This document shows positions 1-64,000 of a stretch of 64,000 nt of DNA, one piece after another. The stretch covers positions 1 through 64,000 of the forward strand of contig JAPHSS010000015.1 in assembly GCA_026195255.1 (NCBI GenBank). Direction: 5' to 3'. The number at the start of each line of letters is the position of its first letter. Position 1 is the first letter of the stretch. The translations under genes were made by a program, and so were the position numbers. Source of the DNA: Gammaproteobacteria bacterium (GTDB taxonomy: Bacteria > Pseudomonadota > Gammaproteobacteria > SZUA-229). Below the pieces are notes generated by a model. It had not been told where the DNA came from, did not search any database, and saw only the letters and a list, made by a program, of their open reading frames with translations.

Positions 1-47
1 AGCAATTCATTTTGTTGCTCCCGTTTCGTATGTTCAGCGGAGGCATA

Positions 48-1181
48 ATGAGTCAAAAAGCGCTATTAGCGTTAGCAGATGGAAGCCTGTTTTGGGGTTT
101 ATCCATTGGTGTTTCCGGTGAGTCTATCGGTGAATGTGTTTTCAATACCGCGATGACCGGTTACCAGGAAATCCTTACTGATCCTTCTTATTCAAGACAA
201 ATAGTTACGCTTACCTATCCACATATTGGCAATACGGGTGTTTGCCCAGGTGATGAAGAGTCAGACCATGTGCACGCCGCGGGTTTGGTTATTCGAGATC
301 TGCCATTAGTAGCAAGTAACTGGCGTAGTGAAATGAGCCTGTCAGAATATCTGGAAAAACATAATGTAGTGGCTATTTCAGATATCGATACCCGTCGTTT
401 AACCAGAATCTTACGTGAAAAAGGTACGCAAAGTGCCTGTATCGTAGCGGCGGATCAGATCGATGAAAAAGCCGCTATAGAAAAAGCCAGAGGCTTTGCC
501 GGTTTAAAAGGCATGGATCTGGCGAAAGAAGTGACAACAAAAAAATCATTCGAATGGACGCAGGGCAGCTGGGAAATTAATTCAAATGCTCACAGGCAAT
601 TTGAAACTAAAGATTTACCCCATCATGTAGTTGCTTATGATTTCGGTATTAAACGAAATATTTTAAATATGCTGGTTGATCGTGGTTGCAAGGTAACCGT
701 TGTGCCAGCAAAAACCTCGGCAGCAGATGTACTCGCTATGTCACCTGATGGTGTGTTTTTATCTAATGGTCCAGGTGATCCTGAGCCTTGTGATTATGCT
801 ATTACTGCAATAAAAGAATTTTTAGAAACTGATATTCCTATGTTTGGTATTTGCCTGGGGCATCAGCTACTGGCTTTAGCCTGCGGCGCGCAAACTGAAA
901 AGATGAAGTTTGGTCATCATGGCGCCAATCATCCGGTGCAGGATATCGAAACAAAAAAGGTTATGATTTCCAGTCAGAACCATGGTTTTGCGGTAAACGA
1001 AAAATCATTACCGAATAATTTAAAACCAACTTATCGTTCGCTGTTTGATGGATCATTACAGGGAATACACCGCACAGATAAACCCGTATTTAGCTTTCAG
1101 GGGCACCCGGAAGCCAGCCCCGGCCCAAATGATGTAGCACCCGTGTTTGATCACTTTATTGAATTGATTGAAAAGAGATAA
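48..1181 (+). CDS. carA: Carbamoyl-phosphate synthase small (glutaminase) subunit
   Basis: Hydrolyses glutamine and passes ammonia to CarB for carbamoyl phosphate, the precursor of arginine and pyrimidines. The 377-residue protein starts [14 protein letters not shown] chose the ATG at 48 because AGCGGAGG lies just upstream; an in-frame TTG at 12 would add 12 unconserved residues. The N-terminal CPSase domain is followed by a class I glutamine amidotransferase domain. The nucleophile is Cys269 in FGICLGHQ, and the other triad members are His353 and Glu355 in QGHPEASPG, the same numbers as in E. coli CarA. carB lies downstream but is separated by an inserted element, so cotranscription would have to run through that element. 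Identification is secure. Confidence 0.98.
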
Positions 1182-1191
1182 AAGCTTAGAA

Positions 1192-1230
1192 GAGAAAGAC
1201 AACGCGAATGAACGCAAATAGCCGCTAATG
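1192..1230 (+). repeat. Left terminal inverted repeat of GxxExxY element
   Basis: 39 nt, matching the reverse complement of 1665-1703 at 37 of 39 positions. It starts 11 bases after the carA stop codon. Confidence 0.8.
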
Positions 1231-1265
1231 GCAGCAATTTTATGCAGTTAATTTAGGAGGTTTTT

Positions 1266-1655
1266 ATGGAGCAGGGAAGTTCTATTTCATCGAAAGTGAT
1301 TGATTGTGCAATTGAGGTTAGTCGTAGGTTAGGTACAGGTTTTTTAGAATCAGTGTATGAAAGTGCATTGTGTGTTGAATTAGAAAAGCACGGTATTAGT
1401 TTCAGGCAACAAAAAGCACTTAAGGTTATTTACAAAGGTGAAGTTGTCGGTAATTTTGTTACTGATATCGTAATAGAAAATAAACTTTTAATTGAGCTGA
1501 AAGTGGTCTCGAAAATTGGAATCGCTCATAAAGCACAAGTTATAAATTATTTAAAAGCAACAGGGATACCAGTTGCTTTGTTATTAAACTTTGGTACGCC
1601 TAAAATGGGTGTACAACGTATTGTTCATCAATACAACGAAACTGAGGTTATTTAA
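1266..1655 (+). CDS. GxxExxY family protein
   Basis: A 129-residue protein of the GxxExxY family (PDDEXK_3-like). The signature GTGFLESVYE is at about residues 23-32. A later strand pair FVTDIVIENKLLIELKVV gives the D...E.K arrangement expected of a PD-(D/E)XK nuclease-like fold. AGGAGG at 1256-1261 gives a strong ribosome binding site for the ATG. The gene lies inside 39-bp inverted repeats between carA and carB and has no functional link to either. Family members are common as isolated genes in environmental bacteria and their role is not established. Nuclease activity is inferred only from the fold motif. Confidence 0.85.
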   Translation: MEQGSSISSKVIDCAIEVSRRLGTGFLESVYESALCVELEKHGISFRQQKALKVIYKGEVVGNFVTDIVIENKLLIELKVVSKIGIAHKAQVINYLKATGIPVALLLNFGTPKMGVQRIVHQYNETEVI

Positions 1656-1664
1656 TGTTGCGTT

Positions 1665-1703
1665 CATTAGCGGCTATTTGTGTTCATTCGCGTTGTCTTT
1701 TTC
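1665..1703 (-). repeat. Right terminal inverted repeat of GxxExxY element
   Basis: 39 nt, the inverted partner of 1192-1230. It begins 9 bases after the GxxExxY stop codon. Confidence 0.8.
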
Positions 1704-1733
1704 TTTTGACTTTAAAGGTTAAGGGAGCTTGTA

Positions 1734-4700
1734 ATGCCTAAACGCACCGACATAAAAAGTATTTTAATCATAGGCGCAGGGCCAATTGTCATTGGTCAGG
1801 CCTGTGAATTTGACTATTCTGGCGCCCAGGCCTGTAAAGCGCTTCGTGAAGAAGGTTTTCGCGTTATATTGGTTAACTCAAACCCCGCAACCATTATGAC
1901 CGATCCGGACATGGCGGATGCAACCTACATCGAGCCCATTCACTGGGAAACGGTTGCGAAAATCATTGAAAAAGAAAAACCTGATGCATTGTTACCGACA
2001 ATGGGTGGTCAGACAGCATTAAACTGTGCCCTTGATCTGGATCGTAAAGGTGTACTGAAAAAGTATAATGTTGAAATGATAGGCGCGCAAAAAGAAGCCA
2101 TCGACATGGCAGAAGATCGTGAAAAATTCAAAATTGCGATGGAAGAAATTGGTTTAGATATGCCTCGTGCAGCGGTTGCGCACAGTATGGAAGAAGCCTA
2201 CCAGGTTCAAGCTATGGTTGGTTTTCCAACTATTATCCGGCCGTCATTTACCATGGGTGGTTCTGGTGGTGGTATTGCATACAACAAAGAAGAGTTCGAT
2301 GAAATATGTAAACGAGGGTTAGATTTATCTCCAACTAAAGAGCTGTTAGTTGAAGAATCAATTCTTGGCTGGAAAGAATATGAAATGGAAGTGGTGCGTG
2401 ACACAAATGATAATTGCATCATTATCTGTTCAATTGAAAATTTTGATCCAATGGGTATACATACCGGTGATTCAATTACCGTGGCGCCTGCGCAAACATT
2501 AACGGATAAAGAATTCCAGATTATGCGTGATGCTTCATTAAAGGTATTACGTAAAATTGGTGTTGAAACCGGTGGTTCAAACGTGCAGTTTTCTGTGAAC
2601 CCTAAAGATGGTCGAATGACCATTATTGAAATGAATCCACGGGTATCACGTTCCTCTGCATTGGCGTCAAAAGCCACAGGCTTCCCTATTGCAAAAGTGG
2701 CTGCAAAGTTAGCTGTAGGTTACACGTTAGATGAATTAAGCAATGACATTACCGGTGGTGCAACACCCGCGTCTTTTGAACCTTCAATCGATTATGTGGT
2801 TACAAAAATACCTCGTTTTACATTTGAAAAATTCCCGCAGGCAGAAAACTCCTTAACCACGCAGATGAAATCTGTAGGTGAAGTAATGGCAATTGGCCGT
2901 ACTTTTCAGGAATCTTTGCAAAAAGCCTTACGTGGACTGGAAGTTGATGTTGACGGCTTCAATGAAATCTTGCCTGAAGGCATGTCTGAAGAAGGTATTA
3001 AAACAACATTACGTAAAGAATTACAGCAACCCGGTGCAGATCGTATCTGGTACCTGGCTGAAGCTTTTCGTCATGGTATGGGTTGTGAGCGCGCCCATGA
3101 ATTGACGCATATTGATCCGTGGTTTCTGGCGCAGGTTAAAGATATTATAGATCGAGAAGAAAATTTACGTTCGCGCAAATTAACAGACATTGATAAAGAT
3201 GAAATGTATCAGTTAAAACGTAAAGGTTTTGCCGATCGTCGTATGGCTAAATTGATGGGTGTTACAGAGCATACTGTTCGCGCACATCGTCAGTCATTAA
3301 ATATACGTCCGGTTTATAAACGTGTAGATACCTGCGCGGCTGAGTTCTCAACTTCAACAGCCTATATGTATTCAACCTATGAAGAAGAATGTGAAGCACA
3401 ACCTACCAATAGAGAAAAAATTGTTGTGCTTGGTGGTGGACCAAATCGTATTGGGCAGGGAATAGAATTTGATTACTGTTGTGTGCATGCAGCTCAGGCG
3501 ATGCGTGAAGACGGTTATGAAACTATTATGATTAACTGCAATCCTGAAACAGTTTCTACTGATTTTGATACATCAGATCGTTTGTATTTTGAGCCATTAA
3601 CATTAGAAGATGTGCTTGAAGTATTAGAACTGGAAAAACCGAAAGGCGTTATCGTGCAATATGGCGGGCAGACGCCTTTAAAATTAGCCCGTGATTTAGA
3701 AGCCGCGGGTGTGCCGATTATTGGTACTACGCCTGATCGTATTGATCTGGCAGAAGATCGTGAAAGATTCCAGCAACTAATTCAGAAACTGGGTCAAAAA
3801 CAGCCGCCTAATCGTTTAGCACGGTCTGCTGATGAAGCTGTTGGTCGTGCAGAAGAAATTGGTTATCCCATCGTGGTGCGCCCATCTTATGTGTTAGGTG
3901 GTCGGGCGATGGAAATTGTTCATAATAAAGCTGATCTGGCGCATTACATGAAAACGGCAGTTAGTGTATCTAATGATGCACCTGTATTGCTGGATCGTTT
4001 CCTGGATGATGCGGTTGAAGTAGATGTTGATGCTGTTTGTGATGGCACTGATGTCTTAATCGGTAGTATTATGGAGCATATTGAACAGGCGGGTGTTCAC
4101 TCCGGAGACTCGGCTTGCTCATTACCACCTTATAGTCTGTCTAAAGAAATTCAGGACAGATTACGTCAGCAAACTAAAGAAATTGCTCTTGAAATGCAGG
4201 TGGTTGGCTTGATGAATATTCAGTTTGCTATCCAGGGGACTGAAATATTTATGCTTGAGGTTAATCCGAGAGCATCACGAACGGTGCCATTTGTATCTAA
4301 AGCGACCGGTGTTCCGTTAGCAAAAGTAGCTGCCAGATGCATGGCGGGCACTACGCTGAAAGAGCAGGGTATAACAGAAGAAGTTATACCTGATTATTAT
4401 TCTGTAAAAGAATCGGTGTTTCCGTTTGTTAAGTTTCCGGGAGTTGACCCGTTGCTTGGCCCTGAAATGAAATCTACCGGTGAAGTAATGGGTGTTGGTA
4501 GAAGTTTTGGTGAGGCATTTGCCAAAGCTCAATTAGGTGCGGGTGTAAACTTGCCTACTTCAGGTAAAGTGTTTATGAGTGTGCGTGAGCGTGATCATGA
4601 TGCAGCTGTTGTGGTTGGGCATTTATTAAAAGATTTAAACTTTGAGTTTGTTTCAACACGAGGTACAGCGGCTAAATTAAATGAAAATGGAATTGAATGT

Positions 4701-4961
4701 GCATTAGTAAACAAGGTGTATGAAGGTCGCCCGCATATTGTGGATATGATTAAAAACGATGAAATTTGTTTAATCATTAATACAACGGAAGGTAAAAAAG
4801 CGATATCAGATTCCTTTACAATCAGAGCCGCGGCGTTACAGCATAAAGTGAGTTATACAACGACTATTGCCGGTGCTAAAGCAACGTGTATGGCGTTGAA
4901 ATCTCAATCAAATAATGAAGTTAATCGATTGCAGGATTTACATAAGGAAGTTGCAGGATGA
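1734..4961 (+). CDS. carB: Carbamoyl-phosphate synthase large subunit
   Basis: Makes carbamoyl phosphate from bicarbonate, ammonia delivered by CarA, and two ATP. At 1075 residues it is close to the E. coli length (1073). The two homologous ATP-grasp halves are visible: residues about 1-400 ([10 protein letters not shown] loop, [18 protein letters not shown]) and about 560-935 ([34 protein letters not shown]). The second half opens with a repeat of the [15 protein letters not shown] motif. The C-terminal MGS-like domain (from about residue 940) is the allosteric region in the family, binding UMP and ornithine in E. coli. AAGGGAG precedes the ATG. The stop codon overlaps the greA start (ATGA), so the two genes are translationally coupled. 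Confidence 0.98.
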
Positions 4962-5449
4962 GTAATAAAGTACCTATGACCGTACGTGGTTCAAACCTGT
5001 TAATGGAAGAATTAAAAAGACTGAAGACAGTTGATCGGCCAAGAATCATAGAGGCGATTGCTGTTGCACGTGAGCATGGTGACTTAAAAGAAAATGCTGA
5101 ATATCATGCTGCTCGAGAGCAGCAAAGTTTTTGTGAAGGTCGTATAAAAGAAATAGATGGTAAGTTAGGTGTTGCTGTAGTGATTGATGTCACTAAACAA
5201 AATGCCAATGGTAAAGTTATTTTTGGTGCAACTGTCGATCTTGCGGATGAAGAAACAGGTGAAGACATCACATACCAGATAGTGGGTGAAGATGAGGCTG
5301 ATATTAAAGCGAATATGATCTCAGTAAACTCGCCAATTGCCCGCGCACTAATTGGCAAGTCTGAGGGTGATGTTGCAGAAGTTAAAACCCCGGGTGGTAT
5401 TCGCGGACTAGAAATTATTGAAGTGCATTACATTGCGAAAGAAGATTAG
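4958..5449 (+). CDS. greA: Transcription elongation factor GreA
   Basis: Rescues backtracked RNA polymerase by stimulating transcript cleavage. The 163-residue protein has an N-terminal coiled coil with the conserved tip [20 protein letters not shown] (about residues 37-56), whose acidic residues reach the polymerase active site. The C-terminal FKBP-like domain carries [12 protein letters not shown] and KTPGG. The ATG overlaps the carB stop by four bases. The carAB-greA order is usual in gammaproteobacteria. A bidirectional hairpin follows at 5506-5539, where it meets the convergent yhbY. Confidence 0.98.
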
Positions 5450-5505
5450 TTTATAACCTGGTCAGAGATTTTATAACGTATTTCAGGGGTGAAAAATAAA
5501 AGACA

Positions 5506-5539
5506 TTCAGTTATTAGTTGGGTTAAACTAATAACTGAA
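5506..5539. terminator. Bidirectional stem-loop between greA and yhbY
   Basis: A perfect 14-bp stem (TTCAGTTATTAGTT, 5506-5519, with its complement at 5526-5539) around a 6-nt loop. It lies between convergent genes. On the minus strand it is followed by a T-rich stretch, so it fits best as the yhbY terminator and may also end greA. Confidence 0.6.
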
Positions 5540-5562
5540 ATTAATAGATTTTATGTGGCAAT

Positions 5563-5862
5563 TTATTTATTAGGTAATTCAATCTTAGGTTTCTTTTTAT
5601 TTTTTCGATATAAAGTGAGTGTTTTACCAATCTTTTGTACAATTTCTACAGATTCAGCAGATGATAGCTGTTTAATCATTTCAGCACGGCTCTCTCTATC
5701 TTCGCCAGCTATTTTGATTTTTACCAACTCGTGAAAATCCAGGGCAATATCCAGTTCTTTAAGAATATTTTCGGTAACACCGTTTTGTCCAACCATAATT
5801 ACGGGTTTAAGGTTGTGTGTGAGTGATACCAGATGTTTTATCTGGTGCTTTGAAAGTGCCAT
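5563..5862 (-). CDS. yhbY: RNA-binding protein YhbY (CRM domain)
   Basis: A 99-residue single CRM-domain RNA-binding protein linked in E. coli to 50S subunit precursors. The KHQIKHLVSLTHNLKPVIMVGQNG segment, ended by the GxNG loop typical of the family, is at about residues 5-28. It is followed by HELVKIKIAGEDRESR and a GKTLTLYR strand. It is transcribed away from rlmE, with which it shares the 84-bp divergent gap at 5863-5946, as in E. coli. Length and order are ordinary. Confidence 0.95.
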   Translation of the reverse strand: MALSKHQIKHLVSLTHNLKPVIMVGQNGVTENILKELDIALDFHELVKIKIAGEDRESRAEMIKQLSSAESVEIVQKIGKTLTLYRKNKKKPKIELPNK

Positions 5863-5946
5863 AAAAGATCTCAGTAAAAATTAATGGGGTATTGTATCAT
5901 TTCATTTGCCTTGCGTTTTAATAACTAAACAGGAAATTGACATAAA

Positions 5947-6567
5947 GTGGCTAGAAGCAAATCAAGTGGCAACTGGTTAAAAGAGCATTTTGACGATGAG
6001 TTCGTCAAACAATCCCAAAAAGATGGTTATCGCTCACGGGCTGTTTATAAACTCAAAGAAATAGATGAGAAAGACTATCTGTTAAAACCCGGCAGTATTG
6101 TTATTGATCTGGGTGCTGCACCCGGTAGCTGGTGTGAATATGTTGTGCGTAAACTTAAAGGTAAGGGGCGTATAATTGCCCTGGACATACTGCCTATGGA
6201 GCCTATGCAGGGGGTAGAGATCATAACCGGTGATTTTCTCGAAGATAAAGTATTTAGTGAATTACTAAATACTTTAGGATCTGACAGGCCAGACCTTGTA
6301 ATTTGTGATATGGCACCCAATATGAGTGGACAGCAGGCTGTAGATATACCAAGAGCTATGTATATGGCAGAGCTTGCCCTGGATTTATCTCAACAGGTTT
6401 TGAAACCCGGAGGGGGTTTGCTTGTCAAACTGTTTCAGGGAGAGGGTTTCGATGCTTATATCAAACAGATGCGAGAGCAGTTTAGTCGTGTAGTTATGCG
6501 AAAACCAAAAGCTTCCAGACCAAGAAGTAAGGAAGTTTATGGTTTGGCGACAGGATTTAAAGCTTAA
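5947..6567 (+). CDS. rlmE: 23S rRNA (uridine 2'-O) methyltransferase RlmE/FtsJ
   Basis: Methylates the 2'-O of U2552 of 23S rRNA in the 50S subunit, using SAM. The 206-residue protein uses a GTG start with [15 protein letters not shown] at the N terminus. SAM motif I is DLGAAPGSW. The catalytic tetrad reads K35-D121-K161-E196, a constant shift of three from the E. coli K38-D124-K164-E199, so all active-site residues are intact. It is followed by ftsH, as in E. coli, after a gap of 111 bp. Confidence 0.97.
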
Positions 6568-6678
6568 AGTAAGGCTGTTTTCGATCGTCACAATTAGAAG
6601 GTCAGAGCTTTTGAGCTGGCTTTTAAGCTGTCTGTGTAGTACTTTTATATTAATGTTTAATCTAACCGAGGTGTTGTC

Positions 6679-8613
<1,935 letters not shown>

Positions 8614-8637
8614 TTGATATTATTTGGTCTAAAATAT

Positions 8638-8669
8638 AAGGGGTGCCTTTTCAGGGTGCCCTTTTTTTT
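8638..8669 (+). terminator. Likely Rho-independent terminator of ftsH
   Basis: An AAGGG/CCCTT stem with an imperfect internal part, followed directly by eight T. It starts 24 bases after the ftsH stop. The stem is weaker than the other terminators in this window. Confidence 0.55.
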
Positions 8670-8979
8670 GGTAAGTAAAAGACAGTTTTTTCAATGTATC
8701 CTTAGATGCTGAATAATATTGCTCTATAAACTGCTCAAATGGAAAAGTATTTATTTTTGAAACTTTAAAAGCGACATGGCTTTTGCAAATCATATAGATT
8801 ATATGGAGATAATTAAATCCTGGTAAGTTACGGGGCGATTAAGCTCGGTAAAAGCAGGCATGCGTCTCATGTTACAGAAATATTATTACCAGTGATGATT
8901 ATTTAGATGTTATTAATTTCACATTTATTATGAATCACTTTTTATTAATGAAAATTAAGAGTTAGATTTTTATAAAATC
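8670..8979. other. ftsH-folP intergenic region
   Basis: About 310 bp of AT-rich sequence without a credible gene. I see no promoter with both hexamers well placed, no repeat shared with other gaps, and no tRNA. The folP leader must begin somewhere here, because a terminator separates it from ftsH. Confidence 0.5.
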
Positions 8980-9804
8980 ATGAGTCAAATTTCACCTTTT
9001 TCTCAAACAGGTAAGTCTGTTGTTATGGGTATTTTAAATACCACTCCCGATTCGTTTTCAGATGGTGGTCAATTTGTATCTGTTGAGTCTGCATTGGCGC
9101 AAGCCTTGAAAATGCAGCGTGAAGGTGCAGATATAATTGATGTGGGAGGAGAGTCGACTCGACCGGGCGCAAAAAACGTTTCTACAGTTGATGAGATTGA
9201 ACGTGTTATACCTGTAATTATGGCAATTCGTAAACAAAGCGATGTGCTTATTTCAATTGATACCAGTAAACCTGAAGTGATGAATGAAGCCGTAAAAGCC
9301 GGCGCAAATATTATAAACGATGTAAATGCTTTACGTGCGCAAGGCGCATTAGATGTTTGTGCGCAATTGGCTGTACCTGTTTGCATAATGCATATGCAGG
9401 GCGAACCGAGAACTATGCAGGATAAACCAGTATACGATGATGTGGTTGACGATATAAAACAGTTTTTTGAGCAGAGAATTGAGGCGTGTATTAATGCCGG
9501 AATTAAAAGGCAGAATATCATTTTAGACCCGGGTTTTGGTTTTGGTAAAACGTTGGAGCATAATTTGCAGCTTTTAAAAAGACTGGGTGAATTTCAGGTG
9601 TTTGAGTTGCCTGTTCTGGTCGGTTTGTCTCGTAAAAGCATGTTAGGTAAAATTTTGCATGACTCAGCAGCAGATAATAGGTTGTATGCCAGTGTTGCGG
9701 CAGCGGTTTTGGCTGCTGTAAATGGAGCGAGTTTATTTCGAGTACATGATGTAAAAGCAACAGTGGACGCGTTAAAAGTTTGTGATGCATTGAATGGTAT
9801 GTAA
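8980..9804 (+). CDS. folP: Dihydropteroate synthase
   Basis: Condenses 4-aminobenzoate with dihydropterin pyrophosphate in folate synthesis; the sulfonamide target. The 274-residue TIM barrel carries the signatures MGILNTTPDSFSDGG (about 12-26) and GADIIDVGGESTRPGA (about 50-65). Further conserved elements are NDVNAL, ILDPGFGFGKT and GLSRKSML near the substrate pocket. The ribosome binding site is weak (AAGAG about 16 nt upstream). The order ftsH-folP-glmM is conserved in gammaproteobacteria. Confidence 0.97.
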   Translation: MSQISPFSQTGKSVVMGILNTTPDSFSDGGQFVSVESALAQALKMQREGADIIDVGGESTRPGAKNVSTVDEIERVIPVIMAIRKQSDVLISIDTSKPEVMNEAVKAGANIINDVNALRAQGALDVCAQLAVPVCIMHMQGEPRTMQDKPVYDDVVDDIKQFFEQRIEACINAGIKRQNIILDPGFGFGKTLEHNLQLLKRLGEFQVFELPVLVGLSRKSMLGKILHDSAADNRLYASVAAAVLAAVNGASLFRVHDVKATVDALKVCDALNGM

Positions 9805-9906
9805 TTATATTGCATTACATGCCTGTCGGTTTGTTGCTTCATTAATGTTGAAATTTAGTTAATGATGGGAATCTGAATAACTAGAAAATAATTTATGGAA
9901 ATTTGA

Positions 9907-11259
9907 ATGGCAAAAAAATATTTCGGAACAGACGGTATTCGTGGCCGTGTTGGTCAGGGGCAGATGACACCACAGGCTGTTATGAAGCTTGGTTGGTCAG
10001 TGGGTAAGGTGCTTGCAAGCCACGGGAATAGTCTTGTGGTTATAGGTAAAGATACACGTATATCGGGTTATATGTTTGAAGCTTCGCTTGAAGCAGGTTT
10101 ATCCGCGGCAGGTGTTGATTCAAAAATTCTTGGGCCCATGCCAACTCCTGGTATAGCTTATCTAACAAGAACATTACGCGCTTCTGCCGGGATAGTGATT
10201 TCTGCCTCTCATAATCCTTTTTATGATAATGGGCTTAAGTTTTTCTCTGCAGAAGGTACTAAATTGCCTGATCAAATTGAGAATGAAATTGAAGAAATGT
10301 TTGAACGGGAGATGGAAATAGTTGATTCAGCTGCCTTGGGTAAAGCTGAGCGTATCGACGACGCGCAGGGGCGTTATATAGAGGCCTGTAAAGCAACTAT
10401 TCCTATTGGAACATCATTTATGGGTATTAAGGTGGTGTTGGATTGTGCTAATGGCGCAACCTATCACATTGCCCCCAATGTATTTGCTGAGCTTGGAGCA
10501 GAAGTGATTGCGATTGCCGATAAGCCAAATGGAATCAATATTAATGAAAATTGTGGTTCTACTTATCCAAATACCTTAGCAGCAGCTGTGTTGCAAAATC
10601 GGGCTGATATCGGTATTGCTTTTGATGGTGATGGCGATCGATTAATGATGGTTGATAGTAAGGGGCAGATTATAGATGGTGATGAGATTCTTTATATTAT
10701 TACCAAAGCCAGACTGGCCGCAGGCGAGCCGCAGGGCGGGGTCGCGGGGACTATGATGAGCAACCTGGGTCTTGAGTTAGCGATCAAAAAATTAGGCCTG
10801 GAATTTGAGCGTACCAATGTTGGCGATCGTTATGTTATGCAGTGCCTGAGGGATAAAGGCTGGTCTCTTGGAGGTGAAAACTCAGGGCATATTATCTGCC
10901 TTGATAGAACGACAACCGGAGATGGTATTGTCTCAGCGTTACAGGTGATGGCATATCTTGCAGATTCGGGTTTGACTTTGGCCGAAGTCCTGGCAGATAT
11001 GACAATGATGCCGCAAATACTCATAAATGTGCCTTTGCCGATAAACACCAACCCTATAGGTGAGCCTAAGGTGAAACAGGCTGTTGAAGACGTTGAGAAG
11101 CGGCTAAATGGCAGGGGGCGGGTATTGTTACGTGCATCGGGGACAGAGCCATTGATAAGAGTTATGGTCGAAGGTGAAGATGAAAAGCAGGTGACTGCTT
11201 TTGCCCAGCAAATAGCAGATGCGGTATCGGCATCAGTGGCTCATGCTAATCCCGGTTAG
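9907..11259 (+). CDS. glmM: Phosphoglucosamine mutase
   Basis: Converts glucosamine-6-phosphate to glucosamine-1-phosphate for UDP-GlcNAc, feeding peptidoglycan and LPS. 450 residues, slightly longer than E. coli GlmM (445). The N terminus has FGTDGIRG. The phosphoserine loop SASHNP has its acceptor at Ser101, and the metal loop DGDGDR is at 240-245. The sugar loop GGENSGH and the phosphate-binding [12 protein letters not shown] follow. A strong terminator follows at 11282, so the downstream tpiA has its own promoter. Confidence 0.98.
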
Positions 11260-11281
11260 TCTTTAAATTATACATCTTTGT

Positions 11282-11317
11282 AAAAAGCGAGCTTCTCTTT
11301 GGGAGACTCGCTTTTTT
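11282..11317 (+). terminator. Rho-independent terminator of glmM
   Basis: A 10-bp stem AAAAAGCGAG/CTCGCTTTTT (11282-11291 with 11307-11316) ending in a run of six T, 22 bases after the glmM stop. Confidence 0.85.
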
Positions 11318-11351
11318 GTGCATTTTTGACTCGTGAGTAATAACGAATGAC

Positions 11352-11380
11352 TTGCGACTTTCCTCATGCCCCATTAGAAT
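11352..11380 (+). promoter_or_regulatory. Sigma-70 promoter of tpiA-secG
   Basis: TTGCGA (11352-11357), a 17-nt spacer, then TAGAAT (11375-11380). It lies between the glmM terminator and the tpiA ATG, giving a leader of about 30 nt. Confidence 0.65.
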
Positions 11381-11417
11381 ACGCCCCTCATAAAAAAACA
11401 CTAATATCGGAGTTAGT

Positions 11418-12170
11418 ATGCGTAAGCCAATGGTAGCCGGCAACTGGAAAATGAATGGTTCCTCTGAGTCTGTAAAAACACTTGTTGAGGGTATCAAAGA
11501 AGGCATGGGATTAGTTAACACTGCAGAAGTTGTGGTTTGTCCACCTGCTATTTTTATCCCTCGCGTATCGGGCGCAGTTGATGGCACTGATATTAAAGTT
11601 GGTTCACAAAACATCTGTGATGAAGATAAAGGTGCATTTACCGGTGAAATTTCTGGTGAGATGCTGAAAGAAACGGGTTGTGAATATGCAATTGTTGGTC
11701 ACTCTGAGCGCCGTGCGCTGTATGGTGAAAATGACGAATTAGTTGCAAAACGCTTTGCAGCAGCCCGTCGCAATGGATTAAAGCCAATTTTTTGTATTGG
11801 TGAAACACTTGAAGAACGTGAAGCAGGTGTCACAAACGATGTTTGTTCTCGTCAAATAGATGCGGTTATAGCGCTAGAGGGTGTTGAAGCACTTGCAGAT
11901 GGTGTTATTGCTTATGAGCCTGTCTGGGCAATAGGCACTGGAAAAACAGCTTCGCCTGAGCAGGCACAGGAAGTACACGCTTTTATTCGTGGTAAAATAG
12001 CCGCTTTAAATGCTGATGTTGCTGCAGGTTTACAAATTTTATACGGTGGCTCTATGAATGCAGGAAATGCAAAAGAGTTAATTGGTCAGCCTGATATTGA
12101 TGGTGGCCTGATCGGTGGCGCTTCTTTGAAGCCAGCTGATTTTCTAGCAATCTGCCAGGCGGCGGGTTAA
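11418..12170 (+). CDS. tpiA: Triosephosphate isomerase
   Basis: Interconverts dihydroxyacetone phosphate and glyceraldehyde-3-phosphate in glycolysis and gluconeogenesis. The 250-residue TIM barrel has every catalytic residue at the canonical place: Lys11 in GNWKMNG, His95 in VGHSERR, and Glu167 in AYEPVWAIGTGK. The phosphate-gripping YGGSMN is near the C terminus. CGGAGT precedes the ATG. secG follows after 13 bases, an arrangement seen in pseudomonads and many other gammaproteobacteria. Confidence 0.98.
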   Translation: MRKPMVAGNWKMNGSSESVKTLVEGIKEGMGLVNTAEVVVCPPAIFIPRVSGAVDGTDIKVGSQNICDEDKGAFTGEISGEMLKETGCEYAIVGHSERRALYGENDELVAKRFAAARRNGLKPIFCIGETLEEREAGVTNDVCSRQIDAVIALEGVEALADGVIAYEPVWAIGTGKTASPEQAQEVHAFIRGKIAALNADVAAGLQILYGGSMNAGNAKELIGQPDIDGGLIGGASLKPADFLAICQAAG

Positions 12171-12183
12171 GGGTAAAAAATAA

Positions 12184-12612
12184 GTGATTCCAATTCTTCT
12201 TGTAATACATGTTTTACTGTCGTTGTTCATTATCGGCCTGATAATGCTGCAACGTGGTAAAGGTGCTGATGCTGGTGCTTCTTTAGGTGGCGGTGGTTCT
12301 TCGGGCTCGGTTTTTGGTGCTCGAGGTGCGGCTAACTTTTTAAGCCGTACAACGGCTGTTCTAGCAGCAGCTTTCTTTACTACCAGTTTAGCATTAGCGT
12401 ATTTCTCATCTAATATGCAAAGCGCTAGCAGTGTTGAAAGTGGTTCAGTATTAGAGCAGCCAGCAGCATTACCCGCAACAGATATGCCGTTACCATCTGA
12501 TGTGCCTGCAGCTGATATGCCGGCACCTGTAGAATCGGCGTCAGGTGATGATGTGCCCGCTTCTGAATCATCAACTACCTCCCCTGCTAGCGAAATACCC
12601 GCTGCAGAATAA
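12184..12612 (+). CDS. secG: Protein-export membrane protein SecG
   Basis: The small accessory subunit of the SecYEG translocon. 142 residues from a GTG start. TM1 is at about 3-22 (ILLVIHVLLSLFIIGLIML), then the conserved QRGKGADAGASLGGGGSSGSVFG loop and TM2 at about 55-74. The C-terminal 60 residues are a Pro/Ala/Ser/Glu-rich periplasmic or cytoplasmic tail of low complexity, longer than in E. coli (110 residues in total). It is cotranscribed with tpiA. A REP-like inverted repeat and a tRNA-Leu gene follow, matching the secG-leuU order of E. coli. Confidence 0.95.
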   Translation: MIPILLVIHVLLSLFIIGLIMLQRGKGADAGASLGGGGSSGSVFGARGAANFLSRTTAVLAAAFFTTSLALAYFSSNMQSASSVESGSVLEQPAALPATDMPLPSDVPAADMPAPVESASGDDVPASESSTTSPASEIPAAE

Positions 12613-12621
12613 TAGTTTTAT

Positions 12622-12683
12622 CGCGACTTACAGGTTTGTTCCTACCGTTAAGCCTCAAATGTAGGAGTAGTCTTAGAGTCGCG
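12622..12683. repeat. REP-like nested inverted repeat downstream of secG
   Basis: The outer arms CGCGACT (12622-12628) and AGTCGCG (12677-12683) enclose inner arms TCCTAC (12640-12645) and GTAGGA (12661-12666). The GTAGGA...CGCGA combination resembles REP/BIME-type elements common in gammaproteobacterial intergenic DNA. A TTTTT tract follows, so it may also end tpiA-secG transcripts. Confidence 0.5.
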
Positions 12684-12728
12684 TTTTTGTTTGTATAATA
12701 AAAAAGGTGTTGTGAGTGAGTTGAGACT

Positions 12729-12826
12729 GATTGCACTCAATGTGCAATCGCAGCGCGACGAACGCGCAACAGGATGTTGTGCTGGACATGCGTAAAGTTA
12801 AGAGAAGGCAGGACGCCCGAACGTCC
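12729..12826. other. Row of three short perfect hairpins before tRNA-Leu
   Basis: GATTGCAC/GTGCAATC (12729-12749), GCGCG/CGCGC (12753-12767) and GGACG/CGTCC (12811-12826) lie in a row. A TATAAT hexamer at 12694-12699 upstream could start a transcript through them into the tRNA. They could be part of a structured tRNA leader, an unrecognised small RNA, or repeat debris. I do not recognise a known RNA family. Confidence 0.4.
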
Positions 12827-12851
12827 GTGAAGACAATAAAGTATAAAACAC

Positions 12852-12937
12852 GCCGATGTGGTGAAATTGGTAGACACGCTACCTTGAGGGGGTAGTGAGC
12901 TTTGCTCGTGCTGGTTCGACTCCAGTCATCGGCACCA
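12852..12937 (+). tRNA. leuU: tRNA-Leu (GAG)
   Basis: 86 nt including an encoded CCA. The acceptor stem is GCCGATG/CATCGGC with discriminator A. The anticodon stem CTACC/GGTAG holds the loop TTGAGGG with anticodon GAG at 12886-12888. A long class II variable arm precedes the T-arm with GGTTCGACTCC. Position and anticodon match leuU after secG in E. coli. Confidence 0.97.
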
Positions 12938-13250
12938 TATATCAATTACAGGTGAATGAAATTATTGCAAATTTGTTCTTCTGTGATTTTGCTTTACTGA
13001 ATTTTTGTCTGTTATGACGGACTTATTTTTTAAATATAAAAAAATTATAAAATAATAATATACTAAATATTAATAGCTTTTTAGTTCAAAATTCAATTTA
13101 TTTTATTCAATAAACTTTACTAATAAATCCGACTTATAGTGAGATACACATAATATGTGATGACATGAGCATATTTATTGACTAAAGTCAGTGCTGCAAA
13201 CCATAACAAGTGTTTTGCCTCGTCATTATTGACTGTGAGAAAACAATAAA
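12938..13250. other. AT-rich nuo upstream region
   Basis: 313 bp between tRNA-Leu and nuoA. The first two thirds are extremely AT-rich and hold no gene. The likely nuo promoter lies near the 3' end. I see no clear operator palindrome apart from the short GACTAAAGTC at the -35 region. Confidence 0.55.
13178..13207 (+). promoter_or_regulatory. Candidate nuo operon promoter
   Basis: TTGACT (13178-13183), an 18-nt spacer, then CATAAC (13202-13207). The -35 is good and the -10 poor, and it lies about 44 bp upstream of the nuoA ATG. The -35 overlaps the short palindrome GACTAAAGTC. Confidence 0.35.
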
Positions 13251-13610
13251 ATGCTCGAAAATTACATACCCGTTCTAATTTTTATTGCTGTTGGTTTATT
13301 CGTTGGTGTCGCTATGATTGCGCTGGGCGGATTTATTCTTGCTCCTAGCAAACCTGATGAAGTAAAAAATTCCCCTTATGAATGCGGTTTCTCTGCATTT
13401 GAAGATGCACGTTTGAAATTTGATGTGCGCTTTTATCTAGTTGCAATTCTGTTTATTATTTTTGATCTGGAAATTGCATTTCTATTCCCCTGGGCTATTG
13501 TGCTTGAGGATATTGGAATATTCGGCATAGTAGCTATGGGAATATTTCTTGGAATACTGGTAATTGGATTTATATATGAGTGGAAAAAAGGGGCACTAGA
13601 GTGGGAATAG
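13251..13610 (+). CDS. nuoA: NADH-quinone oxidoreductase subunit A
   Basis: A small membrane subunit of respiratory complex I, at the junction between the peripheral arm and the membrane arm. The 119-residue protein has three predicted TM segments (about 8-28, 62-82, 88-110). The conserved stretches NSPYECGF and [23 protein letters not shown] are typical of NuoA/ND3. It is the first gene of a 14-gene operon in the canonical order. Its last codons overlap the nuoB start by 10 bases. Confidence 0.97.
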
Positions 13611-14083
13611 AAGGCATTCTGGACAAAGGTTTTGTAACCACGTCAGTTGATAGCGTTGTTAACTGGGCACGTACCGGTTCAATGTGGCCAATGACGTTTG
13701 GTTTGGCCTGTTGTGCGGTTGAAATGATGCAGGCAGGTGCCTCACGTTATGATCTTGATCGCTTCGGTATTATTTTCCGTGGTTCACCTCGGCAGTCCGA
13801 TGTAATGATCGTTGCCGGCACCTTAACCAATAAAATGGCGCCTGCGTTACGTAAAGTGTATGACCAGATGCCAGAACCACGTTGGGTTATCTCAATGGGC
13901 TCATGTGCTAACGGTGGTGGTTATTATCATTACTCCTATTCAGTGGTCAGGGGGTGCGACAGAATTGTTCCGGTAGATATTTATGTACCAGGTTGCCCAC
14001 CAACCGCTGAAGCACTGATTTATGGAATAATTCAACTGCAAAATAAAATTAAACGCACTTGCACTATTGCTCGACAGGCTTAA
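13601..14083 (+). CDS. nuoB: NADH-quinone oxidoreductase subunit B
   Basis: Carries the terminal 4Fe-4S cluster N2, which hands electrons to quinone. I chose the GTG at 13601, giving [15 protein letters not shown], the usual NuoB N terminus, with GGGG upstream. An in-frame GTG at 13580 would add seven residues. 160 residues. The cluster ligands are the tandem Cys pair in [10 protein letters not shown], the Cys in MGSCANGGG, and the Cys in [10 protein letters not shown]. The stop codon overlaps the nuoC start (TAATG). Confidence 0.96.
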
Positions 14084-14808
14084 TGAATATGACGGCAATT
14101 GAAAAACTATCAGAGCAGCTTGATCAGGTTTTTACTTCTAAATTACAAAGTAAGAAACTAGAGCTGGGTGAGATCACTATTGAAGTAAGCACGGATGATT
14201 ATTTAACTGTTTGTAAACAACTGCATGATAATGAGTCTTTTGCTTTTGAAATTCTGATCGATTTATGCGGTATAGATTATTCCGCTTATGGTCAGGATGA
14301 GTGGAAAACAGATGCTTCTGCGAATGGTTTCAGTCGGGGTGTAGAGAGTGCTCAGCATGGCCGTTTAAAATTTGGTGATGAGTTGCCCGAAAACGAAAAT
14401 AGCGGCAAACGTTTCGCGGTTATAGTTCATTTATTATCAATTAAAAATAATCAACGATTACGCGTTCGAGTATTTGCTGAAGATGATGCGTACCCCGTTG
14501 TTAAATCAGTAGTTGATATCTGGAATGGTGTTAACTGGTTTGAGCGTGAGGCGTTTGATTTATTTGGTATCCATTTTGATGGGCACCCTGATCTGCGACG
14601 CATCCTCACCGATTACGGTTTTGTGGGGCATCCTTTTAGAAAAGATTTTCCTTTGTCGGGTAATGTTGAAATGCGTTATGACGAAGAGCAAAAACGTGTT
14701 GTATATGAGCCGGTTAGTATTGAACCTCGTGTACTGGTTCCTCGTGTCATCAGAGAAAATAAGAAACGTCAAAACCTGTCTGCTAATGAACTGGAAAGTG
14801 AAGATTAA
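14083..14808 (+). CDS. nuoC: NADH-quinone oxidoreductase subunit C
   Basis: The 30-kDa subunit of the peripheral arm of complex I. 241 residues from the ATG at 14083, which overlaps the nuoB stop; an ATG two codons later is also possible. The 30-kDa signature is in the C-terminal half: [22 protein letters not shown] and [13 protein letters not shown] hydrophilic stretch of about 45 residues (about 75-120) precedes the core strand and may be lineage-specific. It is separate from nuoD, unlike the fused nuoCD of E. coli. Confidence 0.96.
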
Positions 14809-14810
14809 AC

Positions 14811-16064
14811 ATGCCTGAAATTCGTAACTATACATTGAATTTTGGCCCTCAGCATCCAGCAGCCCATGGCGTATTACGTTTGATACTGGAAATGGATGGA
14901 GAGGTTATTCAGCGCGCAGACCCGCATATTGGTTTGTTGCATCGAGCAACGGAAAAGCTGGCTGAGTCAAAACCTTATAATCAGAGCATCGGTTATATGG
15001 ATCGTCTTGATTATGTTTCCATGATGTGTAATGAACATGGTTATATTTTAGCGTTAGAAAAATTACTCGGTGTAGAGGTGCCTGAGCGTGCGCAATATAT
15101 TCGCGTTATGTTTGATGAAATTACCCGTCTTTTAAATCATTTGTTATGGATTGGCGCTCATGGTTTAGATGTGGGGGCGATGACAATGTTTTTATACGCT
15201 TTTCGTGAACGTGAAGATTTAATGGATGTATACGAAGCGGTTTCTGGGGCACGTTTACATGCTACTTATTATCGTCCGGGTGGAGTCGCGCGTGACCTGC
15301 CTGATTCAATGCCTCAATACAAAGCATCTAAATGGCACAGTCAGAAAGAAGTTAATAGGTTAAATGATACCCGTAGCGGTTCATTGCTTGATTTTATTGA
15401 AGACTTTACAACGCGTTTTCCAACTTATGTAGATGAGTATGAAACGCTATTAACCGATAATCGAATCTGGAAGCAACGTTTAGTTGATATTGCGATTGTT
15501 TCACCCGAGCGTGCCATGCAATTAGGTTTTACGGGGCCAATGTTACGTGGTTCTGGTGTTGAGTGGGATTTACGAAAAAAACAGCCTTATGCTGCCTACG
15601 ATAAAATGGATTTCGATATCCCTGTGGGTACTAATGGTGATTCTTATGATCGTTATCTGGTGCGCATGGAAGAAATGCGACAGTCCAATAGAATTATCAG
15701 GCAATGCGTAGACTGGTTAAGAGTAAACCCCGGTCCGATACTGGCACAGGATCATAAAGTAACGCCACCCACCCGTAAAGAAATGAAAGGTGATATGGAA
15801 TCGTTGATTCATCACTTTAAATTATTTACTGAAGGTTTCTGTTTGCCAGAAGGCGAAGCTTATGGCGCAGTTGAACACCCTAAGGGGGAGTTTGGCGTTT
15901 ATTTAAATTCAGATGGTGCGAATAAACCTTACCGATTAAAAATTCGAGCTCCGGGTTTTGCGCATTTATCAGCATTAGATGAAATGACCCGCGGACACAT
16001 GTTATCTGATGTGGTTGCGGTAATTGGAACACAAGATATTGTATTTGGTGAAATAGACCGATGA
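14811..16064 (+). CDS. nuoD: NADH-quinone oxidoreductase subunit D
   Basis: The 49-kDa subunit lining the quinone site with NuoB. 417 residues, the full family length. The N terminus carries [22 protein letters not shown] with the conserved His pair at the quinone headgroup, then [10 protein letters not shown] and the C-terminal [12 protein letters not shown]. No metal ligands are expected in this relative of NiFe-hydrogenase large subunits. It starts two bases after nuoC and its stop overlaps nuoE (ATGA). Confidence 0.98.
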
Positions 16065-16555
16065 GTACAGACGAACAAATTTTATCAGCGCATACATTAG
16101 AAGAAATTGCCGAGTGGGAATCTCGTTATCCGCCTGAGCATAAAAAATCTGCATTGCTGGCTGCTTTGACTGCGGCGCAACATCAAAATAAAGGTTTTTT
16201 AACTGTACCAATAATGGATGCGGTGGCTAAAAGATTAGAGCTGTCAAAAATAGAAGTTTATGAAGTAGCTAGCTTCTATTCCATGTATGAATTAAACCCG
16301 GTTGGTAGAAATAATGTAGCAGTCTGTACCAATGTCTGCTGCATGCTGATGGGTTCGGATACGATTGTAAATCACCTTGAGAAAAAGCTGGGTATTAAAT
16401 TAGGTGAAAGCACAGACGACGGCCGTATCTATTTAAAAGTTGAAGAGGAATGTCTTGCAGCTTGTGCCGGTGGCCCAATGATGCAGGTTAATCATAAATA
16501 TTACACTGAGCTCACTATTGATAAAGTAGATGAGATCATAGACGGGCTGGACTAG
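16061..16555 (+). CDS. nuoE: NADH-quinone oxidoreductase subunit E
   Basis: A thioredoxin-like 2Fe-2S subunit (cluster N1a) that works with NuoF at the NADH entry site. The 164-residue protein starts in an ATGA overlap with nuoD. An N-terminal helical bundle is followed by the cluster ligands in [13 protein letters not shown] (first and second Cys) and [11 protein letters not shown] (third and fourth). Length and motif spacing are ordinary. Confidence 0.97.
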
Positions 16556-16571
16556 ATTATGGTGATTGGGC

Positions 16572-17861
16572 ATGGCTAACGAAGTTTGCTACGCAACGCT
16601 GCAATTTGAAAGCGAGCAATGGTCCTATGAAAACTATCTAAAGGTAGGCGGTTATCAGGCATGGAATAAAATCCTCAAGGAAAAACTGTCACCTGAAGAT
16701 GTTATTGAAATTGTAAAAGCTTCGGGTTTGCGTGGTCGTGGTGGCGCAGGTTTTCCTACCGGTTTGAAATGGAGCTTTATGCCGCGTAATGCACCGGTGC
16801 AAAAATATATTGTGTGCAATTCAGATGAATCTGAACCGGGTACCTGCAAAGATAGAGATATTTTACGATTCAACCCCCATGCCCTGGTTGAAGGTATGCT
16901 TATTGCGGGTTATTGCATTGGCGCCACGGTTGGTTACAACTATATGCGCGGCGAGTTTATGGATGAGGTTTACGATCGCTTTTCAGATGCCGTTAAAGAA
17001 GCCTATGAGCATGGCTACCTGGGAAAAAACATTAATGGTTCAGGTGTGGATTTTGATTTGTATCCAACACTGGGTGCAGGTGCTTATATTTGTGGAGAAG
17101 AAACTGCCTTATTAGAATCATTAGAAGGTAAAAAAGGTCAGCCAAGATTCAAACCGCCATTCCCGGCTAATGTCGGCTTGTATGGTAAACCGACAACCAT
17201 AAATAACACTGAATCATTAGCGTCTGTGCCAAGCATTGTGCGTGAAGGTGCTGAGTGGTTTAAGGCTTTTGGCGTTGAAAATTCCGGTGGGACTAAATGT
17301 TTTTCTGTTTCCGGACATGTGCAAAAACCCGGTAACTTCGAAGTTAATATGGGGCTGCCATTTAAAGAATTATTAGAGCTTGCCGGTGGCGTTACCGAGG
17401 GGCGACAGTTAAAAGCGGTTATCCCCGGCGGTTCTTCGGTGCCTGTTGTGCCGGCAGAAATTATGCTTGAAGCCAATATGGATTACGACTCAATTACTAA
17501 AGCGGGTTCTATGTTAGGTTCCGGTGCGTTAATCATAATGGATGACAGTACTGACATGGTAAAAGTGCTGCAACGTTTATCACGCTTTTATTTTTCTGAG
17601 TCCTGTGGTCAATGCACACCTTGTCGTGAAGGTACAGGCTGGTTGTATCGAATGCTGACGCGTATTGTTGAAGGCAAGGGTGAACTAGAAGATTTAGATC
17701 GACTAGACGATGTTGCTGCAAAAATTGAAGGCCGTACCATTTGTGCATTGGGTGATGCTGCCGCTATGCCGGTAAGAAGTTTTATTAAACACTACCGAGA
17801 AGAATTCGAACACTACATTGAACACAAGTGTTCCATGGTTGATGGTGGAGCAGGTAAATAA
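16572..17861 (+). CDS. nuoF: NADH-quinone oxidoreductase subunit F
   Basis: Binds NADH and FMN and carries 4Fe-4S cluster N3; electrons enter complex I here. I use the ATG at 16572 (429 residues); a TTG two codons upstream is possible. The nucleotide loop [16 protein letters not shown] is at about 59-74. The FMN site segment [14 protein letters not shown] and [15 protein letters not shown] follow. The cluster ligands are in [13 protein letters not shown] plus a distal Cys in [10 protein letters not shown]. The stop overlaps the nuoG ATG (TAATG). Confidence 0.98.
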
Positions 17862-20233
17862 TGTCAGAAGATATCGTAACATTTACCGTTGATGATATTG
17901 AGTTAACGGCACCGAAAGGTTCGATGTTAATCCAGGCAACGGATAAAGCGGGTATTCATATTCCGCGGTTTTGTTATCACGAAAAACTCTCAGTAGCCGC
18001 TAACTGTCGTATGTGCCTGGTTGATGTTGAAAAAGCACCAAAACCTATGCCGGCTTGTGCCACGCCAATTATGGAAGGCATGATTGTTCATACACAATCG
18101 GCTAAAGCGGTAGAAGCACAAAAATCAGTAATGGAATTTTTATTGATTAATCATCCGTTAGACTGCCCTATTTGTGATCAGGGCGGTGAATGTGAGTTAC
18201 AGGATTTATCTGTAGCTTACGGCGGTGATCATTCGCAATATACAGATGTTAAACGTGTTGTGTTTGATAAAGATATTGGGCCGTTAATTCAAACAGAATT
18301 AACGCGTTGTATTCAATGTACTCGATGTGTGCGTTTTGGTGAAGAAATAGCAGGCATGCGTGAACTGGGTATGACTGATCGTGGAGATCGTGCGGTAATT
18401 GGTACGTTTATATCCAAGAGTGTTGACTCAGAAATGTCTGGCAACGTAATTGATATTTGTCCGGTCGGCGCATTAACTGCAAAACCATCAAGGTACAGCG
18501 GTCGTTCATGGGAAATGTTGCAACATGCAGCCGTATCCCCGCATGATTCAGTGGGTTCAAATTTATTTCTGCATACTCTCGATGGTAAAGTGAATCGTGT
18601 CGTGCCTCGTGCAAACGAATCCATTAACGAAGTATGGATTTCAGACCGTGATCGTTTTAGTTATCAGGGGTTGCACTCTGACGATCGTGCTATCCAGCCT
18701 ATGATGAAGTTAAATGGTGAATGGATAGAAACAGACTGGAATACGGCACTCAAATATGCCGTTGATGGTTTACAGGCGGTTATTAAAGAAAACTCAGCTG
18801 ATGAGCTGGCTTGTTGGATGTCTCCAAATGCAACCGTAGAAGAACAATTTTTAGCGCAAAAACTAATGCGTGGTCTAGGTAGTAATAATATTGACCACCG
18901 TTTAAGACAAACAGATTTTACCGATCAGGATTTTGCACCAGTGATGCCCTGGATTAGTAATAATATAGAGTCTATCGAGCGTTTGGAAGCCGTTTTATTA
19001 GTGGGTTCTCATGTGCGTAAAGAGCAGCCTCTTATAGCTCATCGTTTTATAAAAGCCTCACGGCATCATCAGGTTAAAATTTCTGCGGTTAACCCACGTA
19101 AATTCAATTGGCGTTTTAAAATCAGCAATGAATTAATATCCTCGGCTGAAGGTATGGTTGAAAACCTCGCGGCAATTGCTAAAGCGGCTGGTGCGGAGCA
19201 GGTAAATGTATCTGAACTTATTAACAGTTCTACTGTTGATGAAAGCCATAAAGCCATTGCTGAAGAATTAAAAACCGCAGGTGGCGCAGCGACTATTTTC
19301 ATTGGAAATATTGCTGTACAACATCCGCAGTTTTCAACGTTACGAGCTTTAAGTCATGCAATAGCAAAACAAACGGGCGCAACCCTGGCTTACTTGCCAG
19401 AAGCGGCAAATGTGGCTGGTGCCTGGTTAGCGGGAAGTGTTCCGCATCGTTTTGCGGGTGGATCAAAAGCTAACTCTGCAGGTGCTAATATCGCAGAGAT
19501 GGTGGCTTCCCCAAAGAAAGCCTTAATCATGTTTAATATAGAACCAGAGTTTGATGTCGCCAACCCGGCTAAAGCGATGGATGCAGTTGATGCTGCTGAT
19601 TTCAAAGTTGTCATAAATAACTATGCCAGCGAAGCCATGAAAGATTATGCAGATGTGATTTTGCCTCTGGCCGCGTTTAGTGAAACTTCAGGTACTTATG
19701 TTAATGCTGAGGGTTTCTGGCAAAGTTTTAAAGGTGCTACCTCTGCTTTAGGTGAGTCGCGACCTGGCTGGAAAATTTTACGGGTGCTTGCGAACTTAAT
19801 GGAAGTTGATGGTTTTGAATACATGTCATCAGAAGAAGTGCGTAATGAAGTGAAAGAGCAATGCCGCGATATTCAGTTAGATAATACTCTGGCTGGAGAT
19901 TCGCCAGTTGCCGATATTCCAGAAACGAGTGGTTTACAGCGTGTTGGAGCTGTTCCGTTATATGCAGTAGATTCACTGGTTAGGCGTTCGACTCCATTAC
20001 AACTGACGAAAGATGCAGATCAAAATTATGTGGCAATTAATTCTGTGTTGGCTGCCAGGTTAAAACTTGAAGAAGGTGACAGGGTATCAGTTACTCAGTC
20101 TGGCCATAGTGAACTGACGGATATTAAAATTGATGATGCAATAGCGGATGATTGTGTCTGGATAGCTGCATCTGAGGAGTTAAGTATTCAAATGGGTACG
20201 ACCTATTCACCGATTGAGTTGGAGAAAGCCTGA
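17861..20233 (+). CDS. nuoG: NADH-quinone oxidoreductase subunit G
   Basis: The 75-kDa iron-sulfur subunit, a relative of molybdopterin oxidoreductases without the cofactor. 790 residues. The N-terminal 2Fe-2S ferredoxin domain has [19 protein letters not shown] and a fourth Cys in PACATP. It is followed by the His/Cys-ligated N5 region [18 protein letters not shown] and the 4Fe-4S motif [14 protein letters not shown] with ICPVGAL. The remaining 560 residues are the degenerate molybdopterin-type domain. nuoH follows after two bases. Confidence 0.97.
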
Positions 20234-20235
20234 TT

Positions 20236-21333
20236 ATGGAATGGTTATTCTCATTAGCGCCTGATTTTATGGTTGATTTCTGGAACTGGTTACCTCAGTG
20301 GATACAGGTATTAGCTGAGAACCTGTTATACATTGTTTTAATTATGGTTCCACTGATGTTGTGTGTTGCTTATGTAACCTATGCAGAAAGAAAAATAATC
20401 GGTTATATGCAAGTTCGTTTAGGCCCCAATAGAGTAGGGCCCAAGGGCTGGTTACAACCAATAGCTGATGCTATAAAACTAATGTTTAAAGAAGTTATTG
20501 TTCCGACAAACTCGAACAAATTTCTATTTTTATTTGCGCCCATCCTAACGCTTGGTCCAGCTTTGGCTGCCTGGGCCGTTATTCCCTTTTTCGAAGGTGT
20601 GCAATTATCAAACCTGAATGCAGGTTTGTTATATATTCTGGCACTCACTTCAATGGGTGTTTATGGTGTGATTATTGCCGGTTGGGCATCGAACTCAAAA
20701 TACGCAATTCTGGGCGCGCTCAGATCTGCTGCACAGGTTGTGGCATATGAAATTGCCATGGGTTTCGCCCTGGTAGGTGTATTAATGGCCAGTGGCAGTT
20801 TAAATCTGGGTGATATTATTGCTCGTCAGGAAGGCGGCTTTATGAGCTGGTTCTGGCTGCCATTATTACCTTTACTTGCTGTTTATTTTATATCGGGTGT
20901 TGCAGAAACTAACCGTGCGCCTTTCGATGTTGCTGAAGGTGAGTCAGAAATTGTAGCGGGTTTCCATGTGGATTATTCCGGTATGGCCTTCGCTGTATTC
21001 TTTCTTGCGGAATACGCCAATATAATATTGATTGCAGCCCTCACATCACTGATGTTTTTCGGTGGCTGGATGTCACCTTTTGGCTCTATGGCAGATCATG
21101 CTCTATTAGGTGATGGCACACACTGGTTTATTTTAAAAACCATGTTCTTTATTTATATGTTCCTCTGGTTCCGGGCTACCTTTCCAAGATATCGTTATGA
21201 TCAAATTATGCGTCTGGGCTGGAAAGTGTTTATTCCTGTAACAATTGTCTGGTTAGTTGTTGAAGCTGTAATGGTTGTAATGCAAGTTGGCCCATGGGCT
21301 GTAGATACGGCAGCAAGTGTGGCGGGAGCATAA
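20236..21333 (+). CDS. nuoH: NADH-quinone oxidoreductase subunit H
   Basis: A membrane subunit joining the peripheral arm to the proton pumps and forming much of the quinone chamber. 365 residues, with about eight TM helices. Conserved sequences are [22 protein letters not shown] (loop 1), the [16 protein letters not shown] amphipathic segment, and [16 protein letters not shown] in loop 5 with the acidic residues of the E-channel. The C-terminal [16 protein letters not shown] is also typical. It starts two bases after nuoG. Confidence 0.97.
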
Positions 21334-21336
21334 AAA

Positions 21337-21831
21337 ATGACAATGAGAACGATTAAATATTATCTGAAAAGCTTTTTATTTCTGGAGTTGATTAAAGGTT
21401 TGATGGTAACGGGTGGTTACCTCTTTAAAAGAAAGATTACCCTGCAATACCCGGAACAAAAAACACCAATTTCCCCTCGTTTTAGAGGCTTACATGCGCA
21501 ACGACGTTACGCAAATGGTGAAGAGCGCTGCATAGCATGTAAGTTATGTGAGGCGGTGTGTCCCGCATTGGCAATTACTATAGACGTTGAAGAGCGTGAT
21601 GATGGAACACGGCGTACATCTAAATACGATATTGATTTGTTTAAATGTATTTACTGTGGGTTTTGTGAAGAAGCCTGCCCCGTTGATGCAATTGTAGAAA
21701 CAGATGTTTTTGAATACCACTTTGAAAACCGTGGTGAAAACATTATGACAAAAGACAAGCTGCTAGCTGTTGGGGATAAATATGAAGAATCAATAGCTGC
21801 AAATCGCGCAGCAGACGCTCCCTACAGATAA
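21337..21831 (+). CDS. nuoI: NADH-quinone oxidoreductase subunit I
   Basis: Carries 4Fe-4S clusters N6a and N6b, which relay electrons from NuoG to NuoB. 164 residues (162 if the second ATG at 21343 is used). Two ferredoxin motifs are seen: [12 protein letters not shown] (about residues 66-77) and [12 protein letters not shown]. An N-terminal amphipathic segment anchors it to the membrane arm. An unusual 155-bp gap with a repeat fragment follows, whereas the other nuo genes are mostly contiguous. Confidence 0.97.
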
Positions 21832-21923
21832 TGTAGGTTCGAATTTATACGAGTGGTCAAGATTTTTAATATTGTAATTTGCATATGAACTGGCACCAAC
21901 AAAGAAAGAATTAATAGAAAATA

Positions 21924-21952
21924 ATTTGCGTTTATTCGTGTGTATTTGCGGA
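21924..21952. repeat. Degenerate end of GxxExxY-type inverted repeat in nuoI-nuoJ gap
   Basis: The segment ATTTGCGTTTATTCGTGT matches 15 of 18 positions of ATTTGTGTTCATTCGCGT, which is part of the right terminal repeat of the carA-carB element. Only one end is visible and no gene remains. It is probably a remnant that widened the nuoI-nuoJ spacer to 155 bp. Confidence 0.45.
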
Positions 21953-21986
21953 CAAACTGCTTTTAATACTTAAGTGGAATTAACAC

Positions 21987-22607
21987 ATGACATTTTTTGA
22001 AGTCGTCTTTTATGCTTTTTCTACCTTAATGGTAGTCGCTGCGTTGGGCGTAGTTAGTGCACGGAATCCTGTACATTCAGTGCTTTTTCTGGTGCTTACA
22101 TTCTTTGCAAGTTCAGCTATCTGGTTGTTGCTGGAAGCTGAGTTTTTAGCTATTACGCTGGTACTGGTTTATGTTGGCGCAGTAATGGTGTTGTTCCTGT
22201 TCGTTGTTATGATGCTGGATATTAATGTAACCCGCATGCGCGAAGGTTTAATGCGTTATGCACCGTTTGGGATAGCTATTGCAATTTTATTAATTGTGCA
22301 AATGGTAATGGTTGTTGGCCCGGAGCATTTTGGTTTACAGGCATTCCCTGTGCCTGAATCTCATGCGGCAGACTATAGTAATACTAAAGAGCTGGGTCGA
22401 GTTCTTTATACTGACTATGTATATGCGTTTGAGCTCGCCTCAGTGATTCTGTTAGTTGCGATTGTTGCGGCAATTACATTAACAATGCGTCGTCGTCCTA
22501 ATACCCGTTATCAAAAGCCGAGCGCCCAAATGAAAGTATTAAAAGAAGATCGTTTGCGGATTATAAAAATGAAGTCGGAAACTATTGAGCCGGAGAATAA
22601 GCAGTGA
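21987..22607 (+). CDS. nuoJ: NADH-quinone oxidoreductase subunit J
   Basis: A membrane-arm subunit next to NuoK and NuoA. 206 residues with five predicted TM helices. The conserved [51 protein letters not shown] region is split over TM2 and TM3, and TM3 is the helix with the pi-bulge in structures of the family. The C terminus is a positively charged tail. The stop overlaps the nuoK GTG by four bases. Confidence 0.96.
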
Positions 22608-22909
22608 TCCCTTTATCTAGTTACCTCATTCTTGGCGCGATACTTTTCTCAATTAGTATTGCGGGTATATTTATTAACCGGAAGAACGTCATCGTGCTTC
22701 TAATGTGCATCGAATTAATGTTGCTCGCGGTTAATATTAACTTTATCGCTTTCTCGCATTTTTTAGGCGATACGGCAGGTCAGGTATTTGTTTTCTTTAT
22801 TCTCACTGTAGCAGCAGCTGAAGCAGCCATTGGTCTTGCGATTCTCGTCGTCGTATTCCGTAATCGACAGACAATCAATGTGTCTGAACTGAATACGCTT
22901 AAGGGTTAG
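22604..22909 (+). CDS. nuoK: NADH-quinone oxidoreductase subunit K
   Basis: A 101-residue membrane subunit with three TM helices, an MrpC-like relative. The GTG start overlaps nuoJ. The two membrane glutamates of the proton path are visible, one in [12 protein letters not shown] and one in [13 protein letters not shown]. Length matches the family (about 100). Confidence 0.97.
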
Positions 22910-22913
22910 AAAG

Positions 22914-24875
22914 ATGGATATGGAACTAATTTATTTAGCAATACCACTAGCTTCTTTATTCGGCGCCATCATAGCTGGCTTTTTTGGTAAAGCGATCGGT
23001 CGGTCTGGGGCGCATACGGTTACGATTGCAGGTGTAGCTAGCTCATTTATTCTGTCACTTATGGCATATAACCATATTGTATTGCAGGCTGGTGATATTT
23101 ATAACCAGACGGTTTATACATGGATGGTGAGTGATGGCTTACGATTTGAAATCGGTTTTTTAGTAGATAAACTCACAGTGATGATGATGTGTGTTGTAAC
23201 CGGCGTGTCGTTAATGGTGCATATTTATACGATTGGTTATATGCGTGATGATCCTGGTTATCAGCGTTTCTTCAGTTATATTTCACTGTTTACGTTTTCC
23301 ATGTTGATGTTAGTTATGTCGAATAACTTCTTACAGCTGTTTTTTGGTTGGGAGGCGGTTGGGCTGGTTTCTTATTTGTTGATTGGTTTCTGGTATAAGA
23401 AAGAAACGGCGATATATGCAAACTTAAAAGCATTTTTAGTTAATCGCGTTGGTGACTTTGGTTTTATTCTGGGTATAGCAGCGGTTGTGATGTACGCAGG
23501 TAGTCTTGATTACAAAGAAGTATTTGCGGCTGCTCCGCAAATATCAAACCAGGTTTTAGATATTGGTTTTGGTGAGTGGTCCGTCATCAGTGTCATCTGT
23601 ATATTGTTGTTCATTGGCGCTATGGGTAAATCCGCACAGGTGCCATTACATGTCTGGTTACCTGATTCTATGGAAGGCCCAACGCCTATTTCTGCATTAA
23701 TCCATGCAGCAACAATGGTTACCGCAGGTATTTTCATGGTGGCACGTATGTCGCCATTATTTGAATTTTCTGAAGCGGCATTAACCTTTGTTATGATTAT
23801 TGGTGCAATTACTGCCTTATTTATGGGGCTAATTGGTATCGTTCAAAATGACATTAAACGAGTGGTAGCTTACTCAACACTTTCACAACTGGGTTACATG
23901 ACGGTTGCTTTAGGTGTTTCAGCATACTCTGCAGCCGTGTTTCATTTAATGACCCATGCATTTTTTAAAGCGCTTTTATTCCTGGGCGCGGGATCAGTTA
24001 TTATTGCCATGCATCACGAGCAGGATATGCGCAAGATGGGTGGTTTGAGAAAATACATGCCGATCACCTGGATAACATCACTAATCGGTTCTCTGGCGCT
24101 GATAGGGTTCCCTGGTTTTTCAGGCTTCTTCTCGAAAGATTCAATTATTCTTGCGGTAGGTGCGTCAGATTTGCCCGGTGCTGATATTGTTCACTGGATG
24201 GTTTTAGCAGGTGTATTTATTACAGCCTTTTACTCTTTCCGTATGTATTTTATGGTGTTCCATGGCAAAGAGCGTATGGATGAACATACTAAAAAACATC
24301 TTCACGAAACACCCTGGGTGGTTACAGTTCCATTAATCGCACTAGCAATACCGTCAGTAATTATTGGCTGGATGACCATTGAGCCCATGTTATTTGGAAG
24401 TTATTTCGCTGATGCCATCGTTGTGCATGAGTCAAATAATGTGATGGCTACATTGAAAGAAAGCTTCCACGGTCAGTGGGCGATGGTTGAACATGGAATA
24501 TTTTCATTACCATTTTTATTAGCTTTGTCAGGTGTAGTTGCTGCCTGGTACATCTATTTGAAAAATCCACAGATTGCAGATAAGGCTCAAGAAAAGTTTT
24601 CGTTTATTCACAAGATGCTGGATAAAAAATACTGGATCGATGAGCTTTACGTAAAAGTATTTAGCGATGGCAGTCGTGTTTTAGGCAAGGGTTTCTGGAA
24701 AGCAGGTGATGTAACAATAATAGATGGCCTAATTATAAATGGTTCAGCAAAAGTTGTCGGCTGGTTTGCAGGGGTCGTGCGTCATGTGCAAACCGGTATG
24801 CTTTATCACTATGCATTTGTAATGATTTTGGGTCTGGTTGGATTGTTATATTTATTTGCTAATCCAGCAAGCTAA
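22914..24875 (+). CDS. nuoL: NADH-quinone oxidoreductase subunit L
   Basis: The distal antiporter-like proton-pumping subunit (MrpA type) with the long lateral helix. 653 residues, about 16 TM helices. Key sequence: FFGWEAVGLVSYLLIGFWY (TM5 Glu), GKSAQVPLHVWLPDSMEGPTPISALIHAATMV (TM7-8 with Lys and His), and IKRVVAYSTLSQLGYM. It starts four bases after nuoK. The following gap (24876-24960) contains a small hairpin, GCTTTC/GAAAGC at 24878-24895, without a T tract. Confidence 0.97.
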   Translation: MDMELIYLAIPLASLFGAIIAGFFGKAIGRSGAHTVTIAGVASSFILSLMAYNHIVLQAGDIYNQTVYTWMVSDGLRFEIGFLVDKLTVMMMCVVTGVSLMVHIYTIGYMRDDPGYQRFFSYISLFTFSMLMLVMSNNFLQLFFGWEAVGLVSYLLIGFWYKKETAIYANLKAFLVNRVGDFGFILGIAAVVMYAGSLDYKEVFAAAPQISNQVLDIGFGEWSVISVICILLFIGAMGKSAQVPLHVWLPDSMEGPTPISALIHAATMVTAGIFMVARMSPLFEFSEAALTFVMIIGAITALFMGLIGIVQNDIKRVVAYSTLSQLGYMTVALGVSAYSAAVFHLMTHAFFKALLFLGAGSVIIAMHHEQDMRKMGGLRKYMPITWITSLIGSLALIGFPGFSGFFSKDSIILAVGASDLPGADIVHWMVLAGVFITAFYSFRMYFMVFHGKERMDEHTKKHLHETPWVVTVPLIALAIPSVIIGWMTIEPMLFGSYFADAIVVHESNNVMATLKESFHGQWAMVEHGIFSLPFLLALSGVVAAWYIYLKNPQIADKAQEKFSFIHKMLDKKYWIDELYVKVFSDGSRVLGKGFWKAGDVTIIDGLIINGSAKVVGWFAGVVRHVQTGMLYHYAFVMILGLVGLLYLFANPAS

Positions 24876-24960
24876 TTGCTTTCTCTTTAGAAAGCCTGAA
24901 AGTATAAAAAATACGAATGAAAATATACATAATGAAAAATAACATCAGGATTAAATCATA

Positions 24961-26487
24961 ATGTTTGCAGATTGGCCCCTTCTAAGCCTGCTCGTCTGGT
25001 TGCCAATTGTTGGTGGCGTAGCAGTATTACTGTCTGGAGATAAAGGTGGTTCAGAAGGCTCACGTCGTCTGGCACTTATTATTTCAGTTGCAACATTTGT
25101 ATTGAGTCTTGGTTTATATACCAACTTCGATAGTGCAACATCTGCAATGCAGTTTGAAGAACGTTTTGAGTGGATAGGTGATTTTAATATCTACTATCAT
25201 CTGGGTGTAGACGGAATATCTATGCCGTTGATTATTTTAACCACCTTTACAACAATTCTGGTTATTCTGGCTGGTTGGGAAGTTATACAAAAAAGAGCAT
25301 CACAGTACATGGCCGCCTTCCTGATAATGGAAGGTTTAATGATTGGTGTTTTTTCTGCCCTCGACTCCATGTTTTTCTATGTGTTCTGGGAAGCCATGTT
25401 AATACCCATGTTTGTCATTATTGGTGTATGGGGTGGTCCTAACCGGGTTTACGCAACTATAAAGTTCTTTATTTATACCTTTTTCGGCTCCGTGTTTATG
25501 CTGGTGGCGATGATTTATATGTATTACCAGTCAGGCAGCTTTGCAATATTAGATATGCATAACCTGAATCTTGGAATGACAGAGCAGACTCTAATTTTCT
25601 TCGCGTTTCTCGCCGCCTTTGCCGTTAAAGTGCCTATGTGGCCGGTACATACCTGGTTACCTGATGCACACGTCGAGGCACCAACGGGTGGCTCCGTGAT
25701 ACTGGCCGCCATTATGCTGAAGATTGGTGGTTATGGATTTATTCGATTTGCCTTACCAATTACCCCCGATGCAAGCATGTCCTATGACTGGTTGATTATT
25801 GCCATGTCGCTGATTGCGATAGTTTATATTGGCTTCGTAGCATTGGTGCAAAGTGATATGAAAAAGTTAGTTGCTTACTCATCTATTGCTCACATGGGTT
25901 TTGTAACACTAGGCCTGTTTTCGGTTTTTCAAATATTAAATAATCCTGCCAACGTTGATATTACTGGAGCTGTTTTAGCGATTGAAGGTGCAATGGTGCA
26001 AATGATATCTCACGGCTTTATTTCGGGTGCAATGTTCCTCATGATTGGCGTGTTATATGACCGTATGCATAGCCGTGAAATTGCAGATTATGGTGGCGTC
26101 GTAAATACCATGCCTGTTTTTGCTGCGTTTGCTGTTTTCTTCGCCATGTCTAATGCGGGTTTGCCTGGTACTTCCGGTTTTGTGGGTGAATTCATGGTTA
26201 TTCTGGCAGTATTTAAAGCCAATTTCTGGATTGCATTCCTCGCGGCGATAACTTTAATCCTGGGTGCAGCGTATACACTTTGGATGGTTAAACGTGTGTT
26301 TTATGGTGAAGTTACAAATGAGAATGTAAAAGCACTAAAAGATTTAAATCAACGTGAGCTTTTAATTATGTCGATACTCGCCGTATCGATCCTGGCTTTG
26401 GGTTTATACCCTGCGCCACTGGTAGATGTAATGCATGCTTCTGTAGATAATTTGTTACAACATATTACTCAGTCAAAACTGCCTTAA
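24961..26487 (+). CDS. nuoM: NADH-quinone oxidoreductase subunit M
   Basis: An antiporter-like proton-pumping subunit of the membrane arm. 508 residues with about 14 TM helices. Conserved: FYVFWEAMLIPMFVIIGVWGG (membrane Glu), AFAVKVPMWPVHTWLPDAHVEAPTGGSVILA, and DMKKLVAYSSIAHMGFV. Order and length are ordinary. nuoN follows after 27 bases. Confidence 0.97.
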   Translation: MFADWPLLSLLVWLPIVGGVAVLLSGDKGGSEGSRRLALIISVATFVLSLGLYTNFDSATSAMQFEERFEWIGDFNIYYHLGVDGISMPLIILTTFTTILVILAGWEVIQKRASQYMAAFLIMEGLMIGVFSALDSMFFYVFWEAMLIPMFVIIGVWGGPNRVYATIKFFIYTFFGSVFMLVAMIYMYYQSGSFAILDMHNLNLGMTEQTLIFFAFLAAFAVKVPMWPVHTWLPDAHVEAPTGGSVILAAIMLKIGGYGFIRFALPITPDASMSYDWLIIAMSLIAIVYIGFVALVQSDMKKLVAYSSIAHMGFVTLGLFSVFQILNNPANVDITGAVLAIEGAMVQMISHGFISGAMFLMIGVLYDRMHSREIADYGGVVNTMPVFAAFAVFFAMSNAGLPGTSGFVGEFMVILAVFKANFWIAFLAAITLILGAAYTLWMVKRVFYGEVTNENVKALKDLNQRELLIMSILAVSILALGLYPAPLVDVMHASVDNLLQHITQSKLP

Positions 26488-26514
26488 AATAGCTGATTTA
26501 TAAATAGAGAATTA

Positions 26515-27954
26515 ATGATGACATTAGAAATGCTTAATCTTTCAATCGCCATGCCAGAGATATTTTTACTCGTACTTGCATGTACAGTATTAGTGGTTGA
26601 CGTTTATCTGAAAGATGAAAGACGTAATGTAACCTATGTGTTATCTCAGTTTGGCCTGATTATTACCCTGATTTTAATTTCACAGCAGAACCCGCAGTCA
26701 CGAGAAATAGCTTTTAATGGTTTATTTGTGAATGACCTGTTAGCGACAGTTTTAAAATATGCGGTTGTGTTACTGGTGGCAGTTGTTTTTGTATATTCTC
26801 GTCGTTATCTGCAGGATCGTAATATTTTTAAAGGCGAGTTTTACGTACTTGGTCTGTTCGGCTTGCTGGGCATGATGGTAATGATTTCATCAAATCATTT
26901 TTTATCAATGTATTTAGGTCTTGAACTTCTTTCGTTGTCTCTTTATGCCATGGTTGCTTTCAATCGTGAAAACCCGAATGCAGCAGAAGCGGCAATGAAA
27001 TATTTTATTTTAGGTGCCATAGCTTCAGGAATGTTGTTGTACGGTATGTCTATGGTATATGGCATGACCGGTTCATTAAATATTGTAGAAGTGGCTGTCG
27101 CGCTTGATAAAATAGAAGGCAACAATATCGTACTTATATTTGGTCTGGTCTTCATGGTAATAGGTTTGGCCTTTAAACTGGGTGCCGTACCCTTTCATAT
27201 GTGGATACCCGATGTTTATCATGGCTCTCCAACTGCCGTTACCAGTTATATTGCAAGTGCACCAAAAGTGGCTGGTTTTGCAATGATAATTAGATTGCTT
27301 GCAGAAAGTATGGGTAGTTTTCAAACTGACTGGCAGGGAATGTTTATTATCATGGCCGTTCTTTCGATGATAGTTGGTAATGTCATTGCCATTGCACAAA
27401 CAAATTTAAAGCGTTTATTAGCCTACTCAACCATTTCTCATGTTGGTTTTATTATGCTTGGTTTATTGGCGGGTAACCAGGAAGGTTACTCGGCTGCTAT
27501 GTTTTATACATTAACTTATGCGTTAACATCTTTAGGTGCCTTTGGCGTGATTATTCTTTTAGCTCGTAAAGGTTTTGAAGCTGAAAATATTGATGACTTT
27601 AAAGGCTTGAACCAACGCAGTCCCTGGTTTGCATTTATGATGTTAATCATTGTTTTCTCAATGGCGGGTGTTCCTCCTACGGTTGGTTTCTGGGCAAAAC
27701 TGGCAGTGCTTAAAGCCGTTGTAAATATTGATATGTTATGGCTGGCACTGGTTGCAGTATTCTTTTCTATTATTGGTATATTTTATTACCTGCGAATTGT
27801 CAAAATTATGTATTTCGACGATGCGCTAGATAAGAGTGATATTAACTGCACTCGTGATATGCAAATTGCACTTAGTGCGAATGGTTTGTCTGTATTGCTG
27901 TTAGGTTTATATCCAGCGGCACTTATGTCGATTTGCATTGCTGCATTTTCTTAA
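26515..27954 (+). CDS. nuoN: NADH-quinone oxidoreductase subunit N
   Basis: The third antiporter-like subunit of complex I. 479 residues, about 14 TM helices. Conserved: YLGLELLSLSLYAMVAFNR (membrane Glu), AFKLGAVPFHMWIPDVYHGSPT, and NLKRLLAYSTISHVGFI. Two adjacent ATG codons are possible starts (26515 or 26518). It ends the nuo operon; the next gene is on the other strand, and no strong terminator hairpin is obvious in the 108-bp gap. Confidence 0.97.
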   Translation: MMTLEMLNLSIAMPEIFLLVLACTVLVVDVYLKDERRNVTYVLSQFGLIITLILISQQNPQSREIAFNGLFVNDLLATVLKYAVVLLVAVVFVYSRRYLQDRNIFKGEFYVLGLFGLLGMMVMISSNHFLSMYLGLELLSLSLYAMVAFNRENPNAAEAAMKYFILGAIASGMLLYGMSMVYGMTGSLNIVEVAVALDKIEGNNIVLIFGLVFMVIGLAFKLGAVPFHMWIPDVYHGSPTAVTSYIASAPKVAGFAMIIRLLAESMGSFQTDWQGMFIIMAVLSMIVGNVIAIAQTNLKRLLAYSTISHVGFIMLGLLAGNQEGYSAAMFYTLTYALTSLGAFGVIILLARKGFEAENIDDFKGLNQRSPWFAFMMLIIVFSMAGVPPTVGFWAKLAVLKAVVNIDMLWLALVAVFFSIIGIFYYLRIVKIMYFDDALDKSDINCTRDMQIALSANGLSVLLLGLYPAALMSICIAAFS

Positions 27955-28062
27955 AAAGATTTCAAAATTACTGCTCTAAATAAAGACAGCTGTTTGAATT
28001 AAATTAATCTTCTATTCAATTTGGCAATTATTTAAAGATATCTGATTTTATTAAATTGGCAT

Positions 28063-28773
28063 TTAGAATTTTTTTGCTGCTTTCATCAGTTCTGCTTTTC
28101 TAATGAATTCTATTTCACCGCTATTTTTCATCTCCTGTAAAATGGGGGTGATTATAGGAATAAGGTGACGGTTTTTCCTGTGTACAAAGTGATAAAGCTC
28201 GGGGCTTTTTAGTGAATTGCTTACGGCTTTTATATCGTGATATTTGTTTTGATATATAAGATTAATACTCGCAAGTTTAGGGATGACGATAACTTCTGTC
28301 TGATCTAGCTGTAAAAGTTGTAACGCATCTTGATGAGTGGCGACGAAGTTTCTTTCAAGACCTTTTGTTTCTGTCTCTATGAACTTAACACCTTTTACAA
28401 TAGTTATCTTATGGCCGCGCAAATCGTTCCAGTTGTTAATCACTAAAGATGTGTTCTTGCTGAATGCAACGGCTTCTACTGAAATAATTGATACCGGTAC
28501 TTTGTCTAAATTGGGCGTGAAACGAGTTATTGTACTAATGCGAGCAAGCTCCCCATCGGTTTCGCCGGCATTAGAGCGTTCTAATGATTCCTGTAGGGTT
28601 AAATAAAGTGGGGTTATTTCTATGTCGGCTTTTTTATAGGCTTTTATTAACACTTCAGCAGCAATGGAGTGTATTAGATTGTTTTTGCCGCCGGAAAAAG
28701 TATAACTTTTAGCGCTTAAAGATAGCGGGCTGATTAAGAGAGTGTAGAGAAGAAGTATGGAAATTTTTTTCAT
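28063..28773 (-). CDS. Orphan periplasmic solute-binding protein (SBP_bac_3-like)
   Basis: A 236-residue exported protein with signal peptide KKISILLLYTLLISPLSLSA, read from the ATG at 28773; a GTG two codons upstream is an alternative. The body resembles family 3 extracellular solute-binding proteins: an early lobe ending LQESLERSNAGETDGELARI, then the crossover with WNDLRGHKITIVKGVKF and a return lobe. No permease or ATPase gene is nearby, so a sensing or orphan binding role is as likely as transport. The ligand cannot be predicted. It is the only minus-strand gene between nuoN and the tRNA, which suggests a later insertion into the ancestral order. Confidence 0.8.
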   Translation of the reverse strand: MKKISILLLYTLLISPLSLSAKSYTFSGGKNNLIHSIAAEVLIKAYKKADIEITPLYLTLQESLERSNAGETDGELARISTITRFTPNLDKVPVSIISVEAVAFSKNTSLVINNWNDLRGHKITIVKGVKFIETETKGLERNFVATHQDALQLLQLDQTEVIVIPKLASINLIYQNKYHDIKAVSNSLKSPELYHFVHRKNRHLIPIITPILQEMKNSGEIEFIRKAELMKAAKKF

Positions 28774-28858
28774 AGGCACTTATTTTAGGACTAATTAAAA
28801 GCTTTTGCCTTTAATTTAATGTTTAATTGGGTGATTGAAGCAATCTATTATATTTGCC

Positions 28859-28887
28859 TTGCAATAAGTCTTTGATATCTGTACTAT
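28859..28887 (+). promoter_or_regulatory. Promoter of initiator tRNA operon
   Basis: TTGCAA (28859-28864), a 17-nt spacer, then TACTAT (28882-28887). The tRNA begins 15 bases after the -10, which leaves a 5' leader of about 8 nt. Confidence 0.65.
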
Positions 28888-28901
28888 TCGCTCCAAGTTG
28901 A

Positions 28902-28978
<77 letters not shown>

Positions 28979-29026
28979 AATTTAGTAGGTCCTAAGTTGT
29001 TGATCCGCCAGGGATCTTCGGCATAG

Positions 29027-29100
29027 AGCCCAGTGAGTAGTCGGTCTCATGGTGTAGTAACCGTGGGAAGGTCGCAGATTCAAATCCTGCAGCGGCTACC
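29027..29100 (+). pseudogene. Degenerate second copy of initiator tRNA
   Basis: Positions 29067-29100 match 28944-28977 of the intact tRNA at 29 of 34 bases, including the whole TTCAAATCCTGC segment and the GCTACC end. GAGTAGTC at 29035 lines up with GAGCAGTC of the D-arm, at a total spacing one base shorter. The anticodon stem is destroyed, the T stem has an A-C mismatch, and only about four acceptor pairs (AGCC/GGCT) form. It is best read as a decayed tandem duplicate. Confidence 0.65.
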
Positions 29101-29116
29101 CAACTTTTATAAGAGA

Positions 29117-29141
29117 GGCCCCGTACATCGGGGCCTTTTTT
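29117..29141 (+). terminator. Rho-independent terminator after tRNA-fMet
   Basis: A perfect 7-bp GC stem GGCCCCG/CGGGGCC with loop TACAT (29117-29135), followed by six T. It separates the tRNA unit from rimP or acts as an attenuator before it. Confidence 0.9.
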
Positions 29142-29205
29142 ATGGCTCGATACGGGTGTAAAATCCCAGTGATTTAAAATCTAACAGTAAGGGTAACTAT
29201 CAAGC

Positions 29206-29652
29206 GTGAACGACATCTGGTCAATTATTGAACCTGTAGTAGAAGGCATGGGATATGAGGTAGTAGATATCGAATATCGACCACACCCGACAGATGGATT
29301 ATTACGTATATATATTGATGGCCCGAATGGTATCGTGCTTGAAGACTGCAGTGCAGTTAGTCTTCAAATTAGCAGTGTTCTAGATGTAGAAGACCCCATC
29401 CCGGGGCAGTTTAATTTGGAAGTATCATCTCCGGGTATGGACCGGCCATTACGTAAAATCGCTGATTTCGAGCGTTTTACGGGTTCAACTGTAAAAATTA
29501 AATTAACCGTGCCCACACTTGAAGGGCAAAGAAATTTTACAGGCAAGTTAAAGGGTATTGAGAGTGAAGATGTCGTTCTTGAAATGGATGGAGAGACCCA
29601 TTATCTAGCCTTAGACTCAATCGATAAAGCGCGGATCGTTCCGCAGTTCTAG
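29206..29652 (+). CDS. rimP: Ribosome maturation factor RimP
   Basis: Needed for late maturation of the 30S subunit. 148 residues from a GTG start. The N-terminal domain shows [16 protein letters not shown] and [11 protein letters not shown]. The middle has [20 protein letters not shown], and the C-terminal SH3-like domain follows. The ribosome binding site is AAGGGTAA. It heads the conserved rimP-nusA-infB-rbfA-truB-rpsO-pnp order. Confidence 0.96.
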
Positions 29653-29687
29653 GTAACGCCTGGACACACGGGTTTTTGGAGCCAGAC

Positions 29688-31193
29688 ATGAATAAAGAAA
29701 TTCTTTACGTAGTAGATGCCGTCTCAAATGAGAAGGCAGTAGAAAAGGAAATCATCTTTGAGGCAATTGAAGCTGCCTTAGCTACGGCCAGCCGTAAAAA
29801 ACAAGGTAAAGATATAGACGTTCGCGTAAGCATTGACCGTGAGACCGGCGCTTATGATACTTTTCGTCGCTGGGAAGTGGTTGAAGAGATGGAAAATGGT
29901 GGCCTTGAGTTTCCATTAAAGCAAATTACATTAGAAGCGGCGCAAATTGATGAGCCTGATATTCAATTAGGCAGTTATGTTGAAGAAGAAATTGACTCGG
30001 TTGAATTTGGTCGAATTGCAGCGCAAACAGCGAAGCAGGTTATAGTTCAAAAAGTTCGTGAAGCTGAGCGCGCTCGTGTTGTTGAAGCTTTCAAGGGTCG
30101 TGTTGGCGAATTGATTATGGGCACGGTTAAACGTGTTGAGCGCGGTAATATTTATCTTGATTTGGGTGATAATGTTGAAGGTTTTATACCCCGTGAAGAT
30201 GTTATTCCTCGTGAGGCCGTCCGTCCGGGTGATAGATTGCGTGGTTATCTAAAAGAAGTGCGCTCTGAAGCTCGTGGCCCTCAGTTATTTATTAGCCGTA
30301 CAGCACCGGAATTTCTGGTTGAGTTATTCAAGCTTGAAGTGCCAGAAGTCGGTCAGGATCTGATTGAAATTATTTCTGGTGCTCGTGATCCGGGGTCACG
30401 CGCCAAGATAGCAGTAAAATCAAATGATCCACGCATGGACCCTGTTGGTGCCTGTGTCGGTATGCGAGGCTCACGTGTTCAGTCGGTATCAAATGAGCTA
30501 GCAGGTGAGCGGGTAGATATTATCCTCTGGGATGATAATCCAGCGCAATTCGTTATTAATGCCATGTCACCAGCTGAAGTGTTATCTATTGTTGTTGATG
30601 AAGATGCTCACTCAATGGATGTTGCTGTCGAAGATGAAAAGTTATCTCAGGCAATTGGTAAAGGTGGCCAGAATATTCGTATGGCCAGCCAGTTAACTGG
30701 CTGGAATCTGAACATAATGTCAACCGATGATATGGAAGAAAAATCGGAGGCTGAAGGTAAGGTTCTGGTTGAGCTGTTTATGGAGCAGCTTGATGTAGAT
30801 GAAGATGTTGCAGTTATTCTGGCAGCTGAAGGCTTCTCTAGTATAGAGGAAGTCGCGTATGTGCCAGAAAGTGAATTCCTTAATATTGAAGAATTCGATG
30901 AGGATATTGTTGAAGAGCTTCGTGGTCGTGCAAGAGATGCATTATTAATGAAAGCAATTTCACAGGAAGAATCTGTTAATGAGCCTCAGAAAGATTTGCT
31001 TGAAATGGATGGCATGAATGCTGATCTTGCAAAAATGCTGGCATCGAAAGGTGTTTGTACGATGGAAGATTTGGCAGAGCTCGCCATTGACGAGTTGCAG
31101 GAAATTGAAAATATGTCTGAAGAGAGTGCTAGCGCATTAATTATGACCGCGCGGGCACCCTGGTTTGAAACTGAAGAAGAGACAAGCCAGTAA
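29688..31193 (+). CDS. nusA: Transcription termination/antitermination factor NusA
   Basis: An RNA polymerase-associated factor for pausing, termination and antitermination. I chose the ATG at 29688 ([18 protein letters not shown], as in E. coli, with TGGAG upstream) over a TTG four codons earlier. 501 residues. The N-terminal polymerase-binding domain is at about 1-130, S1 at about 135-200 ([23 protein letters not shown]), then KH1 ([17 protein letters not shown]) and KH2 ([18 protein letters not shown]). Two C-terminal acidic repeats complete the protein. Confidence 0.98.
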
Positions 31194-31213
31194 CCCTGGG
31201 GAGGAACTAGAGA

Positions 31214-33733
31214 ATGTCACAAGTTACAGTTAAGCAGCTCTCCGAGGTCGTAGGCGCACCGGTAGAGCGATTATTAGAACAATTAAAAGACGCAGGTATA
31301 GTGGTTGCTAATGCTGATTCGGAAATAACCGATGAGCAGAAGTTTAAGCTGCTTGATCATTTGCGTAATAGCCATGGTAAGAATACAACGGCGACTGCAG
31401 GTAAAGGTAAAATTACACTTAAGCGTAAATCTACAGCTTCTTTAAAAAGCTCGGGTAGTAAAGCGGTTAATGTAGAAATTCGTAAAAAACGGAGTATCTC
31501 AAAATTAGGTGATTCTGAGTCGTCTGATGATGAGAAAGAAAAAGAAAAGGCTGATATTCAGCGTTTAATGGCTGAAAAAGAAGCCCGAGAAGCAGAGCGT
31601 GCTGAAGCAGAAGTTGCGGCTATAGAAAAATCTAAAGAAGCGGCCAAGCAGCGTGAAGACGATGAACAGGCGAAAAAAGAAGCAGCAGTAAAGTCGCGTA
31701 TTGAAGCAGAGCAGCAGGCAAAAGTTGTGGCTAATGCGAAAGCACGTGGTGCTGCAAAAGCGGAAGCATCTCCAGCGTCAGGTTCAGATGATCGTAAGGG
31801 TGCACAAAAAACAGCCGCTAAAGGTCATAATAAAGGCGATACTCGTTACGGCAGAAAAGAACTACATGTTGCTTCAGGTAAAAAAGCCCGTGGTAAAAAA
31901 CAAAGTCGTAAAGTGCTTGCGACACAGAATGCAGAAGCAAAACATGCATTTGAAAAACCAGTTGAAAAAATTGTTTATGATGTGGATGTTCCTGAAACTA
32001 TTAAAGTTTCAGATCTAGCTATCAAGATGTCCATGAAAGCCGGTGAGATGATTAAAACAATGATGACTATGGGGGTTATGGCCACCATTAATCAGGTTAT
32101 TGATCAGGAAACGGCAATCTTGATTGTTGAAGAGCTGGGTCATAATGCAGTGGCATCTTCTGCTGATGATCGTGAAAATACATTATTAGCGTCTGCAGGA
32201 GACGAGCTGCATGATGAGCAGCCGCGTCCGCCTGTAGTGACTATTATGGGTCATGTTGACCATGGTAAAACGTCTCTACTCGATTATATTCGTGAAGCTA
32301 AAGTTGCATCAGGTGAGGCGGGTGGTATTACTCAGCACATCGGTGCATACCATGTTGAAACAGATAAAGGTGTTATTACCTTTTTAGACACACCGGGACA
32401 TGCCGCGTTTACCTCAATGCGTGCTCGTGGTGCTCAGGCAACTGATATTGTTATTCTGGTTGTTGCGGCAGATGATGGTGTTATGCCGCAAACAATTGAA
32501 GCAATACAGCATTCTAAAGCAGCTGGTGTACCTTTGATTGTAGCCGTTAACAAAATTGATAAAGAAGGTGCAGATCTGGATCGAGTTAAGACGGAACTGG
32601 GCAGTCATGAAATTATTCCTGAGGACTGGGGTGGCGAAAATATTTTCGTTAATGTTTCCGCTAAAACTGGAGAGGGTATTGACGATTTACTAGAGGCCAT
32701 TAGTTTAACAGCTGAAATGTTAGAGTTTAAGGCGCCTACTAAAGGGCCTGCTCAGGGTATTGTTGTTGAGGCTACACTGGATAAAGGTCGAGGTGTTACG
32801 ACAACCGTTCTTGTTCAAAAAGGTAGTTTGAAAAAAGGCGATATTTTGTTAGCGGGTAATGAATACGGTCGTGTTCGTGCATTATTTGACGAAAATGGCA
32901 AGCAGATTGATGAAGCCGGGCCTTCTATACCCGTAGTGGTATTGGGTTTGTCGGGCACACCTTCTGCAGGTGATTTAACTCAGGTAATGGCTGATGAGCG
33001 AACTGCGCGTGAACTAGCGGGTAATCGAAGTCATAAAGAACGTGATGTTAAGTTTGCTGCTCAACAACAGGCTAAACTGGACTCTCTGTTTACTAATCTG
33101 GGTAAAGGTGAAGTTAATTACCTGAATATTCTGCTTAAAGCAGACGTGCAAGGTAGCCTTGAAGCGATTAAAGAGTCATTGTTTAAACTGGCAGCTGATA
33201 ACGAAGAAGTTGATGTAGCTATTATTGGTTCTGGCGTAGGTGGTATTAATGATACTGACATCAGCCTGGCAGCGGCATCTAATGCTGTTGTATTTGGTTT
33301 TAATGTGCGAGCCGATGCTGCAGCAAGAAAATCTGTAGCTGAACGCGGTGTTGATATGCGTTATTACAGTGTTATCTACGATTTAATAGACGATGTTAAA
33401 CAGGCGTTAACCGGAATGCTTTCTGCGGAATTCCGTGAAGATATCATTGGCCTGGCTGAAGTTAAAGATGTATTTAAATCACCAAAGTTTGGTTTAATTG
33501 CCGGCTCAATTGTAACGGAAGGTACTATCAGAAAAGATCAGCCAATTCGTGTTTTACGTGATAACGTAGTTATTTACGAAGGTGAGCTTGAGTCACTTAG
33601 ACGTTTCAAAGATGCGGTTGAAGAAGTCAGGAGTGGTACTGAGTGTGGCATCGGTGTTAAGAATTACAACGATGTTAAAGTTGGTGACCAGATAGAAGTC
33701 TTTGAACGTGTTGAAGTCGAGCGGACTTTATAA
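31214..33733 (+). CDS. infB: Translation initiation factor IF-2
   Basis: A GTPase that places initiator tRNA on the ribosome. 839 residues. The N-terminal IF2N module ([21 protein letters not shown]) is followed by a charged, Lys/Ala/Glu-rich helical linker of about 200 residues, variable in the family. The second IF2 N domain is at about 255-310. The G domain has G1 GHVDHGKT at 346-353, then DTPGH and NKID. Domains II to IV close the protein. GGGAGGA precedes the ATG. Confidence 0.98.
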
Positions 33734-33740
33734 TAATTTT

Positions 33741-33833
33741 GCTACAGAGACGCAGAGAGCACGGAGGTTTGTTGTTTACGCTGCGCGTAAATAAGAAAAA
33801 TATTTTTCTCCGTGCGCCCTACGCCTCTGTGGC
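33741..33833. repeat. MITE-like palindrome between infB and rbfA
   Basis: The end arms at 33741-33766 and 33808-33833 are inverted repeats (21 of 26 bases match), each carrying the CACAGAG/CACGGAG-type motif. The centre has a small hairpin TTTACG/CGTAAA at 33775-33791. It fills almost the whole gap and shares its design with 34228-34309. Confidence 0.7.
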
Positions 33834-33849
33834 AAATGTGTAGTTAATT

Positions 33850-34218
33850 ATGCCAAAAGAATATTCCCGATCACAGCGTATGGCCGAACAGGTTCGTAGA
33901 GAACTTGCAGAGTTGGTGCGTGATGAAATTAAAGATCCCCGTGTGAACTGGGTGTCTTTTACCGCGGTTAGAGTCAGTCGCGATTTAAGCAATGCAGTCA
34001 TTTACTTTACTGTGCTTAATGACGATGAACGTGAGCAGGCTGAAGAAGGTTTGAATAAAGCGAGTGGTTTTATTCGTAGAGAACTGGGTAAGCGTATTCG
34101 ATCGCGTATCGTGCCATCTTTAAGATTTGTTTATGATGAAAGTATTGAGCGCGGTACCTCAATGGAATCATTAATTGCTAAAGCACGTTCTAGCGATGCT
34201 GATGCATCTGACGATTGA
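33850..34218 (+). CDS. rbfA: Ribosome-binding factor A
   Basis: Assists 16S rRNA 5'-end processing and 30S maturation. The 122-residue KH-like protein starts MPKEYSRSQRMAEQVRRELAELVRDEIKDPR, the family signature. It continues with VRVSRDLSNAVIYFTVL and LGKRIRSRIVPSLRFVYDESIERG. It sits between two related palindromic repeats, so its spacing to infB and truB is widened compared with typical operons. Confidence 0.97.
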   Translation: MPKEYSRSQRMAEQVRRELAELVRDEIKDPRVNWVSFTAVRVSRDLSNAVIYFTVLNDDEREQAEEGLNKASGFIRRELGKRIRSRIVPSLRFVYDESIERGTSMESLIAKARSSDADASDD

Positions 34219-34227
34219 TTTTTTGAT

Positions 34228-34309
34228 ACAGAGACACGGAGGCACAGAGAAAAGAAATTTTACCGTTTTGCGCGTAGCGCAAATAATAAAATAAGCTCTG
34301 TGTCTCTGT
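34228..34309. repeat. MITE-like palindrome between rbfA and truB
   Basis: The outer arms ACAGAGACAC (34228-34237) and GTGTCTCTGT (34300-34309) are perfect inverted repeats. A central 7-bp hairpin TTTGCGC/GCGCAAA lies at 34267-34283. The motifs and central GCG-rich hairpin match the element between infB and rbfA. Confidence 0.7.
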
Positions 34310-34333
34310 GTTAAAAGCTTTTAGGTTTTACAC

Positions 34334-35239
34334 ATGGCTCGTAAAAAGAAAGGTCGCGCCGTTCATGGCGTAGTACTTCTAGATAAACCATTAAAAATTT
34401 CTTCCAATCATGCGTTGCAGCGAGTGAAACGCTTATTTGATGCAAATAAAGCCGGTCATACTGGCAGCCTGGACCCTCTGGCGAGTGGTATGTTGCCAAT
34501 TTGTCTGGGCGAAGCGACTAAAGTATCGGCATTTTTACTGGATGCAGATAAAACCTATCGATTCAAATGCAAGTTAGGTTCAAAAACGGCTACCGGTGAT
34601 GCAGAAGGTGAGGTGATAGAAAGTAGACCTTTTGAGCATATACAGTTAGCGGATATTGAAAAGTACTTGCCTGAGTTGACCGGTGATATTATGCAGGTGC
34701 CACCAATGTACTCTGCATTAAAAAAAGATGGCCAACGTTTATATGACCTGGCACGTCAGGGAATAGAAGTTGAACGTAAAGCCCGGCCAGTAACAATTTA
34801 TACACTAGAGCTGATATCGTTTGAAAATGGTGAGGTTGAGTTAGAAACAAGGTGTTCTAAAGGTACTTATGTACGAACTTTGGCTGAAGACCTGGGTGAA
34901 AAACTAGGCTGCGGTGCTTATGTTACAGAGTTAAGGCGTACATCAGTAGGGCCATATAAATCTCAAATGTTAACCCTGGACCAGTTAATGGAAATTGCTG
35001 AAAATGGTTTTACTGCATTGGATGATGTGATGTTAGATATAGACAGTGGTATTGAAGACTGGCCAATTGTAGAGCTAGATGCAGATAGTGCTTATTATAT
35101 AAAGCTGGGCCAGCCGGTACAGATAGCGCGTGCTCCAACAGAAGGTCTGGTGCGGGTGTATGATGGAGAGCAGTTTATCGGTATTGGAAGTATTCAGGAT
35201 GACGGGCGGGTTGCGCCGAAACGCATGATGAATTTGTAG
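34334..35239 (+). CDS. truB: tRNA pseudouridine(55) synthase TruB
   Basis: Forms pseudouridine 55 in the T-loop of tRNAs. 301 residues. The catalytic Asp is D47 in HTGSLDPLASGMLP (E. coli D48). Other motifs are GVVLLDKPLKISSNHALQRVK at the N terminus, YRFKCKLGSKTATGDAEG, and CSKGTYVRTLAEDLG. The C-terminal PUA-like part includes the stretch PVQIARAPTEGLVRVYDGEQFIG. A large palindromic repeat follows the stop. Confidence 0.97.
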   Translation: MARKKKGRAVHGVVLLDKPLKISSNHALQRVKRLFDANKAGHTGSLDPLASGMLPICLGEATKVSAFLLDADKTYRFKCKLGSKTATGDAEGEVIESRPFEHIQLADIEKYLPELTGDIMQVPPMYSALKKDGQRLYDLARQGIEVERKARPVTIYTLELISFENGEVELETRCSKGTYVRTLAEDLGEKLGCGAYVTELRRTSVGPYKSQMLTLDQLMEIAENGFTALDDVMLDIDSGIEDWPIVELDADSAYYIKLGQPVQIARAPTEGLVRVYDGEQFIGIGSIQDDGRVAPKRMMNL

Positions 35240-35253
35240 TGGACTGACCATCT

Positions 35254-35401
35254 CCATCGGGGAAAGGTCACCGTTTTCTGGTGCCCTGTCCCCTTAATCC
35301 ATACCACCAGGAGCTGAAAGTGTAGTGAGCCGACTCCGTAAAACTCTTGATGGCATCACAACTGGGGACAGGGCGCAAAAAGCGCGACCTTTCCCCGATG
35401 G
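35254..35401. repeat. Nested palindromic repeat between truB and rpsO
   Basis: A 148-bp unit. The perfect 16-nt outer arms are CCATCGGGGAAAGGTC (35254-35269) and its complement (35386-35401). The perfect 11-nt inner arms are GCCCTGTCCCC (35283-35293) and its complement (35364-35374). A third copy of the outer motif (CCTTTCCCCGATGG) stands alone at 35435-35448. No ORF lies inside, so this is a MITE-like or structured-repeat element. Confidence 0.75.
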
Positions 35402-35536
35402 AAAAGCTCCCTGGCAGGGTAATATAACAGCGAGCCTTTCCCCGATGGATAAGTGCCAGAACAGTGTAATATGCTCTTAGATAGAATAATTATGCCAAAT
35501 CCCTGAATAATCAGGGTTTAAGGCGAACAAAAGCTT

Positions 35537-35564
35537 TTGTCGCACCCCTAAACCGTGATAAAAT
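35537..35564 (+). promoter_or_regulatory. Promoter of rpsO
   Basis: TTGTCG (35537-35542), a 16-nt spacer, then TAAAAT (35559-35564). It lies about 45 bp before the rpsO ATG and downstream of a short hairpin (CCCTGA/TCAGGG, 35501-35516). It would separate rpsO-pnp transcription from the truB repeat region. Confidence 0.6.
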
Positions 35565-35609
35565 CCGGCTTCAATTTTTGAGGCAAACATAAAGTCAGGA
35601 GTTTTGACA

Positions 35610-35879
35610 ATGTCAATGACAGCTACAGCTAAGGCTGAAGTAGTATCTAAACATGCACGTGCTGAAGGCGATACAGGATCACCAGAAGTACAGGTAGCTC
35701 TATTAACTACACGTATAGTGCAGCTTACAGAGCATTTTAAAGAACATAAGCAAGATCACCACTCTCGTCGCGGTCTTTTACGCATGGTAAACCAGCGTCG
35801 TAAATTACTAGACTATTTAAAGTCTAAAAATACAGATCGATATAAAGATCTTATTGCAAATCTTGGTCTACGTCGTTAA
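35610..35879 (+). CDS. rpsO: 30S ribosomal protein S15
   Basis: A primary 16S rRNA-binding protein. I chose the ATG at 35610, preceded by CAGGAG, which gives 89 residues, exactly the E. coli length. A TTG two codons upstream is in frame but unlikely. The core [11 protein letters not shown] and [13 protein letters not shown]-type segment (here [23 protein letters not shown]) are fully conserved. It is followed by pnp, as in E. coli, where S15 represses its own translation; I cannot confirm that control from this leader. Confidence 0.98.
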
Positions 35880-35918
35880 CGTTAGCCAACAATTAAATAG
35901 ATAACTAGGGTATAACCT

Positions 35919-38006
35919 GTGACAGCAATTAAAAAATCGTTTCAATTTGGGGATCATAATGTAACTATCGAAACCGGCGAGATTGCTCGTCAGGCTTCAG
36001 GTGCCGTTATGGTAGATATGGATGGTACTGTTGTTCAATGTACCGCTGTAGCTGTAAAAGGTGGAGAACCTCGGGATTTCTTCCCGTTAACTGTTAATTA
36101 TCAGGAGCGTACATATGCTGCTGGTAAAATTCCAGGAAGCTTCTTCAAACGTGAAGGTCGTCCATCAGAAAAAGAAACACTGACTAGTCGCCTCATCGAT
36201 AGACCTATCCGTCCTTTATTCCCTAAAGGTTATACCAATGAAGTTCAGGTTATTTGTACAGTAATGTCACTTAACCCGGAAATCGATCCTGATATCGCAG
36301 CCTTAATTGGTACATCAGCAGCGCTTGCTATTTCTGGTGCGCCCTTCGCCGGCCCGGTTGGCGCGTGTCGTGTTGGTTACAAAGATGGCGAGTACATCCT
36401 GAACCCAACATACAGTCAACTTGCTGAATCACAACTTGATTTAGTTGTAGCAGGTACTAATGATGCTGTACTAATGGTTGAATCAGAAGCTGATCAACTT
36501 TCAGAAGAAGTGATGTTAAATGCGGTTATGTTTGGTCATGAAGCATTTCAGGTCGTTATCAAATCTATACAGGAATTAGCAGACGAAGTGGGCACTCCAG
36601 CAATAGAGTGGACTGCACCGGTTGTTAACGAAGATTTAAACAAGCAGGTTGCTGATGCAGTAACAGCTGATTTAACAACGGCTTACCAGATCTCTGAAAA
36701 GCTGGATCGTTATGCAGCTGTTGATAAAGTTCGCGATGCTGCTGTTGAAAAATTAGTATCAGATGACGGTTTCACTAAAGATGAAGTGAAAGGTGCATTT
36801 GCTAAAGTAGAGAAATCAATCGTTCGTGGCCGTATCATTTCAGGCGATCCACGTATTGATGGTCGTAAACTTGATGATGTTCGCGCAATCAGTGTGCGTA
36901 CGGGTGTTTTACCGCGTACTCACGGTTCAGCATTATTTACACGTGGTGAAACTCAGGCATTAGTTGTTACAACGCTAGGTACTTCACGTGATGCGCAGAA
37001 AATTGATGCGTTAGAAGGTCAAATTATCGACAACTTTATGTTGCACTATAACTTCCCTCCATTCTCAGTGGGTGAAGCAGGTCGTGTTGGAACGCCAGGT
37101 CGTCGCGAAATTGGCCATGGTCGTTTAGCAAAACGTGGTGTTTTAGCGTGTATGCCAACAACTGAAGAATTCCCATATTCAATTCGTGTTGTATCTGAAA
37201 TTACAGAATCAAATGGCTCAAGCTCTATGGCTTCTGTTTGTGGTACGTCATTAGCACTTATGGATGCTGGTGTACCACTTAAAGCACCAATTGCCGGTAT
37301 TGCAATGGGGCTTGTTAAAGAAGGTGATGATTACGCGGTATTAAGTGATATCCTGGGCGATGAAGATCATTTAGGTGATATGGACTTTAAAGTAGCCGGT
37401 ACTGAAAACGGTGTTAATGCACTGCAGATGGATATCAAGATCACTGGTATTACTAAAGACATAATGGAAAAAGCATTAGAACAGGCGAAAGCAGGCCGAA
37501 TGTTTATTCTAGGTGAAATGAATAAGGTTATTTCAGAAGCAAGTACTGAAATGTCTCATTACGCACCACGTTACTTATCTATGAAGATTAATCCTGAGAA
37601 AATTCGCGATGTAATCGGTAAGGGCGGTGCGGTAATTAAGTCAATTACTGAAGAAACTGGCGTTACTATTGATATCGATGATGATGGAAATGTGAAAATT
37701 GCTTCAAGTGATTTTGATAATGCAGAAGCAGCGAAGGTTCGTATCGAGCAAATCACTGCAGAAGCTGAAGTAGGTAAGGTCTACGAAGGTGAAGTTATCA
37801 AAATTATGGATTTCGGTGCATTTGTGCGAATTCTACCTGGTAAAGAAGGTTTGGTTCATATCTCTCAAATTTGTGAAGAGCGAGTTGAGAAGGTAAGTGA
37901 TAAATTGTCTGAAGGCGAGAAGATTCAGGTTAAAGTGCTAGAAATTGATCGTCAGGGTCGAATTCGTTTAAGCATGAAAGCAGTTAGCGAGGCAGCTGAG
38001 GCTTAG
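35919..38006 (+). CDS. pnp: Polyribonucleotide nucleotidyltransferase
   Basis: A phosphorolytic 3'-5' exoribonuclease of the RNA degradosome. 695 residues from a GTG start. It has two RNase PH-like domains (about 1-210 and 310-535); the second carries the FxxGRRExGHG-like segment [13 protein letters not shown] and the metal Asp region [21 protein letters not shown] follows ([20 protein letters not shown]), then S1 ([33 protein letters not shown]). A strong terminator comes after the stop. Confidence 0.98.
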
Positions 38007-38034
38007 TTTTATAACTAATTTTAGTTGTTTATTG

Positions 38035-38063
38035 AAAAAAGGGGCTTTAAGCCCCTTTTTTTT
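38035..38063 (+). terminator. Rho-independent terminator of pnp
   Basis: A GGGGCTT/AAGCCCC stem flanked by six A before and eight T after, 28 bases after the pnp stop. Confidence 0.9.
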
Positions 38064-38424
38064 GTTTTTGGTTTGTGTAAAGTCATTTGATGGAGTGTAT
38101 ACAGGTTTCAGGCCTGATTTGATTAAGAGATCTGTTGTTAGAGTCGCTAAAACAAGCGTCACAGGTGGTTTAATTAAGCATACGCAGTAGTATTTGGATA
38201 ATTTAATCGTAGTAATTAAAACCAGCAGTAGGCCGTGACTTTATTAGAAATGTCTAATTTAGATGTGGAATATAAGATGACTTCTTAACAAAACATCATA
38301 AATGCCTGATTCAAATATATAAATTCATAATGTATACTCATAACAACCGCTTTAACTGTGAGTTAGTCGGCGGAAACTAAATCCATTATATGGTCCAATT
38401 GTCAGTAAAAAGTGACAGGTAAGA
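38064..38424. other. pnp to envelope operon intergenic region
   Basis: About 360 bp with no credible gene. The 3' part holds a likely promoter at 38310-38338 and a short repeat TGTCA/TGACA just before the first gene of the next operon. Nothing else is recognised. Confidence 0.5.
38310..38338 (+). promoter_or_regulatory. Candidate promoter of envelope-machine operon
   Basis: TTCAAA (38310-38315), a 17-nt spacer, then TATACT (38333-38338) preceded by TG. The leader to the first ATG would be about 80 nt. Confidence 0.45.
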
Positions 38425-38952
38425 ATGATGCATAAAACTATATTAGTATTCTTGACAATAATGATTCTGAATTCATTCTCGCTCAATGCGGCAGATGTAA
38501 CTAAAGAGCAGATTAAAGGCCTTGATGAGCAGGTTCAGGATATTAAAACCGATGTGATTGATTTAACGGCGGACCTTCTTCAGCTGGAAGAAAAATTGCT
38601 ATTTCCATCGAATAGCCAATTTGCATTATTTGTTTCACTGGCGGATGTAGAAGATTTACGTCTCGATGCAATACAGGTCAAGCTTGAAAATAAAGTTTTG
38701 GCACATCATCTTTATACGTTCAGGGAATTAGAAGCCATGCAAAAGGGAGGCGTTCAAAAAATTTATACTGGAAACATAAAAACAGGCGAGCATAAACTGG
38801 TCATTAGTTATATCGCAAAACCCTCAAGTGGTGGTGAATTGAAACGCAGTGCCAGTTATACGCTCAAAAAGGGTGTGGGGCCAAAGTTTGTAGAAATAAA
38901 AATTGGTGGCCCGGATGCGGGTGATCAAGGTTTAGAGTTTAAGGACTGGTAA
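38425..38952 (+). CDS. Small exported protein, first gene of TPR/ExbBD operon
   Basis: 175 residues, function not recognised. A signal peptide (KTILVFLTIMILNSFSLNAA) is followed by a heptad-like coiled-coil segment (about residues 25-58). A compact domain rich in beta strands comes next, with charged C-terminal sequence ending GDQGLEFKDW. No lipobox Cys is present, so it should be periplasmic. It starts the operon that runs through TPR proteins to the ExbB/ExbD/TonB-like genes, 19 bases before the next gene. A structural partner of the TPR proteins is a guess from position only. Confidence 0.8.
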   Translation: MMHKTILVFLTIMILNSFSLNAADVTKEQIKGLDEQVQDIKTDVIDLTADLLQLEEKLLFPSNSQFALFVSLADVEDLRLDAIQVKLENKVLAHHLYTFRELEAMQKGGVQKIYTGNIKTGEHKLVISYIAKPSSGGELKRSASYTLKKGVGPKFVEIKIGGPDAGDQGLEFKDW

Positions 38953-38971
38953 TAACCGGAAATTTAATTCA

Positions 38972-40978
38972 ATGCTTCGTATATTAAAATTTATAGCTGT
39001 TTCATTGATTGCATTTAATGCGACAGCTGAAAACACCATTGATAAAGCACCTGTGCTTAAGGATATTTTCTATGGTGAATCGCTGTTTTATGCCTTTCAA
39101 GATAAACACTTCGATGCTATCAGTAAGCTTGACGCTGAGCTTGGGCAATTTTATGCGCTTGATAATCCATCATTAGATCCATTTAATCAGCATATAAATC
39201 ATGCTGAATTCTCAGTAGGTAGTTTTGAGCTTGCTTATCGAATGCATCAACGTGCGGGTAGAGCAATTAAATCTATCATGGAATCGAGCTTAAATCAGAA
39301 GATTCGAAATGAAGCAGCCTATCGATTAGCACAAATTTATTATAGAAAAAACCAGCCGGGCAATGCGTTAGACATCCTCGAAAAAATTCAGGGTGAAATG
39401 GCAGACGAGTTACGTGTAGATGAAATTCATTTAAGAGCACAGGTATATATATCTACGGGTAAATTTTCTGAAGCGATTGAGTTATTAAAATCTATTGAAA
39501 ATGAAGATAAATATAAGGGTTATATATTATATAACCTGGGTATAGCTTATATACAGAATGGTGATGAGAAAGAGGCAATTGAAGCACTGAGTAGATTAGG
39601 TGTCTTAAGTAGCAATGACCGGGGTATATTGGCATTAAAAGATAAAGCTAATTTAACACTCGCAAATCGAATGCTGGAAAAAGGTTCACCAGAATTAGCG
39701 AAAAAGTATTTTAGCCTGGTGAGATTAAACGGGCCTTTTGCAGACAGGGCTTTACTGGGTATGGGATGGGTGAATGTATCACTCGGGCAATTTAAAAAAG
39801 CGTTAGTACCATGGGCTATTTTACAGGAGCGTGAAATTACTAATGAATCTGTGCAGGAGTCCTTATTAGCTGTTCCATATGCTTATGGTCAATTAAACTA
39901 TTTTGGCCAGGCTGCATTGTCATATGGTAAGGCCATGGATAATTTTGGTGGCGAGATTGACAGGCTACAAACATCTATAAAAAGTGTAAGAGAAGGTAAG
40001 TTTCTAAATGCAGTGCTTGATAAGCAGGCAGAGCGAGATAAAAACTGGCTGCATAATTTAAGAGATTTACAGGAAACACCGGAAACCCGTTACATATTGT
40101 CTTTAATGGCCTCTAATGACTTTCAACAGTCTTTAAAAAATTACCAGGATCTTGCAGAGCTTAGAGTGCGATTATCTTACTGGCTGTCGTCACTTGATGT
40201 ATATGTAGAGATGATTGAAATTCGCCGTAAATATTATGAACCATTATTGCCCGTTGTTGAAAAACAGTTTAAAAAACTGGATGCCAGGATTCGTTTGCGG
40301 TTATCTCAGCGTGATCGCCTTGATCAACGTTTAAAGTCGTTAGCTATTGCCAGACGCCCGGAGTATCTGGCAACGGCTGAAGAGCGAGGAATACAGGATA
40401 AGCTCGGAAAAATTGAGTTGTATTTGTCGGCTAACCCACAACATTATACGGATGAAGTGCGTGCACGAATCTCAAGATTAAAAGGTGTCTTGCACTGGAA
40501 TATTAATAAGGCATATCACGAACGTTTAACTAATGCATATAAACAAATGCAAACACTTGATATTTATATCAACAAACTTAATGAAGCCTATCAGTCATTT
40601 GTTAGAACTCGTCAGGCAGCGACGCAAAGTTATGAAGGTTATGATATTCCAATTCGTCAACTTAAGACTAAAATTCAGGCAATTCAGTTAAAAGTTAATG
40701 GCGTAATGGCGCGACAGGGGCGATTAATTGAAACACTTGCGGTAAATGAACTGGAGCGGCGTCGCAATTTACTAGAAGAATATCAAATTAATGCACGTTT
40801 TGCTCTGGCTGAGAGTTATGACCGGGCCACTAAAAAACAGCAAAAAGCAGAACAGGAAAAGTTAATACAGGGTATTGAGGAAGATAAAGCTTTACAGCAA
40901 TCCACAGTTGATGAAGTTGATGCCGGGGATGCAGAAAACACTGAATCAGAAAAAGTTACTGAAGAGGTTATTCAGTAA
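38972..40978 (+). CDS. Periplasmic TPR and coiled-coil protein
   Basis: 668 residues with signal peptide LRILKFIAVSLIAFNATAEN. The N-terminal 330 residues form TPR-like helical pairs (for example EAAYRLAQIYYRKNQPGNALDILEKI and YILYNLGIAYIQNGDEKEAIEALSRLG). The C-terminal half is long helical coiled coil rich in Arg, Gln and Leu, ending in an acidic tail. TPR arrays act as protein-docking scaffolds, so a periplasmic adaptor for the downstream energised complex is plausible. Its TAA overlaps the ATG of the next gene by one base, which implies translational coupling. No enzymatic motif is seen. Confidence 0.85.
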   Translation: MLRILKFIAVSLIAFNATAENTIDKAPVLKDIFYGESLFYAFQDKHFDAISKLDAELGQFYALDNPSLDPFNQHINHAEFSVGSFELAYRMHQRAGRAIKSIMESSLNQKIRNEAAYRLAQIYYRKNQPGNALDILEKIQGEMADELRVDEIHLRAQVYISTGKFSEAIELLKSIENEDKYKGYILYNLGIAYIQNGDEKEAIEALSRLGVLSSNDRGILALKDKANLTLANRMLEKGSPELAKKYFSLVRLNGPFADRALLGMGWVNVSLGQFKKALVPWAILQEREITNESVQESLLAVPYAYGQLNYFGQAALSYGKAMDNFGGEIDRLQTSIKSVREGKFLNAVLDKQAERDKNWLHNLRDLQETPETRYILSLMASNDFQQSLKNYQDLAELRVRLSYWLSSLDVYVEMIEIRRKYYEPLLPVVEKQFKKLDARIRLRLSQRDRLDQRLKSLAIARRPEYLATAEERGIQDKLGKIELYLSANPQHYTDEVRARISRLKGVLHWNINKAYHERLTNAYKQMQTLDIYINKLNEAYQSFVRTRQAATQSYEGYDIPIRQLKTKIQAIQLKVNGVMARQGRLIETLAVNELERRRNLLEEYQINARFALAESYDRATKKQQKAEQEKLIQGIEEDKALQQSTVDEVDAGDAENTESEKVTEEVIQ

Positions 40979-43900
40979 TGTTTATTAATAGGCATAAAAC
41001 ATTTTTTATATTTGTCCTGACAACAGTGTTAGCAGTATCACTGGCTGGCTGTGTGAGTAGTGGGGACAAGCAGACATTAGCAAGTCTGGAAAATGTGGAA
41101 TTCGATTTAAAAGAAGCAGAAATCTCTGGCAGTCTTGATAAGGCAATGGAAAGTTATCAAAAATTTCTCGAAGAAACACCAGAGACAGCGATGACACCTG
41201 AAGCATTACGTCGTCTGGCTGATTTAAAAATTGAGAAAGAGTACGGTGTCTTAAGTGGCGGTGTGGATGTCGCAGCCAAGGCGACTGACATTGCGGGCCA
41301 ATCTGCAGCGCTAAGTACAACGGCAGATTCAACAGCTGCCAGTTTAGCAGCCAGTACAGCTGCGGCAGCAGGTACGGCAACGGCATTAATATCTGATGAT
41401 AAAGAAGAAATAAAAACTGCGGAAGTTCAGAGTAAAGCTGAATCAATAGCAAACGTTTCAGAGTCTGAAAAAGAATTTGAGAAACGAGCCACAAAAGAAA
41501 CAGATATTAAAAAAGATGCAAAAAAAGCTATTGTTACTGCTGATGCAGCAGTGGCTGATGATTTGGCTTCGGCAGGTGCAAAAGAAGCGATAGAGTTATA
41601 TAAAGGCTTGTTAGTTAAATACCCTCATTATGAACGTAATGACCAGGTGTTATATCAATTATCTCGTGCCTATGAAGAAGTTGGTGAAGTCGATAAAGCG
41701 ATGCTGGTATTGAATCGACTGGTCAAAGAATACCCTAATTCCAGACATATAGATGAGGCTCAATTCAGGCGCGCAGAATTTTTCTTTACACGTAAAAAAT
41801 ATCTGGATTCTGAGGAAGCATATCAGGCAGTTATTGATTTTGGTATAAGTTCGGCATTTTATGATCTTGCTTTATATAAACAGGGTTGGGCTTATTTTAA
41901 ACAGGATCTTTACGAAGAAGCTTTGCATGATTTTATAGGCTTACTTGATTATAAAATATCAATTGGTTATGACTTTGAGCAGATAACCAATAAAATTGAA
42001 CGAAAAAGAATTGAAGATACCTACCGGGTTATTAGTTTAAGTTTTTCGTATCTTGGCGGGCCGCAAGAAGTTGTTAAATATTTCGAGACGCATGGATCAA
42101 GGCAATATGAAGCCAGTATTTATAGTCACTTAGGTGAATACTATTTAACAAAACGTCGTTATGCCGATGCAGCTGGCGCATATAATTCCTATGTTGAAAG
42201 AAACCCTTTAAATAAAGTGTCACCGCATTTCCATATCAGGGTAATAGATATTTATTTGAAAGGTGGTTTTCCAAAACTGGTTATAGATTCTAAAAAGAAC
42301 TATGCTTCTACTTATGGTCTAAGGGCGAATTATTGGACATTTTTTGATATTAATTCTTATCCTGATGTTATTGTCTTTTTAAAGTCTAACCTTACTGACC
42401 TGGCTAATCATTATCATGCACAATATCAAAACAGACGTCTTAGAAAATTCAGGAAAGAAAATTTTGCAGAGTCTGCACGATGGTATCGTGAATTTCTTGA
42501 TTCATTCCCTGAAGACCAGCAGTCACCCGGGATAAATTTTCAGTTAGCTGAATTGTTGCTTGAAAACAAAGACTTCAGAGATGCAGCCTTAGAGTATGAG
42601 AGAACTTCATATAATTATGAAAAACATGAAAAATCAGCGGAAGCGGGTTACGCAGCTGTATTTTCATATCGTGAGTATTTAAAGAAATCAGACCAGTCTC
42701 AGAGAAATGTGATCAAGCATGAAATTATTCGCAGTTCATTAAAGTTTGGTGAGGCATATCCCAAACATAAAAAAGCCCCTGCTGTATTGGTAGCTGCAAC
42801 GGATGATTTATACGCGATAAGAGATTTCCCTATGGCTATTAAAATTGGCCGTAGCGTAATTGAAAAATATCCAAATATTGAAACTAAGTATATTCGTTCA
42901 TCATGGTTAATAGTGGCTCACTCTTCATTTGACCTCACATTGTTTAGTGAGGCAGAAGCAGCTTATAATCAGGTCTTAACCATAACAGCTAAAGACCATA
43001 AAGAGCGCAATAAGTTAATTGAGAATTTAGCAGCATCAATATATAAACAGGGCGAACAGGCGCGTAAGCTTCAAGACCACCGCACAGCTGCGAATCATTT
43101 TCTACGCATAGCAACCGCTGCACCTACTTCGAAAATAAGACCAACAGCAGAATATGATGCTGCTGCAGCGTTAATTAGTTTAAAAGACTGGTCTATGGCC
43201 TCAGAAGTATTGCAGGGCTTCCGCAAGCGTTATCCTAAAAACAAATTACAGCCTGAAGTAACAAAGAAACTTGCAATTGTATATAAAGAAGATGGAAAAC
43301 TGTTACTAGCTGCAGCTGAGTTTGAGCAAATTGAAAAAGAGACTAAAGATAAAGGCTTACGTCGTGAAGCACTACAGCAAGCCGCAGAGTTGTATGAAAA
43401 AGCGGGTGATAGAACTAAAGCACTAGATGTTTATGTGCGCTATGTATCATATTTTCCAAAACCTGTCGAAAATGCGCTTGAAATGCGAAATAATATTGCA
43501 AATATCTATAAGCTTAATAAAAGTAAGAAACTTTATATAAAACAGCTTCAATGGATTGTTGCTATAGATTTAAGAGCAGGAAAAGAGCGCACAGATAGAA
43601 CACGTTTTCTTGCGGCTAACGCATCACTTGTGTTAGCTGAGCCAGATATTAGACGTTTTAAACTGGTTGAGCTTAAAAAGCCATTTAAGAAAAATTTAAA
43701 TAAAAAGAAAAAACGCATGAAAAAGGCAATAGCTACTTTAACAAAGCTAGTTGATTATGAAGTGGGTATAGTGACTGCGGCAGCGACTTATGAAATTGCT
43801 GAAATATATTTTCATTTCAGTCGTGCTTTAATGAATTCAGAAAGGCCAACTAATTTAAATGAAATGCAACTAGAGCAATATGAGTTAGTCCTTGAAGAAC

Positions 43901-44229
43901 AAATATATCCATTTGAAGAAAAAGCGATTTCTGTGCATGAAAAAAATATGGAATTGCTGGATTTAGGCATATATAACGAGTGGATTGATAAAAGTATTGA
44001 TAAGCTGGCTGTTTTATTACCTGCAAGATATGCTAAACCAGAAGAAGCAGTACAGTATGTAGAAACTATATTACCCGTTGCATCTGAGCCTGATCCGGCT
44101 TCAATGCCAGAAAAAACGCCGCCGAATGAAGCGCCTGTAGATAAAGTGGAGAAACAAAGCAGCGTGCCGGCTGTTGAGATAATTAAAGATCAGGCTTTAA
44201 ATTATTATACCCATTGGATGGTTGCTTAA
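40978..44229 (+). CDS. Large TPR lipoprotein
   Basis: 1083 residues. A lipoprotein signal with lipobox LAGC puts the acylated Cys at 25; the residue after it is Val, so the outer membrane is the likely destination. An Ala/Ser/Thr/Lys-rich low-complexity stretch (about 85-200) leads into many TPR/Sel1-like helical repeats (for example YKGLLVKYPHYERNDQVLYQLSRAYEEVGEVDKAM), comparable to the TPR scaffolds of gliding and Tol-associated systems. The C-terminal 50 residues are Pro/Glu-rich. The next gene starts on the base after the stop codon. Confidence 0.87.
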   Translation: MFINRHKTFFIFVLTTVLAVSLAGCVSSGDKQTLASLENVEFDLKEAEISGSLDKAMESYQKFLEETPETAMTPEALRRLADLKIEKEYGVLSGGVDVAAKATDIAGQSAALSTTADSTAASLAASTAAAAGTATALISDDKEEIKTAEVQSKAESIANVSESEKEFEKRATKETDIKKDAKKAIVTADAAVADDLASAGAKEAIELYKGLLVKYPHYERNDQVLYQLSRAYEEVGEVDKAMLVLNRLVKEYPNSRHIDEAQFRRAEFFFTRKKYLDSEEAYQAVIDFGISSAFYDLALYKQGWAYFKQDLYEEALHDFIGLLDYKISIGYDFEQITNKIERKRIEDTYRVISLSFSYLGGPQEVVKYFETHGSRQYEASIYSHLGEYYLTKRRYADAAGAYNSYVERNPLNKVSPHFHIRVIDIYLKGGFPKLVIDSKKNYASTYGLRANYWTFFDINSYPDVIVFLKSNLTDLANHYHAQYQNRRLRKFRKENFAESARWYREFLDSFPEDQQSPGINFQLAELLLENKDFRDAALEYERTSYNYEKHEKSAEAGYAAVFSYREYLKKSDQSQRNVIKHEIIRSSLKFGEAYPKHKKAPAVLVAATDDLYAIRDFPMAIKIGRSVIEKYPNIETKYIRSSWLIVAHSSFDLTLFSEAEAAYNQVLTITAKDHKERNKLIENLAASIYKQGEQARKLQDHRTAANHFLRIATAAPTSKIRPTAEYDAAAALISLKDWSMASEVLQGFRKRYPKNKLQPEVTKKLAIVYKEDGKLLLAAAEFEQIEKETKDKGLRREALQQAAELYEKAGDRTKALDVYVRYVSYFPKPVENALEMRNNIANIYKLNKSKKLYIKQLQWIVAIDLRAGKERTDRTRFLAANASLVLAEPDIRRFKLVELKKPFKKNLNKKKKRMKKAIATLTKLVDYEVGIVTAAATYEIAEIYFHFSRALMNSERPTNLNEMQLEQYELVLEEQIYPFEEKAISVHEKNMELLDLGIYNEWIDKSIDKLAVLLPARYAKPEEAVQYVETILPVASEPDPASMPEKTPPNEAPVDKVEKQSSVPAVEIIKDQALNYYTHWMVA

Positions 44230-44817
44230 ATGGCTGTATTAAGAGTAATTGCAATTGCGCTTACGATTATAACGCAGGTGTCCTGCGTGATGGAATCGAC
44301 TAAACCGTCAATGATTGAAAGTAAGTCGAAATTCGAGAAAATAGAAATTGACTCAGATGTTGAGGATGATTTTAATGCAGCGCTTTCGCATTTAAAAGCT
44401 GAAGAATATGATGAAGCTATCCAGTTATTAGAAAAAGTAATTGCGGTTGAATACAGGGTGCCTGCACCTTTTATTAATTTGGGAATGGCCTACAGTAAAA
44501 AAGGTGACGATGTTAGTGCTGAAAAACATTTATTAAGCGCGGTTGAAGTAGAATTAACTAATCCTGTTGCGAATAATCAGCTTGGCTTATTGTATAGAAA
44601 AAAAGGCAGGTTTGATGACGCTAAAAAAGCATATACAAATGCTTTAACAGAATACCCTGATTATTTGCCTGTAGTTAAAAATCTGGGTATTCTTTGTGAA
44701 TTGTATATGCGTGATTTTCCTTGTGCTCTTAAGCAATACGAACATTATCTAAGTTTGCAGCCAGATGATAAGACAATGAAGATATGGATATCTGATCTTA
44801 GTCGACGGATTAAGTAG
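44230..44817 (+). CDS. Small TPR protein, possible lipoprotein
   Basis: 195 residues with a hydrophobic N terminus ending QVSC at residues 16-19. The -3 residue is Gln, so the lipobox is non-canonical and lipidation is uncertain. Three to four TPR units follow (DFNAALSHLKAEEYDEAIQLLEKVI, APFINLGMAYSKKGDDVSAEKHL, NNQLGLLYRKKGRFDDAKKAYTNAL), close to a PilF-like arrangement. It abuts the preceding TPR lipoprotein gene with no gap and lies six bases before the next. Confidence 0.85.
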   Translation: MAVLRVIAIALTIITQVSCVMESTKPSMIESKSKFEKIEIDSDVEDDFNAALSHLKAEEYDEAIQLLEKVIAVEYRVPAPFINLGMAYSKKGDDVSAEKHLLSAVEVELTNPVANNQLGLLYRKKGRFDDAKKAYTNALTEYPDYLPVVKNLGILCELYMRDFPCALKQYEHYLSLQPDDKTMKIWISDLSRRIK

Positions 44818-44823
44818 GGGGTT

Positions 44824-45138
44824 ATGTTGCGATATATAAAAACTATGGGTTTATTTCTGATTCTTGCGGTGAGTTTTTCATTTGCTTATGCAGAGGATAA
44901 ACCTAAAACGGGTAACAGTAAAAAAAGTGTAAAGAAAGACAATGAGGTTAAAGAGTTGTCTGGTATTTCCATTATAGGAAATAAAGAAGCGCCGAAGTCT
45001 CTTTACATTGTGCCATGGAAGAATTCTGAAGTTGGCGTAAGGTCAAGTTTAACATCTGGCTTGCTAGATGAATCAATGCGGCCTGTTGATAAAGAAGTGT
45101 TTTTACGTGAGCTTGATTTTTACGAATTAAGTCATTAA
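44824..45138 (+). CDS. Small exported protein of unknown function
   Basis: 104 residues with signal peptide ending FSFAYA, then a Lys-rich linker. A C-terminal block of about 55 residues begins ISIIGNKEAPKSLYIVPWK, with no Cys and no TM segment. I do not recognise a named family. It sits between the TPR genes and the ExbB-like gene, preceded by GGGGG as ribosome binding site. The conserved-looking core suggests a periplasmic accessory of the complex, by position only. Confidence 0.75.
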   Translation: MLRYIKTMGLFLILAVSFSFAYAEDKPKTGNSKKSVKKDNEVKELSGISIIGNKEAPKSLYIVPWKNSEVGVRSSLTSGLLDESMRPVDKEVFLRELDFYELSH

Positions 45139-45183
45139 ATAAATTTAACGGTAGTGCAATTTCATAGTTTATATTAAGAAATT

Positions 45184-45211
45184 TTGATAATGCGGTGCTA
45201 AACTCTATAAA
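45184..45211 (+). promoter_or_regulatory. Candidate internal promoter before the ExbB-like gene
   Basis: TTGATA (45184-45189), a 16-nt spacer, then TATAAA (45206-45211), in the only sizeable gap (121 bp) of the operon. It could drive the channel/TonB genes separately from the TPR genes. Confidence 0.45.
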
Positions 45212-45259
45212 ATTCAACATGTTTTTAATTAAATATGTAAACACAACGAGGGAAATATA

Positions 45260-45919
45260 ATGGAATTCATCGAAGCTCTGGTGCGATTTTTCCAAACAGG
45301 GGGTGCATTTATGTACCCGATTTTGATTGTATTTGCGATTGGTGCAGCCATAGCTATTGAGCGCTTTATTAAGTTAGGCAATGTTCGCCGAGCTAATCGA
45401 AAGGTATGGGATGAAGTACATCCACTGTTAGAAGAAGGTGATTTTGATCAAGCCAGAGAGTTAATTGCAGATGATGGCTCAACAATTGCCAGTTTATTAA
45501 AAATGGGGCTTGCACGACAAGGTTCAGTAAGAAGGCGTGATGACATAGAAATTGCTATGGAAGAAAGTATGATGGAAATTATTCCTCAACTTGAAAAACG
45601 TACACCTTATGTTGCACTGTTCTCAAATATATCTACATTACTGGGTCTGTTGGGTACCATTATGGGTTTGATCGAAGCCTTTACAGCTGTTGCTAATGCA
45701 AACCCTGCTGAAAAAGCTGACTTGTTGTCCGCAAGTATATCTGTAGCAATGAATACAACAGCATTTGGTTTGATGGCGGGTATACCTTTGCTTATTACTC
45801 ATGCATTATTAACAGATAAAACCGGGCAGATTGTAGATAGCCTGGAAATGGTTTCGGTTAAAACACTGAATATCATATCTGAATTTGCTAAACGTCAAGC
45901 TGCTCTGGCTGCAAAATAA
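45260..45919 (+). CDS. MotA/TolQ/ExbB family proton-channel protein
   Basis: 219 residues with three TM segments: about 15-36, 118-142 and 160-182. It is the ExbB/TolQ-type pentamer subunit that couples proton flow to an ExbD/TonB-type partner. The TM2 motif LLGLLGTIMGLIEAF has the conserved Thr (T133, E. coli ExbB T148), and TM3 has T167 (T181). Where ExbB has Glu176 and TolQ also has Glu, my hand alignment of SVAMNTTAFGLMAGIP places Val162. GAGGG precedes the ATG, and the stop overlaps the next start (TAATG). Two ExbD genes follow. Confidence 0.93.
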   Translation: MEFIEALVRFFQTGGAFMYPILIVFAIGAAIAIERFIKLGNVRRANRKVWDEVHPLLEEGDFDQARELIADDGSTIASLLKMGLARQGSVRRRDDIEIAMEESMMEIIPQLEKRTPYVALFSNISTLLGLLGTIMGLIEAFTAVANANPAEKADLLSASISVAMNTTAFGLMAGIPLLITHALLTDKTGQIVDSLEMVSVKTLNIISEFAKRQAALAAK

Positions 45920-46410
45920 TGGCTAGAAAAAGGCGTTATCGCCGCACAGACAAAGATGTACCAGAAATGGATATTACTACCTTTCTTAATTTAATGGTGG
46001 TGCTGGTTCCGTTTCTGTTAATAACGGCTGTGTTTTCACGAGTAACTATTCTTGAGCTAAATTTACCAACTTCCAGCGGTTCAAGTGCACCGACTAAATT
46101 AAAACTTAATATCGAAGTTATTGTTCGTTCAAAAGGCCTTGAAATAGGTAATGGCCGACGTGTTGTTGCACGTTTTCCGAAAGTTGGAGAAGAATATGAC
46201 TTCGCAAGTTTGTCTAAACATTTGTTAGAGATTAAAAAGAATTATCCTGATAAAACTGATGCTACTGTATTGATGGAGCCAGATATACAATACGACTTAC
46301 TGGTTCATGTAATGGATGCGGTGAGAATTGCAGAGGTGTCTCAAAGCGCAGATGGTATATATGATAAGGTCGCTTTGTTTCCAGATATTTCAATTGGTGA
46401 TGCGCCATGA
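45919..46410 (+). CDS. ExbD/TolR family protein with Asn at the proton-site position
   Basis: 163 residues: a short basic cytoplasmic N terminus, one TM helix (about 22-41) and a periplasmic ExbD-like domain. Aligned with E. coli ExbD, the motif MDITTFLNLMVVLVP puts Asn24 (codon AAT, 45988-45990) where Asp25 normally is; Asp18 lies just before the helix. In the family that Asp is essential for coupling, so this copy may be a non-protonatable partner of the second ExbD. It overlaps the ExbB-like gene by one base and the next gene by four (ATGA). Confidence 0.9.
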   Translation: MARKRRYRRTDKDVPEMDITTFLNLMVVLVPFLLITAVFSRVTILELNLPTSSGSSAPTKLKLNIEVIVRSKGLEIGNGRRVVARFPKVGEEYDFASLSKHLLEIKKNYPDKTDATVLMEPDIQYDLLVHVMDAVRIAEVSQSADGIYDKVALFPDISIGDAP

Positions 46411-46910
46411 GACAAAACTCACGTCGTATGAATCGTATGAGCCGCTCCAAGAAAAAGCCGCAAGGTTTAAACCTTGTTTCCTTGATGGACGTATTTACAA
46501 TTCTGGTTTTTTTTCTGTTAGTTAATTCCTCATCGACAGAAGTGCTTGAGCCACCTAAAACACTTAAATTACCTGATTCGATTGTAGAAAAGAAACCTCG
46601 AGAAACTGTAGTTGTTTTAGTGACAAGTGAATCAATACTTGTAATGGGCGAAGCTGTTATTTCTACTGCCGATGCTCTGGCAGTCAAACAGTCTGTTATT
46701 CCAGAGGTGCAGGAGCGATTAAGGCAACAGCGCGAAAATGTTATTGGTATTAGTACTAAAACAGTTGCCGAAAGTGAGGAAGTCACGGTACTCGGTGATA
46801 AGACTATTCCATTTAAGTTATTGAAAAAAGTTATGTCTAGTTGTACCGCAGCGGGTTATGGGAAAATTTCTCTCGCTGTTATTCAAAAAGCATCACAAAC
46901 AGACTCATAA
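46407..46910 (+). CDS. ExbD/TolR family protein with canonical Asp
   Basis: 167 residues: a very basic N terminus (RRMNRMSRSKKK), one TM helix (about 23-42) and a periplasmic domain. The helix motif GLNLVSLMDVFTILVFFLL keeps the proton-carrying Asp at 28 (codon GAC, 46488-46490). The periplasmic part (about 50-167) is larger than in minimal ExbD. It differs clearly from the first copy, so the two are divergent paralogues and not a recent duplication. The start overlaps the stop of the first ExbD gene. Confidence 0.92.
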   Translation: MRQNSRRMNRMSRSKKKPQGLNLVSLMDVFTILVFFLLVNSSSTEVLEPPKTLKLPDSIVEKKPRETVVVLVTSESILVMGEAVISTADALAVKQSVIPEVQERLRQQRENVIGISTKTVAESEEVTVLGDKTIPFKLLKKVMSSCTAAGYGKISLAVIQKASQTDS

Positions 46911-46922
46911 GGTTTTATAACG

Positions 46923-48278
46923 TTGGTTGATCAAGACGTCTCCAGAGAACAGGAAAAAATCAATCTTAAGATTGATGAAGCGCAGCACCGGATAGCAGAT
47001 CTGGAGAATCAACTGCGCCTTGTTGATATTGAGCTTGAGGAATTCTTTCAGGACCGCCAGCAGTTTATTTTATTAAGTGAAATTAGTGATCGACTGGATA
47101 AGCTGAATAAGCTGGGTGGAGCCTGTCTCTTCTGGGGAGAGGACTGTGATTTAGATAAGTCGATGGCTCATTATAATCGTGTACATAACATGGTTATTAA
47201 TTACGATGAAAAAGTTAAAGCGGTACAAAAACGTCGTGAATTAATTAAAGAAGATATCCAAAGTGTCATTGCACAAATTAATATCCTGCATGAAGAAATT
47301 CTTGTCGTACAGGAGCGTGCAGAAGAGCGTTTAACAGAGTTTGTTATCGAACGCGAAATGACGATACACCCTTACCGTCCAATGATAATGCCATGGACAA
47401 CTCAGGGTGAAGATGAGAAACGTTTCAGACGTATTTTATTAATCACGCTACTGCTTACAATTGTAATGGGTTATTTGATACCGCTCTGGGACTTACCAGT
47501 ACAGACACGTGATCAGCTAACCGAAGTACCTGAGCGATTAGCGAAGCTGGTTATTAAAAAAGCACCGCCACCTCCGCCACCAAAAGTGCAGCCCAAGTTA
47601 GAAGAGAAGAAAGATAAAAAAGCCAGGAAAGATGTGCCAAAACCTAAAACTGAGAAAGCGAAAAAAGCACGTAAAGTCGCTGAGACTGCAGGTTTACTTG
47701 CCTTTAAAGATAACTTCGCCGAGTTAATGGATAGCTCAATTGATCAGAAGTTAGGTTCACAGGCTCGTTTAAGCAATAAAGGTCAGAAGTCGCGTAAGAT
47801 TTCTCGTTCATTAGTAACAGCTCAAGCCACCAGTGCATCTGGCGGTATAAGTACTTCATCACTTAGCCGTAATACGGGTAGTGGAGGCAAGAGTACGGGT
47901 GGAGTGGAATTCTCCAGGGTAGAAAGTGCTATTGGTGGAGACTTCTTTGGAGAAGAGCGACCATTAAGTGATGGGCCTGGTCCATCCAGAACGGATGAAG
48001 AAATTCAAATTGTTTTCGATCGATACAAAGCCGCATTATATAGAATATATAATCGTGAGTTACGTAAAAACCCGACTCTACAAGGTAAGATTGTGCTGAA
48101 GTTAACGATTGAACCGAACGGAAGTGTTTCGGCCTGTAGTATTGAGTCAACGGATATGGACTCAAAAGACCTGGAGAAGAAAATTGTAGAACGTGTTAAG
48201 AAGTTTAACTTTGGTGCTAAAGAAGATGTACCAGCAATTACCATTTTATATCCGATAGATTTCTTACCTGCAACATAA
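46923..48278 (+). CDS. TonB/AgmX-like energy-transducing protein with cytoplasmic coiled coil
   Basis: 451 residues from a TTG start (no upstream ATG in frame; TAAGG is about 10 bases before). About 165 residues of N-terminal helical coiled coil are followed by one TM helix at 171-189. A Pro/Lys-rich spacer with KAPPPPPPKVQPK (213-225) comes next, then a Ser/Gly-rich linker (285-330). The C-terminal domain (about 357-451) resembles TonB/AgmX-PglI C termini, with a Cys in SVSACSIEST. Unlike ordinary TonB, the N-terminal cytoplasmic part is long. The ExbB-ExbD-ExbD-TonB-like order predicts a PMF-powered rod reaching the outer membrane. Confidence 0.87.
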   Translation: MVDQDVSREQEKINLKIDEAQHRIADLENQLRLVDIELEEFFQDRQQFILLSEISDRLDKLNKLGGACLFWGEDCDLDKSMAHYNRVHNMVINYDEKVKAVQKRRELIKEDIQSVIAQINILHEEILVVQERAEERLTEFVIEREMTIHPYRPMIMPWTTQGEDEKRFRRILLITLLLTIVMGYLIPLWDLPVQTRDQLTEVPERLAKLVIKKAPPPPPPKVQPKLEEKKDKKARKDVPKPKTEKAKKARKVAETAGLLAFKDNFAELMDSSIDQKLGSQARLSNKGQKSRKISRSLVTAQATSASGGISTSSLSRNTGSGGKSTGGVEFSRVESAIGGDFFGEERPLSDGPGPSRTDEEIQIVFDRYKAALYRIYNRELRKNPTLQGKIVLKLTIEPNGSVSACSIESTDMDSKDLEKKIVERVKKFNFGAKEDVPAITILYPIDFLPAT

Positions 48279-48300
48279 TCTTGATGCAGTAATTTGCCTC

Positions 48301-48340
48301 TCCTCTATGTATTAAGCGTGTTTGCTTAATACATAGAGGA
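48301..48340 (+). terminator. Long perfect stem-loop at end of envelope operon
   Basis: A 17-bp perfect stem (48301-48317 with 48324-48340) around the loop GTGTTT, 22 bases after the stop. The stem is AT-rich and the following T tract is weak, so this could be a terminator or an mRNA-stabilising hairpin. Confidence 0.6.
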
Positions 48341-48812
48341 GGTTTAATGGTGTTATTGTCTACCAGGCATTCCCTGAGTTTTCACAATCATGACTTGTTG
48401 CACAAATCGGCTTTAATTTTAAAACTCTTTGCGATGTTTTCTAGAGTGCTTTACGGGTGTTATTTGAGTTATTAATGTCGTTATATGGCGGTTAACCTTT
48501 GCATCAGGCCTACACAATCAAGATAGAAGCTTTTTAATCGGACATTTGTTCCCCTTAGGCCAAAAAGTACTGTTTTTTAAGTCGTATACAGGGAAAATAC
48601 CTTATTGTATCCAAATAAAACTGGTTTATAAGTTGTTTGTGTACTAAAATCCCTAAAAAACAATAACTTATGAAGGTTACTTAAAATAAATATTAGAATT
48701 TGATTTTGAGGGTGTTTTCACAATATCAGGGAGTATTGGCATGTATAATTGGCAATGTAAGTAATTGATAAAAGAGGAAAAACCGGATTTGGCCAATATA
48801 AAAGAAGAATAG
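48341..48812. other. Intergenic region before the giant gene
   Basis: About 470 bp without a credible gene on either strand. A consensus TATAAT stands at 48744-48749 without a good -35 hexamer. No riboswitch that I know, repeat or tRNA is recognised. Its length suggests separate control of the giant gene. Confidence 0.5.
48744..48749 (+). promoter_or_regulatory. Candidate -10 box of the giant gene
   Basis: A perfect TATAAT preceded directly by TG, 63 bp before the ATG. The -35 region at the right spacing is poor, so activator dependence is possible. Confidence 0.35.
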
Positions 48813-51800
48813 ATGTTATTTACAGATACGAGACTAATTTTAAAATCTGTGCTGATTACATGTGTAATTATCAGTGCGGTTTTTTTATTGTCTGTAAAAA
48901 ATGTATATGCTGTTGCCAATATAACGGCTTCCACTTCTTTTGTATCTGCAGATGCCGCTCGTGCCAATGCATCAATGGATGCCGCAGGTACCTGGAATGG
49001 TTCAGCTGATGTTACTAACTCAACTGGTGATACTTTTACTCTAAGTATCGAAAATACTGCGGGTGGCGCGGCCGTCGACGACTCGGCCTTCGATATTGAT
49101 TTAAGTGCCAATGTACCTGCAGGTTTCAGGCTGCCAACATCACCAATGGCTGTAAGTGTCACAGACTCCCCTGGAACCTGTTCAAACATTAATGGCGTTA
49201 CTGCAACTCAACCAGGTGGTGCTGGTAACCCTGTTAATTTTAATATTGCTAACAATACTAATATTGCCCCGGGCTGTACGTATAATTTTATACTTGGTTT
49301 AACAACCGATGACTCAGCACCGTTCGCAGCATCAGGTTTGCAATCAGTTGGTTTTGCGTTTACATATAATTCAATAAATAATGTGGGTGGTTCGCAGGTG
49401 AATGTACCTGCCACTCAAAATATTCAGGTTAATCCAGGAAATATTGCTCTCACTAAAACGTCACTTACTCCGATTGCTGCTAATGGACAATTAGTCGATT
49501 TTAGAGTCGATTTATTAAGTGCGGATACTGGCGGTGTTTTTGATGTTGTATTCACGGATACTTTAAGTGCTAACTTAAATAACTTAAGTTTTATTTCATT
49601 AGCTGCCTTTGATAATACGACCAATAACCCGGTCGCCATTCCGCCAAATACACCGGGGCCTTTGTCTAACCAGATAACCTTTAGTTATATACCTTCAAAT
49701 GTAAGAATCGAAATTGGTGTACGTTCAACAGCAACCGTGAACCCGACTGATACAAATTGCCCGGATATGACAAATGATGGTACGGCAGTTGAACGTACCG
49801 GTATCAGTGCGAGCGATTTTGCGACGGTCGATTTTAATTTGGCGAACTCGCTGCAATTAACTCATGATTTAGTAAATAGTTTTTGTGAGTTATGCGGTGT
49901 TGGAACTGTAAGGCTTACTGCACAAAATGCAGGGGGTATTTCTTTAGTTAATATTAATCTTACAGAAGATCTTCTGGCATCCGGTTTAACTTATGTAGCG
50001 GGCAGTACACAAATTTCTATTGATGGGGCAGCGCCAATACCTGCGGGCAATCCTATTGTTTCTGGTGCCAATAATCAGATACTCAACTGGACACCCGCAC
50101 AAATCCCACAACTTGGACAATTAGATAGCCCATTTGCTGTGCCTGCTCCACCTAACCCTATAAGTATTGAATTTATTTTTCAGGTTGAACGTGCGCCAGG
50201 CTTTAATGAAGAGGGTTTAAATTTTGCAGTTCGAAACATACAGCCAAGTGCTACTTACGACCTGATCTGTGGTGGCATTTCACAAAATACAACTGGTGCA
50301 TTAGTTGAGTTACCCATTAGACAGCCAGTACCGCAAGTGGTTAAACAGGGTAGAAATATTGATGCGGCTCAGGGTGCGGGAGCTTATGCAGATATAGTTT
50401 ATGGGCATATAGAAGATAGTGTTATTTGGCGAGTTGAGGTGCAAAACACCGGACAGGCAGATTTAGAGGACTTGCTTATTGATGACACAATCGGAGGTAA
50501 CTTTGATATTAACTGGATTTGTAATTCTGAAGCAACGGCAACTACTGCAGCAGCAGCTACAGGTGGCCCTGCTCCCGCAGGTTGTGTGAGTGCGGGTGGT
50601 GGTGTTCGCACGAGTGTTTTAAATTTTGCTGTTGATGATCCTTTTGGTAATCCGGGTAATGATGAAAATGGTGCTTTTGTTGATGTAACAGCGGCAGCTA
50701 GTGGCTTTATTTATTACGTAGGTCGTATTCGGGCGTCTTGTACCAATCAAACTAACAACGCAGATATTGAATGGGGTTGTGAAGCAGACTCACCTCCAGA
50801 AGGTGGTTTGGTTACACCCGCGACGAGTGGAGGTGTTACACCTGGATTCAGTATTGCAAGTTTTGCAGACTTAAGTGCGCAGGTGGTTACCGGTGGTTTA
50901 GATATTGCGCAGGCTGTTACCGGTGTAAATGTAGCGCAGCCAGTGGGTAGTTCAGGTTTGGTTACCATTACAGTCACTAACTTAACCGGTGCCACGGTAC
51001 GTAATCTGGATCTAACTGATACCTTGCCGGCTGAATATGTTATTGACCCAACCTTTGTACCGACAGCTGTCGTTACGCCTTTTTATGGTAATAATTATTT
51101 AGGCATGATAGACACCATAAACTGGGATAATGAGGATGTTGGTAATCCCTTAAATAATGTTGCACCACATTTCGTTTTAACTAGTAGTACTAGCCGACCC
51201 GAAACAACTATAGCTGGAGATGATGTCAACTTACTACGTCATGGTGATGTATTAACAATTCAATTTAGAATTGTTGTGATAGATCCGCTGCGTTACGACC
51301 GGGTTGCTGATCTTGATGTTACAACAGAAAATCAGGGTGACTTAACTGATCCCGATAGTGATTTCACAGTAAATAATAATGTTCATATTAATTTTGATAA
51401 TATTTGTGGGCAAACAGGTTTAACTGTTCCTGACAGTAATCAAAATTTTCCAGTAGATATAGAAGATCTTGACGTTAGTACTTCGGACGCATTATTTATT
51501 CTTACCAATGATCCGGGTACACCATTAGACCTGAACACTCTGGTTACTAATAATGGTGGTCATGATGCGGATAATTATACAGTATATATAACTTTTGGGC
51601 AGGCGATGACGGTGCAAACTGCACCGGCGGGTTGTGCTGTTACAACTAATCCTCCACCACACCCTCACTGGAATCAGCCCACACCAATACCTGCAACGGC
51701 AGCGGTCTATGCCTGTAACCGTCCGCCGATTGCTCCGGGAGTAACTGACACAATTACATTTTCTGTTATAAAAGCCGCTAGTCCAGCGGTAGATGATGAT

Positions 51801-54800
51801 TTAACTTTTAGAGCAGATGTTATTGGTGAAGTGACGTTAAGCGATGGTACACCACTAACATTTCCAGCACCTGCAAGTATTGCCAATACAACGCCTAATT
51901 TGCAGCTTGCAAACAATTACACGTTAGATGCAGTACGTGCACGAGTCATGGGTTTTAATTTAACTAAAAGTGCCTGGTATTGCACAGAAAGCGGGGCAGT
52001 AGAACCGGCTCCTTCTGTGCCGCCGCCCGCGACACCTGCTGAATTAAATATACAAATTGGTGAAGATTGTAATTACTTTATTGAGTCTGGCGGCTGGTTT
52101 GGTTTCTTAACACCGGGTTTTACATTAATTGCAGTTGAAAATGTTGCCGTAACCGATGATCTGCCTGATGGTCAAGGTTTTATTCCTTTTGGTGGTACGC
52201 CTTATAATTTTACTAATACAACAAATATTTCATTAACCGGCGCCAATGGTGGTGCTGGAACAACGCCACTAGTTGAGACCGATATCACATGGAATTTTAA
52301 TGCGACAGGTAGTGGGATCGTAATTAAAGATGAATTTTTCCGGGTCGACTTTAAGACCCGACTATTGAATGACATAGTTGACCGTGATTATGCGGTTGCA
52401 GGTGTAGGGCCAAACTTACATTCTAACCTGAGCTTAAATACTGCACGAACTTCTTTCGATGCAATTTTTAATAGTACAAACGGTGATGTCACTATAAATG
52501 TAAATGATGGTGCCGGCATTCCGGGTTATCCCATTCCTGCTGTTCGCCAGGTGACATTAACAGAAATAGAACCGAATATAATTGTCACTAAAGAAGTTTG
52601 TAATGAATCACGTAATGGAGTCGGAATCGGCTGTAGTCGTTTTGTTCCTGTTATAAATGCTACTGATGCGTTGGATGCGGGTGACTCTGATAATAATTAT
52701 ATTTACAGGGTGACCCTAAGAAATGAAGCTGCTTCAGGTGGAGTTACACGTGCCCCTGCATTTAACGTATCAATAACTGATGTACTGGATAGTAGTGATT
52801 TAATGCTCATTGCACCAGGGGGTGCGGCACCATTTGATAATGATGGACTCGACAATGATGGTGATGGTTTTATTGATACACCTGCATTTGGGGGTAATGA
52901 TATCGATGGAGAGTTCTTTAGCCTAACTGAAAATGTGGCCAATGGTGGTACAGCTGCCACATTTGTTATTTCTCACCAGCACAGTAACGCATTAGATCGT
53001 ATTGACCCGGACGATGGGCTTGGTGGTAATGATGTTGTTTTTTATTATCGAATAGATCCAGATCAAGCAGTTGCACCATTAGAAGTTCTTGATAATACAG
53101 TTACCACAACTTATGACAGTCTTGATGGTGATTTTGGAAATCAGAATACACCTCAGTTAACCAATGCTGAAAACACAGCTCCTAATAATTCAGGTCGTGC
53201 AAGAATTTATACAGCTGTTGATGCTGCATCATCAATTCAAATGTTGCCATTACAAACACAGCGAAAAGCAATAATTCAGGTTTCAAATTCTGTCCCGGGT
53301 GGACCACCACAGGAAGTGGTTGTTGGTGAAGAAATAAAATATGAGCTACATACATTAATTCCAATTTCAAATCTCAGAAATTTTGTTATTCGTGATGAAT
53401 TACCACCAGGTATTCGTTGCATGGATACACCGGTATTACAGCTCAATAGTAATAATAGTAGTGGTACAGGCCGAAATTATGCAGCAGCTGGTTTTGATCC
53501 AGGTGGAAATATTACACCTACATGTACCAGTACAGGTACCAATGATGTGGTTGAATGGGATCTGGGTAACCAGGAGCTAACAACAGGAACGCCCGGTGCT
53601 TTATTTGATTTTGAAATTGATTTTACTGCACGGGTTGAAAATACAGACCAGGTACAGGAGGCCTGTAATATTAGAAATGGTGGTAGCACGGGTAATGCAG
53701 CCGTTCCAGCGCCAGCTGCTTGTAGCACTGATCCAACCCTTGCACGAGCAACTTATACGAATGAAGTCGGAGACACCATAACACTCAATTATGAGAGTGT
53801 AGATGTAGTTGTGCGTGAGCCAGTTATAGCAGTTACAAAATCATTCCTGCCTGTAACTGATGCAGATGCAGATGATATTTTAGATGTCATAGTCACAGCT
53901 ACTAATAATGGCTCAGCTACAGCTTATAACCTACAGGTGCTAGATGACTTAACGGGTGCCAATATGACCTTTTTGAATGTAGTTGGGGGCACTGATCCAC
54001 CAGATAATATTGATGTCCTCACACTGGGTGCAAATCAACCTATATTTAGCTGGAATTCGGTTAATCCCGATTTTGCTATTGCACCTGCTGAAGTAAAAAC
54101 ATTTACATTTAGAGTACAGGTTGATGACATTGTTCAGCCACATGAAATTTTAGACAATACAATAGAAGCACGTTGGACTTCATTGCCTGATGTGAATACA
54201 GCATTACCTCAAATTGCATCACCCTTTACGCCACGAACTTTAGCAATAGACGGTGATGAGGAAGGCATGCGAAACGGACAGTTAACCGGTGTCGGTGTTG
54301 CTTCAGCAAATCCGCCGAATGACTATAACGACACAGCAACTGCGTCCGTTGTGGTGCCTGAGTTAAGCATTGTAAAAGATGAATTAAACCCAACTATTGT
54401 TCCGCCCGCGTTGCCTGTAACGCCTGAAATTGGTGCGCAAAAACAATTTAGAATTACGGTTTCATTGCCGGAAGGTGTTACAAATAATTTAACCGTTGTA
54501 GATGATCTGGCGGCAGCAGCAGAAAGTTATTTTATAGAAAATAATGTCGATTTTGATATTACCTATACCTTTAATGACATTTTCAGTATTAATGGCACAG
54601 ATATTACTGCCATGGCACCTGCAGATGTTGAAGCGTTATTTATATCTTTCCCTGCTGATAATGGTTCAGGATCGACTGATGCAACCTGGAATATTGGTGT
54701 AGTCGATACGCTTTCTGAAAATGATGCAGCAACAACTGCTGTTAATCCACAAATTATTATTACCTATTTCGCTCGTATTAATAATGATACAGATACGGAT

Positions 54801-57800
54801 GCAGGAGATACATTACAAAACGCTGCAACATTAAACTATAGCAACGGTGAAGATGCTACGGTTGAAATAAGAACCGATGATACTCCGCTTATTACAGTTA
54901 CTGAGCCGCTCCTTACGTTAACTAAAGTGGTGAGTAATGTAACTCAACCTGGACTCGACCCAGATGGTGGAGATGTCCTTGAGTATGTGATTACCATTGA
55001 TAATACGGGTGATGCAACCGCTTACGATACAAATATTGTAGATACAATTCCTGCCGGTGTTACCTTAGTACCCGCTGTAACCTTTACACCTACAGCAACA
55101 ATTAATGCAGGTGCAGTTGCTGGCTTTATCAGTGACCCAAGCGGCGCTCCTAATGGACCGCTTATCTGGGGTCGAGGTAACCTGGACGAAAATTTAGATA
55201 TACCTGCGGTGGGTCGTTTAATTTTAACCTATCGAGTTACTGTTGATGATGCAGTAGAACCCTTACAGTCACTAGATAACAGTGTGGTTATTGACTGGAC
55301 ATCACTCAATGGTTCGTCTGCACAAATAGATGCTAGAGAAAGAACCGGTGGAGCAGATTGTAGTGCAATTGTGTTACCCAATGATTACTGTGCTGGTCCA
55401 GTGGTTGCTACGCAGACGGTTTCAAATTTAAACAATATAACTAAAACCTATAACAGTGATACCTTTACACCGTTTAATGATTCACAGTTAAGAATTGGCG
55501 ATCAGGTACAGTACACGCTGACTCTGAACTTCCAGGAAGGTACAACACCCAATACGTCAATCGTTGATACCATTCCTAATGGAATGGAGTTTGTGGGTGT
55601 GGTTTCAGTTAATGCGAACGTTGGTCCGGCTCCATTTACCAATGTTGCGCCTTTTACACATGCGCCTATAGCAACGCCAGTTGTTACAACAGGTGTGGGT
55701 GCCAACACGATTACCTGGACTCTGGGTGATGTTGTTAATGTGGCAGATAATAATCCTGCTAATAATAATTTTGTTATTGTTTATACCGCTCAGGTTGTTA
55801 ACGATGAATTACCTATTCCTCAAAATACCAGCACTGCATTATTAAACAGCGTTGATTTTAATTTTGATGATGTAAATAATGCGCCTGTTACCCAGATAGA
55901 CTCAGAAACAATTACAGCGTTAGAGCCACAAATATTACTAAGTGATATTTCGAAAGTGCGCCGTAATGGAATATTAAGTGGTTCTCCAGTTACAGCAGGG
56001 CCTTCTGCGGATGCCGGTGGGCTTGGCGATATTATGGATTTTGAATTACGTGCCTGTAATTCTGGTTTAGCACCTGCATATGATTTAATAATTGAAGATG
56101 TGCTTTCAACACAAATGAATGAAACCACTATCCGAGCACCTGGAGGTGCATTGCCATCGGTGACAGATCCATTAGTTATTTTAAATGGTGTTGCGGCAAC
56201 TGCAGGCGTTGAATATGTATATACACCGCCAGCAGGTCCCGCAGGGACAATGAGGTTTACTTTCAATGACGCGGGCAATCCATTATTGCCCGGTCAATGT
56301 GCTGTTGTTCAGCTTAATATTGATAACAATGTAGTTGGTGTTAATCAATCGTGGGATAACAGTTTTCAGGTAGTTGAGTATCATTCATTAGATAATTCAG
56401 CACCAGATGCAGATGTTAATGCAGCAGAGCGTGAAACTTATAATACTTTAATTGGCCCCGTATTATTTAACATGAATACGGTTGCACCTATTTACCCGCC
56501 CACCAAAACTTTAGTGAGCCCACTTGCCCCAGCTGAGGCGACGATAGGCGAGTTAGTGACTTATCAGGTACTGGTTCCAAACAATGTTATGACCGGAACA
56601 TTATTTGATTTGGCTTTGACAGACACAATGTCTACGAGCCTGACTTATGTCAGTTCTTCTGTTGATACATCAGCAGCTAATGCCTATAACGGAACGATTA
56701 GCGATACAGGTTCAATCAACAATCAGGTTAATATTGTTTTAGATAATGACTTATTAGGGGGTGAACAGGCAACAATTAATATCGTTGCTAGGGTGACTAA
56801 TAATGCATCAACTAATAATGCGACTGCAGCGTTTGGAAATACTGTTAATTATAGTTTTGCAGCAACTTCCGGTGGTTCACCAATTATTGGTGGCGGAGAT
56901 GCAACCGATCCACTAAATGATATTTCTATTATAGAACCTGACCTGGTTTTACAAAGTAAAACTGTAGCGAATATAACACAGCCAGGTAATCCTCCAGATG
57001 CGGGTGATATTTTACGATATACATTAACAATTAATGCATCAGGTGGTGCACTGTTTAGCGATGCCTTTGATGTAAGCATTATTGATACTTTAAGTTTGGG
57101 GCTGGTTTATAGCGGTAACTCTACTATCAGTGCAGGTGTTGGTACGATTAGCAACCCAGGCACAGTTGGTGATGGTGTATCAGCTACACAGGTAATGACC
57201 TGGGATTTAACCAATGGTAGTAATATCGATATACCAGAGGGCACTGCCGGAGTTACGATCACTTATGATGTGTTAGTACTTGATACTGTTTTAGCAAATC
57301 AGGATTTAACCAACTCAGCGGTTATTCAGTGGACTAGTTTAAATGGTGTAGATGCAAATGAACGTGATGGTTCAGGTGGTATAAATGACTATGTGAATGG
57401 TCCGCAAACAACAACTGTTACAACTACAGATAATAATAGTGTAAGTAAGACTCGATTAAGTGATACATCACCTGCACTAAATGCAGCTAACGATGTGCGC
57501 ATTGGCGACATTGTTGATTATCAAATTTCATTAAGCTTGCAGGAAGGCACAAGTAATTCTGTCGTTTTAAGTGATGTATTACCACAGGGTTTACAGTATG
57601 AGGGTATCGTCAGTATCAATGCGGATACAGCTTCTCCCTATGTAAATGTTGCGCCTTTTACTCATACGGATATTTTAACTGCAAGTGCCGTGGTGGTTGG
57701 AGACCCATTAACGGGGCCTAGCACTGTGACATGGACATTGGGTGATATCACCAATGCGGGAGCTAATGATGGTAATAATGATTTTGTTATTATTTACCGC

Positions 57801-60800
57801 GCACGTGTGCTCGACTTAGTACAAACACCACTGAATAATCCCGCAAGTAATATAGCATTACAAAATAATATAAATTTTGATTATGTTATAGCAACAGGTG
57901 CGGCACCAACTGAAACAGATAATGAAACTATTACTATTCAACAACCAAACCTGACAGTTGCTAAAACAGTATTAACACAATTTGGTGATTTAATACTGGT
58001 CGCTGGTGAACAGATAACTTACACCGTTGATATTATCAATAATGGTCAGTCACCTGCTTACGATGTGCGCCTGGAAGATGTTATTCCCGCGGGTATACGA
58101 GAAGGAGGAATTACAGTCCTCAGCACAGAAGTACCGATTGGAAATGCTGTTGCAAATCTTGCCCCGGTTTATACACCAGCGACAGGAACAGCAGTTTGGG
58201 ATTTTGACACTGGCGTACTTGATGCGTACACAATACCTGCCGGGCAAACGCTGAGACTTCAGTATCAGGTGTTGGCAGATGTGGGGATAGGTGCAGGTTT
58301 AAGTAATTTAATAAATACTGCAAATGTGACTGTTTATCATTCTTTTGATAATCAGGCTGTGCCGCTGGTTGGCGGTGTCACGGGTGTGCGTGAAATTTAT
58401 GGGCCTACTAATACTGCTTCAGCACCGGGCTTAAGCACACCAGCTCCGAGCCCATTAAATAAAGCGAATCCTGCAAATTTAAATACATCGATAGGTATTC
58501 CATTTACCTACAGGATTACTGTGCCAGACACACCACAGGCTACAGCTCTTTATGATGTTCGAATTTTAGATAACCTGGATAATCTTGCCCCTAATGTTGA
58601 TTTAATTTTTGTAGATGTGCAAAAAGTTTCTGTTCCTGGAACCTGGGTTCCAGTTAATACTGGTACACCAACTAACCTGGTGATTGAAGATGCAGTAAAT
58701 GGTATTGATATTTTACCGGGCGAACAGGCTGTAATAGATTTAACCGTGGTATTAAGAAATAGTTCTAATAATGTTGATGGTGATACATTTATTAATCAGG
58801 CGAGTTATACCTATCAATCTGTGGATGGTAGCGTTGCCCCACCAAATATTGGTGGACCAGATTCTGATATTGCACTTACGGTTGTAGAGCCGCTTGCAAT
58901 GACTTTAGAAAAAACGGGTCCAGCAGTAATGACATTTGGTGTGCCGGGTACATTTACCATGAATGTTCAAAATATAGGCTCTGGTCCAGCTTATGATTTA
59001 AGCATAAGCGATGTGTTACCAAACCCTGTTGCAGGCGGTATGTGTGATACGCCACCAAATAATTTTAGCGCCAGAGTGTTTCAGGCTGATGGCGTTACAC
59101 CGGTAAGTATTCCTTTAATTGAAAACACACATTTCACCACGACATTTGTGGGTGCGCCTACCTGTACTGTAACAATTACTATGACCGATGCGGCGGCAGA
59201 AATATTGCCGTTAAATCGTTTAATCGTAAACTATGATGCAACTTTAGACCTGGATAATATTAATAATGCTACGTTAGATAATGTTGCTGCAACAACTCAG
59301 TGGTTTAGCGGAGATACACCAGCCGGTGTTGTGGTTGGAGAAATTCGTCAATATAACGAAGTGATTAGTGGAGCGACTCCGGGTACACCTGGAACACTTG
59401 ATCATGAAGATATTTTCACAACGACCGTTGCCTCACCAGAGCTAGTGATTGTTAAAAATGTATTCAATCCGGTAACCGGTGCGCCTGCATTCACTGCAGA
59501 ACCGGGTGAAGATGTGCGTTATGAAATCACCATTACAAATATTGGTCCGGTAGCGGCTACAAACTTTAGCCTTACTGATGAACCGGATCGATTAAATGGC
59601 GCAGGATTTTTTAATCCTGGATCTATGGCTAATATCAATGTCTCACAGGGTGGTGCAGATACAAGCAATACAAACATCAATGCGGGAGCAAACGCAGCCG
59701 GTATTTTAGATGTTCGTAATTTAACACTTACAGATTTAACCGGTGGAGATAATAGTTTAACTATAGATTTTGAAATGACACTACAGTCCGTTATTGATAG
59801 CGGTACACTAGTGACAAATCAGGCTGAAGTAGCTTTAGTAGGCTTTAGTGCGTTGCCATCCGATGATCCAAACCTGCCGGGTGCGACTGATCCTACACAA
59901 ACAATTATTGGTTCTATACCGACCTTCCGTTTATTAAAAACTTCACAGGATGTCAGTGGATCTGTAACAGTTTTACAAGCAGGTGATATTTTACGTTACA
60001 CCATAACAGCACAAAATATTGGTGCTGAAAATGCAATCAATACATTATTGCGCGATCAGGTGCCTGCAAATACAACTTATGTTGCAAATACAACAACTCT
60101 AAACGGACTGGCAATTGCTGATCCCGCTGCAGGTATTTCACCATTACAAAATGGTATTTTAATAAATGCACCTGAAGATTTAACACCTGGTGCAATGCGT
60201 GCGAACAGCACCGCTACAGGAAATATAGCCACCATTAACTTTGATGTGCAGATAAACGAGAACGTAGTAAATAGTACGGTGATCTCTAATCAGGCCTATG
60301 TGGGTGGTGACGGTGTAGGAAGTGGCGCATTCTCAGAGCAGGCATCTGATGATCCGAATACCGATATCATCGGCGATCCAACTCGTGATGTAGTAGGTAA
60401 TGTTGCCATTATTGACATGCAAAACACTGTAGAGCTGGTTGTTGACAATGGTACAGCGGGTCAAGTTGATCCTAATGATACGCTTCGTTATACAATAACG
60501 ATCAGTAACTCAGGAACAGTTGCTGCTAATAATGTTCAGTTATTTGATAATGTTGACCTGTCATTAGGTATACCTGCATTAGTCGGTGGTGTTCCAGCCG
60601 ATACTAATTATGTAGCTAATAGCACATTCCTGAATAGTGTTTTGCTTGCTGATGTTGGTGTCAGTTCACCCTTAGTTTCACCGACAGGTGTGGATATTAG
60701 CTCAGCAGATCTACCACCACCAGTGCAGGGCGCTGGAGTTGGTACAATTTCCCCCGGCCAATCAGCAGTACTGGTTTATGATGTTGTTGTTGATGGAGCA

Positions 60801-63440
60801 ACGCCTCTGGGCACGGTTGTAATTAATCAGTTAGAAGTTATAAGTGCTGAATTTCCGGATGAATTCTCAGATGAAGATGGTAACGATACAAATGGCGATC
60901 AGCCAACAGAAATTATTGTCGGTAATACGCAGCAATTAAGCATTAGTAAAGATGTATTTGTAGTTGGCGGTGGAACAGCGCAACCGGGCGCAATACTCGA
61001 GTACTTTATTCATGTAGAAAATAATGGCGCAAGTTCAATAGATCTTTCAAATATTAGTGCGGAAGTACTGAAAATATTTGATGATATTGATCAGACTAAT
61101 CTACTAACTTATGTTGCTGGATCTGCCCGCTTAAATGGTGTAGCAGACCCCAATATTGTATTTAACTCACCGCGTCTAATTGTTAATTACGACACAATGA
61201 AGCGTGCTTTAAGCCCTACATTTATGTTTGAGCCGGGTGATAGATTCACCGTAAGGTATCTTGCGCAAATAGATGCAACAGCTCAGCAAGGATTAACTAT
61301 TAGTAATACGGTTGCTGTTGACTGGGGCGCGCAACAGATACCCGCTGACAACTCTACTGCAATAAGTTGTAGTGGTGTAACGCAAAATGTAGATGCATGT
61401 TCTACTGTAGATTTAGCCGTTGGTGGTGCACCAGGTGTTGCAACGCTGAGTGGTAGCCTATGGCATGATTCGAACCTTGATGAACTACAGGATACAAATG
61501 AACGAGTTCTGGCAGGCTGGGAAATTGAAATCTATTTTGGTGCTGGATCAATTAACCCCGGTGATTATCTAGACTCAGTTTTTAGTGATGTGAATGGTAA
61601 TTACTCAATTCAGGGATTGGTACCAAATGATGGTGATACGCTGAAGTATGCATTGCGTTTCCGCCCGCCGGGTGCAAATGCAAATACTGCATCTTTGGGC
61701 ACAACTATTTCTCCGTTCTTTAGTGGAAATGGGCCGCAAACACTAACGTTCTTTGAAGTTGAACAAAGCTCTCATACACCATTAATTAGTTTGCCAATTC
61801 AACCTAATGGTGTGGCTTATGATTCAGTTTTAAGAACGCCTGTAACAGGTGCAGTTATGCAGCTGGTGAATAATGCAGGCACAGTTTTACCGGCAAGTTG
61901 TTTTGTTGATCCTATCCAGCAAAACCAGCAAACTGCCGGTGATGGTTATTATAAATTTGAATTGAACTTCAGTCAGGCGGAGTGTGTGGCAGGAGATGAT
62001 TATACAATTAATGTATTCCCGCCTGCAGGTTACTTCGATACAGACAGCGATCCGGCTACACCAAATATATCAGCGATTATTCCTCCGGCTGCAAGCTTGG
62101 CAGACCCGGGTTTTGACGCGGTTAGTTGTGCTAATGATCCTCTTCCAACAATTGAATGTGAGGTGCAAACCTCTGAATTTGCACCACCAATATCAATAGC
62201 TCCTCGAACAACAGGAACAGATTATTATCAAAAGTTTGTTTTCAATAATGGTCCAGGCGATGAGCAAATTTTTAACAATCATATTGCGCTTGACCCGGAG
62301 CTTGACAGTGCAATTTCAATAACTAAAACATCAGCGCTAGTTAATGTGACACGTGGGCAGCTAGTGCCGTATACCATTACATTAAGTAATACGTTAGCTG
62401 CACCTTTATATGATGTTGATGTAGTTGATCTGTTCCCATTTGGTTTTAAATATATAAATGGTTCTGGAAGAATACAAAAAGATAATGGGGACTATGTCAA
62501 AGTTGAACCTGTTTATGCACAAGGTGCGGTTGATGAAAACAATGTTAACCGTGTGCCAGAGAGTACAATCAATGACGAAATCGATGTTAGTCAAATAGTA
62601 GGTATAGAAACAACTCAGGATTATAGCAATGAAGCTAGAATGTTAACCTGGGGAAATATTGGGACAATTGATGCAAACTCAACGGTTAATATAAAACTAT
62701 TATTAGTTGTTGGTTCAGGTGTGGGCGAAGGTGAATATGTTAATCGGGCCGTTGCTAGAAATAACCAGACGACAGGGGCGTCTTCTTTAGTTGCCCAGGC
62801 AACGGTGCGAGTCGTGCCTGATCCAACTTTTGATTGTTCTGATGTTATCGGAAAAGTATTTGATGATAAAAACTTAAATGCCCACCAGGACGAAGGTGAA
62901 GAAGGCATACCGAATGTTCGTGTATTAACTGCTAAAGGTCTGGAAATTACCGGTGATGCACATGGGCGATTCCATCTGACCTGTGCCGTTGTACCTAATC
63001 CGGATAGAGGTTCTAACTTCATTATTAAACTTGATGAACGCAGTTTACCAAGTGGTTATCGTTTAACGACTGAGAATCCACGTGTGGTACGCGCTACTCG
63101 CGGTAAGATGGTTAAATTTAACTTTGGTGCAGCAATACATCGAGTTGTGCGTTTAGATATGGCTGATGCGGTATTTGAAGAAAATACCACAGAAATGCGT
63201 CCACAATGGTTGCCGCGTTTAGATCTATTGATCACTGAACTGGCTAAAGATCCATCATTATTACGATTGTCTTATCTTGCGGAAAATGAAAGCGAATCAG
63301 AAGTTAACGATCGTTTAGATGCGGTTAAAGAAGAAATAGAAAATCGTTGGCGAGAGTTGAACTGTTGTTATCAGTTAATGATTGAAACGGAAGTGTTCTG
63401 GCGTAAAGGCGGGCCGACAGGAGGGGAGTTTGATGAATAA
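48813..63440 (+). CDS. Giant DUF11-repeat exported protein with OmpA-like C terminus
   Basis: 4875 residues in one uninterrupted frame. The signal peptide is at 1-33 (cleavage after VYA). I count about 24 DUF11/TIGR01451-type beta-sandwich repeats. Each opens with a K(T/S)-type strand, a GD.L.Y.(I/V) segment and an N.G...AYD...I.D.(L/I)P motif. Repeats from about 54360 to 58900 alternate in two types with a period near 1 kb. An acidic Ca-type stretch (FDNDGLDNDGDGFID) begins near residue 1341. SdrD/CNA-B-like modules start near residues 4211 and 4673 (SLWHDSNLDELQDTNE, KVFDDKNLNAHQDEGE), and a degenerate OmpA-like domain occupies about 4779-4875. LPXTG, RTX and autotransporter signals are absent. 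It is likely a surface or periplasmic fibre or adhesin; secretion beyond Sec is unexplained. It overlaps the next gene by 8 bp. Confidence 0.92.
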   Translation: MLFTDTRLILKSVLITCVIISAVFLLSVKNVYAVANITASTSFVSADAARANASMDAAGTWNGSADVTNSTGDTFTLSIENTAGGAAVDDSAFDIDLSANVPAGFRLPTSPMAVSVTDSPGTCSNINGVTATQPGGAGNPVNFNIANNTNIAPGCTYNFILGLTTDDSAPFAASGLQSVGFAFTYNSINNVGGSQVNVPATQNIQVNPGNIALTKTSLTPIAANGQLVDFRVDLLSADTGGVFDVVFTDTLSANLNNLSFISLAAFDNTTNNPVAIPPNTPGPLSNQITFSYIPSNVRIEIGVRSTATVNPTDTNCPDMTNDGTAVERTGISASDFATVDFNLANSLQLTHDLVNSFCELCGVGTVRLTAQNAGGISLVNINLTEDLLASGLTYVAGSTQISIDGAAPIPAGNPIVSGANNQILNWTPAQIPQLGQLDSPFAVPAPPNPISIEFIFQVERAPGFNEEGLNFAVRNIQPSATYDLICGGISQNTTGALVELPIRQPVPQVVKQGRNIDAAQGAGAYADIVYGHIEDSVIWRVEVQNTGQADLEDLLIDDTIGGNFDINWICNSEATATTAAAATGGPAPAGCVSAGGGVRTSVLNFAVDDPFGNPGNDENGAFVDVTAAASGFIYYVGRIRASCTNQTNNADIEWGCEADSPPEGGLVTPATSGGVTPGFSIASFADLSAQVVTGGLDIAQAVTGVNVAQPVGSSGLVTITVTNLTGATVRNLDLTDTLPAEYVIDPTFVPTAVVTPFYGNNYLGMIDTINWDNEDVGNPLNNVAPHFVLTSSTSRPETTIAGDDVNLLRHGDVLTIQFRIVVIDPLRYDRVADLDVTTENQGDLTDPDSDFTVNNNVHINFDNICGQTGLTVPDSNQNFPVDIEDLDVSTSDALFILTNDPGTPLDLNTLVTNNGGHDADNYTVYITFGQAMTVQTAPAGCAVTTNPPPHPHWNQPTPIPATAAVYACNRPPIAPGVTDTITFSVIKAASPAVDDDLTFRADVIGEVTLSDGTPLTFPAPASIANTTPNLQLANNYTLDAVRARVMGFNLTKSAWYCTESGAVEPAPSVPPPATPAELNIQIGEDCNYFIESGGWFGFLTPGFTLIAVENVAVTDDLPDGQGFIPFGGTPYNFTNTTNISLTGANGGAGTTPLVETDITWNFNATGSGIVIKDEFFRVDFKTRLLNDIVDRDYAVAGVGPNLHSNLSLNTARTSFDAIFNSTNGDVTINVNDGAGIPGYPIPAVRQVTLTEIEPNIIVTKEVCNESRNGVGIGCSRFVPVINATDALDAGDSDNNYIYRVTLRNEAASGGVTRAPAFNVSITDVLDSSDLMLIAPGGAAPFDNDGLDNDGDGFIDTPAFGGNDIDGEFFSLTENVANGGTAATFVISHQHSNALDRIDPDDGLGGNDVVFYYRIDPDQAVAPLEVLDNTVTTTYDSLDGDFGNQNTPQLTNAENTAPNNSGRARIYTAVDAASSIQMLPLQTQRKAIIQVSNSVPGGPPQEVVVGEEIKYELHTLIPISNLRNFVIRDELPPGIRCMDTPVLQLNSNNSSGTGRNYAAAGFDPGGNITPTCTSTGTNDVVEWDLGNQELTTGTPGALFDFEIDFTARVENTDQVQEACNIRNGGSTGNAAVPAPAACSTDPTLARATYTNEVGDTITLNYESVDVVVREPVIAVTKSFLPVTDADADDILDVIVTATNNGSATAYNLQVLDDLTGANMTFLNVVGGTDPPDNIDVLTLGANQPIFSWNSVNPDFAIAPAEVKTFTFRVQVDDIVQPHEILDNTIEARWTSLPDVNTALPQIASPFTPRTLAIDGDEEGMRNGQLTGVGVASANPPNDYNDTATASVVVPELSIVKDELNPTIVPPALPVTPEIGAQKQFRITVSLPEGVTNNLTVVDDLAAAAESYFIENNVDFDITYTFNDIFSINGTDITAMAPADVEALFISFPADNGSGSTDATWNIGVVDTLSENDAATTAVNPQIIITYFARINNDTDTDAGDTLQNAATLNYSNGEDATVEIRTDDTPLITVTEPLLTLTKVVSNVTQPGLDPDGGDVLEYVITIDNTGDATAYDTNIVDTIPAGVTLVPAVTFTPTATINAGAVAGFISDPSGAPNGPLIWGRGNLDENLDIPAVGRLILTYRVTVDDAVEPLQSLDNSVVIDWTSLNGSSAQIDARERTGGADCSAIVLPNDYCAGPVVATQTVSNLNNITKTYNSDTFTPFNDSQLRIGDQVQYTLTLNFQEGTTPNTSIVDTIPNGMEFVGVVSVNANVGPAPFTNVAPFTHAPIATPVVTTGVGANTITWTLGDVVNVADNNPANNNFVIVYTAQVVNDELPIPQNTSTALLNSVDFNFDDVNNAPVTQIDSETITALEPQILLSDISKVRRNGILSGSPVTAGPSADAGGLGDIMDFELRACNSGLAPAYDLIIEDVLSTQMNETTIRAPGGALPSVTDPLVILNGVAATAGVEYVYTPPAGPAGTMRFTFNDAGNPLLPGQCAVVQLNIDNNVVGVNQSWDNSFQVVEYHSLDNSAPDADVNAAERETYNTLIGPVLFNMNTVAPIYPPTKTLVSPLAPAEATIGELVTYQVLVPNNVMTGTLFDLALTDTMSTSLTYVSSSVDTSAANAYNGTISDTGSINNQVNIVLDNDLLGGEQATINIVARVTNNASTNNATAAFGNTVNYSFAATSGGSPIIGGGDATDPLNDISIIEPDLVLQSKTVANITQPGNPPDAGDILRYTLTINASGGALFSDAFDVSIIDTLSLGLVYSGNSTISAGVGTISNPGTVGDGVSATQVMTWDLTNGSNIDIPEGTAGVTITYDVLVLDTVLANQDLTNSAVIQWTSLNGVDANERDGSGGINDYVNGPQTTTVTTTDNNSVSKTRLSDTSPALNAANDVRIGDIVDYQISLSLQEGTSNSVVLSDVLPQGLQYEGIVSINADTASPYVNVAPFTHTDILTASAVVVGDPLTGPSTVTWTLGDITNAGANDGNNDFVIIYRARVLDLVQTPLNNPASNIALQNNINFDYVIATGAAPTETDNETITIQQPNLTVAKTVLTQFGDLILVAGEQITYTVDIINNGQSPAYDVRLEDVIPAGIREGGITVLSTEVPIGNAVANLAPVYTPATGTAVWDFDTGVLDAYTIPAGQTLRLQYQVLADVGIGAGLSNLINTANVTVYHSFDNQAVPLVGGVTGVREIYGPTNTASAPGLSTPAPSPLNKANPANLNTSIGIPFTYRITVPDTPQATALYDVRILDNLDNLAPNVDLIFVDVQKVSVPGTWVPVNTGTPTNLVIEDAVNGIDILPGEQAVIDLTVVLRNSSNNVDGDTFINQASYTYQSVDGSVAPPNIGGPDSDIALTVVEPLAMTLEKTGPAVMTFGVPGTFTMNVQNIGSGPAYDLSISDVLPNPVAGGMCDTPPNNFSARVFQADGVTPVSIPLIENTHFTTTFVGAPTCTVTITMTDAAAEILPLNRLIVNYDATLDLDNINNATLDNVAATTQWFSGDTPAGVVVGEIRQYNEVISGATPGTPGTLDHEDIFTTTVASPELVIVKNVFNPVTGAPAFTAEPGEDVRYEITITNIGPVAATNFSLTDEPDRLNGAGFFNPGSMANINVSQGGADTSNTNINAGANAAGILDVRNLTLTDLTGGDNSLTIDFEMTLQSVIDSGTLVTNQAEVALVGFSALPSDDPNLPGATDPTQTIIGSIPTFRLLKTSQDVSGSVTVLQAGDILRYTITAQNIGAENAINTLLRDQVPANTTYVANTTTLNGLAIADPAAGISPLQNGILINAPEDLTPGAMRANSTATGNIATINFDVQINENVVNSTVISNQAYVGGDGVGSGAFSEQASDDPNTDIIGDPTRDVVGNVAIIDMQNTVELVVDNGTAGQVDPNDTLRYTITISNSGTVAANNVQLFDNVDLSLGIPALVGGVPADTNYVANSTFLNSVLLADVGVSSPLVSPTGVDISSADLPPPVQGAGVGTISPGQSAVLVYDVVVDGATPLGTVVINQLEVISAEFPDEFSDEDGNDTNGDQPTEIIVGNTQQLSISKDVFVVGGGTAQPGAILEYFIHVENNGASSIDLSNISAEVLKIFDDIDQTNLLTYVAGSARLNGVADPNIVFNSPRLIVNYDTMKRALSPTFMFEPGDRFTVRYLAQIDATAQQGLTISNTVAVDWGAQQIPADNSTAISCSGVTQNVDACSTVDLAVGGAPGVATLSGSLWHDSNLDELQDTNERVLAGWEIEIYFGAGSINPGDYLDSVFSDVNGNYSIQGLVPNDGDTLKYALRFRPPGANANTASLGTTISPFFSGNGPQTLTFFEVEQSSHTPLISLPIQPNGVAYDSVLRTPVTGAVMQLVNNAGTVLPASCFVDPIQQNQQTAGDGYYKFELNFSQAECVAGDDYTINVFPPAGYFDTDSDPATPNISAIIPPAASLADPGFDAVSCANDPLPTIECEVQTSEFAPPISIAPRTTGTDYYQKFVFNNGPGDEQIFNNHIALDPELDSAISITKTSALVNVTRGQLVPYTITLSNTLAAPLYDVDVVDLFPFGFKYINGSGRIQKDNGDYVKVEPVYAQGAVDENNVNRVPESTINDEIDVSQIVGIETTQDYSNEARMLTWGNIGTIDANSTVNIKLLLVVGSGVGEGEYVNRAVARNNQTTGASSLVAQATVRVVPDPTFDCSDVIGKVFDDKNLNAHQDEGEEGIPNVRVLTAKGLEITGDAHGRFHLTCAVVPNPDRGSNFIIKLDERSLPSGYRLTTENPRVVRATRGKMVKFNFGAAIHRVVRLDMADAVFEENTTEMRPQWLPRLDLLITELAKDPSLLRLSYLAENESESEVNDRLDAVKEEIENRWRELNCCYQLMIETEVFWRKGGPTGGEFDE

Positions 63441-64000
63441 ACTTTCCCTTAATATGAGAAACCTGCTTTGTGCCTGCGTCTTTGTTAATTCAACTGCGTA
63501 TGCAGAAACTAGCTGGCAAGATTTAATGGACTTTAATCAAAGTCCCGAAGGGCATATTGAATCGCCAGCTATTACTCTTGAGTCACATGATATAGGTGAG
63601 AATACGGAGCAGCACTTACCTCCATCAGCGGTATTTAATTTATGGATTCAGGATGAAACATTCTTTAGACCAAAAGAAGAAGACAGGGTTGAGTTACAGA
63701 AGGTTTTGCAAAAAGATGCTGAAACTTTCAAGCTTGAAAATGCGGTAAAACCAATACCTTTCAGTTCTGGGCAGGAAGTTATACCGGAGCAGTTTGTTAC
63801 TGAATTAAAACAGTTGCTCGATACCATGAAAAATCGTGCAAACGTACGGGTTCATTTTATAGGGCATAGTGATAACGATGCCTTAGGCGCTGCTTCAAAA
63901 GCAAAATATGGTGATAACATTGGTTTATCCCGTGCCCGTGCGGAAACCACGGCTGAATTTTTTCAACGAGTTTTAGATTTGCCGCCTGAATCGGTTTCAT
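63433..64000 (+). CDS. OmpA-family protein, 3' end outside the window
   Basis: 189 codons are visible, from an ATG that overlaps the end of the giant gene by 8 bases. A signal peptide ends TAYA at residue 24. An OmpA-like peptidoglycan-associated domain starts at about residue 107 (PIPFSSGQEVIPEQF). It carries the GHSD motif with Asp147 and LSRARA at 165-170, the residues that bind diaminopimelate in OmpA/Pal. Whether a barrel or more domains follow cannot be seen. Coupled translation suggests it is the partner or anchor of the giant repeat protein. Confidence 0.85.
   Translation, partial: MNKLSLNMRNLLCACVFVNSTAYAETSWQDLMDFNQSPEGHIESPAITLESHDIGENTEQHLPPSAVFNLWIQDETFFRPKEEDRVELQKVLQKDAETFKLENAVKPIPFSSGQEVIPEQFVTELKQLLDTMKNRANVRVHFIGHSDNDALGAASKAKYGDNIGLSRARAETTAEFFQRVLDLPPESVS

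Follow-up and report, generated by a model that had tools for sequence, protein, structure and literature searches.

Nine genes of a gammaproteobacterial contig (JAPHSS010000015.1) encode a motor and scaffold of the Agl/Glt type that is probably the power unit for exporting, assembling or moving a giant fiber. The system extends past the end of the ninth gene, P9, in the window (the 64,000-nucleotide stretch of DNA analyzed here): the gene of a giant DUF11 protein and an overlapping gene of an outer-membrane protein (OMP) are also members. That the whole is a PMF-powered machine exporting, extending or assembling a giant surface fiber, with P1-P9 as its power and scaffold half, is held here with about even confidence. 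The nine-gene set itself is already known, since it matches the Agl/Glt core complex described in 2011 (PMC3169522); the fiber and barrel partners and the half-disabled axle of this core appear to be new.

The nine co-directional open reading frames were all confirmed, in their order, on the + strand at 38425-48278. As described in the original prediction, neighboring genes overlap or abut, the sole exception being a 121-bp gap at 45139-45259. The operon, its borders and the two partner genes are as follows.

38034-38062, + strand: intrinsic terminator 3' of pnp, upstream border of the operon (13-bp stem, then a T-rich tail)
38425-38952, + strand: P1, exported protein of 175 aa with a signal peptide, a short coiled coil and a C-terminal half rich in beta structure
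38972-40978, + strand: P2, exported TPR protein of 668 aa, resembling GltC in size and position
40978-44229, + strand: P3, TPR lipoprotein of 1083 aa, resembling GltD in size and position (YbgF/BamD/PorW-type TPR matches)
44230-44817, + strand: P4, 195-aa TPR lipoprotein, GltE-like (lipobox QVSC)
44824-45138, + strand: P5, 104-aa small exported protein (position kept across related loci)
45260-45919, + strand: P6, 219-aa MotA/TolQ/ExbB channel subunit, AglR-like (Pfam MotA_ExbB, E=7e-24)
45919-46410, + strand: P7, 163-aa ExbD/TolR-type axle subunit (Pfam ExbD, E=5e-16)
46407-46910, + strand: P8, 167-aa ExbD/TolR-type axle subunit, Asp kept (Pfam ExbD, E=4e-14)
46923-48278, + strand: P9, 451-aa transducer, GltG-like (NF033768 and GltG model matches)
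48300-48341, no strand assigned: perfect inverted repeat of 18 bp, loop of 6 bases, lying between P9 and the DUF11 gene (read from the sequence)
48813-63440, + strand: giant 4875-aa exported DUF11/isopeptide-repeat protein, proposed cargo fiber (SdrD B-like domain, conserved C-terminal domain)
63433-64000, + strand: start of the OMP gene (~1714 aa, three OmpA domains and a large beta-barrel), which leaves the window and runs on to position 68577 of the contig

Pfam and NCBIfam identified three TPR proteins, one MotA/ExbB protein, two ExbD proteins and one AgmX/PglI C-terminal domain among P1-P9, which confirms the predicted channel, paired ExbDs and TonB/AgmX-like rod. The three TPR proteins are exported as foreseen, but the 1083-residue P3 is not the only lipoprotein among them, as P4 also carries a lipobox. 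A lipobox was present in 63 of 68 P3 homologues and a lipobox-like site in 33 of 48 P4 homologues. The two small exported proteins, P1 and P5, had been assigned to no recognized family and indeed matched none in Pfam or NCBIfam; P1 shows the conserved motif LDEQVQ-IK-DVL---LEEKLLYPSNTQ across 53 aligned sequences.

The nearest solved relatives of the P6 channel subunit are the E. coli ExbB and TolQ structures. Alignment to solved ExbD places an Asn of P7 at the Asp25 site, and in 38 of 40 P7 homologues Asn stands in for the proton-carrying Asp, whereas P8 homologues have Asp at this site without exception (46/46). Judging from these residues, the motor axle is probably asymmetric, with a single Asp on the P8 side. 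By comparison, the transmembrane aspartate is conserved in both axle proteins of the M. xanthus AglRQS motor (PMC9389320).

P9 comprises a cytoplasmic N-terminal region with a conserved LFW motif, one transmembrane helix, a proline-rich linker and the AgmX/PglI C-terminal domain, the last scoring 69 bits against NF033768 (cut-off 40). The best NCBIfam equivalog is the GltG model (E=1e-15), a match that covers the C-terminal part only and falls below the model's own cut-off. Pfam detected no FHA domain in P9, a difference from M. xanthus GltG, which has a cytoplasmic one.

These parts correspond to the Group B "core complex" of AglRQS and GltC/D/E/G, which Luciano et al. (2011, PMC3169522) describe as clustered in Gammaproteobacteria and Geobacter and of unknown function, and which Wartel et al. 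(2013, PMC3858216) termed a stand-alone basal transport machinery. The two share one TolQ-like (AglR-type) and two TolR-like (AglQ/AglS-type) genes lying together, a GltG-like AgmX/PglI transducer, three exported TPR proteins and clustering at a single locus in Gammaproteobacteria and Geobacter. Compared by description with the published GltC/GltD/GltE table, P2-P4 have similar sizes and TPR content, although the published GltE is longer; P4 scored far under the cut-off of the NCBIfam GltE model. The giant DUF11 fiber and OmpA-barrel protein to which the operon is tied here go unmentioned in the accessible portion of the 2011 text, where the "additional gene" of the core description might correspond to P1, P5 or the OMP. 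The M. xanthus Agl-Glt and Agl-Nfs machines have in common with this system the motor type, the TPR/transducer logic and specialization according to cargo; the outer-membrane partners are different, and among the operon's own contents no Group A protein (gltA, B, F, H, I, J, K) was identified, GltJ and GltI included. The family matches and the conserved linkage thus support the predicted PMF-driven trans-envelope motor with a TPR scaffold of Agl/Glt type. Its description as poorly characterized holds for function; the core itself was described in 2011 and 2013 (PMC3169522; PMC3858216).

Likeness to ExbBD-TonB and TolQRA lies in the channel and axle families and in the TonB-like C-terminal domain of P9; the scores here are far under the equivalog cut-offs (54 bits against TolQ, cut-off 221), and the two ExbDs are unlike. 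One alternative is a Tol-Pal-like envelope-integrity device, with the motor loading peptidoglycan with OmpA-domain proteins and the giant protein serving as a structural coat. The TolQ/TolR-like motor, the YbgF/CpoB- and BamD-like TPR matches and the three OmpA domains of the OMP would suit such a device, but the genome already has a TolQ-TolR-TolB set on contig 17, Pfam matched no TolB, Pal or TolA family in P1-P9, and the patchy distribution (few of 398 genomes) suits an accessory function; we regard this explanation as unlikely. In agreement with the original prediction, the system is not a standard Tol-Pal set, nor is it a siderophore TonB system, since the ExbB/ExbD equivalog scores are under their cut-offs and the window contains no Plug domain. 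The predicted lack of a TonB-dependent receptor in the window was borne out, all 11 Plug receptors of the genome residing on other contigs.

An import function, with P6-P9 opening the giant barrel in the manner of TonB for large or insoluble substrates caught by the fiber, is less probable still. It would draw on the ExbB-ExbD-TonB-like logic of the motor and on what we take to be growth on insoluble substrates by several carriers (Alcanivorax, Aestuariicella and Geobacter relatives). Against it, Pfam gave no Plug match for the OMP, P9 scored under the Pfam TonB_C cut-off, the conserved transmembrane His looked for among P9 homologues was absent, and the genome has a separate ExbBD set in addition to its Plug receptors.

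Conservation ties the two halves together. With P2 as the query family, 80 named loci were recovered at 39-95% identity, and the order and content of P1-P9 recur in tens of genomes of several classes, so the clustering is beyond chance. In relatives the TPR genes stay linked to the channel genes, and the original prediction thereby survives the refuting condition that it had set on this point. Where the flanks of related loci were readable, 60 of 62 have a DUF11 and/or an OMP gene beside P1-P9, arranged P1-P9-DUF11-OMP in Gammaproteobacteria and DUF11-OMP-P1-P9 in Geobacter and its relatives. A full-length OMP was found in 27 of 28 operon-carrying genomes; among the 398 surveyed genomes it occurred in three, only those with a strong P2 match and including the window's own. 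Distances for P3 and the OMP run in parallel (r=0.93). The original prediction of a complete system in nine genes missed the giant DUF11 protein, whose gene lies in the window, and the OMP; of the roles it had offered, surface-protein handling is the one to which the partner genes point.

Chance linkage of the motor and fiber/barrel genes was rejected on their co-occurrence. A grouping of unrelated envelope genes, brought together by chance or sharing no more than their regulation, would find some footing in the hairpin and 534-bp gap between the halves; set against two different conserved arrangements and a co-occurrence that is near-perfect from class to class, it is highly improbable. Three terminator-like sites were found where 0.1 would be expected, one of them parting the operon from pnp (38034-38062). 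The inverted repeat after P9 has no T-run and was unscored in the terminator search, but its sequence makes it a possible terminator or attenuator, and with the 534 bp between P9 and the DUF11 gene it suggests that P1-P9 and DUF11-OMP may be separate transcription units. An Rfam search of the operon region returned no RNA elements.

The giant protein carries DUF11, isopeptide and SdrD B-type adhesin domains, with a fold match of Z 10.5 for the SdrD B part, and would be far too long to fit the periplasm. Its C-terminal 260 residues are 57-65% identical across classes. This C-terminal domain resembles an OmpA domain by eye, with the predicted order beta-alpha-beta-alpha-beta, and three partners that occur without a motor have a canonical-looking OmpA motif at the C-terminus. 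Profile comparison with OmpA was not significant and fold searches matched the SdrD B part only; that the domain is of OmpA type is a guess. The OMP start codon (ATG, 63433) falls inside the 3' end of the DUF11 gene. In the OMP model, which has a mean pLDDT of 53 and about 60-85 in the barrel part, the barrel is estimated at ~32-34 strands, the strand number and pore size both being estimates. Foldseek and VIA-align with this modest-confidence model retrieved generic outer-membrane barrels only, and Pfam gave the barrel no more than weak generic barrel models.

Starting from the parts list, linkage, co-occurrence, Asn/Asp split and barrel and adhesin-like folds found in the sequence, we infer a working arrangement, including its stoichiometry, contacts, direction of work and role in export. 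P1-P9 would form one half of an eleven-gene surface machine and the giant DUF11 protein and OMP the other. P6 would build the inner-membrane channel ring around an axle of one P7 and one P8, with P8 alone supplying the proton-binding Asp. P9 may dock beside the motor through its transmembrane helix and span the periplasm with its proline-rich linker and AgmX/PglI domain, while three TPR proteins, the lipoproteins P3 and P4 and the exported P2, may form the bridge to the OMP, which would grip peptidoglycan with its OmpA domains. The motor would then act on the OMP barrel so that the giant fiber is exported, extended or assembled on the cell surface.

Similar fiber/barrel pairs lacking OmpA repeats were found standing alone with no motor, and motor operons of a shorter subtype lack fiber/barrel genes; the pairing is thus specific to this operon subtype, and the motor has the look of a power module added on. 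Because fiber and barrel can occur without it, display may not need the motor, which weakens export and favors a role after export, in movement, tension or assembly. A movement role, in which export takes place through the barrel alone or by some other route and the motor serves to move or tension the fiber along the surface for gliding, attachment or retraction, is the main rival, though a minority possibility. It is the OMPs with three OmpA domains that accompany the motor, and of the related machines Agl-Glt moves adhesion complexes and Agl-Nfs spore polymer (PMC3169522; PMC3858216). The same three peptidoglycan-binding domains, however, speak for a fixed rather than a travelling complex, and the 2011 authors judged the core alone unlikely to power motility (PMC3169522).

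Among known systems, the layout of P1-P9, fiber and OMP is analogous to type IX secretion and SprB gliding. That machinery (GldLM, SprA, SprE, SprB) combines a 5:2-type motor, a TPR lipoprotein, a very large barrel and a giant repeat surface protein; GldLM moves SprB much as AglRQS-Glt moves adhesion complexes. P1-P9 gave nothing against Gld/Spr/Por families past generic TPR similarity to PorW/SprE, the giant protein had no type IX C-terminal signal match, and kinship of the barrel, itself of modest model quality, to SprA was not seen by solved-structure profile search, Foldseek or VIA-align. We propose only tentatively an undescribed, PMF-powered secretion or assembly system for surface fibers in Proteobacteria and Desulfobacterota. 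In it, an Agl/Glt-type motor whose axle is naturally asymmetric, with a single Asp, would power the export or extension of a giant DUF11 fiber through a very large single-chain outer-membrane barrel, doing work comparable to that of type IX secretion with unrelated outer-membrane parts.

A literature search on DUF11 with OmpA barrel and TolQ/TPR or Geobacter found nothing on this system. The core thought to be ancestral to the myxobacterial gliding and spore-coat machines has been without a known function since 2011, and its near-constant fiber and barrel partners provide a candidate job, the handling of a giant surface fiber. Carriers that are in culture (Geomonas, Citrifermentans, Geotalea, Alcanivorax and Aestuariicella) make this function testable. 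The natural Asn/Asp axle, in which evolution has removed one of two proton sites, offers a ready test of stepping by 5:2 motors. If the proposal is true, the system would join type IX secretion as the second kind of surface system that couples a giant barrel to a motor.

The nine open reading frames at 38425-48278 are all present as the original prediction described them, and they are near-gapless, the sole real internal gap being 121 bp. A strong terminator lies 3' of pnp, upstream of these genes; the operon therefore begins downstream of it.

38425-48278, + strand: nine-gene operon, P1-P9
38972-40978, + strand: P2, TPR protein (668 aa)
40978-44229, + strand: P3, TPR protein (1083 aa)
44230-44817, + strand: P4, TPR protein (195 aa)
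45260-45919, + strand: P6, ExbB/TolQ channel protein (MotA_ExbB match)
45919-46410, + strand: P7, ExbD protein
46407-46910, + strand: P8, ExbD protein
46923-48278, + strand: P9, TonB/AgmX-like rod
48300-48341: between P9 and the DUF11 gene, perfect inverted repeat (18 bp, loop of 6 bases) lacking a T-run
48813-63440: giant DUF11-repeat protein (4875 aa)
63433 onward: OmpA-barrel outer-membrane protein (OMP, ~1714 aa)

Pfam and NCBIfam matches bear out the predicted TPR, channel and ExbD proteins and place an AgmX/PglI C-terminal domain in P9, while the small exported proteins P1 (175 aa) and P5 (104 aa) match no family in either collection. The claim of one TPR lipoprotein holds for P3, but P4 is a second predicted lipoprotein.

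This nine-gene core is of a known kind. A seven-gene core (aglR, Q, S and gltC, D, E, G), clustered in one region together with a single further gene in Gammaproteobacteria and in Geobacter, was delineated by Luciano et al. 2011 (PMC3169522), who described its function as unknown. In the proposal of Wartel et al. 2013 (PMC3858216) it is a basal transport machinery. The window operon is tied to this core because it is recovered in Geobacter relatives, with about 46-50% identity across nearly the full length of P2. Judged from published sizes (PMC3169522), GltC (673 aa), GltD (1191 aa) and the two TolR-like proteins (162 and 194 aa) resemble their window counterparts, whereas GltE (471 aa) is longer. 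Thus "poorly described" remains apt for the function, but not for the core itself. The open-access literature searched, in which absence is not proof, yielded no eleven-gene form, OmpA-barrel partner or single-Asp axle.

The operon had been considered a complete system; the neighboring genes show a larger one. Eighty named loci with P2 were fetched and their ORFs labelled. The nine genes keep an unchanged order across them, so that TPR and channel genes are conserved together as predicted; in 60 of the 62 loci with a readable flank they adjoin a gene for a giant DUF11-repeat protein, one for an OMP of ~1700 aa, or both. Gammaproteobacterial types have the arrangement P1-P9-DUF11(-OMP), whereas in Geobacter, Desulfuromonadales and Desulfobacterales the DUF11 and OMP genes come first (DUF11-OMP-P1-P9). 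The exceptions are a tandem operon (L069) and a locus with Ig-like repeats in the DUF11/OMP place (L105), whose genome encodes the OMP. Whole-genome searches found the full-length OMP in 27 of 28 operon-bearing genomes. Among 398 surveyed genomes of the phylum it occurs in three, the window's own and two others; the same three, and no others, give a strong P2 match. P3 and OMP distances correlate across 23 genomes (r=0.93; 0/2000 permutations as high), with shared ancestry of the hosts contributing.

The OMP comprises three OmpA domains and a C-terminal β-barrel. Overall confidence in the predicted model is low; its more reliable portion has about 32-34 strands, and the model resembles numerous outer-membrane barrels (Z about 13-14). 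The giant protein carries DUF11 and isopeptide-type repeats as well as an SdrD B-like domain that matches Staphylococcus aureus SdrD at Z 10.5. Its last 260 residues are conserved (57-65% identity across classes), and a βαβαβ domain is predicted at its C-terminal end with pLDDT near 90. In P9, a cytoplasmic region with a conserved LFW motif precedes a single TM helix, which has no conserved His such as that of TonB/TolA; a proline-rich linker then leads to the AgmX/PglI domain.

MotA/ExbB and ExbD proteins form PMF-driven 5:2 motors, and TonB-like proteins transmit motor force across the periplasm. Here the parts, their linkage, their co-occurrence and the Asn/Asp split between P7 and P8 are seen in the sequences; beyond this, the motor would act on the OMP/fibre pair, and its work would be fibre export or assembly; the chances that this whole reading holds, with the motor driving export or assembly of the DUF11 fibre via the OMP, seem about even. 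That the motor instead moves a fibre already exported appears rather unlikely.

Many genomes without the operon encode a shorter OMP that has no OmpA repeats, and in most fetched regions its gene directly adjoins one for a giant repeat protein. Because the pair occurs in operon-less genomes, it is a self-standing, two-gene surface module, to which the motor and the OmpA repeats seem to have been added. In the motor-less pairs L126-L141, from many proteobacterial genomes, the barrel protein is 1100-1430 aa and has no Pfam family. A second operon subtype has a short P9 (about 315 aa) without the N-terminal cytoplasmic region and lacks the fibre/barrel genes. Three such loci (L180, L181 and L186) are flanked by a recurring set of secreted proteins with CxxCH motifs, one of which also has a laminin-G domain; this suggests a different cargo.

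ExbD Asp25 is the proton carrier of the ExbB/ExbD motor family. At this position P7 has Asn in 38/40 homologues of this operon subtype and in 9/10 others, and P8 has Asp in all 46; the residues were placed by alignment to solved ExbD, with weak scores but a gap-free helix. Three homologues have Asp in both axle proteins, so the difference is not universal. In M. xanthus, by contrast with the window pair, Asp is reported for both AglQ and AglS (PMC9389320). A P7-P8 heterodimer, if formed, would leave the motor with a single proton site instead of two. P6 has Val at the ExbB/TolQ TM3 Glu position (SISVAMNTTAFGL versus GIAEALLATAIGL), kept in the homologues shown; the proton path thus departs from the family pattern at a second point.

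The window's genome has separate Tol-Pal and Ton sets, in agreement with the view that the operon is neither Tol-Pal nor a siderophore TonB system. Further TPR modules lie on its contigs 67 and 30, and contig 30 also carries an additional motor. This motor (L189, contig 30, 43001-60000) combines an AglR-like protein, two ExbD proteins, the first again with Asn for Asp, and a short P9, and adjoins TssM(IcmF), TagF and a protein kinase of type VI secretion type. The two TPR modules, P2-P3-P4-P5-like (L175, contig 67; L185, contig 30, 112001-125315), lack motor genes, and by analogy to Glt and Nfs, which share AglRQS, scaffolds may thus share motors.
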